Made by a program: the position numbers and the translations under genes
Shown: positions 1 to 49,120 of the stretch, piece by piece
Layout: each line of letters opens with the position of its first letter
Numbering within the stretch: the stretch's first letter is position 1
The notes under the pieces: generated by a model
What the model saw: only the letters and a program-made list of their open reading frames with translations
The model's database searches: none
Told to the model about the DNA's origin: nothing
Assembly: GCA_002840095.1 (NCBI GenBank)
Contig: PGZL01000015.1
Span: 25,757 to 74,876, forward strand
Length of the DNA stretch: 49,120 nucleotides
DNA from: Gammaproteobacteria bacterium HGW-Gammaproteobacteria-1
Lineage (GTDB): Bacteria; Pseudomonadota; Gammaproteobacteria; Thiohalomonadales; Thiohalomonadaceae
Direction: 5' to 3'

Positions 1-98
1 CGAAACTCGAAACTCGAAACTCGAAACTCGAAACTCGAAACTCGAAACTCGAAACTCGAAACTCGAAACTCGAAACTCGAAACTCGAAACTCGAAACT
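1..98. repeat. CGAAACT heptamer array, 14 perfect units
   Basis: Fourteen uninterrupted copies of the 7-base unit CGAAACT run from the window edge to position 98, three bases past the stop codon of the minus-strand yciK gene. Read in yciK's sense the unit is AGTTTCG. The same unit forms two-armed arrays after hpnC and ubiG, so a CGAAACT-sense second arm probably lies beyond the left edge (inference). Because 7 and 3 share no factor, the array passes through every frame and has no stop on either strand. Confidence 0.97.
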
Positions 99-101
99 TT
101 C

Positions 102-842
102 CTATTGCGCGCTCGTCCGCTGTCCGTTGGTGCCACGGCTGTCCGGCCCCAGCAGGTAGAGGTAGACGGCCATGATTTCTTCCGGGCGTCGCAGGGTGTT
201 GGGATCCTCACCGGGGTACGCCTTGGCGCGCAGGGTGGTGCGTACCGCGCCCGGGTCGATGCTGTTGACGCGGATGGGGGTGTTGGTCTCCAGTTCGTCG
301 GCCCAGATTTCCATCATGTTCTCGCAGGCGGCCTTGGTGATGCCGTAGGCACCCCAGTAGGCGCGGCCCTTGCGGCCGACGCTGCTGCTGGTGAACAGCA
401 CCGAGGCATCCGTGGACTTCTTCAGCAGCGGCAGCACCGCGCGGGTGAGCAGGAAGGGGGCGTGCAGGTTCACCTGCATCAGCTTGGCCCATTGTTCCAG
501 GTCGTACTGCTCCAGCGGCGTCAGCGTGCCCAGCAGGGCGGCATTGTGCAGCAGGCCGTCCAGACGGCCGAATTCCTGTTCCAGCGTCACTGCCAGTTCT
601 TCGTAATCCTTGGGCGCCGCGCCTTCCAGGTTCATCGGGTAGATTGCGGGCTGCGGCGCGCCGCTCTGCTCGATGGCGTCGTACACCTTTTCCAGCTTAC
701 GGATGCTGCGGCCCAGCAGGACCACGGTGGCGCCGTGGGCGGCGAAGGATTTTGCCGCGGCGGCGCCGATGCCGTCGCTGGCGCCGGTGACCAGGATGAC
801 GCGGTCCTTGAGCAGATCGGGGGCGGGCTTGTAATTCTTCAT
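102..842 (-). CDS. yciK: YciK-family short-chain dehydrogenase/reductase
   Basis: A 246-residue SDR oxidoreductase, close to the usual YciK length of about 250. The N-terminal NAD(P)-binding motif TGASDGIG is at residues 19-26, the structural HNAA at 99-102, catalytic serines near 152-154 and the Tyr-x-x-x-Lys pair at Y166/K170. The ATG at 842 is chosen because AGAGGAA lies just upstream on the coding strand. The same frame stays open far upstream, but only because the frameshifted hpnE happens to be in that frame. The physiological substrate of YciK is not established. The position beyond ubiG and mupP echoes the ubiG-mupP-yciK order of Pseudomonas, here interrupted by hopanoid genes and rmuC. 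Confidence 0.93.
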   Translation of the reverse strand: MKNYKPAPDLLKDRVILVTGASDGIGAAAAKSFAAHGATVVLLGRSIRKLEKVYDAIEQSGAPQPAIYPMNLEGAAPKDYEELAVTLEQEFGRLDGLLHNAALLGTLTPLEQYDLEQWAKLMQVNLHAPFLLTRAVLPLLKKSTDASVLFTSSSVGRKGRAYWGAYGITKAACENMMEIWADELETNTPIRVNSIDPGAVRTTLRAKAYPGEDPNTLRRPEEIMAVYLYLLGPDSRGTNGQRTSAQ

Positions 843-886
843 CGTGGTTCCTCTCGGCGCGTACTCGCCCTTGCTTGGTTTCTGAT

Positions 887-2168
887 TCAGCGTAGCAGGT
901 TGATGATGCGGCGCGCGCATTGTACTCCACTGCGCACGGCTCCTTCGAGCGTCGCAGGGTAACCGGTGTCGGTGTAGTCGCCGGCCAGCCAGAGGCGGGG
1001 CAGTGCGGTGGCATTGCCGGGGCGCCGGGCATTTACGCCGACATCGCATAGAAAAGTGGCGCGCCGTTCCCGTACCACGCGCAGGGTTTGCACCGTCGGC
1101 CAGTGAGGGAAGTGTGCGGCGATTTCGCCGCCGATCCGTGCGCCGAGCTGCGCCGGATCGAGGTCCGCATGCGGACCGGGGCCGCTGAGCACCGCCGCCA
1201 TCAGGCCATGCTGGCCGCACAGGACGCCGCGGTCGATGAGCCACAGCCCCATCCCGGTGCTGAGGCCCAGCATGGCATGGCCGAGCGTGACCGCGGGTGG
1301 ATACGCCAGGTAGACCGTGGTGATGGGTGCGCTGCCCAGGGCCGCCAGCTGCCGGGCCAGCGGCGCGAGCTGCGGGTGGGCGGCGCCATGGTGCCGTGGC
1401 GAGAACGACATGACTGGCGGGTTGCAGTCCGTCCCGGGTCACCACGCCGAACGTCGCGTCGGTGCATGCGAGGGAACGGACCCGGGCGCGGACCGTGACT
1501 TTGCCGCCGTGCCGTTCGATATGGCGGCGCGCCGGCTCCGGCAGGAGGCGACCGAGGTCGGTGCGCGGGTGGATCAGGTCGGCATCGCGGCGCCGCCGCG
1601 CGAATGCATCGCGCAGCACGCGCAGAAACACTTGGGCCGAGGCCTGGGCCGGAGGCGTGTTGAGGGTGGCCAGGCACAGGGGCTCCCACAGGGCGCGCAC
1701 CAGTGCGGCAGGCTGATCGGCCAGCAGGACGGCCACGCTGATGTCGGGCGCTATGGCAAAGCGCTGCCGCCAGGCGCGCAGGCAGAAGCGCAGCGCCGCC
1801 CGGCGCTCGCCCGGCCGCAGCCCGGCGGCACGCCACAGCGCCCACGCCAGGTGCAGTGGCGCGGGGAGGGGCGGGGCGCTGAGTTGCAACAGCGCGTCGT
1901 CCCGTTGCACGGCAAGCTGCAGGGTGTCGCGTTGCAACAGCTCCGGCTCCGCACCCAACCGCGCCATCAGGCGCAGGGTTTCCCGGTAGGCGCCTATCAA
2001 CAGGTGCTGGCCGTTGTCGACGGTGAGTCCGTCCAGCGCGACGCTGCGGGCGCGCCCGCCCAGCTGCGGGGCGGATTCCAGCACCTGCACCGGTACGCCG
2101 GCGGCGGCCAGTTCCGCCGCGGCGGCCAGGCCGGCCCAGCCGCCGCCCACGACGACGACGGGGTTCAT
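887..2168 (-). pseudogene. hpnE: Hydroxysqualene dehydroxylase HpnE, broken by a frameshift
   Basis: HpnE is an FAD-dependent amine-oxidase-fold enzyme that converts hydroxysqualene to squalene, the last of the HpnC/D/E steps. The N-terminal part (from ATG 2168) carries the FAD dinucleotide motif GGGWAG and reads through residue ~259, ending in VVLATAP. The C-terminal part, beginning at HHGAAHPQL and ending at 887, is in another frame and includes the family's C-terminal WLAGDYTDTGYPATLEGA stretch. The switch lies at about 1390, at a CACC|ATGG site where one added C would restore a ~426-residue protein of normal length. The start overlaps the hpnD stop by four bases (ATGA). It is either a real one-base deletion or a sequencing/assembly error; nothing else is degraded. 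Confidence 0.85.
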
Positions 2169-3022
2169 CCGGCCTTGCGCTGCCGCCGTGCCTCGCCGCG
2201 TGCCGTGCGCCAGGCGATCCACAGCTTGCGCCAGGGTGACAGCCGCACGCGCCGCTCCAGCACCGGGTAGTCCTGCTGTTCGATGGCGTCGAGGGTGGAG
2301 AGATAAATGGCGGCCATGATCAGGCCGCTGCGCTGGCTGTAGCGATCCACGATGGGCAGCTGGGCGAAGGCCTTGTCGTAGTAGGTGCGGGCGCGCTGGG
2401 CCTGGCAGCGCAGCAGTTCGCGCATGCCGTCGGACATGCGCCGCGCCAGCACGTCCTCGGCGCTGACGCCGAAGCGTGCCATTTCGTCGGCGGGAAGATA
2501 GATGCGGCCACGCGCCGCGTCCTCGCCCACGTCGCGCAGAATATTGGTGAGCTGGAAGGCCATGCCGAGATCGTGGGCATATTTCAACGTGTGGCGGTCT
2601 TCGTAGCCGAAGATGGTGGCGGCCATCAGGCCGACCACGCTGGCGACACGATAGCAGTACAGCGACAGATCCTTGAACGAGGCATAGCGGGTCTGGGTCA
2701 AGTCCATCGCCATGCCGTCGATGATTTCCGCGAAATACTCCTGCGGCAGGTCGTAGCGCGCGACGGCGGCCTGCAACGCCTGCGTTACCGGGTGCTGCGG
2801 AGTACCGGCGTAGAGGCGCGCAATTTCGCCGCGCCACCAGTCCAGCTTGGCCTGGGCCACCACCGGCTCGGTGCAGTCGTCCACCACGTCGTCGACCTCG
2901 CGACAAAAGGCATACAGCGCCATGATGGCGCGGCGCTGCTCTGTCGGCAGGAACAGAAAGCTGTAATAAAAACTCGAACCGCTGCGGGCGGTTTTGTTCT
3001 CGCAGTATTGGTCGGGGGTCAT
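2165..3022 (-). CDS. hpnD: Presqualene diphosphate synthase HpnD
   Basis: A 285-residue squalene/phytoene synthase-family protein that joins two farnesyl diphosphates into presqualene diphosphate. The two Asp-rich Mg-diphosphate motifs are visible: EVDDVVDD at residues 42-49 and RDVGED at 163-168, followed by RGRIYLP. The start at 3022 (MTPDQYC) is preferred. An upstream ATG at 3121 would add 33 residues read through the CGAAACT repeat and the hpnC end, giving an SFEFRV / RNSKLET-like sequence that is clearly repeat-derived. hpnE follows with an ATGA overlap, implying translational coupling. HpnC, HpnD and HpnE together replace the single-enzyme squalene synthase. Confidence 0.95.
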   Translation of the reverse strand: MTPDQYCENKTARSGSSFYYSFLFLPTEQRRAIMALYAFCREVDDVVDDCTEPVVAQAKLDWWRGEIARLYAGTPQHPVTQALQAAVARYDLPQEYFAEIIDGMAMDLTQTRYASFKDLSLYCYRVASVVGLMAATIFGYEDRHTLKYAHDLGMAFQLTNILRDVGEDAARGRIYLPADEMARFGVSAEDVLARRMSDGMRELLRCQAQRARTYYDKAFAQLPIVDRYSQRSGLIMAAIYLSTLDAIEQQDYPVLERRVRLSPWRKLWIAWRTARGEARRQRKAG

Positions 3023-3028
3023 ATTCTC

Positions 3029-3094
3029 AGTTTCGAGTTTCGAGTTTCGAGTTTCGGGTCGGATTTCGAAACTACAAACCCGAAACTCGAAACT
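3029..3094. repeat. Two-armed CGAAACT heptamer array between hpnC and hpnD
   Basis: Four AGTTTCG units (3029-3056) face four CGAAACT-type units (3067-3094: CGAAACT, ACAAACC, CGAAACT, CGAAACT) across a 10-base spacer, so transcripts could fold into a ~28-bp hairpin. The right end is five bases from the hpnC stop codon at 3100-3102, and the left end is six bases from the hpnD start. It therefore also supplies the hpnD 5' leader and may hide or expose its ribosome binding site (inference). Confidence 0.95.
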
Positions 3095-3099
3095 GTGTT

Positions 3100-3984
3100 T
3101 TAGTCGAACACGCTGCGCCACAGTATCACGGGCCAGTCGCGCCGGCGCAGGCGCGGCCGTGAAAACGGCGCCGTGTCCAGATTTGCTTCCAGCCGCTCCA
3201 ATACCCGCAGTCCCGCCGTGACAATGAGACGTATCTCCCAGCCGAAGCGGCCGCGCAGGCGCCGCCCCAGCGGTGCGCCTGCTTGCATCAAATCGCGGCT
3301 GCGGCGGTATTGCAGGCGCAGCAGTCCCCGCAGTGCTTCATCGTTACGGCGATCACGGAAATGGTCCGGGCCGATGCCGTACTGTTCCATTTCGTCGCCG
3401 GGGATATAGATGCGGCCGGTTTCATCATAGTCCTGGAGCAGATCCTGGTGGAAATTGATCAGCTGCAGGGCGGTGCAAACGTGATCGGACAGCAGCAGGT
3501 TTTCCCCGCTGGCCGCGCCGTTCAGATGCAGCAGCAGGTGGCCCACGGGATTGGCGGAGCGGCGGCAATAGTCGAGCAGTTCGGCGGCATCGGCGTAGCG
3601 TTGCCGGGTTACGTCCTGACGGAAGGCGGAGAGCAGGTCGTGGAACAGTTGCAGCGGCAAGCGGTGCCGGGCGATGACGTCGGCCAGGGCGATGAACACG
3701 GGATCGCCGCTGGGCCGGCCGAGTGCCAGGGCATCGAGTTCGCCGGCGTAGCCGTCGAGCAGGGTCAGCCGTTGTGCGGCAGTCCGCTCGCACTCGTCGG
3801 CAAAGTCGTCGGCACTGCGGGCAAAGGCGTAGATGACGGCGATGGGACGGCGCAGCCGGGCCGGCAGCAGGCGCGAGGCCACCGGGAAGTTTTCGTAATG
3901 GTTGCGCGCCAGCTGTTCACAATAGGCATAGGCCTGTGCCAGGGTGTACGCTGTTGCGCCGGCTGTGATAGCGTCAGCCGGCAT
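3100..3984 (-). CDS. hpnC: Hydroxysqualene synthase HpnC
   Basis: A 294-residue squalene/phytoene synthase-family protein. HpnC converts presqualene diphosphate to hydroxysqualene between HpnD and HpnE. Key features are the family opening HYENFPVASRLLP at residues 29-41, first Asp motif SADDFADE (57-64), and second Asp-rich motif QDLLQDYDETGRIYIP (about 180-195). It is the first gene of the minus-strand hpnC-hpnD-hpnE-yciK run and is separated from hpnD by a heptamer array. The ATG at 3984 lacks a convincing Shine-Dalgarno sequence, so the true start could differ slightly. The next gene upstream diverges only 26 bases away. Confidence 0.93.
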   Translation of the reverse strand: MPADAITAGATAYTLAQAYAYCEQLARNHYENFPVASRLLPARLRRPIAVIYAFARSADDFADECERTAAQRLTLLDGYAGELDALALGRPSGDPVFIALADVIARHRLPLQLFHDLLSAFRQDVTRQRYADAAELLDYCRRSANPVGHLLLHLNGAASGENLLLSDHVCTALQLINFHQDLLQDYDETGRIYIPGDEMEQYGIGPDHFRDRRNDEALRGLLRLQYRRSRDLMQAGAPLGRRLRGRFGWEIRLIVTAGLRVLERLEANLDTAPFSRPRLRRRDWPVILWRSVFD

Positions 3985-4010
3985 AGACCAATGAATGACG
4001 GAGTAGGGAC

Positions 4011-4199
4011 ATGAAAAAGCTGTTGTTTCTGATCATCGTCGTGTTGCTGGCCGGCGTCTGGTTCGGCATCAATATCGCCCGCGACAAGCCCTTGCTGAGC
4101 AATCCATTCGAGGAGAAGAGCCTGCGCGACAAGGCGAAGGACACGGCCAAGGATCTGTACCAGGAATCCAAGGAAGCGATCAAGAAGTCGCTGGACTGA
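4011..4199 (+). CDS. Small single-pass membrane protein, function unknown
   Basis: A 62-residue protein with a hydrophobic N-terminal helix (residues 4-20) that could be a membrane anchor or uncleaved signal, followed by a charged segment rich in Lys, Asp and Glu (residues 36-62) likely to be helical and soluble. GGAGTAGGG lies just upstream of the ATG. It diverges from hpnC with a 26-base gap and converges on rmuC with only three bases between stop codons, so it is probably its own transcription unit whose promoter lies inside hpnC. I do not recognise a family. A role in the envelope beside hopanoid genes would be speculation. Confidence 0.75.
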   Translation: MKKLLFLIIVVLLAGVWFGINIARDKPLLSNPFEEKSLRDKAKDTAKDLYQESKEAIKKSLD

Positions 4200-4202
4200 G
4201 CC

Positions 4203-5474
4203 TCAGGGCTTGTCTTCATCGGCGGTCACGTCGCGGGCCGCCACCTCGATCTGCGCTACCTCGGACAGCTCCTTCTTGGCGCTGATCCCCATTTCATTGA
4301 AGCGGCGCATGCTGGGCAGTACCCGGGTGTCGAAGGTGCCCACGGTCTTGTTGAAGTGGCCGACGCTGCTTTCCAGGCTCTTGCCCAGGCGGCCGAGGTG
4401 CTCGGTGAACGTGGCGACGCGGCCGTACAGCTCTTCCCCCAGCTTGCGGATCTGTTCTGCGTTTTCCGCCAGGGCCTGCTGGCGCCAGCCGTAGGCGACG
4501 GCACGCAGCAGGGCGATGAAACTGGTGGGGGTGGCCAGGATCACCTTGTCGCTCAGGGCATCTTCCAGCAGCTTGCGGTCCAGCTCCAGGGCGGCGGAGA
4601 GGAACTGCTCGCCCGGGATGAACAGCACCACGAAGTCCGGCGTGTTCTTGAACTGCTGCCAGTAGGCCTTGGCGGACAGTTCACGCACCCGCTCGCGCAC
4701 CTTGCGCGCGTGACGCTCCAGCTCCTTGCGTCGCGTCTCGTCGTCGCCGGCCTCGATGGCGCTCAGATAGGCATCCAGCGGCGTCTTGGCGTCGACGATG
4801 ATGTCGCGGCCGTCGGGCATGCGCACAATCATGTCGGGGCGCAGGTTGCCGTCCTCGGTGCGTACCTGCTCCTGTTCGAAAAAGTCGCAGTGCTCCACCA
4901 TGCCGGCCAGCTCGGCCAGTCGCTTTAGGGTCATTTCGCCCCATTGGCCGCGCACTTCCGGGCGCCGCAGCGCCTGCACCAGATTGCGCGTCTCGCCCTG
5001 CAGCATGCGGTGGGCCTCGGCCATGGACTCCAGGTGCTTGGTCAGAGAGCCGTAGGCTTCGGCGCGGCTCTTCTCCACCTCCTGGATCTGCTTTTCGGTC
5101 TTCTCCAGCGCCTCGCGGATGGGTTTTACCAGGTTCTCCACCGCCTTTTCCCGCTGCGCCAGCTCGCCCTGCGCCTGGACGTGGAACTGCTTGAGGTTTT
5201 CCTGCGCCAGGCGCAGGAACTCGCCGCTGTTGTGCTTGAGGGCCTCGCTGGCCATGGTGCTGAAGGTGCCGGCCAGGTTTTCGCGCACCTGCTCCAGGGC
5301 GAGGCTCTTCTCGATGGCGGAGCGGCGCTCGCCGTCCAGTTCCGCCTGCAGGCGCGCATTGTCCTCACGCAGCAGGATGACGCGACGCTGGAGCAGGAAG
5401 TAGGTGATGGCGGCGCTGAGCAGGGCGGCCAGCAGCGTCGCCAGGATGAGCAGCAGCAGGTAGGTTTCCGTCAT
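4203..5474 (-). CDS. rmuC: DNA recombination protein RmuC
   Basis: A 423-residue RmuC. The layout is typical: an N-terminal membrane helix (residues 4-28), a long coiled coil (about 30-180) and a C-terminal nuclease-like domain with MPDGRDIIVDAKTPLDAYL, the conserved Asp/Lys segment of the family, followed by FVVLFIPGEQFLSAALE. RmuC limits inversions between short inverted repeats, which is notable given the inverted-repeat arrays nearby, though no link is shown. It lies 59 bases downstream of mupP on the same strand. Confidence 0.95.
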   Translation of the reverse strand: MTETYLLLLILATLLAALLSAAITYFLLQRRVILLREDNARLQAELDGERRSAIEKSLALEQVRENLAGTFSTMASEALKHNSGEFLRLAQENLKQFHVQAQGELAQREKAVENLVKPIREALEKTEKQIQEVEKSRAEAYGSLTKHLESMAEAHRMLQGETRNLVQALRRPEVRGQWGEMTLKRLAELAGMVEHCDFFEQEQVRTEDGNLRPDMIVRMPDGRDIIVDAKTPLDAYLSAIEAGDDETRRKELERHARKVRERVRELSAKAYWQQFKNTPDFVVLFIPGEQFLSAALELDRKLLEDALSDKVILATPTSFIALLRAVAYGWRQQALAENAEQIRKLGEELYGRVATFTEHLGRLGKSLESSVGHFNKTVGTFDTRVLPSMRRFNEMGISAKKELSEVAQIEVAARDVTADEDKP

Positions 5475-5533
5475 GGACTGTCCTTGGCGCCGTTGGGGTA
5501 GGCGGGGAGTTTATCACGCCCCCGGCGGGCGGC

Positions 5534-6199
5534 TCAGGCGATGCGGCGGTCGAGCCAGTGCAGCAGGTCCAGCGGAGCGTTCACCTCGCCGTCGGCGCCC
5601 CAATCGGCGGGGTGGTCCTCGCTGCCGATATAACCGTACAGGGCGACCAGCGTGGCCATGCCGGCGTTGCGCCCGGCGGCGATGTCACGCTCGGCGTCGC
5701 CCAGATAGAGGCATTCCGCCGCGGCGCTGCCTGCCTCGTTGCAGGCGAGCAGCATGGGGGCCGGGTGGGGTTTGCGCTCGGGCAGGGTGTCGCCGCTGAC
5801 GACGGTGACGGCGCGGTCGACGAGGCCCAGGCCGGCCATCAGCGGATCGGTGAGCCAGGCCGGCTTGTTGGTGACCACGCCCCAGTTGAGCCCGCGTGCC
5901 TCGATGTCGGCCAGCAGCTCCGCCATGCCCGGAAACAGGCGGGTGCCGCGGGTGATGTTGCTGCGGTAGATGTCGAGAAAGAAGTCGCGCAGGCGATCGA
6001 ATTCCCCCTGCGGCAATTCCGTGCCGAAGGCCAGCTGCAACAGCGCCGTGCCGCCGTGGGACACCACCGGACGGATGACGTCGAAGGGCAGCGGGGCGCG
6101 CCCGGCATGCTCCAGTGTGCGGTTGAGGGCATAGGCGAGATCCGGCGCGGTATCGGCCAGGGTACCGTCGAGGTCGAACAGTATGGTGCGGAGGGGCAT
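5534..6199 (-). CDS. mupP: HAD phosphatase, MupP-type (MurNAc-6-phosphate phosphatase)
   Basis: A 221-residue HAD-IA hydrolase with all four motifs: nucleophile FDLDGT (D9, D11), TN at 110-111, K143 and GDAERD at 167-172. General annotation would call it phosphoglycolate phosphatase. The C-terminal YGYIGSEDHPADWGAD closely resembles the corresponding stretch of Pseudomonas MupP as I recall it, and the ubiG-adjacent position matches. MupP removes phosphate from N-acetylmuramate 6-phosphate in the cytosolic peptidoglycan recycling route that feeds AmgK/MurU. Those partners are not in this window, so Gph remains the alternative. The gap to ubiG contains a heptamer array. Confidence 0.85.
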   Translation of the reverse strand: MPLRTILFDLDGTLADTAPDLAYALNRTLEHAGRAPLPFDVIRPVVSHGGTALLQLAFGTELPQGEFDRLRDFFLDIYRSNITRGTRLFPGMAELLADIEARGLNWGVVTNKPAWLTDPLMAGLGLVDRAVTVVSGDTLPERKPHPAPMLLACNEAGSAAAECLYLGDAERDIAAGRNAGMATLVALYGYIGSEDHPADWGADGEVNAPLDLLHWLDRRIA

Positions 6200-6206
6200 T
6201 AAAATC

Positions 6207-6291
6207 AGTTTCGAGTTTCGAGTTTCGAGTTTCGAGTTTCGGACAGCTCCGGATTGCGGGTTTCGAAACCCGAAACCCGCAACTCGAAACT
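6207..6291. repeat. Two-armed CGAAACT heptamer array between ubiG and mupP
   Basis: Five AGTTTCG units (6207-6241) and four CGAAACT-type units (6264-6291: CGAAACC, CGAAACC, CGCAACT, CGAAACT) flank a 22-base spacer. The right arm runs into the ubiG stop codon (6290-6292), so the last two bases of the array are part of that stop. The left end is eight bases from the mupP start. Arm order relative to the upstream gene is the same as after hpnC. Confidence 0.95.
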
Positions 6292-6997
6292 ATTCCTTTA
6301 TGCAGTGCGCCATGTAGTTCACGTCCAGATCCCGTCCCAGGGAGTAGCTGCGCGTGAGCGGGTTGTAGCTCATCCCGGTGAGCTCCTTCAGCACCAGGCC
6401 GCCCTGGCGGATGCCCTGTTCCAGTTCCGACGGGCGGATGAACTTGGCGAAATCGTGGGTGCCGCGCGGCAGCAGCCGCAGCAGGTATTCGGCACCGACG
6501 ATGGCGAACAGCCAGGCCTTGGGATTGCGGTTGATGGTGGAGAGAAACACATGGCCGCCCGGCTTGACCAGCCGGGCGCAGGCGGCGATGACTGAAGCCG
6601 GGTCCGGCACGTGTTCCAGCATCTCCATGCAGGTGACCACGTCGAAGCTGCCCGGCATTTCCGTCGCCAGCTGTTCGGCGGTGGTGCGGCGATAGGTCAC
6701 CTCCACGCCGGACTCCAGCTTGTGCAGCTGCGCCACTTCCAGCGGGGCCTCACCCATGTCGATGCCGGTGACATGGGCGCCGCGTGCCGCCATGCTCTCG
6801 GCCAGGATGCCGCCGCCGCAGCCCACGTCCAGCACGGTCTTGCCGGCCAGGGCGGCGCGCTGATCGATGTAGTCCAGGCGCAGGGGATTGATGTCGTGCA
6901 GCGGCTTGAACTCGCTGTCCGGATCCCACCAGCGCGAGGCCAGGGCCTCGAATTTTCCGACTTCGGCGTGGTCGACGTTGTGCGTCGTGCCGCTCAT
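6290..6997 (-). CDS. ubiG: Ubiquinone biosynthesis O-methyltransferase UbiG
   Basis: A 235-residue class I SAM-dependent methyltransferase that performs both O-methylations in ubiquinone synthesis. The SAM-binding VLDVGCGGG is at residues 55-63, the family opening [19 protein letters not shown] at 16-34, and the post-motif [10 protein letters not shown] is typical of UbiG. Its ATG overlaps the mtaD stop by four bases (ATGA) and its Shine-Dalgarno AAGGAG lies inside the last codons of mtaD, so translation is probably coupled. mupP follows after a repeat array. Confidence 0.97.
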
Positions 6998-8334
6998 GGC
7001 TGCTCCTTAATATGTTCGTCTTTGTTGTGAATCTTTTCGCGCCAGTGGCACGCGCGGGCCAGGGCCGCGTCCATGTCCAGCGTGGTGAGTTCGCGCCCCT
7101 TGAGCAGATGGCGGCCCGCCACCCAGACATCGGTGACCTTGTCCCGGCTGACCGAATAGACCAGCTTGGACAGCGGGTGGTAGAGCGGTTGGGTTTCCAC
7201 GTCACCGAGATATACGGCGGCGATGTCGGCCTGCTTGCCGACGTTGAGTGAGCCGGTTTCCCTGTCCAGGCCGAGGGCGCGCGCGCCGCCCAGCGTGGCC
7301 ATGTACAGGGCGCTGGCGGCGGGAATGGCGCTGGCATCGCCGGCGACTCCTTTGGCCAGGAGGGCTGCGGTGCGCATTTCACCGATTATATCCAGGTCGT
7401 TGTTGCTGGCGGCGCCGTCGGTGCCAAGCGCCACGTTGATCCCGGCCTGATGCAGCTTGTATACCGGGCAAAAGCCGCTGGCCAGCTTGAGGTTCGATTC
7501 CGGGCAATGGACGACGTGCAGGCCGGATTCGGCGCAGCGCTCGATTTCGGCGTCGTTGAGCTGGGTCATGTGTACCGCCAGCAGGCGCGGCGAGAGCAGG
7601 CCCAGGCTGTCGAGGCGGGCCAGGGGGCGCTGGCCGCTGGAGGCCAGCGCCTGGTTCACCTCGTCTGCGGTTTCGTGGACGTGCATGTGGATGGGCACGT
7701 CCAGCTCTTCGGCGTACATGGCCACCTTTTCCAGTGCGGCGTTACCCACCGTATAGGGCGCGTGCGGCGCGAAGGCGGTACTGATCAGGGGATGGCTGTG
7801 GTACCGGTCGTGCAGCTGGATGCCCTTGCGCAGATATTCGTCGGCATCCTGCGCCCAGGCGGAAGGGAAGTCGATGACGATGAGCCCCACCGTTGCGCGC
7901 ATCCCCACCTGCGCCGCACAGCGGGCGGTGACATCGGGGTAGAAATACATATCGTTGAAGCAGGTAACGCCGCCACGCAGCATCTCGGCCATGGCCAGCT
8001 GGGTGCCGTCGTGGACGAACTCCTCGCTGACCCAGCGTGCCTCGGTGGGCCAGATGTGATCGTTGAGCCAGCGCATCAGCGGCAGGTCATCGGCCAGGCC
8101 GCGCATCAGGTTCATGGCGGCGTGGGTGTGGGCGTTGATGAGGCCCGGAATCAGGGCGTGGTCCGGCAACTCCAGCTCGGTTTCGGCGCGGTAGCGGAGG
8201 CGGGCCTCGCTGCTGGGCAGCAGGGCCAGGATACGGCCATCGGAAATGGCGATGCTGTGGTGCTCCAGCACCACGTTGTCCGGTTCGACCGGGATGATCC
8301 AGCGGGCGTGGAGTAGGGTGTCGACGCTTTGCAT
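6994..8334 (-). CDS. mtaD: 5-methylthioadenosine/S-adenosylhomocysteine deaminase
   Basis: A 446-residue TRZ/ATZ-type amidohydrolase. Metal ligands are seen as NAHTH (H69, H71), MHVHE (H218) and [10 protein letters not shown] (D306), as in MTA/SAH deaminases. It deaminates methylthioadenosine to methylthioinosine, entering the salvage route in which MtnA acts later. The start at 8334 (MQSVDTLL) is preferred over an upstream GTG-type extension that has a low-complexity Pro/Ala stretch. There is no clear Shine-Dalgarno sequence, and a candidate promoter sits so close that the mRNA may be nearly leaderless. It leads the mtaD-ubiG-mupP operon. Confidence 0.92.
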
Positions 8335-8340
8335 GGGCGA

Positions 8341-8369
8341 AAGATACAGGGCGGGACAGGGGCTTACAA
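8341..8369 (-). promoter_or_regulatory. Candidate mtaD promoter
   Basis: On the minus strand TTGTAA (8364-8369) and TATCTT (8341-8346) are 17 bases apart. The -10 ends seven bases before the mtaD ATG, so transcription would begin at or next to the start codon. Both hexamers are imperfect, so this is a tentative call. Confidence 0.3.
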
Positions 8370-8444
8370 GCGGAGTGGCAGGGGGCGTGAGCGCGGGTGC
8401 CGCCTGCCGCCGGCGGACCACGCCGGTCCAAATCCCCCTGAATT

Positions 8445-8460
8445 TGTGAGCGTGTTCACG
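8445..8460. promoter_or_regulatory. CRP-like palindrome upstream of the DUF1631 gene
   Basis: TGTGA (8445-8449), six bases, then TCACG (8456-8460) matches the CRP/Vfr consensus TGTGA-N6-TCACA at nine of ten positions. It sits in the 221-base divergent interval between mtaD and the DUF1631 gene, about 95 bases before the latter's start. Apart from this and the mtaD promoter candidate the interval shows only GC-rich short hairpins. Confidence 0.35.
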
Positions 8461-8555
8461 CCAAAACTGTCTTCTGCGTCACGGTCAGGCGCGCATGGCT
8501 GCTCAATACTGTTCACTAGTAAGGATTCATGGGTTTATCGGTCCAGAGGTGCAAA

Positions 8556-10982
8556 ATGAGCAATCCATTGAACGTGCTCCCCTTCAATGCCCGCACCGAA
8601 ACGACAGGAGCCAAGGGACTAGCCCTGCCGGAATTGGTGCGTACCGCAAAACACCGTGCCGAGAAGCAGCTGGAACCGCTGCTGGCGGGGCTGTTCAACA
8701 AAATCGATGACGCATTGTTCGAACTCGCCGACAAGGCGGACAACAACACCCTGCAAAGCCAGTATTTCGATGCCATGCGCGAGATCCGGCTGCGCAAGGA
8801 AGTGATGCTGAGCAAGCTGGCGGCGCGCCATCACAAGGAGTTCATGGACACCCTGCAGAGCGGCAAGGCGCCTTCGGTCGAACCGGTGACGCTGGAGCTG
8901 GCCCTGATCAATGACGATGAACTGGAGGAGTCCATCGCCATCCGCAACATGATAGACAAGGCGACGGAACTCTACGCCGATCCCTTGTACTGCCTGTCCC
9001 AGCGGCTCGATGTCCTGATGCCGGCGCTGGGTGTCAGCGAATCCGACAATCCCTTTGGCCCCGCCGTGTTGTGCGAGGCGTTCCGCACCGCCGTCAACAC
9101 CCTGGAGCTGGAGCTCAAGGTCAAGCTGATCGTCTTCAAGCTGTTCGACAAGTTCGTCATCCAGCATCTCGGCCCGGTGTACGACGCCGCCAATACGGTG
9201 CTGGCCCGCGGCGGCGCCCTGCCGCAGCTGAAGGGGCGGCCGCAGCCGTCCACCATCGTCCAGGTTCCCGGCCGGCATGGGGCTGCGGCGGGGCGCGGCA
9301 TGGCAGACCACGGCACCGACAGGCGGCAATCGGATGGCGGCTATCCTACGGCCCTGCCCCCGGAACTGCTGGCCCAGCAGATGGAGACGTTCGAGCTGTT
9401 GCAGCAGTTGCTGGCGGCGCAGCGTGGCGGTACGGCCGCGGGTTACGGCACTGCGCCCCAGGCTGCGGCGGCGGCGCCGGTGGCGGCCGCATCCTTCAGC
9501 GCCGACGAAATGCTGGCCACCCTGTCGTCATTGCAGCAGCATGTCGTTGCCATGGATGCCCCGGCCGATGCCGCTCCCCTCAACCTGCGTACACAACTGC
9601 TCCTGCACATCGGTGACCAGAGCGGCAGCGCCGACCGCGAGATCAGCCAGACCCATGCCGACGTCATCGACGTCGTGGGCATGATGTTCGACTTCATTCT
9701 CGATGATCCCGAATTGCCTGACGCCATCAAAGGGTTGATTGCGCGCCTGCAGATTCCGATGTTGAAGGTGGCGCTGCTGGACCGCGAATTTTTCGGCAAG
9801 AAGAGCCACCCGGCCCGCCTGCTGCTCAACGAGCTGGCGCACGCCGGCATCGGTCTCGACGAGTCGGTCGTGCTGGTGGAAACCCCCATCTTCGGCAAGA
9901 TCGAGCACGTGGTGGGGCGCATACTGCAGGAATTCGAGGACGAGCTGTCGATCTTCGGCGAACTGTTGCAGGAACTGTATGAGTTCCAGGAACTGGAGCG
10001 GCAGCAACTGGAACAGATGCAGGAGAGCCTGGAACGCTCGCGCGTGACCGCTGCGGAGGCCATCGAGCCGCTGCTGGAATCCCGGATCATGCCGGAAGCC
10101 TTGCGTGCCCTGCTGGCAGGGGCGTGGAAGGAGCACCTAGCCAGCATCTATCTGGATGTCGGCGGCATGTGCGAGGCATGGGAGCATGCGGCAAAGCTGG
10201 CATCCCGGCTGGTATGGAGCATACAGGCCAAGGGTTCGGCGGAGGAGCGTACCGCGCTGGTGCGGGAGATTCCGTCCCTGCTTACGGACCTGAAAAAATT
10301 CACGGTGGTGACTGAATTGCCGGCGGAAGAAGGTGAGCGCTTTTTCCTGGACCTGGAGGCGCTGCACCTTGATTGCCTGCGGCAGAAAGACAGTGCCGGT
10401 GCGGGAACTGCACCCAAGGCCCGACCCAGCCCGGTCGTCCCCCTGTCGATTGCCGCACAGGAGCGTCCGGCCGGCAACGGCAGGATATTCACCGCCGATG
10501 AGTTGGACGCCATGCTGCACGATCTGCCCCTGCCCGGGGCTGCAGCCGAAGGCCCGCACGGTGCGCAGCCGGCGGCCGCGGCAGACTCGGTGTTCGACGA
10601 GGAAATCGTTCTCGCGGACGAGGAGGAGACGAGCGGCGAGGATGCGCGTTGGGGGATGGAATTCATGGGGCATGCTGCCATGGTGCGCGAACTGGAGGTC
10701 GGCGCATGGCTGGGATTCATGCAGGAGGACGGCAGCGTCCGCCGCGGCAAGCTGGCCTGGAAGAGCGACCTGATGGGGGAGTACGTCTTCGTCGATCGTT
10801 TCTTCAAGGTGGTGCGCGACACCAATCTGCGGCAGCTGGTGACCGACCTGGCAGTAGGCCAGGCCCTGCTGGTGGAGGAAGTGCCACTCATGGATCGGGC
10901 CCTGGACTCCGTGATGGGAGCGTTAAAAAGGTACCGGGAGAAGGTGGCCGGTCAGGCGGACGTCACCGGACCGGCGTCCTGA
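8556..10982 (+). CDS. DUF1631 family protein
   Basis: An 808-residue protein of the DUF1631 family, recognised by the C-terminal region with ELEVGAWLGF, KLAWKSDLMGEYVFVDR and the closing PLMDRALDSVMGALKRY. The middle (about residues 250-310) is Ala/Gln-rich and probably a flexible linker; the regions around it are predicted helical. There are no membrane segments. The C-terminal pattern resembles PilZ-like beta barrels, but the canonical RxxxR / DxSxxG residues are not obvious, so c-di-GMP binding is only a guess. The ATG at 8556 follows AGAGGTG; a second in-frame ATG at 8529 with AAGGA is the alternative. It stands alone between divergent mtaD and the remnant before mtnA. Confidence 0.85.
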   Translation: MSNPLNVLPFNARTETTGAKGLALPELVRTAKHRAEKQLEPLLAGLFNKIDDALFELADKADNNTLQSQYFDAMREIRLRKEVMLSKLAARHHKEFMDTLQSGKAPSVEPVTLELALINDDELEESIAIRNMIDKATELYADPLYCLSQRLDVLMPALGVSESDNPFGPAVLCEAFRTAVNTLELELKVKLIVFKLFDKFVIQHLGPVYDAANTVLARGGALPQLKGRPQPSTIVQVPGRHGAAAGRGMADHGTDRRQSDGGYPTALPPELLAQQMETFELLQQLLAAQRGGTAAGYGTAPQAAAAAPVAAASFSADEMLATLSSLQQHVVAMDAPADAAPLNLRTQLLLHIGDQSGSADREISQTHADVIDVVGMMFDFILDDPELPDAIKGLIARLQIPMLKVALLDREFFGKKSHPARLLLNELAHAGIGLDESVVLVETPIFGKIEHVVGRILQEFEDELSIFGELLQELYEFQELERQQLEQMQESLERSRVTAAEAIEPLLESRIMPEALRALLAGAWKEHLASIYLDVGGMCEAWEHAAKLASRLVWSIQAKGSAEERTALVREIPSLLTDLKKFTVVTELPAEEGERFFLDLEALHLDCLRQKDSAGAGTAPKARPSPVVPLSIAAQERPAGNGRIFTADELDAMLHDLPLPGAAAEGPHGAQPAAAADSVFDEEIVLADEEETSGEDARWGMEFMGHAAMVRELEVGAWLGFMQEDGSVRRGKLAWKSDLMGEYVFVDRFFKVVRDTNLRQLVTDLAVGQALLVEEVPLMDRALDSVMGALKRYREKVAGQADVTGPAS

Positions 10983-10996
10983 TGCCGGTTGCCACA

Positions 10997-11022
10997 TAAA
11001 AAGGGGCGCATGCATGCGCCCC
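10997..11022 (-). terminator. Intrinsic terminator reading on the minus strand
   Basis: A perfect 20-base palindrome at 11003-11022 is preceded on the plus strand by ATAAAAA. Read on the minus strand this is a GC-rich hairpin followed by TTTTTAT, a textbook terminator. On the plus strand the hairpin is followed by TTGCAAA, a poor tail for ending the DUF1631 transcript. It implies a minus-strand transcription unit to its right, where only a decayed remnant remains. Confidence 0.6.
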
Positions 11023-11032
11023 TTGCAAACCA

Positions 11033-11275
11033 TCAAGAGAGAACGGCGTCCCTGCCGGTCGAACCTCCCTGGAACTTGAACTCCATACCGGCCGGACTCA
11101 CCTCCGACGCCAGCTTTTCGTCCGTTGCAGTACCGTTGTTGCCGGAGCAGGACAGGGTGATCGTCACGTCTGTTCAACCCGGCTGGTGCGGGCGCCGGTC
11201 AGCACGACGTTCGGACCGGCCGGGACCTCACCGGCTTCCGCCAGCTACGGTTCTGCCTGGACCGGTTGAAGCTGT
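11033..11275 (-). pseudogene. Probable decayed remnant of a minus-strand gene
   Basis: The 344-base interval between the DUF1631 gene and mtnA has no intact gene, but its minus strand holds protein-like fragments. One reads DVTITLSCSGNNGTATDEK..., contains a MEFKFQGG stretch and ends DAVLS at a TGA (11033-11035), just before the minus-strand terminator. Upstream, in another frame, lies LAEAGEVPAGPNVVLTGA between in-frame stops. The beta-rich, Cys-containing style suggests an exported or surface protein end. I do not recognise a family, and a chance open stretch cannot be excluded. Confidence 0.35.
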
Positions 11276-11326
11276 TGGGGGCGGTGAAATGAGTTAGGAT
11301 CGGGCGCTCATCAGATCCGGCGAGCG

Positions 11327-12388
11327 ATGCACACCATGACCCAGACCCACGATTCCATCCGCGCCGTACTGTGGCAGGACGGCCGGCTACAACTGCTCGA
11401 TCAGCGCATCCTGCCGCAGCAGCAAACCTATCTTTCCTATGACGACCCGATTGCCGTGGCGCAGGCCATCCGCGACATGGTGGTGCGTGGCGCGCCCGCC
11501 ATCGGCGTGACCGCCGCCTATGGCGTCGTGCTGGCGGCGCGCAGGCGTTTCCGCGCGGCGGGGGCGGCATGGCGTGAGCATATAAAGGAAGACATGGCGC
11601 GCCTTGCGGCGGCCCGGCCCACGGCGGTGAACCTGTTCTGGGCGCTGGAGCGGATGGAATCCCGCATGGCGGGGCTGGGTTCGGACGATCCGGAGCCGGC
11701 CCTGCTGGCCGAGGCCCGTGCCATTCACGAGGAGGACATCGCCGCCAATTACCGCATGGGCGAACTGGGCGCGGCCCTGATCGAGGGGGAGGGTGGTGCG
11801 GTGCTGACCCACTGCAATACCGGGTCGCTCGCCACCGGCGGTTACGGCACCGCCCTGGGGGTGATACGCAGCGCCTTTGCCGCCGGGCGCATCAGCCATG
11901 TCTATGCCGACGAGACCCGCCCCTGGCTGCAGGGTGCCCGGCTCACCGCCTGGGAGCTGGTGCAGGACCATATCCCGGTGACCCTGCTGGCGGATGGTGC
12001 CGCCGCCCACCTCATGAAACTGGGCAAGGTCAGCTGGGTGATCGTCGGTTCCGACCGCATCGCCGCCAACGGTGACGTGGCCAACAAAATCGGCACCTAC
12101 AGCGCAGCCGTCAATGCCCGTTACCACGGGGTGAAGTTCATGGTGGTGGCCCCGGCCTCCACGGTGGACATGTCCCTGGCCAACGGCGACTTGATTCCCA
12201 TCGAGAGCCGCTCTGCCGATGAGGTCCTGTCCCTGGCCGGGCAACGGGTGGCCGCCCAGGGGGCGGAGGGCTGGAACCCCGCCTTCGACGTCACACCCGC
12301 CGGGCTGATAGACGCCATCGTCACCGAGCGGGGCGTCGTCCTGAATCCGACCCCCGAAAAAATGGCGGCGATGATGAAAAACGGCTGA
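11327..12388 (+). CDS. mtnA: S-methyl-5-thioribose-1-phosphate isomerase MtnA
   Basis: A 353-residue eIF2B-like sugar isomerase that converts methylthioribose-1-phosphate to methylthioribulose-1-phosphate in methionine salvage. Family signatures are VVRGAPAIG at residues 52-60, the catalytic Cys in [15 protein letters not shown] (C163) and the catalytic Asp in [10 protein letters not shown] (D243). The length matches the bacterial norm. An in-frame ATG three codons later is an alternative start. It belongs functionally with mtaD, from which it is separated by the DUF1631 gene and a decayed region, and it precedes gyrA as in Pseudomonas. Confidence 0.95.
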
Positions 12389-12413
12389 CGGCCGCCGGGT
12401 CAAAGCCGTCAGC
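12384..12413 (+). other. Hairpin spanning the mtnA stop codon
   Basis: GCTGACGGC (12384-12392) pairs perfectly with GCCGTCAGC (12405-12413) across 12 bases. The stop codon TGA at 12386-12388 lies inside the stem. There is no T-tract, so it may serve as a 3'-end stabilising or rho-associated structure rather than an intrinsic terminator. Confidence 0.4.
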
Positions 12414-12467
12414 GCCCCGGAAATCGGCTGTGAGCGTGTTTTGGGCCCATGCGCTGGGGGAGGGTTA

Positions 12468-12476
12468 TGGTATGAT
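12468..12476 (+). promoter_or_regulatory. Candidate extended -10 promoter of gyrA
   Basis: TGGTATGAT (12468-12476) is an extended -10 element (TG-N-TATGAT) with no good -35 at the right distance, as expected for this promoter class. Transcription from about 12483 would leave a leader of about 150 bases before the gyrA ATG. The remainder of 12389-12635 shows the mtnA hairpin and no other clear signal. Confidence 0.45.
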
Positions 12477-12635
12477 CCGGGCGTTTAACACGCGCCTGGG
12501 ACGAGGATGCTGCCGCAGTAGGCCGGACGACGCCCTGTCGTAACCATAAAGGCCTTTTTAATCAGCGGTTTGTGACTTTCGTTCCGATGCAGCCATATCC
12601 CCGGCGCCCTGGGGTTGAAAGGATACGATTTCCCG

Positions 12636-15218
<2,583 letters not shown>

Positions 15219-15302
15219 ACAGTTACTGGTTTTCCTCTGTATGCCCTGTGGCCTCTGTGGCAAAGGGTTTGGTCTTGTTGACTTAACGTTGGGGGATTGA
15301 TG

Positions 15303-16388
15303 ATGGCGCGGGTATTCAATTTCAGTGCAGGGCCGGCGATGTTGCCGCAGGCAGTAATCGAGCGGGCGCGTGACGAAATGCTCGATTGGAACGGCAGCGG
15401 CATGTCGGTGATGGAGATGAGCCATCGCGGCAAGGAGTACATGTCCATCGCCGCCAAGGCCGAGGCCGACCTGCGTGAGTTGATGAATATTCCCGCCAAT
15501 TATAAGGTCCTGTTCCTGCAGGGCGGCGCCTCGCAACAGTTCGCCATGCTGCCCATGAACCTGTTGGGCGACAAGAAGGGCGCCGACTACATCAATACCG
15601 GCGACTGGTCGAAGAAGGCCATCTCCGAGGCGAAGAAGTTTTGCGCGGTGAACATCGCCGCCGACACCTCGGCCGGCAACTTCACCACGGTGCCGGCGCA
15701 GGGGGAAATCAAGCTGTCGGCCGACGCCGCCTACGTCCACTACTGCCCCAACGAAACCATCCGCGGCGTGGAGTTCGACTACATACCGCAGACCGGCGCC
15801 GTGCCGCTGGTGGCCGACATGAGTTCCACCATCCTGTCGCGCCCCGTCGATGTGAGCAAATTCGGCGTGATCTATGCCGGCGCGCAGAAGAATGTCGGTC
15901 CGGCGGGCCTGACCATCGTCATCATCCGCGACGACCTCATCGGCAAGGCAGGGGCCGGCGTGCCCACCATGCTGGACTACAAGACCCATGCCGAGAACGA
16001 ATCCATGTACAACACGCCGGCGACCTATTCCTGGTACGTGGCGGGCCTGGTGTTCGAGTGGCTCAAGGACCTTGGTGGCCTCGCGGGCATGGCTGCCATC
16101 AACCAGCGCAAGGCGGCCAAGCTGTATGCCGCCATCGACGGTTCGGGCGGCTTCTACAAGAACCCGGTCGCCACCCATTGCCGCTCCTGGATGAACGTGC
16201 CCTTTACCCTGCCCAGGGAAGAACTGGATGAAATCTTCCTCAAGGAAGCCAAGAAGGCGGGTTTGGTGACTCTGAAAGGCCACCGCTCCGTCGGCGGCAT
16301 GCGCGCCAGTATCTACAATGCGATGCCGGAACAGGGCATCGATACGCTGGTGGAGTTCATGGCCGACTTCGCCCGTCGGAACGGTTAA
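15303..16388 (+). CDS. serC: Phosphoserine aminotransferase SerC
   Basis: A 361-residue class V aminotransferase, one residue shorter than E. coli SerC. It makes 3-phosphoserine from 3-phosphohydroxypyruvate and also serves pyridoxal phosphate synthesis. FNFSAGPAMLP at the N-terminus and the PLP lysine in YAGAQKNVGPAG (K196) identify the family. Three tandem potential starts (TTG, ATG, ATG) follow GGGGGA; the last, giving MARVFNF, has the best spacing. It lies downstream of gyrA after the 9-base array and upstream of serA, completing two steps of serine synthesis. Confidence 0.97.
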   Translation: MARVFNFSAGPAMLPQAVIERARDEMLDWNGSGMSVMEMSHRGKEYMSIAAKAEADLRELMNIPANYKVLFLQGGASQQFAMLPMNLLGDKKGADYINTGDWSKKAISEAKKFCAVNIAADTSAGNFTTVPAQGEIKLSADAAYVHYCPNETIRGVEFDYIPQTGAVPLVADMSSTILSRPVDVSKFGVIYAGAQKNVGPAGLTIVIIRDDLIGKAGAGVPTMLDYKTHAENESMYNTPATYSWYVAGLVFEWLKDLGGLAGMAAINQRKAAKLYAAIDGSGGFYKNPVATHCRSWMNVPFTLPREELDEIFLKEAKKAGLVTLKGHRSVGGMRASIYNAMPEQGIDTLVEFMADFARRNG

Positions 16389-16395
16389 GGGCAGT

Positions 16396-16467
16396 TACAA
16401 GATACAAGTGACAAGATACAAGTTGGAGGCGGGTTTTCCCTTGTATCTTTGCTCTTTACTCTTTTAT
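16396..16467. repeat. Two-armed TACAAGA/T heptamer array between serC and serA
   Basis: Four 7-base units TACAAGA, TACAAGT, GACAAGA, TACAAGT (16396-16423) face four degenerate 7-base units CTTGTAT, CTTTGCT, CTTTACT, CTTTTAT (16440-16467). The first arm begins seven bases after the serC stop, and the second ends just before the CTGGGGG that serves serA. The layout is the same as in the CGAAACT arrays although the sequence is unrelated. Confidence 0.85.
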
Positions 16468-16478
16468 CTGGGGGTCGC

Positions 16479-17648
16479 ATGTACAAGATTCTGACGCTGA
16501 ACAACATCTCGGTGGCGGGACTGGAGCGTCTGCCGCGGGATTGCTACGAAGTTGCATCCGAGATCCAGCATCCGGACGCCATTCTGGTGCGTTCACACAA
16601 GATGCATGACATGGATATCCCCGCCTCGCTCAAGGCGGTGGGGCGCGCCGGTGCCGGGGTCAACAATATTCCCGTGGACAAGATGAGTGCGCGCGGTATC
16701 CCGGTATTCAATGCGCCGGGCGCCAACGCCAATGCGGTAAAGGAACTGGTCATCGCCAGCATGCTCATCGCCTGCCGCAATATCTGTGCGGCCTGGGATT
16801 TTTCCCGCCTGCTGGAGGGGGAAGATGCCAGCATCGACAAGCAGACCGAGGCGGGCAAGAAGAACTATGCCGGTTTCGAGTTGCCGGGGCGCACGCTGGG
16901 TGTGGTGGGATTGGGCGCCATCGGCCGCGAAGTGGCCAACGCGGCCATTGCCCTCGGCATGAAGGTCATCGGCTTCGACCCCGGCATTACAGTGGAAGGC
17001 GCCTGGCGCCTGTCGTCCAGCGTGCAGAAGGCCGCCAGTTTCGACGAAATGGTGAGCAAGGTGGATTTCATCACCTTCCACGTGCCGCTCATCGACGCCA
17101 CCCGCAACATGCTCAACGCTGAGCGGCTGCGCAATGCCAGAAAGGGGCTGGTGGTGCTCAACTTCGCCCGCAAGGGGATAGTCGACGACGAGGCTATGGT
17201 CGCCGCCATCGACAGCGGCAAGGTATACGGCTACGTGTGCGACTTCCCCACCAACCTGCTCAAGCAGCACCCGCGCGTCATCACCCTGCCGCATCTGGGC
17301 GCGTCCACCCAGGAAGCGGAAGACAACTGCGCCGTCATGGTGGCGGAGCAGGTGCGCGACTATCTGGAGAACGGCAACGTCGTCAATTCTGTGAACTTCC
17401 CCGAGGTGGTGATGAGCCGTAGCGAAGGTACCTACCGTCTCACGGTGGTGAACTCCAACGTGCCCAACATGCTGAGCCAGATATCCACCGACCTGGGCAA
17501 GGCGGGCCTGAACATTGTCGACATGCTGAACAAGTCGCGCGGCGATTTGGCCTACACCGTGGTCGACGTCGATCGCCCGGTGCCGGATAACGTCGCTGCC
17601 GAGATCGCGACCATCAGCGGCGTGCTGGCGGTACGTGTCATCGAATAA
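16479..17648 (+). CDS. serA: D-3-phosphoglycerate dehydrogenase
   Basis: A 389-residue D-2-hydroxyacid dehydrogenase that starts serine synthesis by oxidising 3-phosphoglycerate. The NAD-binding GLGAIG is at residues 144-149, the substrate-contacting GRAGAGVNNI at 55-64, the catalytic Arg in NFARKGIVDD and the catalytic His in LPHLGAST. A C-terminal ACT-like domain begins near residue 320 (YRLTVVNSNVPNMLSQI) and probably binds serine. The ATG at 16479 after CTGGGGGT is used; an upstream start would translate the TACAAGA/T array. It is the short serA type often found beside serC. Confidence 0.93.
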   Translation: MYKILTLNNISVAGLERLPRDCYEVASEIQHPDAILVRSHKMHDMDIPASLKAVGRAGAGVNNIPVDKMSARGIPVFNAPGANANAVKELVIASMLIACRNICAAWDFSRLLEGEDASIDKQTEAGKKNYAGFELPGRTLGVVGLGAIGREVANAAIALGMKVIGFDPGITVEGAWRLSSSVQKAASFDEMVSKVDFITFHVPLIDATRNMLNAERLRNARKGLVVLNFARKGIVDDEAMVAAIDSGKVYGYVCDFPTNLLKQHPRVITLPHLGASTQEAEDNCAVMVAEQVRDYLENGNVVNSVNFPEVVMSRSEGTYRLTVVNSNVPNMLSQISTDLGKAGLNIVDMLNKSRGDLAYTVVDVDRPVPDNVAAEIATISGVLAVRVIE

Positions 17649-17655
17649 TCCGCGC

Positions 17656-18741
17656 ATGAACGAAGAACAGCTGTTAGCCATCCGCCAACGCATCGACGTC
17701 CTGGACGAACAGGTCCAGACGCTGATCAACGAACGCGCCGCCCTGGCGCAGGAGGTGGCGCGGGTCAAGATCGCCGCCGAGGGCGATGATGCCGTGTTCT
17801 ATCGCCCGGAGCGCGAGGCACAGGTATTGCGCAAGGTGCTGGAGCGCAATGCCGGACCGCTGTCCGGTGAGGAGATGGCGCGTCTGTTCCGCGAGATTAT
17901 GTCGGCCTGCCTGGCCTTGGAACGGCCCATGCGCATCGCCTTTCTCGGCCCCGAGGGGACGTTCACCCAGGCCGCGGCGCTCAAGCACTTCGGCCATTCG
18001 GTGCGCACCATTCCGCTGGCGGCCATCGACGAGGTATTCCGCGAGGTGGAGGCCGGCAGCGCCGACTATGGCGTGGTGCCGGTGGAGAACTCCACCGGGG
18101 GGATGGTCAACCACACCCTCGACACCCTGATCAATTCGCCGCTGAAGATCTGCGGCGAAGTTGAACTGCGCATCCATCAGCACCTGATGGGGCGTTTGGC
18201 CGAACTTAAGGACGTGCGCCGCATCTACTCGCACAGCCAGTCCCTGGCCCAGTGTCGCGAGTGGCTGGACGGCCATCTGGCCGGTATCGAGCGCGTCGAC
18301 GTCAGCAGCAACGCCGAAGCTGCGCGTCGTGCCGCTGCGGAAGAGGGCGCCGCCGCCATCGCCGGGGAAGTGGCGGCCGAACTCTATGGACTGGGCATAC
18401 TCGCGCGCAATATCGAGGATCAGCCCAACAATACCACCCGCTTTCTGATCGTCGGGCGCAAGGCGGTGCCGCCCTCCGGTTGTGACAAGACCTCGTTGCT
18501 GGTGGCCACCCGCAACAAGCCCGGTGCCTTGTATCACCTGCTGGAGCCGTTGGCCCAGACCGGCGTGTCCATGACCCGCATCGAATCGCGGCCTTCGCGG
18601 CAGGGCATGTGGGAGTATGTTTTCTTCCTCGATATCGAGGGGCATGCGCAGGAAGAAAAGATTGCCCAGGCGCTGAAGGATCTGGCGGCAGAGGCGTCGC
18701 TGTTCAAAGTTCTCGGTTCCTACCCCAAAGCCGTCCTGTAA
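17656..18741 (+). CDS. pheA: Bifunctional chorismate mutase/prephenate dehydratase (P-protein)
   Basis: A 361-residue P-protein that converts chorismate through prephenate to phenylpyruvate. An AroQ chorismate mutase domain spans about residues 1-90 (RQRIDVLDEQ), prephenate dehydratase about 93-275 (AFLGPEGTFTQAA, VVPVENSTGG, NTTRFLIVG), and an ACT regulatory domain follows (KPGALYHLLEPLA, then the Phe-binding ESRP). The ATG at 17656 aligns with known PheA N-termini; a GTG at 17635 overlapping the serA end would add seven residues and has a better GGCGG ribosome site. The likely control is feedback inhibition by phenylalanine. Confidence 0.95.
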   Translation: MNEEQLLAIRQRIDVLDEQVQTLINERAALAQEVARVKIAAEGDDAVFYRPEREAQVLRKVLERNAGPLSGEEMARLFREIMSACLALERPMRIAFLGPEGTFTQAAALKHFGHSVRTIPLAAIDEVFREVEAGSADYGVVPVENSTGGMVNHTLDTLINSPLKICGEVELRIHQHLMGRLAELKDVRRIYSHSQSLAQCREWLDGHLAGIERVDVSSNAEAARRAAAEEGAAAIAGEVAAELYGLGILARNIEDQPNNTTRFLIVGRKAVPPSGCDKTSLLVATRNKPGALYHLLEPLAQTGVSMTRIESRPSRQGMWEYVFFLDIEGHAQEEKIAQALKDLAAEASLFKVLGSYPKAVL

Positions 18742-18744
18742 GCC

Positions 18745-19860
18745 ATGACCGACTTCCTGCATCTGGCCGCTCCCGGTGTGCGGCAGCTGAAGCCCTATCA
18801 GCCCGGCAAGCCCATCGAAGAGCTGGAGCGTGAGCTGGGTATCAGCAATATCATCAAGCTGGCCTCCAATGAGAATCCCCTCGGTCCCAGTCCCCTGGCC
18901 CTGACCGCGGCGCGGGCGGCGCTGGAAGACGTCTGGCTCTATCCCGACGGCAACGGCTTCGTGCTCAAGGACAGGTTGGCAGCCAAACTGGGCGTGGCGA
19001 TGGAGCAGCTGATCCTGGGCAATGGCTCCAGCGACGTGCTGGAGTTTGCCGTGCGGGCCTTTGTTACGCCCCAGGACGAAGTGCTGTTCTCCGAACATGC
19101 CTTCGCGGTATATCCGATCCTGACCCAGGCGGCGGGCGCGAAGGCGGTGGTGGTGCCGGCGAAAGACTGGGGCCATGACCTGGCGGCGATGCGCGCCGCG
19201 GTCACCGAGCGCACGCGCCTGATCTTCATCGCCAACCCCAACAATCCCACTGGCACCTGGTTGCCGGCAGCGGAGCTGGAGGCCTTCATCGCCGGCCTGC
19301 CGGAGCATGTGATGGTGCTGGTGGACGAGGCCTATTTCGAATACGCCAGTGACCCGGCCATGGGGGCCAGGGATTATCCCGATGCCGTCGCCTGGGTGGG
19401 ACGCTATCCGAATCTGGTCGTGGCCCGCACCTTTTCCAAATGTTACGGCCTGGCGGGACTGCGTGTCGGTTACGGCGTCTGTCACCCGCAGGTGGCGGAT
19501 CTGTTGAACCGGGTGCGCCCGCCGTTCAATGTCAACAGCCTCGGTCTGGCGGCCGCGGCTGCGGCACTGGACGATGTTGAACATTTGCAGCAAACCCTGG
19601 AGCTCAATGCCGCCGGCATGCGCCAATTGGTGGCAGGTTTCGCTTCACTTGATCTGCGTCATATCTCTTCCATCGGGAACTTTGTCAGTGTGGACACCGG
19701 CCGGCCGGCGGCGCCGCTTTATGATGCCTTGCTGAAGGAAGGCGTGATTGTGCGGCCGGTGGCCAACTACGGCATGCCCAACCACCTGCGCGTCACGGTG
19801 GGCTTACCCGAAGAGAATGATCGTTTCATCGCTGCCCTGGGCAAGGTCCTGGGGCGTTAA
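18745..19860 (+). CDS. hisC: Histidinol-phosphate aminotransferase (HisC2-type)
   Basis: A 371-residue class I/II aminotransferase with KLASNENPLGPSP at residues 38-50, NPNNPTGTW (164-172) and the PLP lysine in RTFSKCYGLAGLRVGYG (K232). HisC acts on histidinol phosphate. Copies in aromatic operons such as this one (HisC2) may also transaminate phenylpyruvate and hydroxyphenylpyruvate, which fits the place between pheA and tyrA. Only three bases separate it from pheA. Confidence 0.94.
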   Translation: MTDFLHLAAPGVRQLKPYQPGKPIEELERELGISNIIKLASNENPLGPSPLALTAARAALEDVWLYPDGNGFVLKDRLAAKLGVAMEQLILGNGSSDVLEFAVRAFVTPQDEVLFSEHAFAVYPILTQAAGAKAVVVPAKDWGHDLAAMRAAVTERTRLIFIANPNNPTGTWLPAAELEAFIAGLPEHVMVLVDEAYFEYASDPAMGARDYPDAVAWVGRYPNLVVARTFSKCYGLAGLRVGYGVCHPQVADLLNRVRPPFNVNSLGLAAAAAALDDVEHLQQTLELNAAGMRQLVAGFASLDLRHISSIGNFVSVDTGRPAAPLYDALLKEGVIVRPVANYGMPNHLRVTVGLPEENDRFIAALGKVLGR

Positions 19861-19891
19861 TTTTTATTTTCGCTTAGAGAGTGACACAACC

Positions 19892-20908
19892 ATGATCATC
19901 ATCATGAACAACCAGGTTGCCGACGCCCAGATCGATGCGGTGGTACAGCGCCTCAAGACCTGGGGTCTGGACAGCAACGTCTCCCGCGGCGTGGAGCGCA
20001 CCGTCATCGGCGCCATCGGCGACGAAAGCAAAATCGACAAGGAGCTGCTGCAGGCGCTGCCCGGCGTGGAGCAGGTTATTCGCGTGATGAAGCCGTACAA
20101 GATCGTGGCCCGTTCCTATCACCAGGAAGATACCGTCATCGACATCAAGGGCATCAAGCTGGGCGGCAGGAAGATTCAGGTCATCGGCGGCCCGTGCTCG
20201 GTGGAAACCCAGGTGCAGATGGATGAGGCGGCCAAGGGTGTCGCCGCGGCCGGCTGCAGCATGATGCGCGGCGGTGCCTTCAAACCCCGTACCAGCCCGT
20301 ATACCTTCCAGGGCGCCGGCGTCGAGGGACTGGAAATGTTCCGCAAGGCAGCCGACAAGTACAATCTGCCCGTCGTGACCGAACTGATGGACGTGCGCCA
20401 GATCGACGCCTTCATGCAGTACGACGTGGACGTGATCCAGATCGGCACGCGCAACATGCAGAATTTCGATCTGCTGAAGGAGGTCGGGCGCCTGCACAAG
20501 CCGGTGATCCTCAAGCGCGGTATGGCGGCGACCATTTCCGAGTGGCTGATGGCGGCGGAGTACATTGCCGCCGGCGGCAACCACGACATCATCTTCTGTG
20601 AGCGCGGCGTGCGCAGTTTCGAAACCTACTACCGCAACATGCTCGACGTCACCGCCATTCCGGTGCTGAAGAAGGAAACCCACCTGCCCGTGATCATCGA
20701 CCCCAGCCACGCCGGCGGCAAGGCCTGGATGGTGCCGGCCCTGTCGCGCGCGGCCATCGCCGCCGGTGCCGACGGTCTGCTGGTGGAAATGCACCCCAAT
20801 CCGTGCGAGGCGTGGTGCGACGCCGACCAGGCGCTCAACCCGCAGGAACTGATCGACCTGATGGGCCCGCTCAAGGGTATCGCCCAGGCCATCGGTCGCG
20901 AGCTCTGA
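19892..20908 (+). CDS. aroF: DAHP synthase, type I-beta with N-terminal ferredoxin-like domain
   Basis: A 338-residue 3-deoxy-7-phosphoheptulonate synthase, the first shikimate enzyme, joining PEP and erythrose-4-phosphate. The first ~70 residues (MIIIMNNQVAD, then GLDSNVSRG) form a regulatory ferredoxin-like domain; the barrel carries IGGPCSVE, GGAFKPRTSPY, IGTRNMQNF, LKRGM and PSHAGG. This is the Thermotoga/Bacillus subclass, not the E. coli AroFGH type. In Thermotoga this domain binds tyrosine, so feedback control is likely. It lies between hisC and tyrA, 31 bases after hisC, with GAGAGTG before the ATG. Confidence 0.93.
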   Translation: MIIIMNNQVADAQIDAVVQRLKTWGLDSNVSRGVERTVIGAIGDESKIDKELLQALPGVEQVIRVMKPYKIVARSYHQEDTVIDIKGIKLGGRKIQVIGGPCSVETQVQMDEAAKGVAAAGCSMMRGGAFKPRTSPYTFQGAGVEGLEMFRKAADKYNLPVVTELMDVRQIDAFMQYDVDVIQIGTRNMQNFDLLKEVGRLHKPVILKRGMAATISEWLMAAEYIAAGGNHDIIFCERGVRSFETYYRNMLDVTAIPVLKKETHLPVIIDPSHAGGKAWMVPALSRAAIAAGADGLLVEMHPNPCEAWCDADQALNPQELIDLMGPLKGIAQAIGREL

Positions 20909-20909
20909 G

Positions 20910-21767
20910 TTGATCGCGCGCCTTTGCATAGTCGGTGTCGGCCTCATCGGCGGTTCGCTGGCGCGGGCGCTGAAGGCAGCGGGTGCCGTTGGTGAAGTGA
21001 TCGGTTACGGCCGGGATCCTGCGCAATTGCAGCTGGCGCAGGAGCTGGGCGTGATCGATCGCGCCGAGACCGACATCGCCGCCGCATTGCAGGGGGCGGA
21101 TGTCGTTCTGGTGGCGGTGCCGGTAGGTGCCATGGAAGGCGTGTTGCGCGCCATGGCGCCGCATCTCGCCGCCGATACCATCGTTACCGACGTCGGCAGC
21201 ACCAAGGGTTCGGTGGTGGCGGCGGCGCAGCGTGTTTTCGGTGCGGTGCCGGCGCGTTTCGTGCCGGGCCATCCCATCGCCGGCACCGAACAGAGCGGGG
21301 TGGCGGCTTCCTCTGCCGAGCTCTACCACAAACGGCGCGTGATTCTGACGCCTTTGGCGCATACCGATGCCGCTGCCGTGGCAACGGTGCGCGCCCTGTG
21401 GCAGGCGGCGGGGGCCGAGGTGGTGGAGATGGAGGTGCGACACCACGACGAAGTGCTCGCAGCCACCAGCCATCTGCCCCATGTGCTGGCCTATACCCTG
21501 GTCGATACCCTGGCGCGGATGGAGGAGCACACGGAAATCTTCCGCTACGCGGCGGGCGGTTTCCGTGATTTCACCCGTATCGCCAGCAGCGACCCGCGCA
21601 TGTGGCACGACATCTGTCTGGCCAATCGCGATGCCATCCTTAAGGTAATGGATCGCTATGCAGCCGAACTGGCCGAAGTGCGTGGCGCCATCGAGCGCGG
21701 CGACGGCGCCGCGTTGCTGGCCACTTTTGGACGCGCCAAAAAGGCGCGCGACGAATTCAAGCAATAA
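20910..21767 (+). CDS. tyrA: Prephenate dehydrogenase TyrA
   Basis: A 285-residue monofunctional NAD-dependent prephenate dehydrogenase giving 4-hydroxyphenylpyruvate. GVGLIGGS forms the nucleotide motif at the N-terminus; DVGSTKG, GHPIAGTE and SHLPHVLAY are family signatures. The start is a TTG at 20910, two bases after the aroF stop, because no ATG or GTG exists before the Rossmann motif. The unusual start probably relies on coupling to aroF. In Pseudomonas TyrA is fused to AroA; here the two are separate, 13 bases apart. Confidence 0.94.
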   Translation: MIARLCIVGVGLIGGSLARALKAAGAVGEVIGYGRDPAQLQLAQELGVIDRAETDIAAALQGADVVLVAVPVGAMEGVLRAMAPHLAADTIVTDVGSTKGSVVAAAQRVFGAVPARFVPGHPIAGTEQSGVAASSAELYHKRRVILTPLAHTDAAAVATVRALWQAAGAEVVEMEVRHHDEVLAATSHLPHVLAYTLVDTLARMEEHTEIFRYAAGGFRDFTRIASSDPRMWHDICLANRDAILKVMDRYAAELAEVRGAIERGDGAALLATFGRAKKARDEFKQ

Positions 21768-21780
21768 CCGAAAACACACC

Positions 21781-23109
21781 ATGTCCAATAGCAGCGAAAG
21801 CAATCTCCTTTTCCGTGCCGCGCCCGGCGGCAAACTGAGCGGCCGCGTCCGCGTGCCCGGCGACAAGTCCATCTCGCACCGCTCCATCATGCTGGGTTCC
21901 CTGGCCGACGGCGTGACCGAAGTGAGCGGCTTTCTGGAAGGCGAGGACAATATCGCCACCCTGGAGGCGTTTCGCGCCATGGGGGTGCGGATCGAAGGTC
22001 CGGTGGACGGCCGCGTCACCGTGCATGGCGTCGGCATGCGCGGCCTGAAGGCTCCGGGCAAGCCGTTGTATCTGGGCAATTCCGGCACGTCCATGCGCCT
22101 CCTCTCCGGGCTGATGGCAGCACAGGCCTTCGATGTGGAGATGAGCGGCGATGCCTCGCTGTCCAAGCGGCCCATGAAGCGCGTCACCGATCCGCTGCGC
22201 CTGATGGGGGCGGTGGTGGAAACCACGGCGACGGGCACGCCGCCGCTCAGGGTCAAGGGCGGCCAGCCGCTCCAGGGCATCGACTACGTGATGCCCATGG
22301 CCAGCGCCCAGGTGAAGTCCTGCCTGCTGCTGGCGGGCCTGTATGCTGCGGGCAAGACCTGCGTCACCGAGCCGGCGCCGACCCGCGATCACACCGAGCG
22401 CATGCTGAGCGGCTTCGGCTATGCGGTGGAGCGCCAGGGCAACAGGGTTTGCGTCCAGGGCGGCGGCCATCTCAAGGCCTGTCGCATCGACGTGCCGGCC
22501 GACATCTCCTCCGCCACCTTTTTCATGGTGGGCGCCGCCATCGCAGCCGGTTCCGACATCACCCTGGAGCACGTGGGCATCAACCCGACGCGCGTCGGCG
22601 TGATCAACATCCTGCGCCTGATGGGGGCCAATCTGGAACTGCTCAACGAGCGCGAGGCAGGTGGCGAGCCGGTGGCCGACATCCGCATTCGTGCCGGCAG
22701 GCTCAAGGGGATCCGCATCCCCGAGGATCAGGTGCCGCTGGCCATCGACGAGTTCCCGGCGCTGTTCGTCGCCGCGGCCTGTGCCGAGGGCGAAACGGTG
22801 CTCACCGGCGCCGAGGAGCTGCGGGTGAAGGAGTCCGATCGTATCCAGGTGATGGCCGACGGCCTGGTTGCACTGGGGGTCGATGCCTGCGCCACGCCGG
22901 ACGGCATGGTGATCCGCGGCGGCCGCATCGGCGGCGGCCAGGTGGACAGCCACGGCGACCACCGCATCGCCATGTCCTTTGCCATGGCGGCTCTGGTCGC
23001 CTCCGGCCCCATCACCATCACCGACTGCGCCAACGTCAACACCTCGTTCCCCGGCTTCGTCGCCCTGGCCAACCGTACCGGTCTGGCACTGACCGAGGAG
23101 CTGGCGTGA
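21781..23109 (+). CDS. aroA: 3-phosphoshikimate 1-carboxyvinyltransferase (EPSP synthase)
   Basis: A 442-residue EPSP synthase, the sixth shikimate step. Motifs include VPGDKSISHRS at the N-terminus, LGNSGTSMRLLSG, GDASLSKRPMKRV, MASAQVKS and TRDHTERML. The LGNSGTSMR form and GDASLSKRPM resemble class II-like enzymes (Bacillus, Agrobacterium) more than E. coli LGNAGTAMR, so herbicide sensitivity cannot be assumed either way. The start has little Shine-Dalgarno sequence. Its stop TGA overlaps the cmk ATG by one base (TGATG). Confidence 0.96.
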   Translation: MSNSSESNLLFRAAPGGKLSGRVRVPGDKSISHRSIMLGSLADGVTEVSGFLEGEDNIATLEAFRAMGVRIEGPVDGRVTVHGVGMRGLKAPGKPLYLGNSGTSMRLLSGLMAAQAFDVEMSGDASLSKRPMKRVTDPLRLMGAVVETTATGTPPLRVKGGQPLQGIDYVMPMASAQVKSCLLLAGLYAAGKTCVTEPAPTRDHTERMLSGFGYAVERQGNRVCVQGGGHLKACRIDVPADISSATFFMVGAAIAAGSDITLEHVGINPTRVGVINILRLMGANLELLNEREAGGEPVADIRIRAGRLKGIRIPEDQVPLAIDEFPALFVAAACAEGETVLTGAEELRVKESDRIQVMADGLVALGVDACATPDGMVIRGGRIGGGQVDSHGDHRIAMSFAMAALVASGPITITDCANVNTSFPGFVALANRTGLALTEELA

Positions 23110-23792
23110 TGCCGGCCATCCCGGTCATCACCATCGACGGCCCCAGCGGGGTTGGGAAGGGGACCGTCAGCCAGTTGCTGACCCGCCGTTTCGGTTGGCA
23201 CTTTCTCGACAGCGGCGCCCTTTACCGCCTTACCGCCCTGGCGGCGCGGCGCCAGGGCGTGGCCTTCGATGACGTCGACGGCCTGGCCCGGGTGGCGCGG
23301 GAACTGGCGGTGGAGTTCCGCCCCCAGGAACAGGGTGATCTCATGATATTCCTTTTGGGACAAGAGGTTAGCAAGGATATCCGCACCGAACAGGCCGGTA
23401 ATGACGCCTCCCGCGTGGCCGCCGTACCGGCGGTGCGCGAGGCCTTGCTGGAGCGGCAGCGGGCGTTCCTGCAGCCGCCGGGACTGGTGGCCGACGGCCG
23501 CGATATGGGAACCACGGTGTTTCCGGCCGCCCCCCTGAAGATTTTCCTCACGGCCAGCGCCGAGGTGCGTGCGCAAAGGCGCTATAACCAGTTGAAGGAA
23601 AAGGGGTTCGATGCTAACCTACACAGTCTTTTCGTCGAGATCGCAGAACGTGACGAACGGGATCGCAACCGTACGGTGTCGCCGCTCAGGCCGGCAGCCG
23701 ATGCGGTGGTGATCGACACGTCGACGCTCGGTATCGATGAGGTACTGGCCGTGGTGCTGGCGGAATGCCGGAACCGGCTGGGAATGCAGTAG
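23109..23792 (+). CDS. cmk: Cytidylate kinase
   Basis: A 227-residue CMP/dCMP kinase. The P-loop GPSGVGKGT is at residues 11-19, followed by LDSGALYRL and the CMP-domain DGRDMGTTVFP; the lid region has ERDERDRNR. It overlaps aroA by one base. The order aroA-cmk-rpsA is widely conserved in gammaproteobacteria. A terminator-like hairpin follows before rpsA. Confidence 0.97.
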   Translation: MPAIPVITIDGPSGVGKGTVSQLLTRRFGWHFLDSGALYRLTALAARRQGVAFDDVDGLARVARELAVEFRPQEQGDLMIFLLGQEVSKDIRTEQAGNDASRVAAVPAVREALLERQRAFLQPPGLVADGRDMGTTVFPAAPLKIFLTASAEVRAQRRYNQLKEKGFDANLHSLFVEIAERDERDRNRTVSPLRPAADAVVIDTSTLGIDEVLAVVLAECRNRLGMQ

Positions 23793-23795
23793 GGG

Positions 23796-23831
23796 CTGCG
23801 GCCGCATCGGGCGGTGGCAGTTTATTTTTTT
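23796..23831 (+). terminator. Terminator between cmk and rpsA
   Basis: CTGC (23796-23799) and GCAG (23817-23820) close a hairpin whose inner stem pairs GCCGC with GCGGT, with one G-G mismatch. The run TTTATTTTTTT follows directly. It would separate rpsA expression from the aromatic operon, with an rpsA promoter or leader in the 70 bases that follow. Confidence 0.6.
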
Positions 23832-23900
23832 AACTTCAACCCGCGGCAGTATTGCGGTTCTACATAGGTCGTTCGCTGAACGGCAAGGGTTACGTGAGTG

Positions 23901-25577
23901 ATGAGCGAAAGCTTTGCAGAATTGTTTGAACAGAGTCTTGTCGGTTCCCAGATGCGCCCCGGCGCCATCATCACCGGCAAGGTAGTCCAGGTCGGTAACG
24001 ACGTTGTCGTCATCAACGCCGGTCTCAAGTCCGAAGGCGTGATTCCCGTCGAGCAGTTCTTGAATGAGAACGGCGAGCTCGAGGTTCAGGTCGGTGATGA
24101 GGTGGACGTTGCCCTGGAAATGGTCGAAGACGGTTTCGGCGCCACCCGCCTGTCCCGTGAAAAGGCCAAGCGTTCCGAGTCCTGGACCCGCCTGGAGCGT
24201 GCCTCCGAGGCCGGCGAGACCGTGGTCGGCCGCATCGTCGACAAGGTCAAGGGCGGTTTCACCGTCGACCTGAAGGACATCCGTGCCTTCCTGCCCGGTT
24301 CCCTGGTGGATGTGCGCCCGGTGCGCGATCCCTCCTACCTGGAAGGCAAGGACCTGGAATTCAAGGTCATCAAGCTCGATCGCAAGCGTAACAACGTTGT
24401 CGTGTCCCGTCGCGCCGTGGTGGAATCCGAGGGCAGCGAGGAGCGCGAAGCGCTGCTGGACGGCCTGCAGGAAGGCCAGGTGGTCAAGGGTATCGTCAAG
24501 AACCTCACCGACTACGGCGCCTTCGTGGATCTGGGCGGTATCGACGGCCTGCTGCACATCACCGACATGGCCTGGAAGCGCGTCAAGCATCCGTCCGAAG
24601 TGGTCAACGTCGGCGATGAAATCGACGTCAAGGTTCTCAAGTTCGATCGCGAGCGTACCCGCGTTTCCCTGGGCCTCAAGCAGCTGGGCGAGGATCCGTG
24701 GGAAGACATCACCCGCCGTTACCCGGTCGGCACCCGCATGTTCGGCAAGGTGACCAACCTGACCGACTACGGCTGCTTCGTTGAAATCGAAGAGGGTGTG
24801 GAAGGCCTGGTGCACGTCTCCGAGATGGACTGGACCAACAAGAACATCCATCCGTCCAAGGTTGTGCAGGTGGGCGACGAGGTGGAAGTCATGGTGCTGG
24901 ATATCGACGCCGAGCGCCGCCGCATCTCCCTCGGCATGAAGCAGTGCCAGGAAAATCCCTGGGACGCCTTCTCCTCCACCCACAACAAGGGCGACAAGGT
25001 CAGCGGCAAGATCAAGTCCATCACCGACTTCGGCATCTTCATCGGCCTGGAGGGCAGCATCGATGGTCTGATCCACCTGTCCGACATCGCCTGGAACGTC
25101 CCGGGTGAAGAGGCCGTGCGCAACTATGCCAAGGGCGACGAAGTCGAGGCCGTGATTCTGGCCATCGATCCGGAGCGCGAGCGCATCTCCCTCGGCATCA
25201 AGCAGATGGAGAAGGATCCGTTCTCCAACTACGTCGCCGAGCACCGCAAGGGCAGCGTGGTCAAGGGCATCGTGCGTGAAGTGGACGCCAAGGGTGCCAT
25301 CATCGATCTGGAAGAAGGCGTCGAAGGCTATCTGCGTGCCTCCGAACTGTCCCGCGACCGTGTCGAGGATGCCCGTACCCTGCTCAAGGCCGGTGAAGAG
25401 ATCGAAGCCAAGTTCATGGGCGTTGATCGCAAGAACCGCACCATCAGCCTGTCCGTCAAGGCGAAGGACAGCGAGGAGGAGGCGGAGGCCATGCAGGACT
25501 ACAATCGCGCCGCAGCGGCCGCCAACCCGACTCTGGGCGACCTGCTGAAGGAGCAGATGGAAAACAAGAACGACTAA
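23901..25577 (+). CDS. rpsA: 30S ribosomal protein S1
   Basis: A 558-residue S1 with six S1 RNA-binding repeats, one residue longer than E. coli S1. Repeats are marked by phrases such as [75 protein letters not shown] and [21 protein letters not shown]1 binds mRNA at the 30S platform during initiation. The ATG at 23901 is used; a GTG sits one codon earlier. As in other bacteria the ribosome site is weak (AAGGGT well upstream), consistent with autogenous control by S1. Confidence 0.98.
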
Positions 25578-25585
25578 GCTGAACT

Positions 25586-25620
25586 GGAAGGCCCGCCGCT
25601 GGCGGGCCTTCCCTTACTTT
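25586..25620 (+). terminator. Terminator or attenuator between rpsA and ihfB
   Basis: A perfect 12-bp stem (25586-25597 with 25601-25612) has a GCT loop and is followed by CTTACTTT. The T-tract is interrupted, so partial read-through into ihfB, which begins 11 bases later, is plausible. Confidence 0.6.
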
Positions 25621-25630
25621 GGGGATCCCC

Positions 25631-25927
25631 ATGACCAAATCGGAACTGATCGAGATCCTGGCGCGCAAGCAGCCCCAGCTCAATTCCAAGGACGTCGAAC
25701 TGGCAGTGAAGACCATCCTGGAACACATGGCACAGGTTCTGGCCAGTGGCGAGCGTATCGAGATTCGTGGGTTTGGCAGCTTTTCCCTGCACTATCGTCC
25801 GCCCCGTATCGGACGCAACCCGAAGACCGGCGAATCGGTCCAGTTGGGGGCCAAGTTCGTACCTCATTTCAAGCCCGGCAAGGAACTGCGTGAACGCGTT
25901 GATCTTGGGGCTGCTCTGGCGGAATAA
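25631..25927 (+). CDS. ihfB: Integration host factor subunit beta
   Basis: A 98-residue HU/IHF protein. It begins MTKSELIE like other IhfB proteins and carries [22 protein letters not shown], with the DNA-intercalating proline at P64. With IhfA (not in the window) it bends DNA sharply at specific sites. It follows rpsA as in E. coli. GGGGA precedes the ATG with good spacing. The 172 bases after it contain only weak hairpins and the lapA promoter candidate. Confidence 0.97.
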
Positions 25928-26016
25928 TCTTATCCTCCATTGCGGTATGGATACCGTATGCCACACGCGTCTGGTCTGACTGCCGCCATACGGCGCTCTT
26001 TGTAATTCGTCGAGCC

Positions 26017-26025
26017 TGGTAATAT
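26017..26025 (+). promoter_or_regulatory. Candidate extended -10 promoter of lapA-lapB
   Basis: TGGTAATAT (26017-26025) is an extended -10 element with five of six consensus bases. A -35 match is poor. It lies about 75 bases before the lapA ATG in an otherwise gene-free stretch. Confidence 0.4.
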
Positions 26026-26099
26026 CCTTGTATCTGCGCCTGCGGCGTAAGTCTGGGAATTTGAAACGGGGCGTACGCCCACATCATTACGGGGTCGAC

Positions 26100-26393
26100 A
26101 TGAAACGCCTTATCTTCCTGATCCTCTTCCTGTTGTTGCTGGCCATCGGCATCAGTTTCGCCGTGCACAATGCCGAACCCATCACCCTCAATTTCTATTT
26201 CGGCTCCCTGACCGGTCCGCTGTCACTCATTGTTGTTGTGGCGCTGGCGGTGGGCGCTTTGCTCGGTGTCGTCACCAGCGTACTGATGGTCTTTGGACAG
26301 CGGCGCAAGGCAGCGCGCCTGCAGCGCAAGCTTGACATGTGTGAACAGGAAATCCGCAACCTGCGCCACCTGCCCCTGCGCGACAAACACTGA
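26100..26393 (+). CDS. lapA: Lipopolysaccharide assembly protein LapA (DUF1049)
   Basis: A 97-residue inner-membrane protein with two hydrophobic helices (about residues 3-22 and 40-65) and a short charged cytoplasmic tail (QRRKAARLQRKL). The central AVHNAEPITLNFYFG is typical of the LapA/YciS family. In E. coli LapA is made with LapB, which it immediately precedes here. The ATG at 26100 follows GGGGT; a longer upstream start adds a basic stretch without family similarity. Confidence 0.93.
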   Translation: MKRLIFLILFLLLLAIGISFAVHNAEPITLNFYFGSLTGPLSLIVVVALAVGALLGVVTSVLMVFGQRRKAARLQRKLDMCEQEIRNLRHLPLRDKH

Positions 26394-26398
26394 ATACC

Positions 26399-27571
26399 AT
26401 GGGTGTCGAACTCCTCTTTCTGTTGTTGCCGATCGCCGCACTCTCCGGCTGGCTGCTGGGGCGACGCGAGACGCGGGACACGGAGGGACGCCAGTTCTCA
26501 CTGCTGTCCTCGGATTACTTCAAGGGACTCAATTTTCTGCTCAACGAGCAGCCGGACAAGGCCATCGAGGTCTTCATCCATATGCTCGAAGTCGACAGCG
26601 ACACGGTTGATACCCATTTTGCCGTCGGCAGCCTGTTCCGTCGCCGCGGCGAGGTGGATCGCGCAATTCGTATCCACCAGAACCTGATTGCACGGCCGAC
26701 CCTGAGTCGGCAGCAACGCGACCAAGCCCTGTATGAGCTGGGCACCGACTATATGCGCGCCGGTCTGCTGGATCGGGCGGAGAACCTGTTCCAGGAACTG
26801 GTGGCGGAAAGCACCTCACACCGGCAACAGGCACTCAGGCAGCTGTTGGACATCTATCAGCAGGAAAAGGACTGGTACAAGGCCATAGCGGTCGGCCAGC
26901 GCCTGCAGGGCATGGGCAACAGCGCGGTCAGTCCCATCATCGCGCAATTCTTCTGCGAGCAGGCGGAGCAGGCCTTGATGCTGGGCGAGCGTGACGAAGT
27001 ATTGCGCCTGGCACGGCGCGCCCTGGTGGAGGATCGTAACTGCGTTCGTGCCACCCTGCTGGAAGGGCGTATCGAGTTGGAGGCGGGATCGCACAAGTCG
27101 GCCGTGCGTATATTCAAGCGGGTCGAGCAGCAGGACCCCGCTTACTTGCCCGAAGTGATCGCGCCGTTGCAGGAGGCCTTTTTGCAACAGGGACGGGGCG
27201 GTGAAATGCTGACCTATCTGCGCGACATTCTGGCCCGCCACGGCGGAATATCGATCATGCTGGCGCTGGCCGAACTCATCCGCCAGCAACAGGGCGAAAA
27301 GGAAGCGGCAGTTTTCGTCACCGGCCACATGCGTGGTCATCCATCCATCCGCGGCATGGAACGATTGATTGACCTGAAACTGCTGTCCAGCGAGGGACAG
27401 GCCAGGGATGATTTGCTGATCCTGAAGGACCTCACGGATAAATTGCTGGAGAGCAAGCCGGTGTACTGTTGCAGCCAGTGCGGCTACAGCGGCAAGACCC
27501 TGGTCTGGCTGTGCCCCAGCTGCAAACAGTGGAACACCACCAAACCTATACATGGCATCGAAGGCGAGTAG
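26399..27571 (+). CDS. lapB: Lipopolysaccharide assembly protein LapB (YciM)
   Basis: A 390-residue LapB. An N-terminal membrane anchor (residues 3-20) is followed by a TPR superhelix (about 30-340) and a C-terminal rubredoxin-like zinc site with CSQC (C358, C361) and CPSC (C372, C375). LapB brings the LpxC deacetylase to FtsH for degradation and so sets lipid A output. It starts five bases after lapA, and pyrF follows, matching the lapA-lapB-pyrF order of enteric bacteria. Confidence 0.96.
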   Translation: MGVELLFLLLPIAALSGWLLGRRETRDTEGRQFSLLSSDYFKGLNFLLNEQPDKAIEVFIHMLEVDSDTVDTHFAVGSLFRRRGEVDRAIRIHQNLIARPTLSRQQRDQALYELGTDYMRAGLLDRAENLFQELVAESTSHRQQALRQLLDIYQQEKDWYKAIAVGQRLQGMGNSAVSPIIAQFFCEQAEQALMLGERDEVLRLARRALVEDRNCVRATLLEGRIELEAGSHKSAVRIFKRVEQQDPAYLPEVIAPLQEAFLQQGRGGEMLTYLRDILARHGGISIMLALAELIRQQQGEKEAAVFVTGHMRGHPSIRGMERLIDLKLLSSEGQARDDLLILKDLTDKLLESKPVYCCSQCGYSGKTLVWLCPSCKQWNTTKPIHGIEGE

Positions 27572-27607
27572 GTCCGGGTATAGGCCGGCCTAGCGGAGAC
27601 ATAGTTG

Positions 27608-28309
27608 ATGAAGAATCTTGGCCCACGCATCGTCATTGCGCTCGATTACGCGGAGCCGCGCCTGGCGCTGGAATTCGTCGAGCGGCTGGAGCCGTCGCGC
27701 TGCCGCCTGAAGGTCGGCAAGGAGCTGTTTACCCGTGGCGGGCCGCAACTGGTTGAAGGGCTGCGCAACAAGGGCTACGACATCTTTCTTGATCTGAAAT
27801 TTCACGACATTCCCAATACCGTGGCGGGCGCCTGCAGTGCAGCGGCCGACCTTGGGGTCTGGATGGTGAATGTGCATGCTCTGGGCGGCAGCCGCATGAT
27901 GACGGCCGCGCGCGAGGCGCTGGCCAAAAGTACTCATCGCCCCTTGCTGATTGCAGTGACCATACTCACCAGCATGGGCGGCGATGACTTGCGCGAAATC
28001 GGGTTGGGTGGAATGCCTGCAGACAATGTCGCCCGGCTGGCCGCGCTGGCTCAACAATCCGGTCTGGACGGTGTGGTGTGCTCGCCGCAGGAAGTTGCCA
28101 TGCTGCGCCAACAGGCCGGTACCGATTTTCGCCTGGTGACGCCGGGTATCCGACCGGCGTGGTCGGCCAAGGGCGACCAGACCCGAATAACGACTCCGGC
28201 CGATGCGGTACGGCTGGGTTCTGACTATCTGGTGATTGGGCGCCCGATCACCGCGGCCGAGGACCCCATGTCGGCGTTGGAGGTCATAGAGAAGGAGTTG
28301 GCCGGCTGA
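27608..28309 (+). CDS. pyrF: Orotidine-5'-phosphate decarboxylase
   Basis: A 233-residue OMP decarboxylase, the last step to UMP. The catalytic [10 protein letters not shown] is at residues 62-71 (D62, K64, D67) with the second-subunit Asp in the same motif; VTPGIRP and IGRPIT near the end bind phosphate. GGAG precedes the ATG; a TTG one codon earlier is the alternative. It lies 36 bases after lapB. Confidence 0.97.
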
Positions 28310-28365
28310 GAACGACGTGCAGAAAATTCCTACAGCAAATTCAGCCATTTCGTAACGCAACACTC

Positions 28366-28394
28366 TTGTTTTGAGCAGGTCCTGTCGCTAGTTT
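28366..28394 (+). promoter_or_regulatory. Weak candidate promoter of the ComEA-like gene
   Basis: TTGTTT (28366-28371) and TAGTTT (28389-28394) are 17 bases apart, about 55 bases before the gene. The -10 match is poor, so this is tentative. Confidence 0.25.
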
Positions 28395-28402
28395 GACATG
28401 CG

Positions 28403-28424
28403 CACCGACCATTCCCGGTCGGTG
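28403..28424 (+). other. Hairpin in the leader of the ComEA-like gene
   Basis: CACCGACC (28403-28410) pairs perfectly with GGTCGGTG (28417-28424) around a six-base loop. No T-run follows. It could mark the end of the pyrF transcript or act in the leader of the next gene. Confidence 0.4.
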
Positions 28425-28456
28425 TCAGGGACAGTTTCAGTCACAGGAGTGAAATC

Positions 28457-28726
28457 ATGCATAAATCAGTCGTTGCTATCTTTGCCATATTTCTTCTCGC
28501 TCTCTCGGCGTTCACCCATGCCGCCCCGGTCGATATCAATACCGCCGACGCTGCTACTCTGGCACAAGCCATCAAGGGCGTTGGTGCCAAGCGGGCCGAT
28601 GCAATCGTGGCTTATCGCAAGGAGCATGGTCCGTTCAAATCGGTCGACGAACTGGCCAAAGTGCCGGGTATCGGCGCTAAAGTGGTGGAGGAAAACAGGC
28701 AGAATATCGCCGTCGGCAAGCAGTGA
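28457..28726 (+). CDS. ComEA-like helix-hairpin-helix DNA-binding protein
   Basis: An 89-residue exported protein: an N-terminal signal peptide (cleavage probably after THA, residue 22), then VDINTADAATLAQAIKGVGAKRADAIVAYR, the tandem helix-hairpin-helix fold of ComEA that binds double-stranded DNA without sequence preference. Short forms like this, with no membrane-anchored linker, are common in gammaproteobacteria and may act in periplasmic DNA uptake. AGGAG precedes the ATG. No other competence gene is beside it; the GspH/FimT pseudopilin 1.1 kb away is the only possible partner in the window. Confidence 0.9.
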   Translation: MHKSVVAIFAIFLLALSAFTHAAPVDINTADAATLAQAIKGVGAKRADAIVAYRKEHGPFKSVDELAKVPGIGAKVVEENRQNIAVGKQ

Positions 28727-28748
28727 GGCAAGGTGAGCCGTACCTCGC

Positions 28749-28785
28749 AAAAGCGCCCGCATTGCGGGCGCTTTCCTTTTGTTTT
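28749..28785 (+). terminator. Terminator of the ComEA-like gene
   Basis: AAAGCGCCCGC and GCGGGCGCTTT pair perfectly around ATT (28750-28774), followed by CCTTTTGTTTT. It begins about 22 bases after the stop codon. Confidence 0.88.
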
Positions 28786-28808
28786 CACGTCGTTTGCTCC
28801 ACAATAAT
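28779..28808 (+). promoter_or_regulatory. Weak candidate promoter of galU
   Basis: TTGTTT (28779-28784) overlaps the preceding terminator's T-tract, and AATAAT (28803-28808) lies 18 bases further on. A start near 28815 gives a 25-base leader before galU. Confidence 0.3.
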
Positions 28809-28840
28809 CATCCCGCGGTTGCAGAGAGCAGGATGTATTC

Positions 28841-29710
28841 ATGGAGATCACCAAAGCAGTTTTCCCGGTCGCCGGCATGGGGACGCGTTTCCTCCCCGCC
28901 ACCAAGGCCAATCCCAAGGAAATGCTCCCCATCGTCGATAAGCCGCTGATCCAGTATGCGGTGGAGGAAGCGATCGCGGCCGGTATCACCGAGATGATTT
29001 TCGTGACCAGCAGCGCCAAACGCGCCATCGAAGATCACTTCGACAAGAATTACGAACTGGAAGCCGAGCTGGAAAAAAAGGGCAAGCAGGATCTGCTGGA
29101 ACTGGTACGCAATGTCGTGCCCAACGGCGTGTCGTGTGCCTACGTCCGGCAGCCCGAGGCGCTGGGTTTGGGGCATGCGGTATTGTGTGCGAAACCCCTG
29201 ATCAAGGACGAACCCTTCGCCGTGATTCTGGCGGACGATCTGATAGACGGTCAGGGGAATGGTGCGATGGCGCAGATGGTGCGGATGTACTCCACGCACC
29301 AGTGCAGCCTGCTGGGCGTGGAAGAAGTGGCGGCGGAGGACACGGACAAGTACGGTATCGTGAAGGCGACCACAATGGATGAGCGCCTGTCACGCGTCGA
29401 ATGCATCGTGGAAAAGCCGAAACCGGCCAATGCTCCGTCGACCCTGGCGGTGGTGGGACGCTATATCCTGAATCCACGGATATTCGCATTGCTGGAAAAC
29501 ACTGAGCGTGGTGCCGGCGGAGAAATCCAGCTTACCGATGCCATTGCCGCATTGTTGCAGGAAGAGCAGGTGCTGGCCTACCGCTTCAGCGGTCGTCGCT
29601 ATGATTGCGGCAGCAAGCTGGGCTATCTCGAGGCGACAGTCGAGTATGCTTTGAAGCATCCCGAACTGAGCGACGAGTTTCGTTACTATCTGAAGAAAAA
29701 CTTCTGCTGA
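28841..29710 (+). CDS. galU: UTP-glucose-1-phosphate uridylyltransferase
   Basis: A 289-residue GalU making UDP-glucose for LPS, glycans and osmoadaptation. The nucleotide-binding signature [19 protein letters not shown] is at residues 12-30; [18 protein letters not shown] and EKPKPA are family motifs. It lies alone between the ComEA terminator and the convergent tRNA-Asn gene, with GCAGGATG before its ATG. Confidence 0.97.
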
Positions 29711-29736
29711 GATGAACTGCGGGAAGCAGGATGATT

Positions 29737-29812
29737 TGGCTCCCCCGGTTGGACTCGAACCAACGACACACGGATTAACAGTCCGCTGATCTACCGACTG
29801 ATCTACGGGGGA
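29737..29812 (-). tRNA. tRNA-Asn (anticodon GTT)
   Basis: On the minus strand a 76-base cloverleaf starts TCCCCCG at 29812, has anticodon loop CTGTTAA (GTT), the T-loop GGTTCGAGTCC and ends CGGGGGA-G-CCA with CCA encoded at 29737-29739. Sequence and structure match bacterial tRNA-Asn. Confidence 0.98.
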
Positions 29813-29828
29813 ATCGATAGAGGCGCAT

Positions 29829-29857
29829 ATACTACTTATCCGCCTTCCCGAGGTCAA
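29829..29857 (-). promoter_or_regulatory. tRNA-Asn promoter
   Basis: TTGACC (29852-29857) and TAGTAT (29829-29834) on the minus strand are 17 bases apart and sit 16 bases before the tRNA. A GC-rich discriminator (GCGCC) follows the -10, the type linked to stringent control of stable RNA. Confidence 0.7.
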
Positions 29858-29861
29858 TACT

Positions 29862-30449
29862 TCAAGCCGGACATTGCAGCGATTCGTCCTTGGCATTTTT
29901 GTCGGAGACCCGGACGCGTCCGCTGCGGGCAATAATCAACGCACGGGCCTCCGTCGGCCCCCTGTTGTCGCAGAAGGTGAAGGTGCCGTTGCTGCTGGCA
30001 GAACCGTTCGGATAATAGATGACGTAGTTGGAGCTGGGGAACGCGCTCCACTCCAGGGTCTGCTCCCGGGCTAGTGCATCCTGGGTCCACAACAGCGGTT
30101 CGTCGCCGCTCCACGCCTTGTCACCGTTTTCATCCACAAAAACAATCCAGCCGTCGTGCCACTGGCGGGTCTTGTCGCAGCCGTCCACCGGGTTTCCCTT
30201 GCAGATGACTGCAGGCAGGCTGCGCTTTATGGCTTCGCTGCGGGCGTAATTGAGGGTGCTGCTGAGGGTGTTGATGGCGGTGGTGCGGCGGTTGTTGTGC
30301 ATGAGGCCGGCGAAGGAGGGGAGCGCCATGCCCACGACTACCGCGGCTATGGCCAGCCCGATGAAGAGTTCTATCAGTGTGTAGCCCTGTTGCCGTTCGG
30401 CGGTGCTGCCTGAGGCATAAGCCAGGGCGGGGGAGAAGTTGACGTCCAT
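29862..30449 (-). CDS. GspH/FimT family pseudopilin
   Basis: A 195-residue minor pseudopilin. A long 22-residue leader ends at G22 before YTLIELFIGLAIAAVVVG, giving a prepilin-peptidase site with tyrosine in place of the usual Phe and the conserved Glu5 (E27). The C-terminal GspH domain follows, with NYARSEAIKR and an end pair of cysteines (about C175 and C193) that may form a disulfide. FimT-type proteins prime type IV pili and in some species bind DNA. No other pilus gene is adjacent, so it is an orphan. A hairpin covers its ribosome-site region. Confidence 0.9.
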   Translation of the reverse strand: MDVNFSPALAYASGSTAERQQGYTLIELFIGLAIAAVVVGMALPSFAGLMHNNRRTTAINTLSSTLNYARSEAIKRSLPAVICKGNPVDGCDKTRQWHDGWIVFVDENGDKAWSGDEPLLWTQDALAREQTLEWSAFPSSNYVIYYPNGSASSNGTFTFCDNRGPTEARALIIARSGRVRVSDKNAKDESLQCPA

Positions 30450-30452
30450 GTC

Positions 30453-30475
30453 ATACCCACATCCGTGTTGGGTAT
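30453..30475 (-). promoter_or_regulatory. Hairpin over the pseudopilin ribosome-site region
   Basis: ATACCCA (30453-30459) and TGGGTAT (30469-30475) form a 7-bp stem with a nine-base loop, ending three bases before the ATG of the pseudopilin gene. On the mRNA the GGGT that could bind the ribosome lies in the stem, so folding may limit translation (inference). Confidence 0.35.
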
Positions 30476-30485
30476 AACCATACGG

Positions 30486-30516
30486 CAGCAGGGCTCTTTT
30501 AAGAAGAGCCCCGCTG
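30486..30516 (-). terminator. Hairpin after the aminotransferase gene
   Basis: GGGCTCTT (30491-30498) pairs with AAGAGCCC (30504-30511), extended by CAGC/GCTG pairing at the base. It lies about 35 bases beyond the aminotransferase stop on the minus strand, before the pseudopilin gene. No T-tract follows, so termination may be inefficient. Confidence 0.4.
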
Positions 30517-30550
30517 TCAGTGCCTTAGGGAATTATGTGTCGGATTTTTC

Positions 30551-31741
30551 CTATTTTTCGCCGAACAGCCCGCCCAGACGCTGCAGGGCATTGCGCAGGT
30601 TGTCGAGCGAGGTGGCGAAGGACAGGCGCATATAGCCTTCGCTGCCGAACGCCGAGCCGGGCACGAGGGCCACGCCGGTACTGTTGAGGATGTATTCCGC
30701 CAGTTCGATGTCGTTGCTGATGCCGTCGTGGGAGGCGATGACCTCACGCATGTCGGGGAAGGAATAGAACGCACCCTGCGAGGGCAGACAGTTGACCCCT
30801 TTGATGCGGTTCAGGCCAGCCACCACGAAATCGTGACGCTCCTTGAAGGCCTGGAGCATGGTCTGGATGCAGCCCTGATCACCGTTGAGCGCGGCTTCCG
30901 CCGCCACCTGTGAAATGGAGGTGGGGTTGGAGGTGCTCTGCGACTGGATGTTCTTCATCGCCTCGATCAGCTTGTCCGGACCCGCGGCATAGCCGATGCG
31001 CCAGCCGGTCATGGAGTAGGCCTTGGAGACGCCGTTGAGGACGATGGTGCGGTCGTACAGATCCGGGCAGGCATTGAGAATGTTCACAAACGGCTCGTCC
31101 GCCCACAGGATGTGCTCGTACATGTCGTCCGAGGCGATCAGTACCTGGGGATGGCGGCGCAGCACCTCGCCCAGGGCGGCCAGTTCGGCCTGGCTGTAGG
31201 CCACGCCGGTGGGGTTGGACGGGCTGTTCAGCACCACCAGGCGGGTGCGGGGGGTGAGCGCCGCCTCCAGCTGGGCCGGAGTGATCTTGAAGCCCTGTTC
31301 GAGGCCGGCCTCGACGATGACCGGCACGCCTTCGGCCAGCAGGACCATGTCCGGGTAGGAGACCCAGTACGGGGCCGGGATGATGACCTCGTCGCCGGCA
31401 TCCAGCAGGGCCTGGGCCAGATTATAAAAACTCTGCTTGCCGCCGCAGGAGACCAGAATCTGCTTGGGCGAGTAACTCAGGCCGTTGTCGCGGGCGAACT
31501 TGGCAATGATGGCCTTTTTCAGGCCCGGGGTGCCGTCCACGGCGGTATACTTGGTGAACCCGCCATGGATGGCCGCGATGGCGGCCTGCTTGATGTGCTC
31601 GGGGGTGTCGAAATCCGGCTCGCCGGCGCCGAGGCCGATGATATCCTTGCCCTGGGCCTTGAGTTCCTGGGCGCGCGCGGTGACCGCCAGGGTGGGGGAA
31701 GGCTTGATGCTCTGAACGCGCTTGGACAATTGGATATCCAC
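30551..31741 (-). CDS. Pyridoxal phosphate-dependent aminotransferase (aspartate type, class I)
   Basis: A 396-residue class I aminotransferase of the Ib aspartate/prephenate aminotransferase group. Features are LGAGEPDFDTPEHI at residues 37-50, YTAVDGTPGLKKAI, NSPSNPTGVAY (172-182) and the PLP lysine in LNGVSKAYSMTGWRIG (K240). It should interconvert aspartate and oxaloacetate; prephenate or aromatic substrates are possible. The start is a GTG at 31741, supported by GAGGA six bases upstream; an ATG at 31798 adds 19 unconserved residues. It diverges from uvrB. Confidence 0.93.
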   Translation of the reverse strand: MDIQLSKRVQSIKPSPTLAVTARAQELKAQGKDIIGLGAGEPDFDTPEHIKQAAIAAIHGGFTKYTAVDGTPGLKKAIIAKFARDNGLSYSPKQILVSCGGKQSFYNLAQALLDAGDEVIIPAPYWVSYPDMVLLAEGVPVIVEAGLEQGFKITPAQLEAALTPRTRLVVLNSPSNPTGVAYSQAELAALGEVLRRHPQVLIASDDMYEHILWADEPFVNILNACPDLYDRTIVLNGVSKAYSMTGWRIGYAAGPDKLIEAMKNIQSQSTSNPTSISQVAAEAALNGDQGCIQTMLQAFKERHDFVVAGLNRIKGVNCLPSQGAFYSFPDMREVIASHDGISNDIELAEYILNSTGVALVPGSAFGSEGYMRLSFATSLDNLRNALQRLGGLFGEK

Positions 31742-31779
31742 CGTTTTCCTCGATGCAAAAGTTGGAAATAAAACCGCAC

Positions 31780-31786
31780 TAATATA
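31780..31786. promoter_or_regulatory. Overlapping -10-like elements between the aminotransferase gene and uvrB
   Basis: TAATATA reads TAATAT toward uvrB and TATATT toward the aminotransferase. On the minus strand TTCAGG lies 17 bases upstream; on the plus strand no good -35 is seen. No CTG-N10-CAG LexA box is present in 31742-31827. Confidence 0.25.
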
Positions 31787-31827
31787 GCTGAACCGCAAGC
31801 GTTCCTGAATCCCCCAAGCGGCGAATT

Positions 31828-33852
<2,025 letters not shown>

Positions 33853-33865
33853 CCCGGTCCCCGGT

Positions 33866-34168
33866 TCAGTCGATTTTTCCCGCCTCGATCAGGGGCATCA
33901 CCCAGTAATGCAGGCCGGCGCCGGCGAAATCCGTGCGCAGCAGGCCCAGCAGTTGCGTCACCGCCGCGCAGTCGGTATGGACGTGGAACATCACCTTGCG
34001 CTGGCGCCCCATGACCTGTTCCGCCAGCGACAGTTCCGTCTGCCGGCTGCCGTGCCCGTCGATGCGGGTGCTGCTGAAGCCCGACAGCTGTTCCCGTGCC
34101 AGCAGCCAGTCCACCAGCGACTCTTCCAGTGCGGGGGTGGTGACGATAACCAGTAAGCACTCTTGCAT
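33866..34168 (-). CDS. DUF3240 family protein
   Basis: A 100-residue cytosolic protein of the DUF3240 family (MQECLLVIVTTPALEESLVDWLL, HVHTDCAAVTQLLGLL). The alternating beta/alpha pattern suggests a ferredoxin-like fold similar to PII proteins (inference). The family is often found at the end of heavy-metal RND operons, as here, nine bases after the pump gene, which suggests a regulatory or metal-sensing role. AGGAAA precedes its ATG. Confidence 0.88.
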   Translation of the reverse strand: MQECLLVIVTTPALEESLVDWLLAREQLSGFSSTRIDGHGSRQTELSLAEQVMGRQRKVMFHVHTDCAAVTQLLGLLRTDFAGAGLHYWVMPLIEAGKID

Positions 34169-34177
34169 GATGGTTTC

Positions 34178-37100
34178 CTAACGGGCCTCGCCATAGCGGC
34201 GGTAGAGGATCGGCAACAGGATCAGGGTCAGCAGGGTGGAGGTCACCAGACCGCCGATGACCACGATGGCCAGGGGGCGCTGGATCTCCGACCCCGGTCC
34301 GGTGGCGAACAGCAGCGGCACCAGGCCGAAGGCGGCGATGCTGGCCGTCATCAACACCGGGCGCAGGCGACGCCTGGCGCCTTCGATCACCACGTCGGCC
34401 AGCGCCATGCCATGGTCGCGCAGCTGGTTGAAGTAGGTGACCATCACCACGCCGTTCAATACGGCGATACCGAGCAGGGCGATGAATCCCACCGAAGCCG
34501 GCACCGACAGGTACTCGCCGGACAGCCATAGCGAGAACACGCCGCCGATCATGGCAAAGGGGATGTTGGTCAACACCAGGGCGGCTTGGCGTACCGAGCC
34601 GAAGGTGGAAAACAGCAGCAGGAAGATCAGGCCGACGGCCACCGGCACCACGATGGACAAGCGGCGGGCCGCGCGTTGCTGGTTCTCGAACTGGCCGCCC
34701 CACTCGATGTGATAGCCGGTGGGCAGCTTGATTTGCGCCTCCACCAGGGACTTGGCCTCGTCGACGAAACCGACCAGATCGCGCCCGCGCACATTGGCAA
34801 CCACCACTGTGTAACGCGCCGCCTTCTCGCGTCCCACCTTGACCGGGCCCTCGACGCGTTCCAGCGTGGCGACGGTCGACAGCGGGATATTGCGTCCGTC
34901 GGGCAGGGTGATCTGCATGGCGGCAAAACGCTCCGGCGCCATGCGCAGCTCCTCGCTGCCGCGCAGGATCAGCGGTGTGCGGCGGATGCCTTCGTGCACC
35001 GTGCCGACATCGATGCCTTCCACCTGGGCACGCAGGACCGCTTCCAGCTCATTGATCGACAGACCGAGGCGGCCGGCGGCAAGGCGGTCGATGCCGACCT
35101 GCAGATACTGCACGCCGGAGTTCTCCGAGGTGCGCACGTCCTCGGCGCCGGGCAGTGCGGCGATCAACGTATTGATCTGCCGTGCCAGGGCGTCGAGCTC
35201 ACCGACGTCGCTGCCGAAAATCTTGATCGCCACATCGCCACGCACGCCGGTGAGCATCTCCGATACGCGCATTTCGATGGGCTGGGTGAAGCCGTAGTTG
35301 ATGCCCGGTATTTCGTTCATCACCTGGCGGATGGCGTCGGTCAGCTCTTCCTTGGTTTTCATGCGCCATTCTGCGCGCGGCTTGAGGACGAGGAAACTGT
35401 CGGTGTCGTTGAGCCCCATGGGGTCCAGTCCCAGTTCATCGGAGCCGACGCGGGCAATGACGCCGGTAATCTCGGGGACGTTCTCCATCAAGGCGCGCTG
35501 CACCCGCAGGTCCAGCGCGACCGATTGTTCCAGGTTGATGGAGGGCAGTTTTTCCAGTTGTACCAGCAGGCTGCCCTCATCCATGGTCGGCATGAAGGTC
35601 TTGCCGATTTGGGTGTAGGCGGCACCGGTGGCGAGCAGCAGGGTGAGGGCGCCGGCGATGACCGGCCGTGGATGAGCCAGGCACCAGTGCAGCGCCGGCA
35701 GGTAATAGCCGGTCGCCTTGCGCACCACCCAGGGCTCCTCGTGACTGACTTTTTTCAGCAGGAACGAGGCCAGCACCGGTATGGCCGTCAGCGACAGCAG
35801 CAGCGAACCGGCCAGGGCGAAGACGATGGTCAGCGCCACCGGGATGAACAGCTTGCCCTCCAGCCCCTGCAGGGTGAGCAGCGGCAGGAACACGATGATG
35901 ATTACCAGGATGCCCGAGGTCACCGGCACGCCGACCTCGCGTACCGCACGGTAGATCAGATGCAGGCGCGGCAGCCGTTGCTGCTGTTCGCCGTGCGCCA
36001 GGTGGGTGACGATGTTTTCCACCACCACCACCGCGGCGTCCACCAGCATGCCGATGGCGATGGCCAGGCCGCCGAGGCTCATCAGGTTGGCGGACATGCC
36101 GAACTGGCGCATCAGGATGAAGGTGACCAGTGCCGCCAGCGGCAGTACCAGGGCCACGGTAAGGGCGGCGCGCAGGTTGCCCAGAAACAGCACCAGCAGC
36201 ACCAGTACCAGCACGATGGCTTCGGTCAGTGCCTTGCTCACGGTGTTGACGGCCTGGGACACCAGATCGCCGCGGTTGTAGAACACGTCGATGGTGATGC
36301 CTTCCGGCAGCGTAGGGGCCAGTTCAAGCAGCTTGGCCTGCACCCCTTCCACCACCGTGCGTGCGTTGGCGCCGCGCAGACCGAGCACCAGCCCTTCCAC
36401 GGTTTCGCCTTCTCCGTTGCGCGTCACCGCGCCGTAGCGGGTGATGGCACCGATGCGCGCCGTGGCCACTTCGCCGACGCGTACCGGCACGCCGGCGGTG
36501 GACTTCACCACGATGGCGCGCACGTCGTCCAGCGAGCGGATACGCCCCTCGGCGCGCACCAGCAGGGCTTCGTCGCCTTCACTGAGCCGGCCGGCACCGT
36601 CATTGCGGTTGTTCGCTTCCAGCGCCATCACCAGTTCGTTCATGCCCACGCCGCGGGCGTTCATGCGCGCCGGGTCGGGTACCACTTCGTAGGCGCGCGC
36701 CAGGCCGCCCAGGGCATTGACGTCGGCCACGCCGGGCACGGTGCGCAGGGCGGGACGGATGGTCCAGTCGAGCAGGCTGCGCTTTTCCATCGCATCGAGG
36801 CTGTCGCCTTCGATGGTGAACATGAACATTTCGCCCAGCGGCGTGGTCATCGGCGCAATGCCGCCGCTGATGTCGGCGGGCAGGTCGCTCCAGATGGCGT
36901 TGAGCCGTTCCGCCACCTGTTGCCTGGCCCAATAGATATCGGTGCCGTCCTCGAAATCGACCGTGATGTCGGTCAGCGCATATTTGGCCACCGAGCGCAG
37001 CATGACCTGATAGGGGATGCCGAGCATCTCCACCTCGATGGGGGCGGTGATGCGCTGCTCCACTTCCTCCGGCGTCATGCCCGGCGCCTTGATGATGATC

Positions 37101-37246
37101 TTCACCTGGGTGGAGGAAATGTCGGGAAAGGCATCAATAGGGATGTTCTGGAAGGCCAGCGTGCCGGCACCGACCAGCATCAGCACGGCCAGCAGGGTGA
37201 GCAGGCGCTGGGTCAGCGCGAACTGAATCAGGCGGGCGAGCATCAT
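34178..37246 (-). CDS. Heavy-metal efflux RND pump, CzcA/CusA family
   Basis: A 1022-residue inner-membrane RND permease with 12 predicted membrane helices and two large periplasmic loops; proton-driven metal export. The TM4 motif reads AIGMLVDAAVVVVEN at residues 397-411. This fits the A-x-G-x3-D-x-A-x3-VEN pattern assigned to monovalent (Cu/Ag) pumps rather than the DFG...DGA...VEN of divalent CzcA pumps. Other stretches (SDELGLDPMGLNDTDSFLVLKPRAEW) look CzcA-like, so substrate is uncertain. The start overlaps the adaptor stop (ATGA), and a second ATG follows directly. Confidence 0.93.
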   Translation of the reverse strand: MMLARLIQFALTQRLLTLLAVLMLVGAGTLAFQNIPIDAFPDISSTQVKIIIKAPGMTPEEVEQRITAPIEVEMLGIPYQVMLRSVAKYALTDITVDFEDGTDIYWARQQVAERLNAIWSDLPADISGGIAPMTTPLGEMFMFTIEGDSLDAMEKRSLLDWTIRPALRTVPGVADVNALGGLARAYEVVPDPARMNARGVGMNELVMALEANNRNDGAGRLSEGDEALLVRAEGRIRSLDDVRAIVVKSTAGVPVRVGEVATARIGAITRYGAVTRNGEGETVEGLVLGLRGANARTVVEGVQAKLLELAPTLPEGITIDVFYNRGDLVSQAVNTVSKALTEAIVLVLVLLVLFLGNLRAALTVALVLPLAALVTFILMRQFGMSANLMSLGGLAIAIGMLVDAAVVVVENIVTHLAHGEQQQRLPRLHLIYRAVREVGVPVTSGILVIIIVFLPLLTLQGLEGKLFIPVALTIVFALAGSLLLSLTAIPVLASFLLKKVSHEEPWVVRKATGYYLPALHWCLAHPRPVIAGALTLLLATGAAYTQIGKTFMPTMDEGSLLVQLEKLPSINLEQSVALDLRVQRALMENVPEITGVIARVGSDELGLDPMGLNDTDSFLVLKPRAEWRMKTKEELTDAIRQVMNEIPGINYGFTQPIEMRVSEMLTGVRGDVAIKIFGSDVGELDALARQINTLIAALPGAEDVRTSENSGVQYLQVGIDRLAAGRLGLSINELEAVLRAQVEGIDVGTVHEGIRRTPLILRGSEELRMAPERFAAMQITLPDGRNIPLSTVATLERVEGPVKVGREKAARYTVVVANVRGRDLVGFVDEAKSLVEAQIKLPTGYHIEWGGQFENQQRAARRLSIVVPVAVGLIFLLLFSTFGSVRQAALVLTNIPFAMIGGVFSLWLSGEYLSVPASVGFIALLGIAVLNGVVMVTYFNQLRDHGMALADVVIEGARRRLRPVLMTASIAAFGLVPLLFATGPGSEIQRPLAIVVIGGLVTSTLLTLILLPILYRRYGEAR

Positions 37247-38349
37247 TCACCCCCGCCCAGGCCCATGGATGCCCCTTTCACCGCCGCCAGTCCGGTGACG
37301 GCGATGCGTTCCTGCGGGGTAAAGCGGGCCACGATCACCGTCTTGCCGTTCTGGTTGCCCAGGGCCTCGACGATGCGCGGCGCGAAGCCGGTGGCGGTCT
37401 GCACGAACACGATGCTGTGCTGGCCGCTGCGCACCACTGCGGCGGACGGCACCTGGTAGCGTCCCTCGCCCGGGGTGCCGGCGATGGTGGCCTGCACGTA
37501 TTGGCCCGGGCGCAGGGCGCCGGAACCGGCGGAAAGCTCGGCCCGCACCCGGACCGTCTGGCTGGCCGCATCGACGTCGCGGCCGACGCTGAGCAGACGT
37601 CCCTCGGCGCCGAAGGCTGCCACTTTTACCGCGGCGCCGGCGGCGAGATTGGGCAGATGTTCCAGCGGCACGCGGATCTCGAGCCAGAGCGGATCGAGAT
37701 TGGCGATGCGGTAGATGGGGTCGCTCATATTGAGACGCTGCCCCGGCTCCGCCAGGCGTTCCAGCACCACGCCGGTGATCGGGGCGCGCAGTTGCAGGGT
37801 GGTGCTGAGGCGGCGGTTCTGCTCCAGCGTCGCGATGTCCCGTTGCGCCATGCCGGCCAGCAACAGCGCCTGGCGCCGTTCGTCCAGGGCGGCGTTGACT
37901 TCGTCGAAGCCGCTTTGCGTTTCCTGGTAGCGACGCCGGGCGATGATGCCTTCCTTGAACAGCATTTCGTCGCGGGTCAGGCCGGTCCGGGCCAGGTGCT
38001 GCTGGGTCAACGCCTGGAGGAAATCCCGTTGCAGCGACACCAAATCCGGACTTTTGACGCGGGCGATGACGTCGTCTTCCACCACCTCGTCGCCCACGGC
38101 GGCGGGCATGTATTCCAGCAGCCCCGCCTGGGGCGCGGCGACGAGGCGCACCTGATCCGGTGCCACCGTGACCAGGGCGGGCAGCTCCTGGCCGAAGACG
38201 GTGCTTGCCGCCTCGGGCGCAGCGGTGCTGACCCCCAGCGTGTGCTGCTGCGGCAGCGACATGACGACGTCCTGCGCGGGCAGATCGGCGGCGTGGGCCG
38301 GCAGCAGGGCCAGGCTGGAGAGGATGAGTACGGGCAGCAGCGACTTCAT
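37243..38349 (-). CDS. RND efflux periplasmic adaptor subunit (CzcB-like)
   Basis: A 368-residue membrane-fusion protein. The N-terminal signal peptide ends near HAA (residue 21). The lipoyl-like halves appear as QAGLLEYMPAAVGDEVVEDD and LRAPITGVVLERLAEPGQRL, with an alpha-helical hairpin between them and beta-barrel and membrane-proximal domains after. It links the pump to the outer membrane factor. No His-rich metal-binding N-terminal segment is seen, unlike classical CzcB. It overlaps the genes on both sides by four bases. Confidence 0.93.
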   Translation of the reverse strand: MKSLLPVLILSSLALLPAHAADLPAQDVVMSLPQQHTLGVSTAAPEAASTVFGQELPALVTVAPDQVRLVAAPQAGLLEYMPAAVGDEVVEDDVIARVKSPDLVSLQRDFLQALTQQHLARTGLTRDEMLFKEGIIARRRYQETQSGFDEVNAALDERRQALLLAGMAQRDIATLEQNRRLSTTLQLRAPITGVVLERLAEPGQRLNMSDPIYRIANLDPLWLEIRVPLEHLPNLAAGAAVKVAAFGAEGRLLSVGRDVDAASQTVRVRAELSAGSGALRPGQYVQATIAGTPGEGRYQVPSAAVVRSGQHSIVFVQTATGFAPRIVEALGNQNGKTVIVARFTPQERIAVTGLAAVKGASMGLGGGE

Positions 38350-39611
38350 GGGGTGACTCCGACGGCTTGGTTGTAACGGGCTATGGCCTGCTGCAGCTGG
38401 AGCGTGCGCAGGCTGAGGGTACGTTCGGCGGTGTAGGCGCGGGTCTGCACCCGCAGGCGTTGCACCAGATCGATTTCGCCCAGGTCAAAGGCGATGCGCG
38501 CCATGCGCAGGTTTTCCCGCGCCAGCGTCTCTTGCTCCCGGGCCAGCTCCAGTTCGGCGCGCAGGGTTTCCAGGGTGTGACCCGCTTCGAACAGTGCCAG
38601 TTCCAGAGTGCGCCGCAACGCCAGCTGGGCGCTCTGGGCTTCGGCCAGCTGATTGTTGGCCGAAGCGATGGCCGGGCCGGCATGGCTGGCGCCGGCGAAG
38701 GGGAGGCGCAGACCGATGCCGATGCTGTCGTGCGCTATCCCGCTGATCGCCTCCTCATCGCGGCGGCTTCCCACGATGAGCTGGGGACTGTCGCTGCCTG
38801 CGCTCCGGGTCCGTTGCAGATCGGCCTGAGCCCGTTCGACCCGGCGCCTCGCCTCGCTCAGCAGCGGGTGGTCGTCGGCGATGGTATTGAGGCTGCTTGC
38901 GGTTTCGCTGAAATCCGCCGGCCGCTGCGGCAGGCCGGAGAGTGCCATATACCGTTTCTCGGCATGGCGTACTCCGGTGGTGGCGAGCAGATATTCGTCC
39001 AGTTTTCCCAGGGTTTCGTCGCGCACCAGCAACAGATCGGCCTCGGCCAGATCGCCGGCCTGAACCCGGCGCCGGACATCCTGTTCCAGGGTCTGCGCGG
39101 AGGTCCATGCGCGGCGGGCGAGATTGCGATGCTCTTCCGCCAGCGCCAGTTCCCACAACGCATCGCGTACCAGACCGGCAATGTCCAGTTCCAGCGCGCG
39201 GTCGTGCGCCTCGGCGTAGCCGGCGGCGGCCTCGGCCAGATCGCGGCTTGCCTGCCGCTGTCCCCAGCGCCAGAGGGGGAGTTCCACGTTGACTTCCGAT
39301 TCCCGCAGGCCGCGGTTGGTGCCGGCCTCGTCGGTCTGATGGCGCAGGGCCAGGGCCGGGCTGCCCGCCAGCAGGCTGTCGGCTCGTGCAGACAGCGCCA
39401 TCGCCTCCTGGCGGTAGGCTTCCGGCAGGCCGCTGCGCGGATCCAGGGCCAGAGCGGCGGAGTATATGTCGTGCAGGGTGAGGTCGGCTCTCGCCTCGAC
39501 CCGCTGGCTGTACGACACGGCAGCGGCGCGATCGGCGGTGCTATCGGCCGCCACGACCGGGGCGACGGTGAGTGCAACGCACAGGCCAAACACGGTTGGA
39601 GCTAGGCGCAT
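38346..39611 (-). CDS. TolC family outer membrane factor (CzcC-like)
   Basis: A 421-residue outer membrane efflux protein with a signal peptide (cleavage near VVAA, residue ~15) and two internal repeats of long helices typical of TolC/CzcC. It forms the outer membrane channel of the metal efflux complex. The ATG at 39611 directly before the hydrophobic signal is preferred; a TTG at 39632 would add seven residues. It is first in the operon. The 125 bases upstream, toward tRNA-Val, show no clear minus-strand promoter and no recognised regulator gene. Confidence 0.9.
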   Translation of the reverse strand: MRLAPTVFGLCVALTVAPVVAADSTADRAAAVSYSQRVEARADLTLHDIYSAALALDPRSGLPEAYRQEAMALSARADSLLAGSPALALRHQTDEAGTNRGLRESEVNVELPLWRWGQRQASRDLAEAAAGYAEAHDRALELDIAGLVRDALWELALAEEHRNLARRAWTSAQTLEQDVRRRVQAGDLAEADLLLVRDETLGKLDEYLLATTGVRHAEKRYMALSGLPQRPADFSETASSLNTIADDHPLLSEARRRVERAQADLQRTRSAGSDSPQLIVGSRRDEEAISGIAHDSIGIGLRLPFAGASHAGPAIASANNQLAEAQSAQLALRRTLELALFEAGHTLETLRAELELAREQETLARENLRMARIAFDLGEIDLVQRLRVQTRAYTAERTLSLRTLQLQQAIARYNQAVGVTP

Positions 39612-39689
39612 ATATGAATCGTTCCACGGCAAGGGATATGGGCGGGCAGTATGAAGGCGAAAACTTAAACCTAGATTAATGCGGCGGTG

Positions 39690-39719
39690 TTGTTTCGCAT
39701 GAGGGGGCTGTGCTATCTT
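39690..39719 (+). promoter_or_regulatory. tRNA-Val promoter
   Basis: TTGTTT (39690-39695) and TATCTT (39714-39719) are 18 bases apart, and TGC before the -10 makes it an extended element. The tRNA begins 17 bases after the -10. Confidence 0.55.
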
Positions 39720-39736
39720 ACGCCGCCTCGAACATT

Positions 39737-39813
39737 AGGCGTGTAGCTCAGCTGGTTAGAGCACCACCTTGACATGGTGGGGGTCGTTGGTTCGAGTCCA
39801 ATCACGCCTACCA
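39737..39813 (+). tRNA. tRNA-Val (anticodon GAC)
   Basis: A 77-base cloverleaf: acceptor AGGCGTG pairs with CACGCCT, the D-arm is GCTCAGCTGGTTAGAGC, the anticodon loop TTGACAT gives GAC, the T-arm is GGTTCGAGTCC, and CCA is encoded. It closely matches E. coli valV/valW through the anticodon and T arms. Confidence 0.98.
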
Positions 39814-39823
39814 GTTTCATCAC

Positions 39824-39850
39824 AAGCCCCGCGAATGCGGGGTTTTGTGT
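39824..39850 (+). terminator. Terminator after tRNA-Val
   Basis: CCCCGC (39827-39832) and GCGGGG (39837-39842) pair around GAAT, followed by TTTTGTGTTT, starting 11 bases after the tRNA. Confidence 0.78.
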
Positions 39851-39864
39851 TTCTGGGGGATCTC

Positions 39865-40524
39865 ATGCGTTTGTCCGCTTCCGCCGTCGGGGCCGGAGGG
39901 TTCAAGATGCTGTTCATCTCCACGCTGGTCATCACCCTGACCGGCGGCATTTCGCTATTGCCGGTGCTGCGCAGCGTGATCCGCGTCGGCCGCGACACCG
40001 CTTCGCATCCGGCGGATGTCCGCGTGGTGCTGGTGCCCGGGGTGCGGCTGCGCCGGGGCGAAATCGGCGCGGACTTCCAGTGCCGGCTGGAGCGGGCGCT
40101 GGCGCTGCGCGCCGACGGCGCCGCGCAGCTGGTACTGCTGGGCGGCGTGACCGGTACCGCCGATATCAGCGAGGCGGCCAAGGGATATGAATATCTGCGT
40201 GGCCGCGGCATCGCCGACAGCGCGATGCAGCTGGAAGAGCGTTCGCGCCACACGCTGGAGAATCTGCGCCATGCCCGCGCGCTGCTGGGCATGGACACGC
40301 CCGTCACCATCGTCTCCAATCGCTATCACCTGGCGCGCCTCGGCATCATGGCCACCGGCCTGGGCATGCCCCATCGGCTGTGTGCCGCCGAGGCGGACTG
40401 GCGCTGGTCGCCCGCACTGGCGGGGCATCTGCTGCGTGAAGCGTTTTACGTGCACTGGTATCTCACCGGTAGCCGGTGGGCGCGGCTGACCCGTGATCGG
40501 GCCAGTCAGGCGCGCATCAGCTGA
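39865..40524 (+). CDS. YdcF/ElyC-like DUF218 family protein
   Basis: A 219-residue protein with an N-terminal hydrophobic segment (about residues 13-36) and a DUF218 domain (VRVVLVPGVRLRRGE, then ERSRHTLENLRHAR and SNRYHLARLGIMA). YdcF binds SAM and ElyC affects envelope biogenesis; substrate is unknown. The ATG at 39865 follows GGGGGA. Longer starts would run into the tRNA. It has its own space between tRNA-Val and the polyene promoter, so it may not be part of that operon. Confidence 0.85.
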   Translation: MRLSASAVGAGGFKMLFISTLVITLTGGISLLPVLRSVIRVGRDTASHPADVRVVLVPGVRLRRGEIGADFQCRLERALALRADGAAQLVLLGGVTGTADISEAAKGYEYLRGRGIADSAMQLEERSRHTLENLRHARALLGMDTPVTIVSNRYHLARLGIMATGLGMPHRLCAAEADWRWSPALAGHLLREAFYVHWYLTGSRWARLTRDRASQARIS

Positions 40525-40536
40525 ACGCGCCGCCGA

Positions 40537-40564
40537 TTGAGATCAGGGGGAGAACCTATATAAT
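40537..40564 (+). promoter_or_regulatory. Strong sigma70-type promoter of the polyene operon
   Basis: TTGAGA (40537-40542; five of six consensus bases) and TATAAT (40559-40564; perfect) are 16 bases apart. It lies 84 bases before the ACP gene. No other strong promoter is seen before 49120, so it probably drives the whole overlapping gene set. Confidence 0.75.
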
Positions 40565-40648
40565 TCCCCGACCTCGCTCCGGGATATCTCCCTTGCGCCA
40601 CGGCGTAGCGATCCGTAACCCAGTAATGCAATACGAAGGATGCTGAAT

Positions 40649-40918
40649 ATGTCCGAGCTGACCCCGTTGGAACTGGAAGTGGGGCATCTGATAGTAGACA
40701 CCTTGAATCTGGAGGATGTCTCCGCGGCCGATATCGAGGCGGATGCGCCGCTGTTTCGCGAGGGGCTGGGGCTGGACTCCATTGATGCGCTGGAGCTGGC
40801 GCTGGCCATCTCCCGCCACTACGGCTTTCAGCTGCGTTCCGATGACGAAAACAATGCGCGAATTTTCTCCTCGCTGCGCGCACTCGCCGCACATATCGCC
40901 GGCCATCGTGTGAAATGA
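40649..40918 (+). CDS. Acyl carrier protein of the aryl polyene cluster
   Basis: An 89-residue ACP. The phosphopantetheine serine is S44 in LGLDSIDALELA. AAGGA sits eight bases before the ATG at 40649; an ATG nine bases earlier overlaps that ribosome site and is less likely. It would carry the growing polyene chain. Aryl polyene clusters usually encode two ACPs (ApeE, ApeF); only this one is in the window. Its stop overlaps the next start (ATGA). Confidence 0.93.
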   Translation: MSELTPLELEVGHLIVDTLNLEDVSAADIEADAPLFREGLGLDSIDALELALAISRHYGFQLRSDDENNARIFSSLRALAAHIAGHRVK

Positions 40919-41526
40919 TGCCGGCGCGCCGCGCCTCCCTGCTGTTGCTGATCGCGTATCCCTGTTCAGTGCATTACGGCGTGGTCAGCAATGACTACCG
41001 GCCGGCGGTGATCGTGATCGCCGCGGCCGCGGCATTGCTGGCGGGGCAGCGGGCCCACGGCTACCGCTGGTTGCCCGCCCTGGCCGCCGTGCTGGCAGTG
41101 GCGGTGGCGGCGTTGGCCGTAACCGATCACTTCGATTTGATGATCATTCCGCCCCTGCTGATCTATTTCGGCCTGGCCGCCGTCTTTGCGCTGACCCTGC
41201 TGCCGGGGCGGCAGGCATTGGTGACGCGCATTGCGACGTTGCTGGACGGCGAGCCCGATGCCGCAGTGCGGCGCTACACCCGCCGGGTGACCGCCGCATG
41301 GGCGGTGTTTCTGTTGCTGCTGGGCGCATGCAGCGTGTGGCTGGCCTGCTGCGGTACGCGCGAGGCCTGGTCGCTGTTCACCAATCTCTACGGTTACCTG
41401 CTGATACTCGGCTTTTTCCTCGGCGAATTCCTGCTGCGGCGCCGCTGCCTGCCGCAGGTGCCGCGGCGCAGCTTCGCCGGATTCCTGGCTGCCATGGCGC
41501 GGCTCGATCGCAGGTCGCTGCGGTGA
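40915..41526 (+). CDS. COG4648 membrane protein (ApeG-like)
   Basis: A 203-residue integral membrane protein with about five or six hydrophobic helices (for example LLLLIAYPCSVHYG, LLIYFGLAAVFALTLLPG and LYGYLLILGFFLGEFLLRR). Membrane proteins of this group occupy the same place, after the ACPs and before the AMP-ligase, in aryl polyene clusters. The biochemical role is unknown. Two adjacent ATGs (40915, 40918) are possible starts. It overlaps both neighbours by one to four bases. Confidence 0.85.
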   Translation: MMPARRASLLLLIAYPCSVHYGVVSNDYRPAVIVIAAAAALLAGQRAHGYRWLPALAAVLAVAVAALAVTDHFDLMIIPPLLIYFGLAAVFALTLLPGRQALVTRIATLLDGEPDAAVRRYTRRVTAAWAVFLLLLGACSVWLACCGTREAWSLFTNLYGYLLILGFFLGEFLLRRRCLPQVPRRSFAGFLAAMARLDRRSLR

Positions 41527-42869
41527 TGAGGGATGAAGCACTGCTGCCGCTGACCTCCCACGGGGAGCAGGAGATCATCGCCTGGCATGGCGGGCGAGCC
41601 GTCACCACGGCGGAATTTCTCGCCCAGGCGGCGGCGCTGGCCGCGGCCCTGCCCGGCGCCGGGCAGGCGGTGAACCTGTGCGAAGACCGCTACCTGTTCC
41701 TGCTGGCCTTCACGGCCTTGCTGATGCGCGGGCAGGCCAACCTGCTTCCGCCCAACCGTGCGCCACGGGTGGTGGAGGAGGTGGTCGCGGCCTATCCCGG
41801 CAGCTATTGCCTGGTGGACCGTCCCCATGGGGCGCTGGCGGTGCAGCAATTTACCGTCGCCGTGCCGGCTGGCCAGGGTGAGGGCGCGCCGATCCGCGCC
41901 ATACCGGAAGATCAGTTGGCGGCCATCATCTTCACCTCGGGCAGCACGGGCGCGCCGCGTCCCCACCACAAATACTGGGGCGAGCTGGTGCGCGGCATGG
42001 AGCGCGGGCGTGAACGTTTCGTATTGCATGCCCTGCAAGGCGGCACGCTGGTGGCCACGGTGCCGCCGCAGCATATGTACGGTCTCGAATTCACCATTCT
42101 CTTTCCGTTGCTGAACGGCCTGACGCTGCACGGCGGCCGACCCTTTTATCCGGAAGATCTGCGCCGGGCGCTGGCGGATGTCCCCGGACCGCGCGTGCTG
42201 GTGACCACCCCCGTGCATCTGCGCGCCTGCGTCGCCGCGGGACTGGCATGGCCGCCGGTGGCGCTGATCCTGTGCGCCACCGCGCCGCTGAGCGCGGCGG
42301 CGGCGGCGGAGGCCGAAGCCGCCTTCGGCTGTCCGGTGCAGGAGATCTATGGTTGTACCGAAACCGGTGCCATCGCCACCCGCCGCACGGTGGCGGGGCC
42401 GCGCTGGCAGCCCTACGGCGGCGTGCGCCTGCACTGCAACGACGGAGTTTGCCGGGCCGAGGCCGACTTTCTGCGCGGCGCCGTTCCGCTGAACGATGTG
42501 ATCGAACTGCACGCCGACGGCTTCGTCCTGCTGGGCCGCGACAGCGACATGGTCAACATCGCGGGCAAGCGCGCCTCGCTGGGCGATCTCACCCATCGTC
42601 TGCTCGACATTCCCGGCGTGGAGGACGCGGCGCTGATCGTGCAGGACGAGGGGAACGAACGGGGCGGGCGGCTGTGCGCGGTGGTGGTCGCGCCGCAGCT
42701 GACCGAACAGGCGATACTCGACGCCCTGCGCCCCGGCCTCGACGCGGTGTTCATGCCGCGTCCGCTGTATCGGGTGGCGCGCCTGCCGCGCAACGAATCC
42801 GGCAAGTTGCCGCGGGCGGAACTGCTGGCGCTGCTTGAGCAGCTGCGGAGGGGCGATGGAGTACAGTGA
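41526..42869 (+). CDS. AMP-dependent acyl ligase (ApeH-like)
   Basis: A 447-residue ANL-superfamily adenylating enzyme, shorter than typical acyl-CoA ligases. The ATP-binding IIFTSGSTGAPRPHHK is at residues 134-149, YGCTETG and the LLGRDSDMVNIAGKR hinge follow, and the C-terminal catalytic lysine is K427 in NESGKLPRAEL. In aryl polyene pathways the equivalent activates the aromatic starter acid and loads it on the ACP. Its start overlaps the previous stop (TGATG), and its end overlaps the next gene by 14 bases. Confidence 0.92.
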   Translation: MRDEALLPLTSHGEQEIIAWHGGRAVTTAEFLAQAAALAAALPGAGQAVNLCEDRYLFLLAFTALLMRGQANLLPPNRAPRVVEEVVAAYPGSYCLVDRPHGALAVQQFTVAVPAGQGEGAPIRAIPEDQLAAIIFTSGSTGAPRPHHKYWGELVRGMERGRERFVLHALQGGTLVATVPPQHMYGLEFTILFPLLNGLTLHGGRPFYPEDLRRALADVPGPRVLVTTPVHLRACVAAGLAWPPVALILCATAPLSAAAAAEAEAAFGCPVQEIYGCTETGAIATRRTVAGPRWQPYGGVRLHCNDGVCRAEADFLRGAVPLNDVIELHADGFVLLGRDSDMVNIAGKRASLGDLTHRLLDIPGVEDAALIVQDEGNERGGRLCAVVVAPQLTEQAILDALRPGLDAVFMPRPLYRVARLPRNESGKLPRAELLALLEQLRRGDGVQ

Positions 42870-43158
42870 GGACTGCATCGTCGCGGCGACGCATCCCACC
42901 CTGCCGGGACATTTCCCCGGCCATCCCATTGTGCCCGGCGTGGTGCTGCTCGATCACGTGCTGGCCGCGCTGGTGCGCTGGCAGCCGACGGCGGTGGTGA
43001 GCGTGCTGCCGCAGGTCAAGTTCATCGAGCCGCTGCTGCCGGAGCAGCCCTTCACCATCGCGCTGCGCAGCGATCGCCCCGGCCGTCTGCGCTTCGAATG
43101 CCTGCGCGCCGGCCGCTGCATCGCCGGCGGCATCCTCCAGCTGGCGGCGGACCGCTGA
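42856..43158 (+). CDS. Hotdog-fold dehydratase-like protein (ApeI-like)
   Basis: A 100-residue single hotdog domain. HFPGHPIVPGVVLLDHV at residues 19-35 is the FabA/FabZ-type active-site segment with H19. In the characterised pathway ApeI pairs with ApeP as a dehydratase; a partial ApeP-like gene lies at 48874. GGAGGGG gives a very strong ribosome site inside the end of the ligase gene. Confidence 0.88.
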   Translation: MEYSEDCIVAATHPTLPGHFPGHPIVPGVVLLDHVLAALVRWQPTAVVSVLPQVKFIEPLLPEQPFTIALRSDRPGRLRFECLRAGRCIAGGILQLAADR

Positions 43159-43160
43159 CC

Positions 43161-44048
43161 ATGGCGGCAGGCTGGCAGGGACAGAGTGAGCGCGGTTCGC
43201 CCTGGGCGCTGCGGTTGATACTGTGGATTGCGCTGCACATAGGGCGCGGCGCGGCACGCGTTCTGCTCTATCCCATCACCTTTTACTTCCTGCTCAACGG
43301 CCGCACGGCGCGCAATGCCTCGCGCGACTATTTGACGCGCATATTCGGCCGTGCACCGACGCTGGCGGAGCGGATACGCCATATCCATTGTTTCGCCGCC
43401 ACCATCCTGGACCGCGTGTATTTTCTCAGCGGCCAGTTCGATCGCTTCGATGTCCGGCTGCACGGCGTCGAAGTCATTCAGGCCCGGGCCGGTACGGGCG
43501 CGCTCCTGCTCAGTGCCCATGTGGGCAGCTTCGATGCGTTGCGCGCGCTCGGGGTGGAACAGCGCGGGCTGCCCATCAAGGTGCTGATGTTTCCCGATCA
43601 CAACGGCTTCATCACCGCCTTGCTGCATACACTGAATCCGGCACTGCTGGAAACCATCATCCCGCTGGGCGGCATCGATACCCTGTTGCGGGTGCAGGAG
43701 GCGGTGACGCAGGGCGAGATGGTCGGCATGCTCGGCGATCGGGTGGCGGCCGGCGGCAAGACCGTGAGCTGTGATTTTCTCGGCGCCCCGGCGCCTTTTC
43801 CGGTCGGTCCGGCGCAGCTGGCCGCCGTGCTGCGCGTGCCGGTGATCCTGGTGTTCGGTTTGTATCGCGGCGGCAACCGCTACGACCTGTATTTCGAAAC
43901 GTTCGACGCCGTCCTGCCGCAGGGACGGCGGGAACGGGAGGCGGCGCTGGGGCAGTGGACCCAGGCCTATGCCGCGCGGCTGGAGCACCATGTGCGCATC
44001 GCACCCTACAACTGGTTCAATTTCTATGACTTCTGGCCACAGGATTGA
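43161..44048 (+). CDS. Lysophospholipid acyltransferase-like protein (LPLAT/LpxL type)
   Basis: A 295-residue membrane-associated acyltransferase with a hydrophobic N-terminal helix (about residues 17-45) and the catalytic HX4D motif HVGSFD (H120, D125). In aryl polyene clusters such enzymes occur alone (ApeD) or fused behind a glycosyltransferase (ApeJ). Here it sits at the ApeJ position without a glycosyltransferase half. It may attach the polyene to a lipid anchor. The ATG is two bases after the preceding stop. Confidence 0.9.
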   Translation: MAAGWQGQSERGSPWALRLILWIALHIGRGAARVLLYPITFYFLLNGRTARNASRDYLTRIFGRAPTLAERIRHIHCFAATILDRVYFLSGQFDRFDVRLHGVEVIQARAGTGALLLSAHVGSFDALRALGVEQRGLPIKVLMFPDHNGFITALLHTLNPALLETIIPLGGIDTLLRVQEAVTQGEMVGMLGDRVAAGGKTVSCDFLGAPAPFPVGPAQLAAVLRVPVILVFGLYRGGNRYDLYFETFDAVLPQGRREREAALGQWTQAYAARLEHHVRIAPYNWFNFYDFWPQD

Positions 44049-44601
44049 GTGCGTCGTTCTGGCCGCGCTGCTGTCGCTGGCCTGCCTGCCCGCGGCTGCG
44101 CAATGGGATGCCGCGGCGCTGCTGGCGTCACTGGCGCGCAGCGGGCCGGAACGCATCGCCTATAGCGAAACCCGTCGCCTGGCCTATCTCGATGCGCCCC
44201 TCACCAGCCGCGGCGAACTGGAATTCCGTCCGCCGGACTGGTTGCGGCGCAGCGTGCAGGGCAGCGGCGACAGCTATGTCATCAGCGACGACCAGTTGCA
44301 CATCACCAGCGGCGGCGGCGATCGTATCGTGATGCTGGATGTGCACCCGGGCCTGCGTGCCTTCGCCGAATCATTGCGCGCCACGCTGGCCGGCGATCTG
44401 GCCCGGCTGCAACGGTTCTTTCTGCTGGAGCTGCACGGCGATGAGAGCAGCTGGCGGCTGCTGCTGCGGCCCCGCGACAGCGAGGTGGCGGCCCTGATCC
44501 AGTCCATCGAGCTGAGCGGCGCGCAGGCGCGTCTGCAGCGCATCGAAACCCGCGAGGCCGGCGGCGACGTCACGGTGACCGAATTGCAGGCCGCGCCGTG
44601 A
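44026..44601 (+). CDS. LolA-like outer membrane carrier protein (ApeL-like)
   Basis: A 191-residue exported protein. The signal peptide (VVLAALLSLACLPAAAQ) ends near residue 26, and the rest resembles LolA-fold carriers of polyene clusters (FRPPDWLRRS, LQRFFLLELHGDE, SWRLLLRPRD). It presumably ferries the acylated product across the periplasm. The ATG at 44026 overlaps the acyltransferase end by 23 bases and has no clear Shine-Dalgarno sequence, so it depends on coupling. It overlaps the next gene by four bases (GTGA). Confidence 0.85.
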   Translation: MTSGHRIECVVLAALLSLACLPAAAQWDAAALLASLARSGPERIAYSETRRLAYLDAPLTSRGELEFRPPDWLRRSVQGSGDSYVISDDQLHITSGGGDRIVMLDVHPGLRAFAESLRATLAGDLARLQRFFLLELHGDESSWRLLLRPRDSEVAALIQSIELSGAQARLQRIETREAGGDVTVTELQAAP

Positions 44602-46895
44602 TCCGGCGCATCCCGCCCGCGCTGCTGCTGTGGCTGCTGCTGCTCGGCGGCGGCCTGTGGTTCATCGCCGCCCGCGTCACGGTGGTGAGTGACATGGCGC
44701 AGTTTCTGCCGCGCGAGGACAGTCTGGAGCAGGCGCTGCTGCTCGACGCGCTGCGCGAGGGTCCGGCGTCGCGCCTGATCATCGTCGGCCTGGGCGGGAC
44801 GCAGGATGCGGCGCAACTGGCCGCCGCCAGCCGCCGGCTGGCGGAGCGCCTGCGCGACGACGGGCGCTTCCTGCGCGTGGCCAACGGTCCGCTGGCGCTG
44901 CCCGCCGTCGAGCGCGAGCGCTGGTTCGCCTACCGTTATCTGCTCACGCCGTCGGCGCCCGATGCCTTTGCCGCCACCGGCCTGCGCCGGGCACTGACCT
45001 CGCGCCTGGCGGAACTGGCGGCGCCGCTGCCGCCGCTGGACAAGGCCTATTTGCCCGCCGATCCGCAGGCCGCGTTCCGCCGCCTGCTGGCGGGGTGGGG
45101 CGAGGGTAATGCGCCGCCGCTGCACCATGGCGTCTGGTTCGCGGCGGACGGCAGCCTGGCCCTGCTGCTGCTGGAGACGCGCGCCGGCGGCCTCGATCTC
45201 GATGCGCAGGAGGCGGCGCGCGCGGCGGTGCTGGCTGCCGTCGAGCCGGAAGTCTCGGTACTGTTGAGCGGTCCCGGCATCATTGCCGCGGCGTCGCGCG
45301 ACACCATACGCGATGAGGTGCGCTGGCTGAGCACGCTGGCCACCGCGGTGATGCTGGCGATATTGTTCGCGGCCTATCGCAGCCTGCGCCTGCTGCTGCT
45401 CAGTGCCCTGCCGTTGCTGACCGCGGCGGTGGCGGCGGTGGCCGTCACCGCGCTGGTCTTTGGTTCGGTACACGGTATCACCCTGGCCTTCGGCATTACG
45501 CTGCTCGGCGTCGCCATCGACTATCCACTGCATCTGTTCAGTCACCTGCGTGAGCATGAGAGTGCGCGTCACACCCTGTGGCGCATCTGGCCGACGCTGC
45601 GCCTGGGTGTGCTCAGCAGTGCGGTCGGTTACCTGGCCATGGCCCTGAGTCCGTTTCCGGGCCTGGCGCAGCTGGCGCTGTTTACGGTGAGCGGGCTGGT
45701 GAGTGCGGCGCTGACGGTGCGCTGGGTGCTGCCGCCCCTGTTGTCCACGGTGCCGGAGGTGCATGTGCCGCGGAGGGCGGGGGGGCGGCGTAGCGGCCGC
45801 GGCCTGTGGCTGCTGTCCGGGCTGATCGCCGGCGCGACCGCTTATCTGCTGGCGAGCCCGCGCAGCTTGCTGGAAACGGAACTGTCCGCCCTGAGTCCCG
45901 TGCCGCCGGCGGTGCGGGAGCTCGATGCGCAGCTGCGCCGGGCGGTGGGGGCGCCGGACGTCAGTCGTCTTGTGCTGCTGGAAGGGCGCGACCGGGAGGA
46001 GGTGCTGCAACACAGTGAGGCACTGGCGCCGGCGCTGGAACATCTGCGCAGCGCCGACGTGCTTGGCGGGTATGGTCTGCCTTCCGCCTACCTGCCCTCG
46101 GCAGCAACCCAGCAGGCGCGCCGTGCCGGTCTGCCCGCCGCGGATGAACTGGCGACGCAGGTGGCGGCGGCGCAACAGGGCCTGCCGTTTCGCGCCGGCC
46201 TGTTCGAACCCTTTGTGCGCGATGTGGCGGCCAGCCGCGAACTGGTGCCGCTGACGCCGGAGGCGGTGGCCGATACCCTGATCGGGGCGCGGCTGGCGGC
46301 CCTGCTGCGGCCGCACCGGGACGGCTGGCTGGGGCTGGTGCCCTTGCATGAGGTGCGCGACGAGGCGGCGCTGGTGCAGTGGGCCGCGCAGTCGTCGCAG
46401 CCGCTGCGCTACATCAATCTGCGCCAGGCCACGGATCGGCTGGTGGAGCGCTTTCTGGCCGGGGCCGGGATCTACCTGCTGGCCGGGCTGGGCCTGATCC
46501 TGCTGCTGCTGTGGGCAGGGCTGCGCGATCTGCGCCGGGTGTTCCGCGTGGCCCTGCCGGTGCTGGCGGCGGTGGCGGTGACGGCGGCGCTGCTGCACGG
46601 CTTCGGCGTGCGCCTGTCCCTGTTCCATCTGGTGGCCCTGCTGCTGGTCCTGGGGCTGGGCATCGATTACGGCCTGTTCTTCGCCCGCGACGACGGCGGG
46701 GAGGAGCGGGCGCGCACCGGCCATGCGGTGGCCGTGTGCGCTATCTCCACCGCCAGCGTATTTGCTATTCTCGCCCTCTCGCAAATTCCGCTGCTGCATG
46801 CGACCGGTCTCACGGTCGCCCTCGGCGTGACGCTCAGTTACGGATTTGCCCGATTTGTCAGGCGCGGCGCTGCCGGCAGCCACAGGCCGGAATAG
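44598..46895 (+). CDS. MMPL/RND-type exporter (ApeM-like)
   Basis: A 765-residue transporter with two RND halves, each with one N-terminal helix, a large periplasmic loop and a five-helix bundle. The proton-relay Asp-Tyr motifs are at LLGVAIDYPLHLFSH and LGLGIDYGLFFARDD. It starts with GTG overlapping the LolA-like stop. The likely role is export of the polyene lipid from the inner membrane, handing it to the LolA-like carrier beside it. Confidence 0.92.
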   Translation: MIRRIPPALLLWLLLLGGGLWFIAARVTVVSDMAQFLPREDSLEQALLLDALREGPASRLIIVGLGGTQDAAQLAAASRRLAERLRDDGRFLRVANGPLALPAVERERWFAYRYLLTPSAPDAFAATGLRRALTSRLAELAAPLPPLDKAYLPADPQAAFRRLLAGWGEGNAPPLHHGVWFAADGSLALLLLETRAGGLDLDAQEAARAAVLAAVEPEVSVLLSGPGIIAAASRDTIRDEVRWLSTLATAVMLAILFAAYRSLRLLLLSALPLLTAAVAAVAVTALVFGSVHGITLAFGITLLGVAIDYPLHLFSHLREHESARHTLWRIWPTLRLGVLSSAVGYLAMALSPFPGLAQLALFTVSGLVSAALTVRWVLPPLLSTVPEVHVPRRAGGRRSGRGLWLLSGLIAGATAYLLASPRSLLETELSALSPVPPAVRELDAQLRRAVGAPDVSRLVLLEGRDREEVLQHSEALAPALEHLRSADVLGGYGLPSAYLPSAATQQARRAGLPAADELATQVAAAQQGLPFRAGLFEPFVRDVAASRELVPLTPEAVADTLIGARLAALLRPHRDGWLGLVPLHEVRDEAALVQWAAQSSQPLRYINLRQATDRLVERFLAGAGIYLLAGLGLILLLLWAGLRDLRRVFRVALPVLAAVAVTAALLHGFGVRLSLFHLVALLLVLGLGIDYGLFFARDDGGEERARTGHAVAVCAISTASVFAILALSQIPLLHATGLTVALGVTLSYGFARFVRRGAAGSHRPE

Positions 46896-46901
46896 ATATC
46901 C

Positions 46902-48092
46902 ATGTCGTTCGAACCGCTCCTGCTCAGCGCATACAGCACAGTCAGCGCCCTCGGCCACGGCCGTGCTTCGGCACTGGCCGCCCTGCGCGCGGGGCGCAGC
47001 GGCCTGCGTCCCTGCGATTATGACGAGGCCGGCCTGGATACCTGGATCGGCCGCGTCGACGGCGTGGAGGACGTGGCACTGCCCGCCGCGCTGGCCCCAT
47101 TCGACTGCCGCAACAACCGCCTGGCCGCCCTCGGTCTGGAAAGCGACGGCTTCGCCGCCGCCGTGGCGGCGGCGCGGGCGCGCTATGGTGCGGCACGCAT
47201 CGGCGTGTTCATCGGCACCAGCACCTCGGGCATCGAGGCCACCGAGCAGGCCTACCGCCGGCGCGGCGGCACCGAAGGCCCCCTGCCGGCGTCCTTCGAT
47301 TACCGTCACACCCACAACACCTTTTCCAGCGCCGATTTCACCCGCCGCTATCTCGGCCTGGAGGGACCGGCCCTGGTGATCTCCACCGCCTGTTCCTCCA
47401 GCGCCAAGGTGTTCGCCACCGCCAGCCGCCACATCCGTGCCGGCTGGTGCGATGCGGCGGTGGTGGGCGGCGTGGACAGTCTCTGCCTTACCACGCTGTA
47501 CGGCTTCAATTCCCTGGAGCTGGTTTCGCACCAGCCCTGCCGGCCGTGGGATGCGGCGCGCGACGGCATCAGCATCGGCGAGGCCGCCGGTTTCGCCCTG
47601 CTGGAGCGTCCGGCCGGGCGCGACGGCGTGGCCCTGCTGGGCTACGGCGAAAGCAGCGACGCCTATCACATGTCGACGCCGCACCCGGAGGGCGAGGGGG
47701 CGCTGCTGGCCATGCGCGCCGCCCTGGACTGCGCCGGGCTGGAGCCTGGACAGGTGGACTACATCAACCTGCACGGCACCGCCACGCCGTCCAATGACCG
47801 GGCCGAGGATCGCGCGGTGACGCGCCTGTTCGGCACGGCGGTGCCGTGCAGCTCCACCAAGGGCTGGACCGGACACACCCTGGGCGCCGCCGGCATCACC
47901 GAGGCCGTGTTCGGCTGTCTTGCCGTGGAGCAGGGGCTGATGCCGGGCAGCCTCAATACCGGGCAAATCGATCCGCAGCTGTCGGCACCGCTGCTGCGCG
48001 AGACGGTGCAGCGCCCGGTGCGGGTGGTGATGAGCAACTCCTTCGGCTTCGGCGGCAGCAACTGCGCCCTGATCCTGGGACGGCAGCCATGA
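46902..48092 (+). CDS. Beta-ketoacyl-ACP synthase (ApeO-like)
   Basis: A 396-residue KAS II-type condensing enzyme with an intact triad: C164 in STACSSSAK, H291 in LHGTATPSND and H325 in GWTGHTLGAAG. The GFGGSNC loop is at the C-terminus. It extends the polyene chain, presumably as a heterodimer with the chain-length-factor-like product of the next gene. It starts six bases after the exporter stop and overlaps the next gene by four bases (ATGA). Confidence 0.95.
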   Translation: MSFEPLLLSAYSTVSALGHGRASALAALRAGRSGLRPCDYDEAGLDTWIGRVDGVEDVALPAALAPFDCRNNRLAALGLESDGFAAAVAAARARYGAARIGVFIGTSTSGIEATEQAYRRRGGTEGPLPASFDYRHTHNTFSSADFTRRYLGLEGPALVISTACSSSAKVFATASRHIRAGWCDAAVVGGVDSLCLTTLYGFNSLELVSHQPCRPWDAARDGISIGEAAGFALLERPAGRDGVALLGYGESSDAYHMSTPHPEGEGALLAMRAALDCAGLEPGQVDYINLHGTATPSNDRAEDRAVTRLFGTAVPCSSTKGWTGHTLGAAGITEAVFGCLAVEQGLMPGSLNTGQIDPQLSAPLLRETVQRPVRVVMSNSFGFGGSNCALILGRQP

Positions 48093-48877
48093 TGCGCGTG
48101 AACATCGAGAGCATCGGCCTGGTGGCGCCGGGCCTGCCGGGCTGGGAGGCGGCGCAGGAGGTGTTGCGTGGTGAGCGTGCGCTGGAAGCGGAGAGCGCGC
48201 CGGTGTTCCGGCCGACCTTGCTGCCGCCCAACGAGCGGCGCCGCACCACGGCATTGATCAAGCTGGCCTTGCAGACCGCCGAGGACGCGCTGGCGCGCAG
48301 CCGCCATCCCATGGCCGAACTGGCCTCGGTGTTCGTGTCGGCGGAAGGGGATGGCGAGATCGTCGATCGCATCTGCACTGCGCTGACGCTGCCCGATCGG
48401 CCGGTTTCGCCCACCCATTTTCACAACTCGGTGCACAACGCACCGGCCGGTTACTGGGCCATCGCCAGCGGATCGCAGCGCTTCTCCACCAGCCTGGCGG
48501 CGGGCGCCGATTCCTTCGCCGCCGGTCTGCTCGAGGCGGCGGCGGTGGCGGCGCTGGAGCAGGTGCCGGTGATGTTGCTGGCCTACGACTACGCGTTGCC
48601 GCCGGCCCTGGCGGGGCGCGGCTACGTCGATGCGGTGTTCGGCGTGGCGATGATCCTGACGGCGGACGAGGCGCCGGGCCTGACCCCGCTGAGCCTGGAG
48701 CTGGCGACCGGCAGCGCCGTGCCGCCCCCGTTGCCGCCGGAACTGGCGGTGCTGCGCGCGCACAATCCCGCGGCGGCGGCGCTGCCGCTGCTGACCGCGC
48801 TGGCGCGCCGCGGCTCCGCGACATTGACGCTGCCCTGCCACGACGGGCAGACCCTGCGCCTCGGTATCGAAAGATGA
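48089..48877 (+). CDS. Beta-ketoacyl synthase chain length factor-like protein (ApeC-like)
   Basis: A 262-residue truncated thiolase-fold protein of the N-terminal ketoacyl-synthase-like group (HFHNSVHNAPAGYWAIASG, STSLAAGADSFAAGLLEAA). No cysteine sits at the expected nucleophile place and no C-terminal His motifs exist, so it is non-catalytic. Such proteins pair with the KS and set chain length. A second ATG at 48092 is an equal start. Stop overlaps the next start (ATGA). Confidence 0.88.
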   Translation: MMRVNIESIGLVAPGLPGWEAAQEVLRGERALEAESAPVFRPTLLPPNERRRTTALIKLALQTAEDALARSRHPMAELASVFVSAEGDGEIVDRICTALTLPDRPVSPTHFHNSVHNAPAGYWAIASGSQRFSTSLAAGADSFAAGLLEAAAVAALEQVPVMLLAYDYALPPALAGRGYVDAVFGVAMILTADEAPGLTPLSLELATGSAVPPPLPPELAVLRAHNPAAAALPLLTALARRGSATLTLPCHDGQTLRLGIER

Positions 48878-49120
48878 TCCTGGCGCGGGAAGAACTGTGC
48901 GCCCTGATCCCCCATGCCGGCAGCATGTGCCTGCTGGACGGGGTGGAGCGATGGGATGACGACGGCATCGTCTGCTCCAGCCTGAGCCACCTGCGTGCCG
49001 ACAATCCCCTGCGCACGGCGGCGGGGCTCGGCGCCGTCCACGGCGTGGAGTACGGCGCCCAGGCCATGGCGGTGCACGGCGGGCTGCTGGCGCGCCGCGC
49101 CGGGCAGGCCCTGCCCGCCG
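48874..49120 (+). CDS. 3-hydroxyacyl-ACP dehydratase (ApeP-like), partial at right edge
   Basis: The first 82 residues of a hotdog-type dehydratase are present; the gene continues past the window. LIPHAGSMCLLDGVERWD at residues 11-28 is the characteristic opening of ApeP-type 3-hydroxyacyl-ACP dehydratases, and GVEYGAQAMAVHGGLL contains the central helix. It should act with the small hotdog protein at 42856. The ketoreductase (ApeQ) and a second KS (ApeR) are expected next. Confidence 0.88.
   Translation, partial: MILAREELCALIPHAGSMCLLDGVERWDDDGIVCSSLSHLRADNPLRTAAGLGAVHGVEYGAQAMAVHGGLLARRAGQALPA

Follow-up and report, generated by a model that had tools for sequence, protein, structure and literature searches.

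The window analysed here is a 49,120 nt stretch of contig PGZL01000015.1 from Gammaproteobacteria bacterium HGW-Gammaproteobacteria-1. Its left end holds genes for a short-chain dehydrogenase, two squalene/phytoene synthase family proteins, a HAD-family hydrolase and a methyltransferase, interspersed with three arrays of the heptamer CGAAACT and its complement AGTTTCG (Table 1); hpnC, hpnD, gph and, further along, serC are the names that we presume these genes to carry. A preliminary description of this DNA had placed 14 units at 1-98 and paired arrays at 3029-3094 and 6207-6291, and these positions agree with ours, as do its distances to the neighboring stop codons: 3 nt (98/102), 5 nt (3094/3100) and a 2-nt overlap with the ubiG stop (6291/6290). 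The 14 units are the portion of the first array inside the window edge; in the contig the run (L208) continues across an assembly gap (NN), beyond which are 13 further units, a terminator-like hairpin and a degenerate arm. In total, CGAAACT occurs 31 times in the window versus 3.0 expected, a number reached in 0 of 100 shuffles, and 27 of these copies lie within arrays. DNA uptake sequences (DUS/USS) are single short words over-represented genome-wide, and this identity was rejected, with 4 single units outside arrays in the window against the 3.0 expected. An Rfam search of the window and four loci returned two tRNAs and nothing else.

Table 1. Heptamer elements and adjoining genes in the window.
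Feature	Start	End	Strand	Remarks
Pure expanded CGAAACT arm, 14 exact units	1	98	+	Element behind yciK-like gene; extends left past window edge
Short-chain dehydrogenase gene (yciK in the preliminary description)	102	842	-	Pfam adh_short and ORF end; stop 3 nt from array
Squalene/phytoene synthase family gene (hpnD-like)	2165	3022	-	Pfam SQS_PSY and gene call; start side of second element
Arm, four exact AGTTTCG units	3029	3056		Element between hpnC-like and hpnD-like genes
Loop of second element, 10 nt	3057	3066
Arm CGAAACT-ACAAACC-CGAAACT-CGAAACT	3067	3094		3/4 units exact; variant ACAAACC
Squalene/phytoene synthase family gene (hpnC-like)	3100	3984	-	Pfam SQS_PSY and ORF; stop 5 nt from arm
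HAD-family hydrolase gene (gph-like)	5534	6199	-	Pfam HAD_2; start side of third element
Pure arm, five exact AGTTTCG units	6207	6241
Loop of third element, 22 nt	6242	6263
Degenerate arm CGAAACC-CGAAACC-CGCAACT-CGAAACT	6264	6291		1/4 units exact; last two bases within ubiG stop TAG
Methyltransferase gene (ubiG-like)	6290	6997	-	Pfam methyltransferase matches; orthologues present in genus
Sister element, nnACAAG family	16395	16467		TTACAAG-ATACAAG-TGACAAG-ATACAAG 16395-16422; loop 16423-16439; four units from CTTGTAT 16440-16467

The arrays are not a local feature: a genome-wide search, as the preliminary description had proposed, gave 357 exact matches to two tandem units, with none for the backward control. 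All but 9 of these were seen in context, and 59 clusters were seen in this genome. Our statistics cover the 55 clusters found via array edges, one of them at a contig end, while four clusters fetched later stand outside them. Gene calls come from a simple model of codon usage whose training data were the stretches under study, and 50 of the 55 clusters fall outside called ORFs; the other five were dropped from gap counts. In layout, a loop separates an AGTTTCG arm from a CGAAACT arm. Arms of four units (28 nt) are the commonest (42/102), followed by three (17) and two units (11), and frequently one arm is degenerate while its partner is pure and expanded, to a maximum of 27 units. Loops measure 20-23 nt in 20 of 47 cases. 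Most are unrelated in sequence, but 13 are exactly 22 nt long and 10 of these are copies of one core, which recurs at unrelated sites and whose 10 matches (≤2 mismatches) all lie inside elements; the degenerate arm, too, is common to elements at unrelated sites. Eight of 55 elements enclose, as judged by eye, a GC-rich hairpin accompanied by runs of A and of T. The two arms of one element (L357) carry different heptamers, and heptamers are mixed in two of the four later-fetched clusters. Near the start of a FAD-enzyme-like gene, one arm (element 29, L206) appears by eye to be translated in frame.

All 20 elements in this genome with at least two exact units per arm have in-facing arms, and none has the opposite polarity. 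It had been claimed that the AGTTTCG arm always comes first on the coding strand of the upstream gene. That order holds, but an in-facing inverted repeat reads the same on both strands, so the information on polarity lies in the absence of the opposite arrangement rather than in arm order.

A second heptamer family, nnACAAG, has an identical plan and one copy in the window, which begins 6 nt behind the stop codon of a class-V aminotransferase gene (serC-like; Pfam Aminotran_5). In another genome of the genus (G003), several contigs end within nnACAAG arrays, so heptamer arrays account for some assembly breaks.

The elements are tied to the 3' ends of genes, and random placement relative to stop codons, which the preliminary description had named as grounds for dropping its observation, is not what we found. 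Arms facing the 3' end of a gene start -2 to +8 nt from the stop codon in 57 of 64 cases; where an arm faces the start of a gene instead, 8 of 28 fall within the same range. Eighteen arms themselves provide the last two bases (AG) of a TAG stop. Where genes follow one another in tandem, the stop is the nearer neighbor in 25 of 26 pairs (Wilcoxon 8.7e-5); distances to start codons span -35 to 531 nt, and their median in tandem pairs is 23 nt. Counted by element, the nearest 3' end lies at -2 to +8 in 44 of 49, versus 4 of 17 GTAGG palindromes at -4 to +8. For the tandem cases of the nnACAAG family, the stop side is closer in only 5 of 8. The bases between stop and arm are A-rich, with 61 A in 139 positions (44%) over 29 gaps compared with 20% after 194 other stops, and the bases outward of the elements are T-rich. 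Some elements sit within short operon gaps, such as hpnC-hpnD. The archetype is an element of ~78 nt, directly behind a stop codon, with a four-heptamer arm, a ~22-nt loop, an inverted four-heptamer arm and A-rich/T-rich borders.

The arrays had also been described as free of stop codons in every frame. This is true but unremarkable, as 50% of all heptamers carry no stop on either strand. The suggestion built on it, that stop-freeness lets an element invade gene ends without truncating frames, is rejected because the property is common by chance and is missing from the sister unit ACAAGTG, which contains TGA, and because the elements lie mostly behind stop codons.

The predicted hairpins are strong. 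For 43 two-armed elements free of N and no longer than 330 nt, all 86 strand folds in silico reached a z below -2 against mononucleotide shuffles, and in 42 of the 43 the two arms paired along half or more of the shorter one; the sole exception is the + strand of the ubiG element, whose arms do pair on the gene strand. At the ubiG site, the hairpin z is -7.1 in this genome and -6.2 in G002, versus -1.9 in G004, +1.0 in G001 and +0.4 in G003, so conservation of the hairpin there across the whole genus was looked for and not found, and we count this against a function as an mRNA 3'-end hairpin. We likewise count against a hairpin function the expanded arms of 10-27 units, which go far beyond what a hairpin needs. 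Intrinsic terminators include bidirectional ones between convergent genes, and the elements between convergent stops resemble them in running from A-rich bases through stem, loop and stem to T-rich bases. They differ in that the stem is long, AT-richer and modular, the loops are larger, and elements also occur in short operon gaps; a terminator inside such a gap (hpnC-hpnD) would be harmful, which counts against a terminator role. A terminator scan of window positions 1-17000 found 11 sites versus 10.7 expected and none at heptamer elements, to which it is blind because its loop limit is 3-8 nt.

Across the genus, heptamer sites have been gained, lost and resized, and one orthologous site holds a different heptamer. 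The hpnC-hpnD site is empty in sister species. The three window sites were compared without selection, while the G003 stretches, except the ubiG region, had been picked for holding arrays, so the sites shared with G003 are biased. Array lengths at orthologous sites differ between sister species (4 vs. 8 and 6 vs. 8 units), so length differences are not only assembly errors, the other ground on which the observation might have been dismissed, although N gaps do occur in three arrays of the stretches examined from this genome. Amplification in the CGAAACT form is confined to the genus. Three exact units were found in 3 of 397 other genomes of a phylum sample versus 2 for the backward control, and a special status of this exact heptamer outside the genus is not supported. 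When chains with ≤2 mismatches per unit are taken in foreign genomes, four units form the commonest class (31/116); if exact units are counted, three is the length of 66 out of 119, but three is also the threshold of the search. The arrays in these genomes retain the sense polarity at stops (21/40 vs. 5/50 within 15 nt). Of 17 other heptamer arrays close to the ends of genes, 10 match the motif nnWCRRG on the sense strand and 1 on the antisense strand, a post hoc lead only, as several of the 17 arrays belong to the families that suggested it.

On balance, we consider it somewhat probable that each array forms an arm of an extragenic hairpin dispersed through the genome, similar to REPs in action, though neither GTAG-tagged nor RAYT-associated. 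If they were instead plain heptamer microsatellites, slipping anywhere and surviving where intergenic, there would be neither element nor function. The variable lengths of pure arms (4 vs. 8 and 6 vs. 8 units), the frequent pairing of one long, pure arm with an interrupted one, the different heptamers in the arms of L357 and the over-representation of heptamers among bacterial SSRs (Rehm et al., 2015, PMC4692102) all suit this view. We nevertheless hold it to be unlikely, as slippage alone yields neither the in-facing pairs (20/20), the four-unit mode (42/102) nor the recurrent loop core, and does not explain why arrays keep to -2 to +8 of stop codons and not of start codons. A miniature transposon, moved by a transposase such as RAYT (a Y1 tyrosine transposase) and without a role in expression, would explain the core and degenerate arm shared by unrelated sites and the empty sites in sister species (hpnC-hpnD), and Y1_Tnp matches are present in all five genus genomes. 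But only one of 19 Y1_Tnp loci (L267) has a two-unit heptamer cluster, and most, in a raw count, hold GTAGG/CCTAC words instead. The sites are confined to stop codons, the loops are mostly unrelated, and no target duplication was established, the orthologous empty sites being too diverged for a clear one; such a transposon is distinctly unlikely. No mobilizing enzyme was identified among the 19 Y1_Tnp loci, and a RAYT/REPIN cognate pair is not supported.

Another alternative is a binding array, its heptamers recognized in DNA or RNA by a protein such as Rho, which would meet a pyrimidine-C step once per 7 nt, or by a regulator that binds repeats. The sense polarity at stops in foreign genomes and, with its post hoc origin, nnWCRRG point in this direction, but pairing of arm with arm would hide the sites and sister species have different units at one orthologous site, making a binding array very unlikely in our estimation. 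For the dispersed hairpin, the mechanism would be that the element in the mRNA folds into a 3'-end hairpin, protecting or setting the end of the upstream message; between convergent genes it may weakly terminate transcription from both sides, and it may affect translation at the stop codon, as reported for REPs that lie no more than 15 nt from a stop in E. coli. The pure arm would grow by replication slippage, restrained in the other arm by interruptions, and whole elements would spread by copying. A broader proposal, that stop-anchored hairpins of 4 x 7 nt are a class general to bacteria, with the heptamer free to vary but period 7, arms of about four units, sense polarity and stop placement kept across phyla, strikes us as doubtful. 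Were it true, an activity at gene ends, on RNA or DNA, would measure seven-base steps or 28 nt and rewrite both arms together, and the differing heptamers at one orthologous site and in L357 would be snapshots of rewriting.

Our next question was whether such elements are already known. Literature searches on heptameric or heptanucleotide repeats, REP elements and stop-codon repeats led to the papers cited here and listed none on CGAAACT, and a search on the array letters matched only an unrelated mosquito paper. The TAACTGA repeats of Beggiatoaceae are likewise abundant intergenic heptamer arrays, patchy over distant phyla, but they form 169 direct sets and one indirect, mostly just upstream of starts (MacGregor, 2015, PMC4679880), whereas the arms here are inverted and do not lie just upstream of starts. 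REP/BIME elements, too, are short extragenic hairpins, many of them behind stop codons; published accounts give precedent for this placement and for the supply of TAG stops, and report ribosome stalling within 15 nt of the stop and mRNA protection (PMC12306157, PMC3733652). Unlike REPs as described there, our elements lack a terminal GTAG tag, have a stem of tandem, expandable heptamers, and are not associated with the RAYT genes of the genus, where GTAGG palindromes are found instead; these palindromes are separate from the heptamer elements, although at times within their loops.

The nearest match among known repeats is Xanthomonas GGGAATC, which, like Nostoc GGGGA(C/T)T, forms intergenic heptamer arrays of mostly four units (Rehm et al., 2015, PMC4692102). 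Two genomes in that study have 70 and 75 in-facing pairs, arrays lie near or overlap stops on the coding strand with few between divergent genes, and most sites are shared between species with variable lengths. The four-unit preference, in-facing pairs, closeness to stops and abundance of intergenic arrays are thus the same here. Rehm et al. attribute the preference to G-quadruplexes, a role favored in Xanthomonas because transcript starts and ends are commoner at G4-capable than at control repeats. The Xanthomonas unit is G-rich and G4-forming, whereas neither CGAAACT/AGTTTCG nor nnACAAG contains three G or three C in a row, so a G-quadruplex is impossible for them. Further differences from the Xanthomonas repeat, as described, are that the inverted pair is the rule here and a subset there, that a loop core recurs, and that one genus has two heptamer families built to a common plan. 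Four-unit preference, inverted pairing and stop placement without G4 ability therefore point instead to the hairpin and the stop codon. To our knowledge, the excess of heptamers among bacterial simple repeats has no accepted reason. If the extragenic hairpin reading is true, simple reporters could test how ribosomes, RNA polymerase or exonucleases behave at 3' ends of this sort.

The preliminary description had reported three CGAAACT arrays in the window, each tied to the stop codon of the gene just upstream; a check of sequence and open reading frames bore out both the positions (see table) and the stop distances of three bases (yciK-like), five bases (hpnC) and overlap with the stop itself (ubiG-like). 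The second arms of two arrays are partly degenerate, with 3/4 exact units in the hpnC-hpnD gap and 1/4 at the ubiG-like end. CGAAACT occurs 31 times in the window vs. 3.0 expected, and 27 of these copies lie inside arrays. The first array is cut by the window start, directly past an assembly gap, and its remainder, at a locus outside the window (L208), comprises 13 further units along with a hairpin resembling a terminator and an arm that is degenerate. An FAD-oxidoreductase-like gene near the arrays, which we take to be hpnE-like, appears to be split by a frameshift, with frame 0 looking conserved up to the split and the next frame thereafter, perhaps through assembly error or perhaps as a pseudogene.

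Features in the window and at two further loci of the same genome
Feature	Location	Setting
CGAAACT array 1	window 1-98	yciK-like end
CGAAACT array 2	window 3029-3094 (second arm 3067-3094)	hpnC-hpnD gap
CGAAACT array 3	window 6207-6291 (second arm 6264-6291)	ubiG-like end
FAD-oxidoreductase-like gene	window 887-2168 (-)	beside hpnD; apparent split at ~1370-1410
9-base-periodic inverted element, CACAGAGGA-like	window 15175-15261	spans gyrA-like stop codon, 15216-15218
nnACAAG element, 4+4 units	window 16395-16467	6 nt past aminotransferase gene stop
Two near-identical elements, both with heptamer arms, GTAGG-type palindrome and 22-nt core	L193 2938-4103	flank one small gene
Element 29	L206 2943-3042	apparently in N-terminus of FAD-enzyme-like protein

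Across the genome (4.23 Mb, 70 contigs), exact two-unit matches number 357, and the backward pattern gives none. Searching from array edges reached 55 clusters in 44 stretches, a further edge search, a listing of matches and one transposase locus added four more, and 348 of the 357 matches were viewed in context. Aligned side by side, the clusters follow a common plan: a stop codon, a few A-rich bases, an AGTTTCG arm, a loop and a CGAAACT arm, beyond which either a convergent gene stops or the next gene starts. Single-arm clusters are a minority. The flanking genes are tandem for 26 of the 55 clusters, convergent for 19 and divergent for four; one cluster is at a contig end, and five fall within called ORFs, some of which look wrong by eye. 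In element 29, an arm ending RNPKLET is seemingly translated in frame, ahead of a Rossmann motif (by eye). The L193 pair probably stems from a recent duplication event or from gene conversion.

Where an arm is turned toward the 3' end of a gene, it begins at -2 to +8 nt in 57 of 64 cases, with peaks at -2 (18 arms) and +4 (11 arms); at -2, the outermost unit contributes its AG to the stop codon TAG, completing a preceding T. Of the arms turned toward a gene start, 8/28 are equally close. Between tandem genes the stop side is the closer one in 25/26 pairs (medians 3.5 vs. 23 nt, Wilcoxon p = 8.7e-5). Counted by element, the nearest gene 3' end lies at -2 to +8 nt for 44/49, while GTAGG palindromes in the same stretches and the window have one at -4 to +8 nt in 4/17. 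The stop-to-arm gaps of 3-8 nt (n=29) are 44% A (61/139), vs. 20% in the first five bases past 194 other stops. Element 28 shows an arm taking over as the stop: its gene reads GGA-TAA-TCT-TAG in G003, a relative of the same genus, and GGA-CAA-TCT-TAG here, so that with CAA in place of TAA the frame stops at the TAG formed with the array.

Four units is the length of 42/102 arms, and of the shorter arm in 22 of 47 two-armed elements. Loops measure 20-23 nt in 20/47 and exactly 22 nt in 13, ten of which are copies of one core. By eye, loops fall into those with the core AAAGGCCACGACACACTCTTGC and its relatives (~14/55), GC-rich hairpins that carry runs of A and of T (8/55), and unrelated stretches. 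The 22-nt core is confined to elements: all ten matches with at most two mismatches lie inside them, as do two of six at three mismatches, while the backward control gives seven at three or fewer. Folding of 43 two-armed elements gave z below -2 in 86/86 strand folds and arm-to-arm pairing in 42/43. The ubiG element alone falls short, and does so on the + strand; folded on the gene strand, its arms pair. AGTTTCG comes first in 20/20 elements with two exact units per arm.

A second heptamer family, nnACAAG, follows the same plan. Three-unit matches number 129 in this genome and 104, 81, 100 and 1 in four relatives, with none for the control. At 20 loci, among which two pairs are the same element, 21/23 arms facing a gene 3' end stand at -15 to +14 nt; between tandem genes the stop side is closer in just 5/8. 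One orthologous site carries CGAAACT arms here, an inverted CTTGAAT array in G003 and no arms in G001, and the element at L357 combines an AGTTTCG arm with a TTGAACC arm. What is shared is a design, not one heptamer. Six G003 contigs (C6, C20, C23, C32, C37 and C39) end within ACAAGTG arrays, which therefore break assembly. Inverted repeats with a 9-base period also adjoin nnACAAG elements at L350 and L327, where they are CGCAAAGAC-like and CACAGAG-like; in the one across the gyrA-like stop codon, the left arm translates in frame as an acidic C-terminus of 14 residues (by eye).

Three CGAAACT units in a row occur in three of the four same-genus genomes (1, 34 and 53 matches) and are absent from 15/15 other family members and 19/19 others of the class; in the phylum sample, 3 of 397 other genomes have them vs. 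2 for the backward pattern. The hpnC-hpnD arms are present in this genome only, G001, G003 and G004 having none and the G002 contig ending short of the site. A GTAGG palindrome occupies the yciK end in G003; in G001 that end has a degenerate element whose loop resembles the core, and in G004 no element was recognised there. All five genomes have TAG-TTTCG or TAG-TTGCG at the ubiG end, but two show a clear hairpin, one a weak hairpin and the other two none. Across the genus, elements are gained, lost, resized and remodelled and show no strict conservation.

We also scanned an 85k-genome collection, where the figures cover the matches listed, that is, examples: 114 stretches with 119 arrays of at least three exact units, 39 of them within ORFs of at least 100 aa. 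Among the intergenic arrays listed, those reading AGTTTCG-first away from a gene end begin within 15 nt of it in 21/40 cases, vs. 5/50 for the opposite orientation (Fisher p = 1.4e-5, or 7.0e-5 with three -2 cases removed, both optimistic given crude gene calls and the origin of several stretches in the same genomes). Listed arrays facing a start do so within 15 nt in 5/28.

Placement at gene ends and hairpin potential are shown by the sequence analysis. At the RNA level, such an element would work as a REP-like 3'-end hairpin; by analogy with REPs, as described in portions of PMC12306157 and PMC3733652, it may protect mRNA ends, terminate weakly in both directions or affect ribosomes at the stop. 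Arms probably lengthen by slippage, as suggested by the contrast between pure and interrupted arms and by length differences between species. At Y1 transposase loci of the genus, a heptamer cluster occurs at 1/19, and most of the loci carry GTAGG/CCTAC words. Y1_Tnp (RAYT-like) genes at L267, L272, L275 and L277 stand amid many such words (raw counts), matching expectation for GTAG-tagged REPs.

The GGGAATC arrays of Xanthomonas, as described in the sections consulted of Rehm et al. (2015, PMC4692102), match the present elements in kind. These sections report a clear preference for four units, two genomes with 70 and 75 pairs of inward-facing arrays, and a strong tendency to lie at stop codons or to overlap the ORF; they link four units to the G-quadruplex minimum and find transcript starts and stops commoner at G4-capable than at control repeats. 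In our class sample, one Xanthomonas-like genome (G189, 1/369) shows GGGAATC arrays on the sense strand, at distances of 1, 2 and 14 nt from the ends of genes. Unlike GGGAATC as described there, CGAAACT and nnACAAG are incapable of forming a G-quadruplex, so the G4 link is not the sole cause of the four-unit design. TAACTGA arrays, in the sections consulted of MacGregor (2015, PMC4679880), differ in place and orientation, being direct and mostly immediately upstream of start codons. The heptamer elements are real, genome-wide and orderly, of a kind already known but unexplained; their strongest novelties are arms of four units free of G-runs, two families on one plan in one genus, and stop polarity in foreign genomes.
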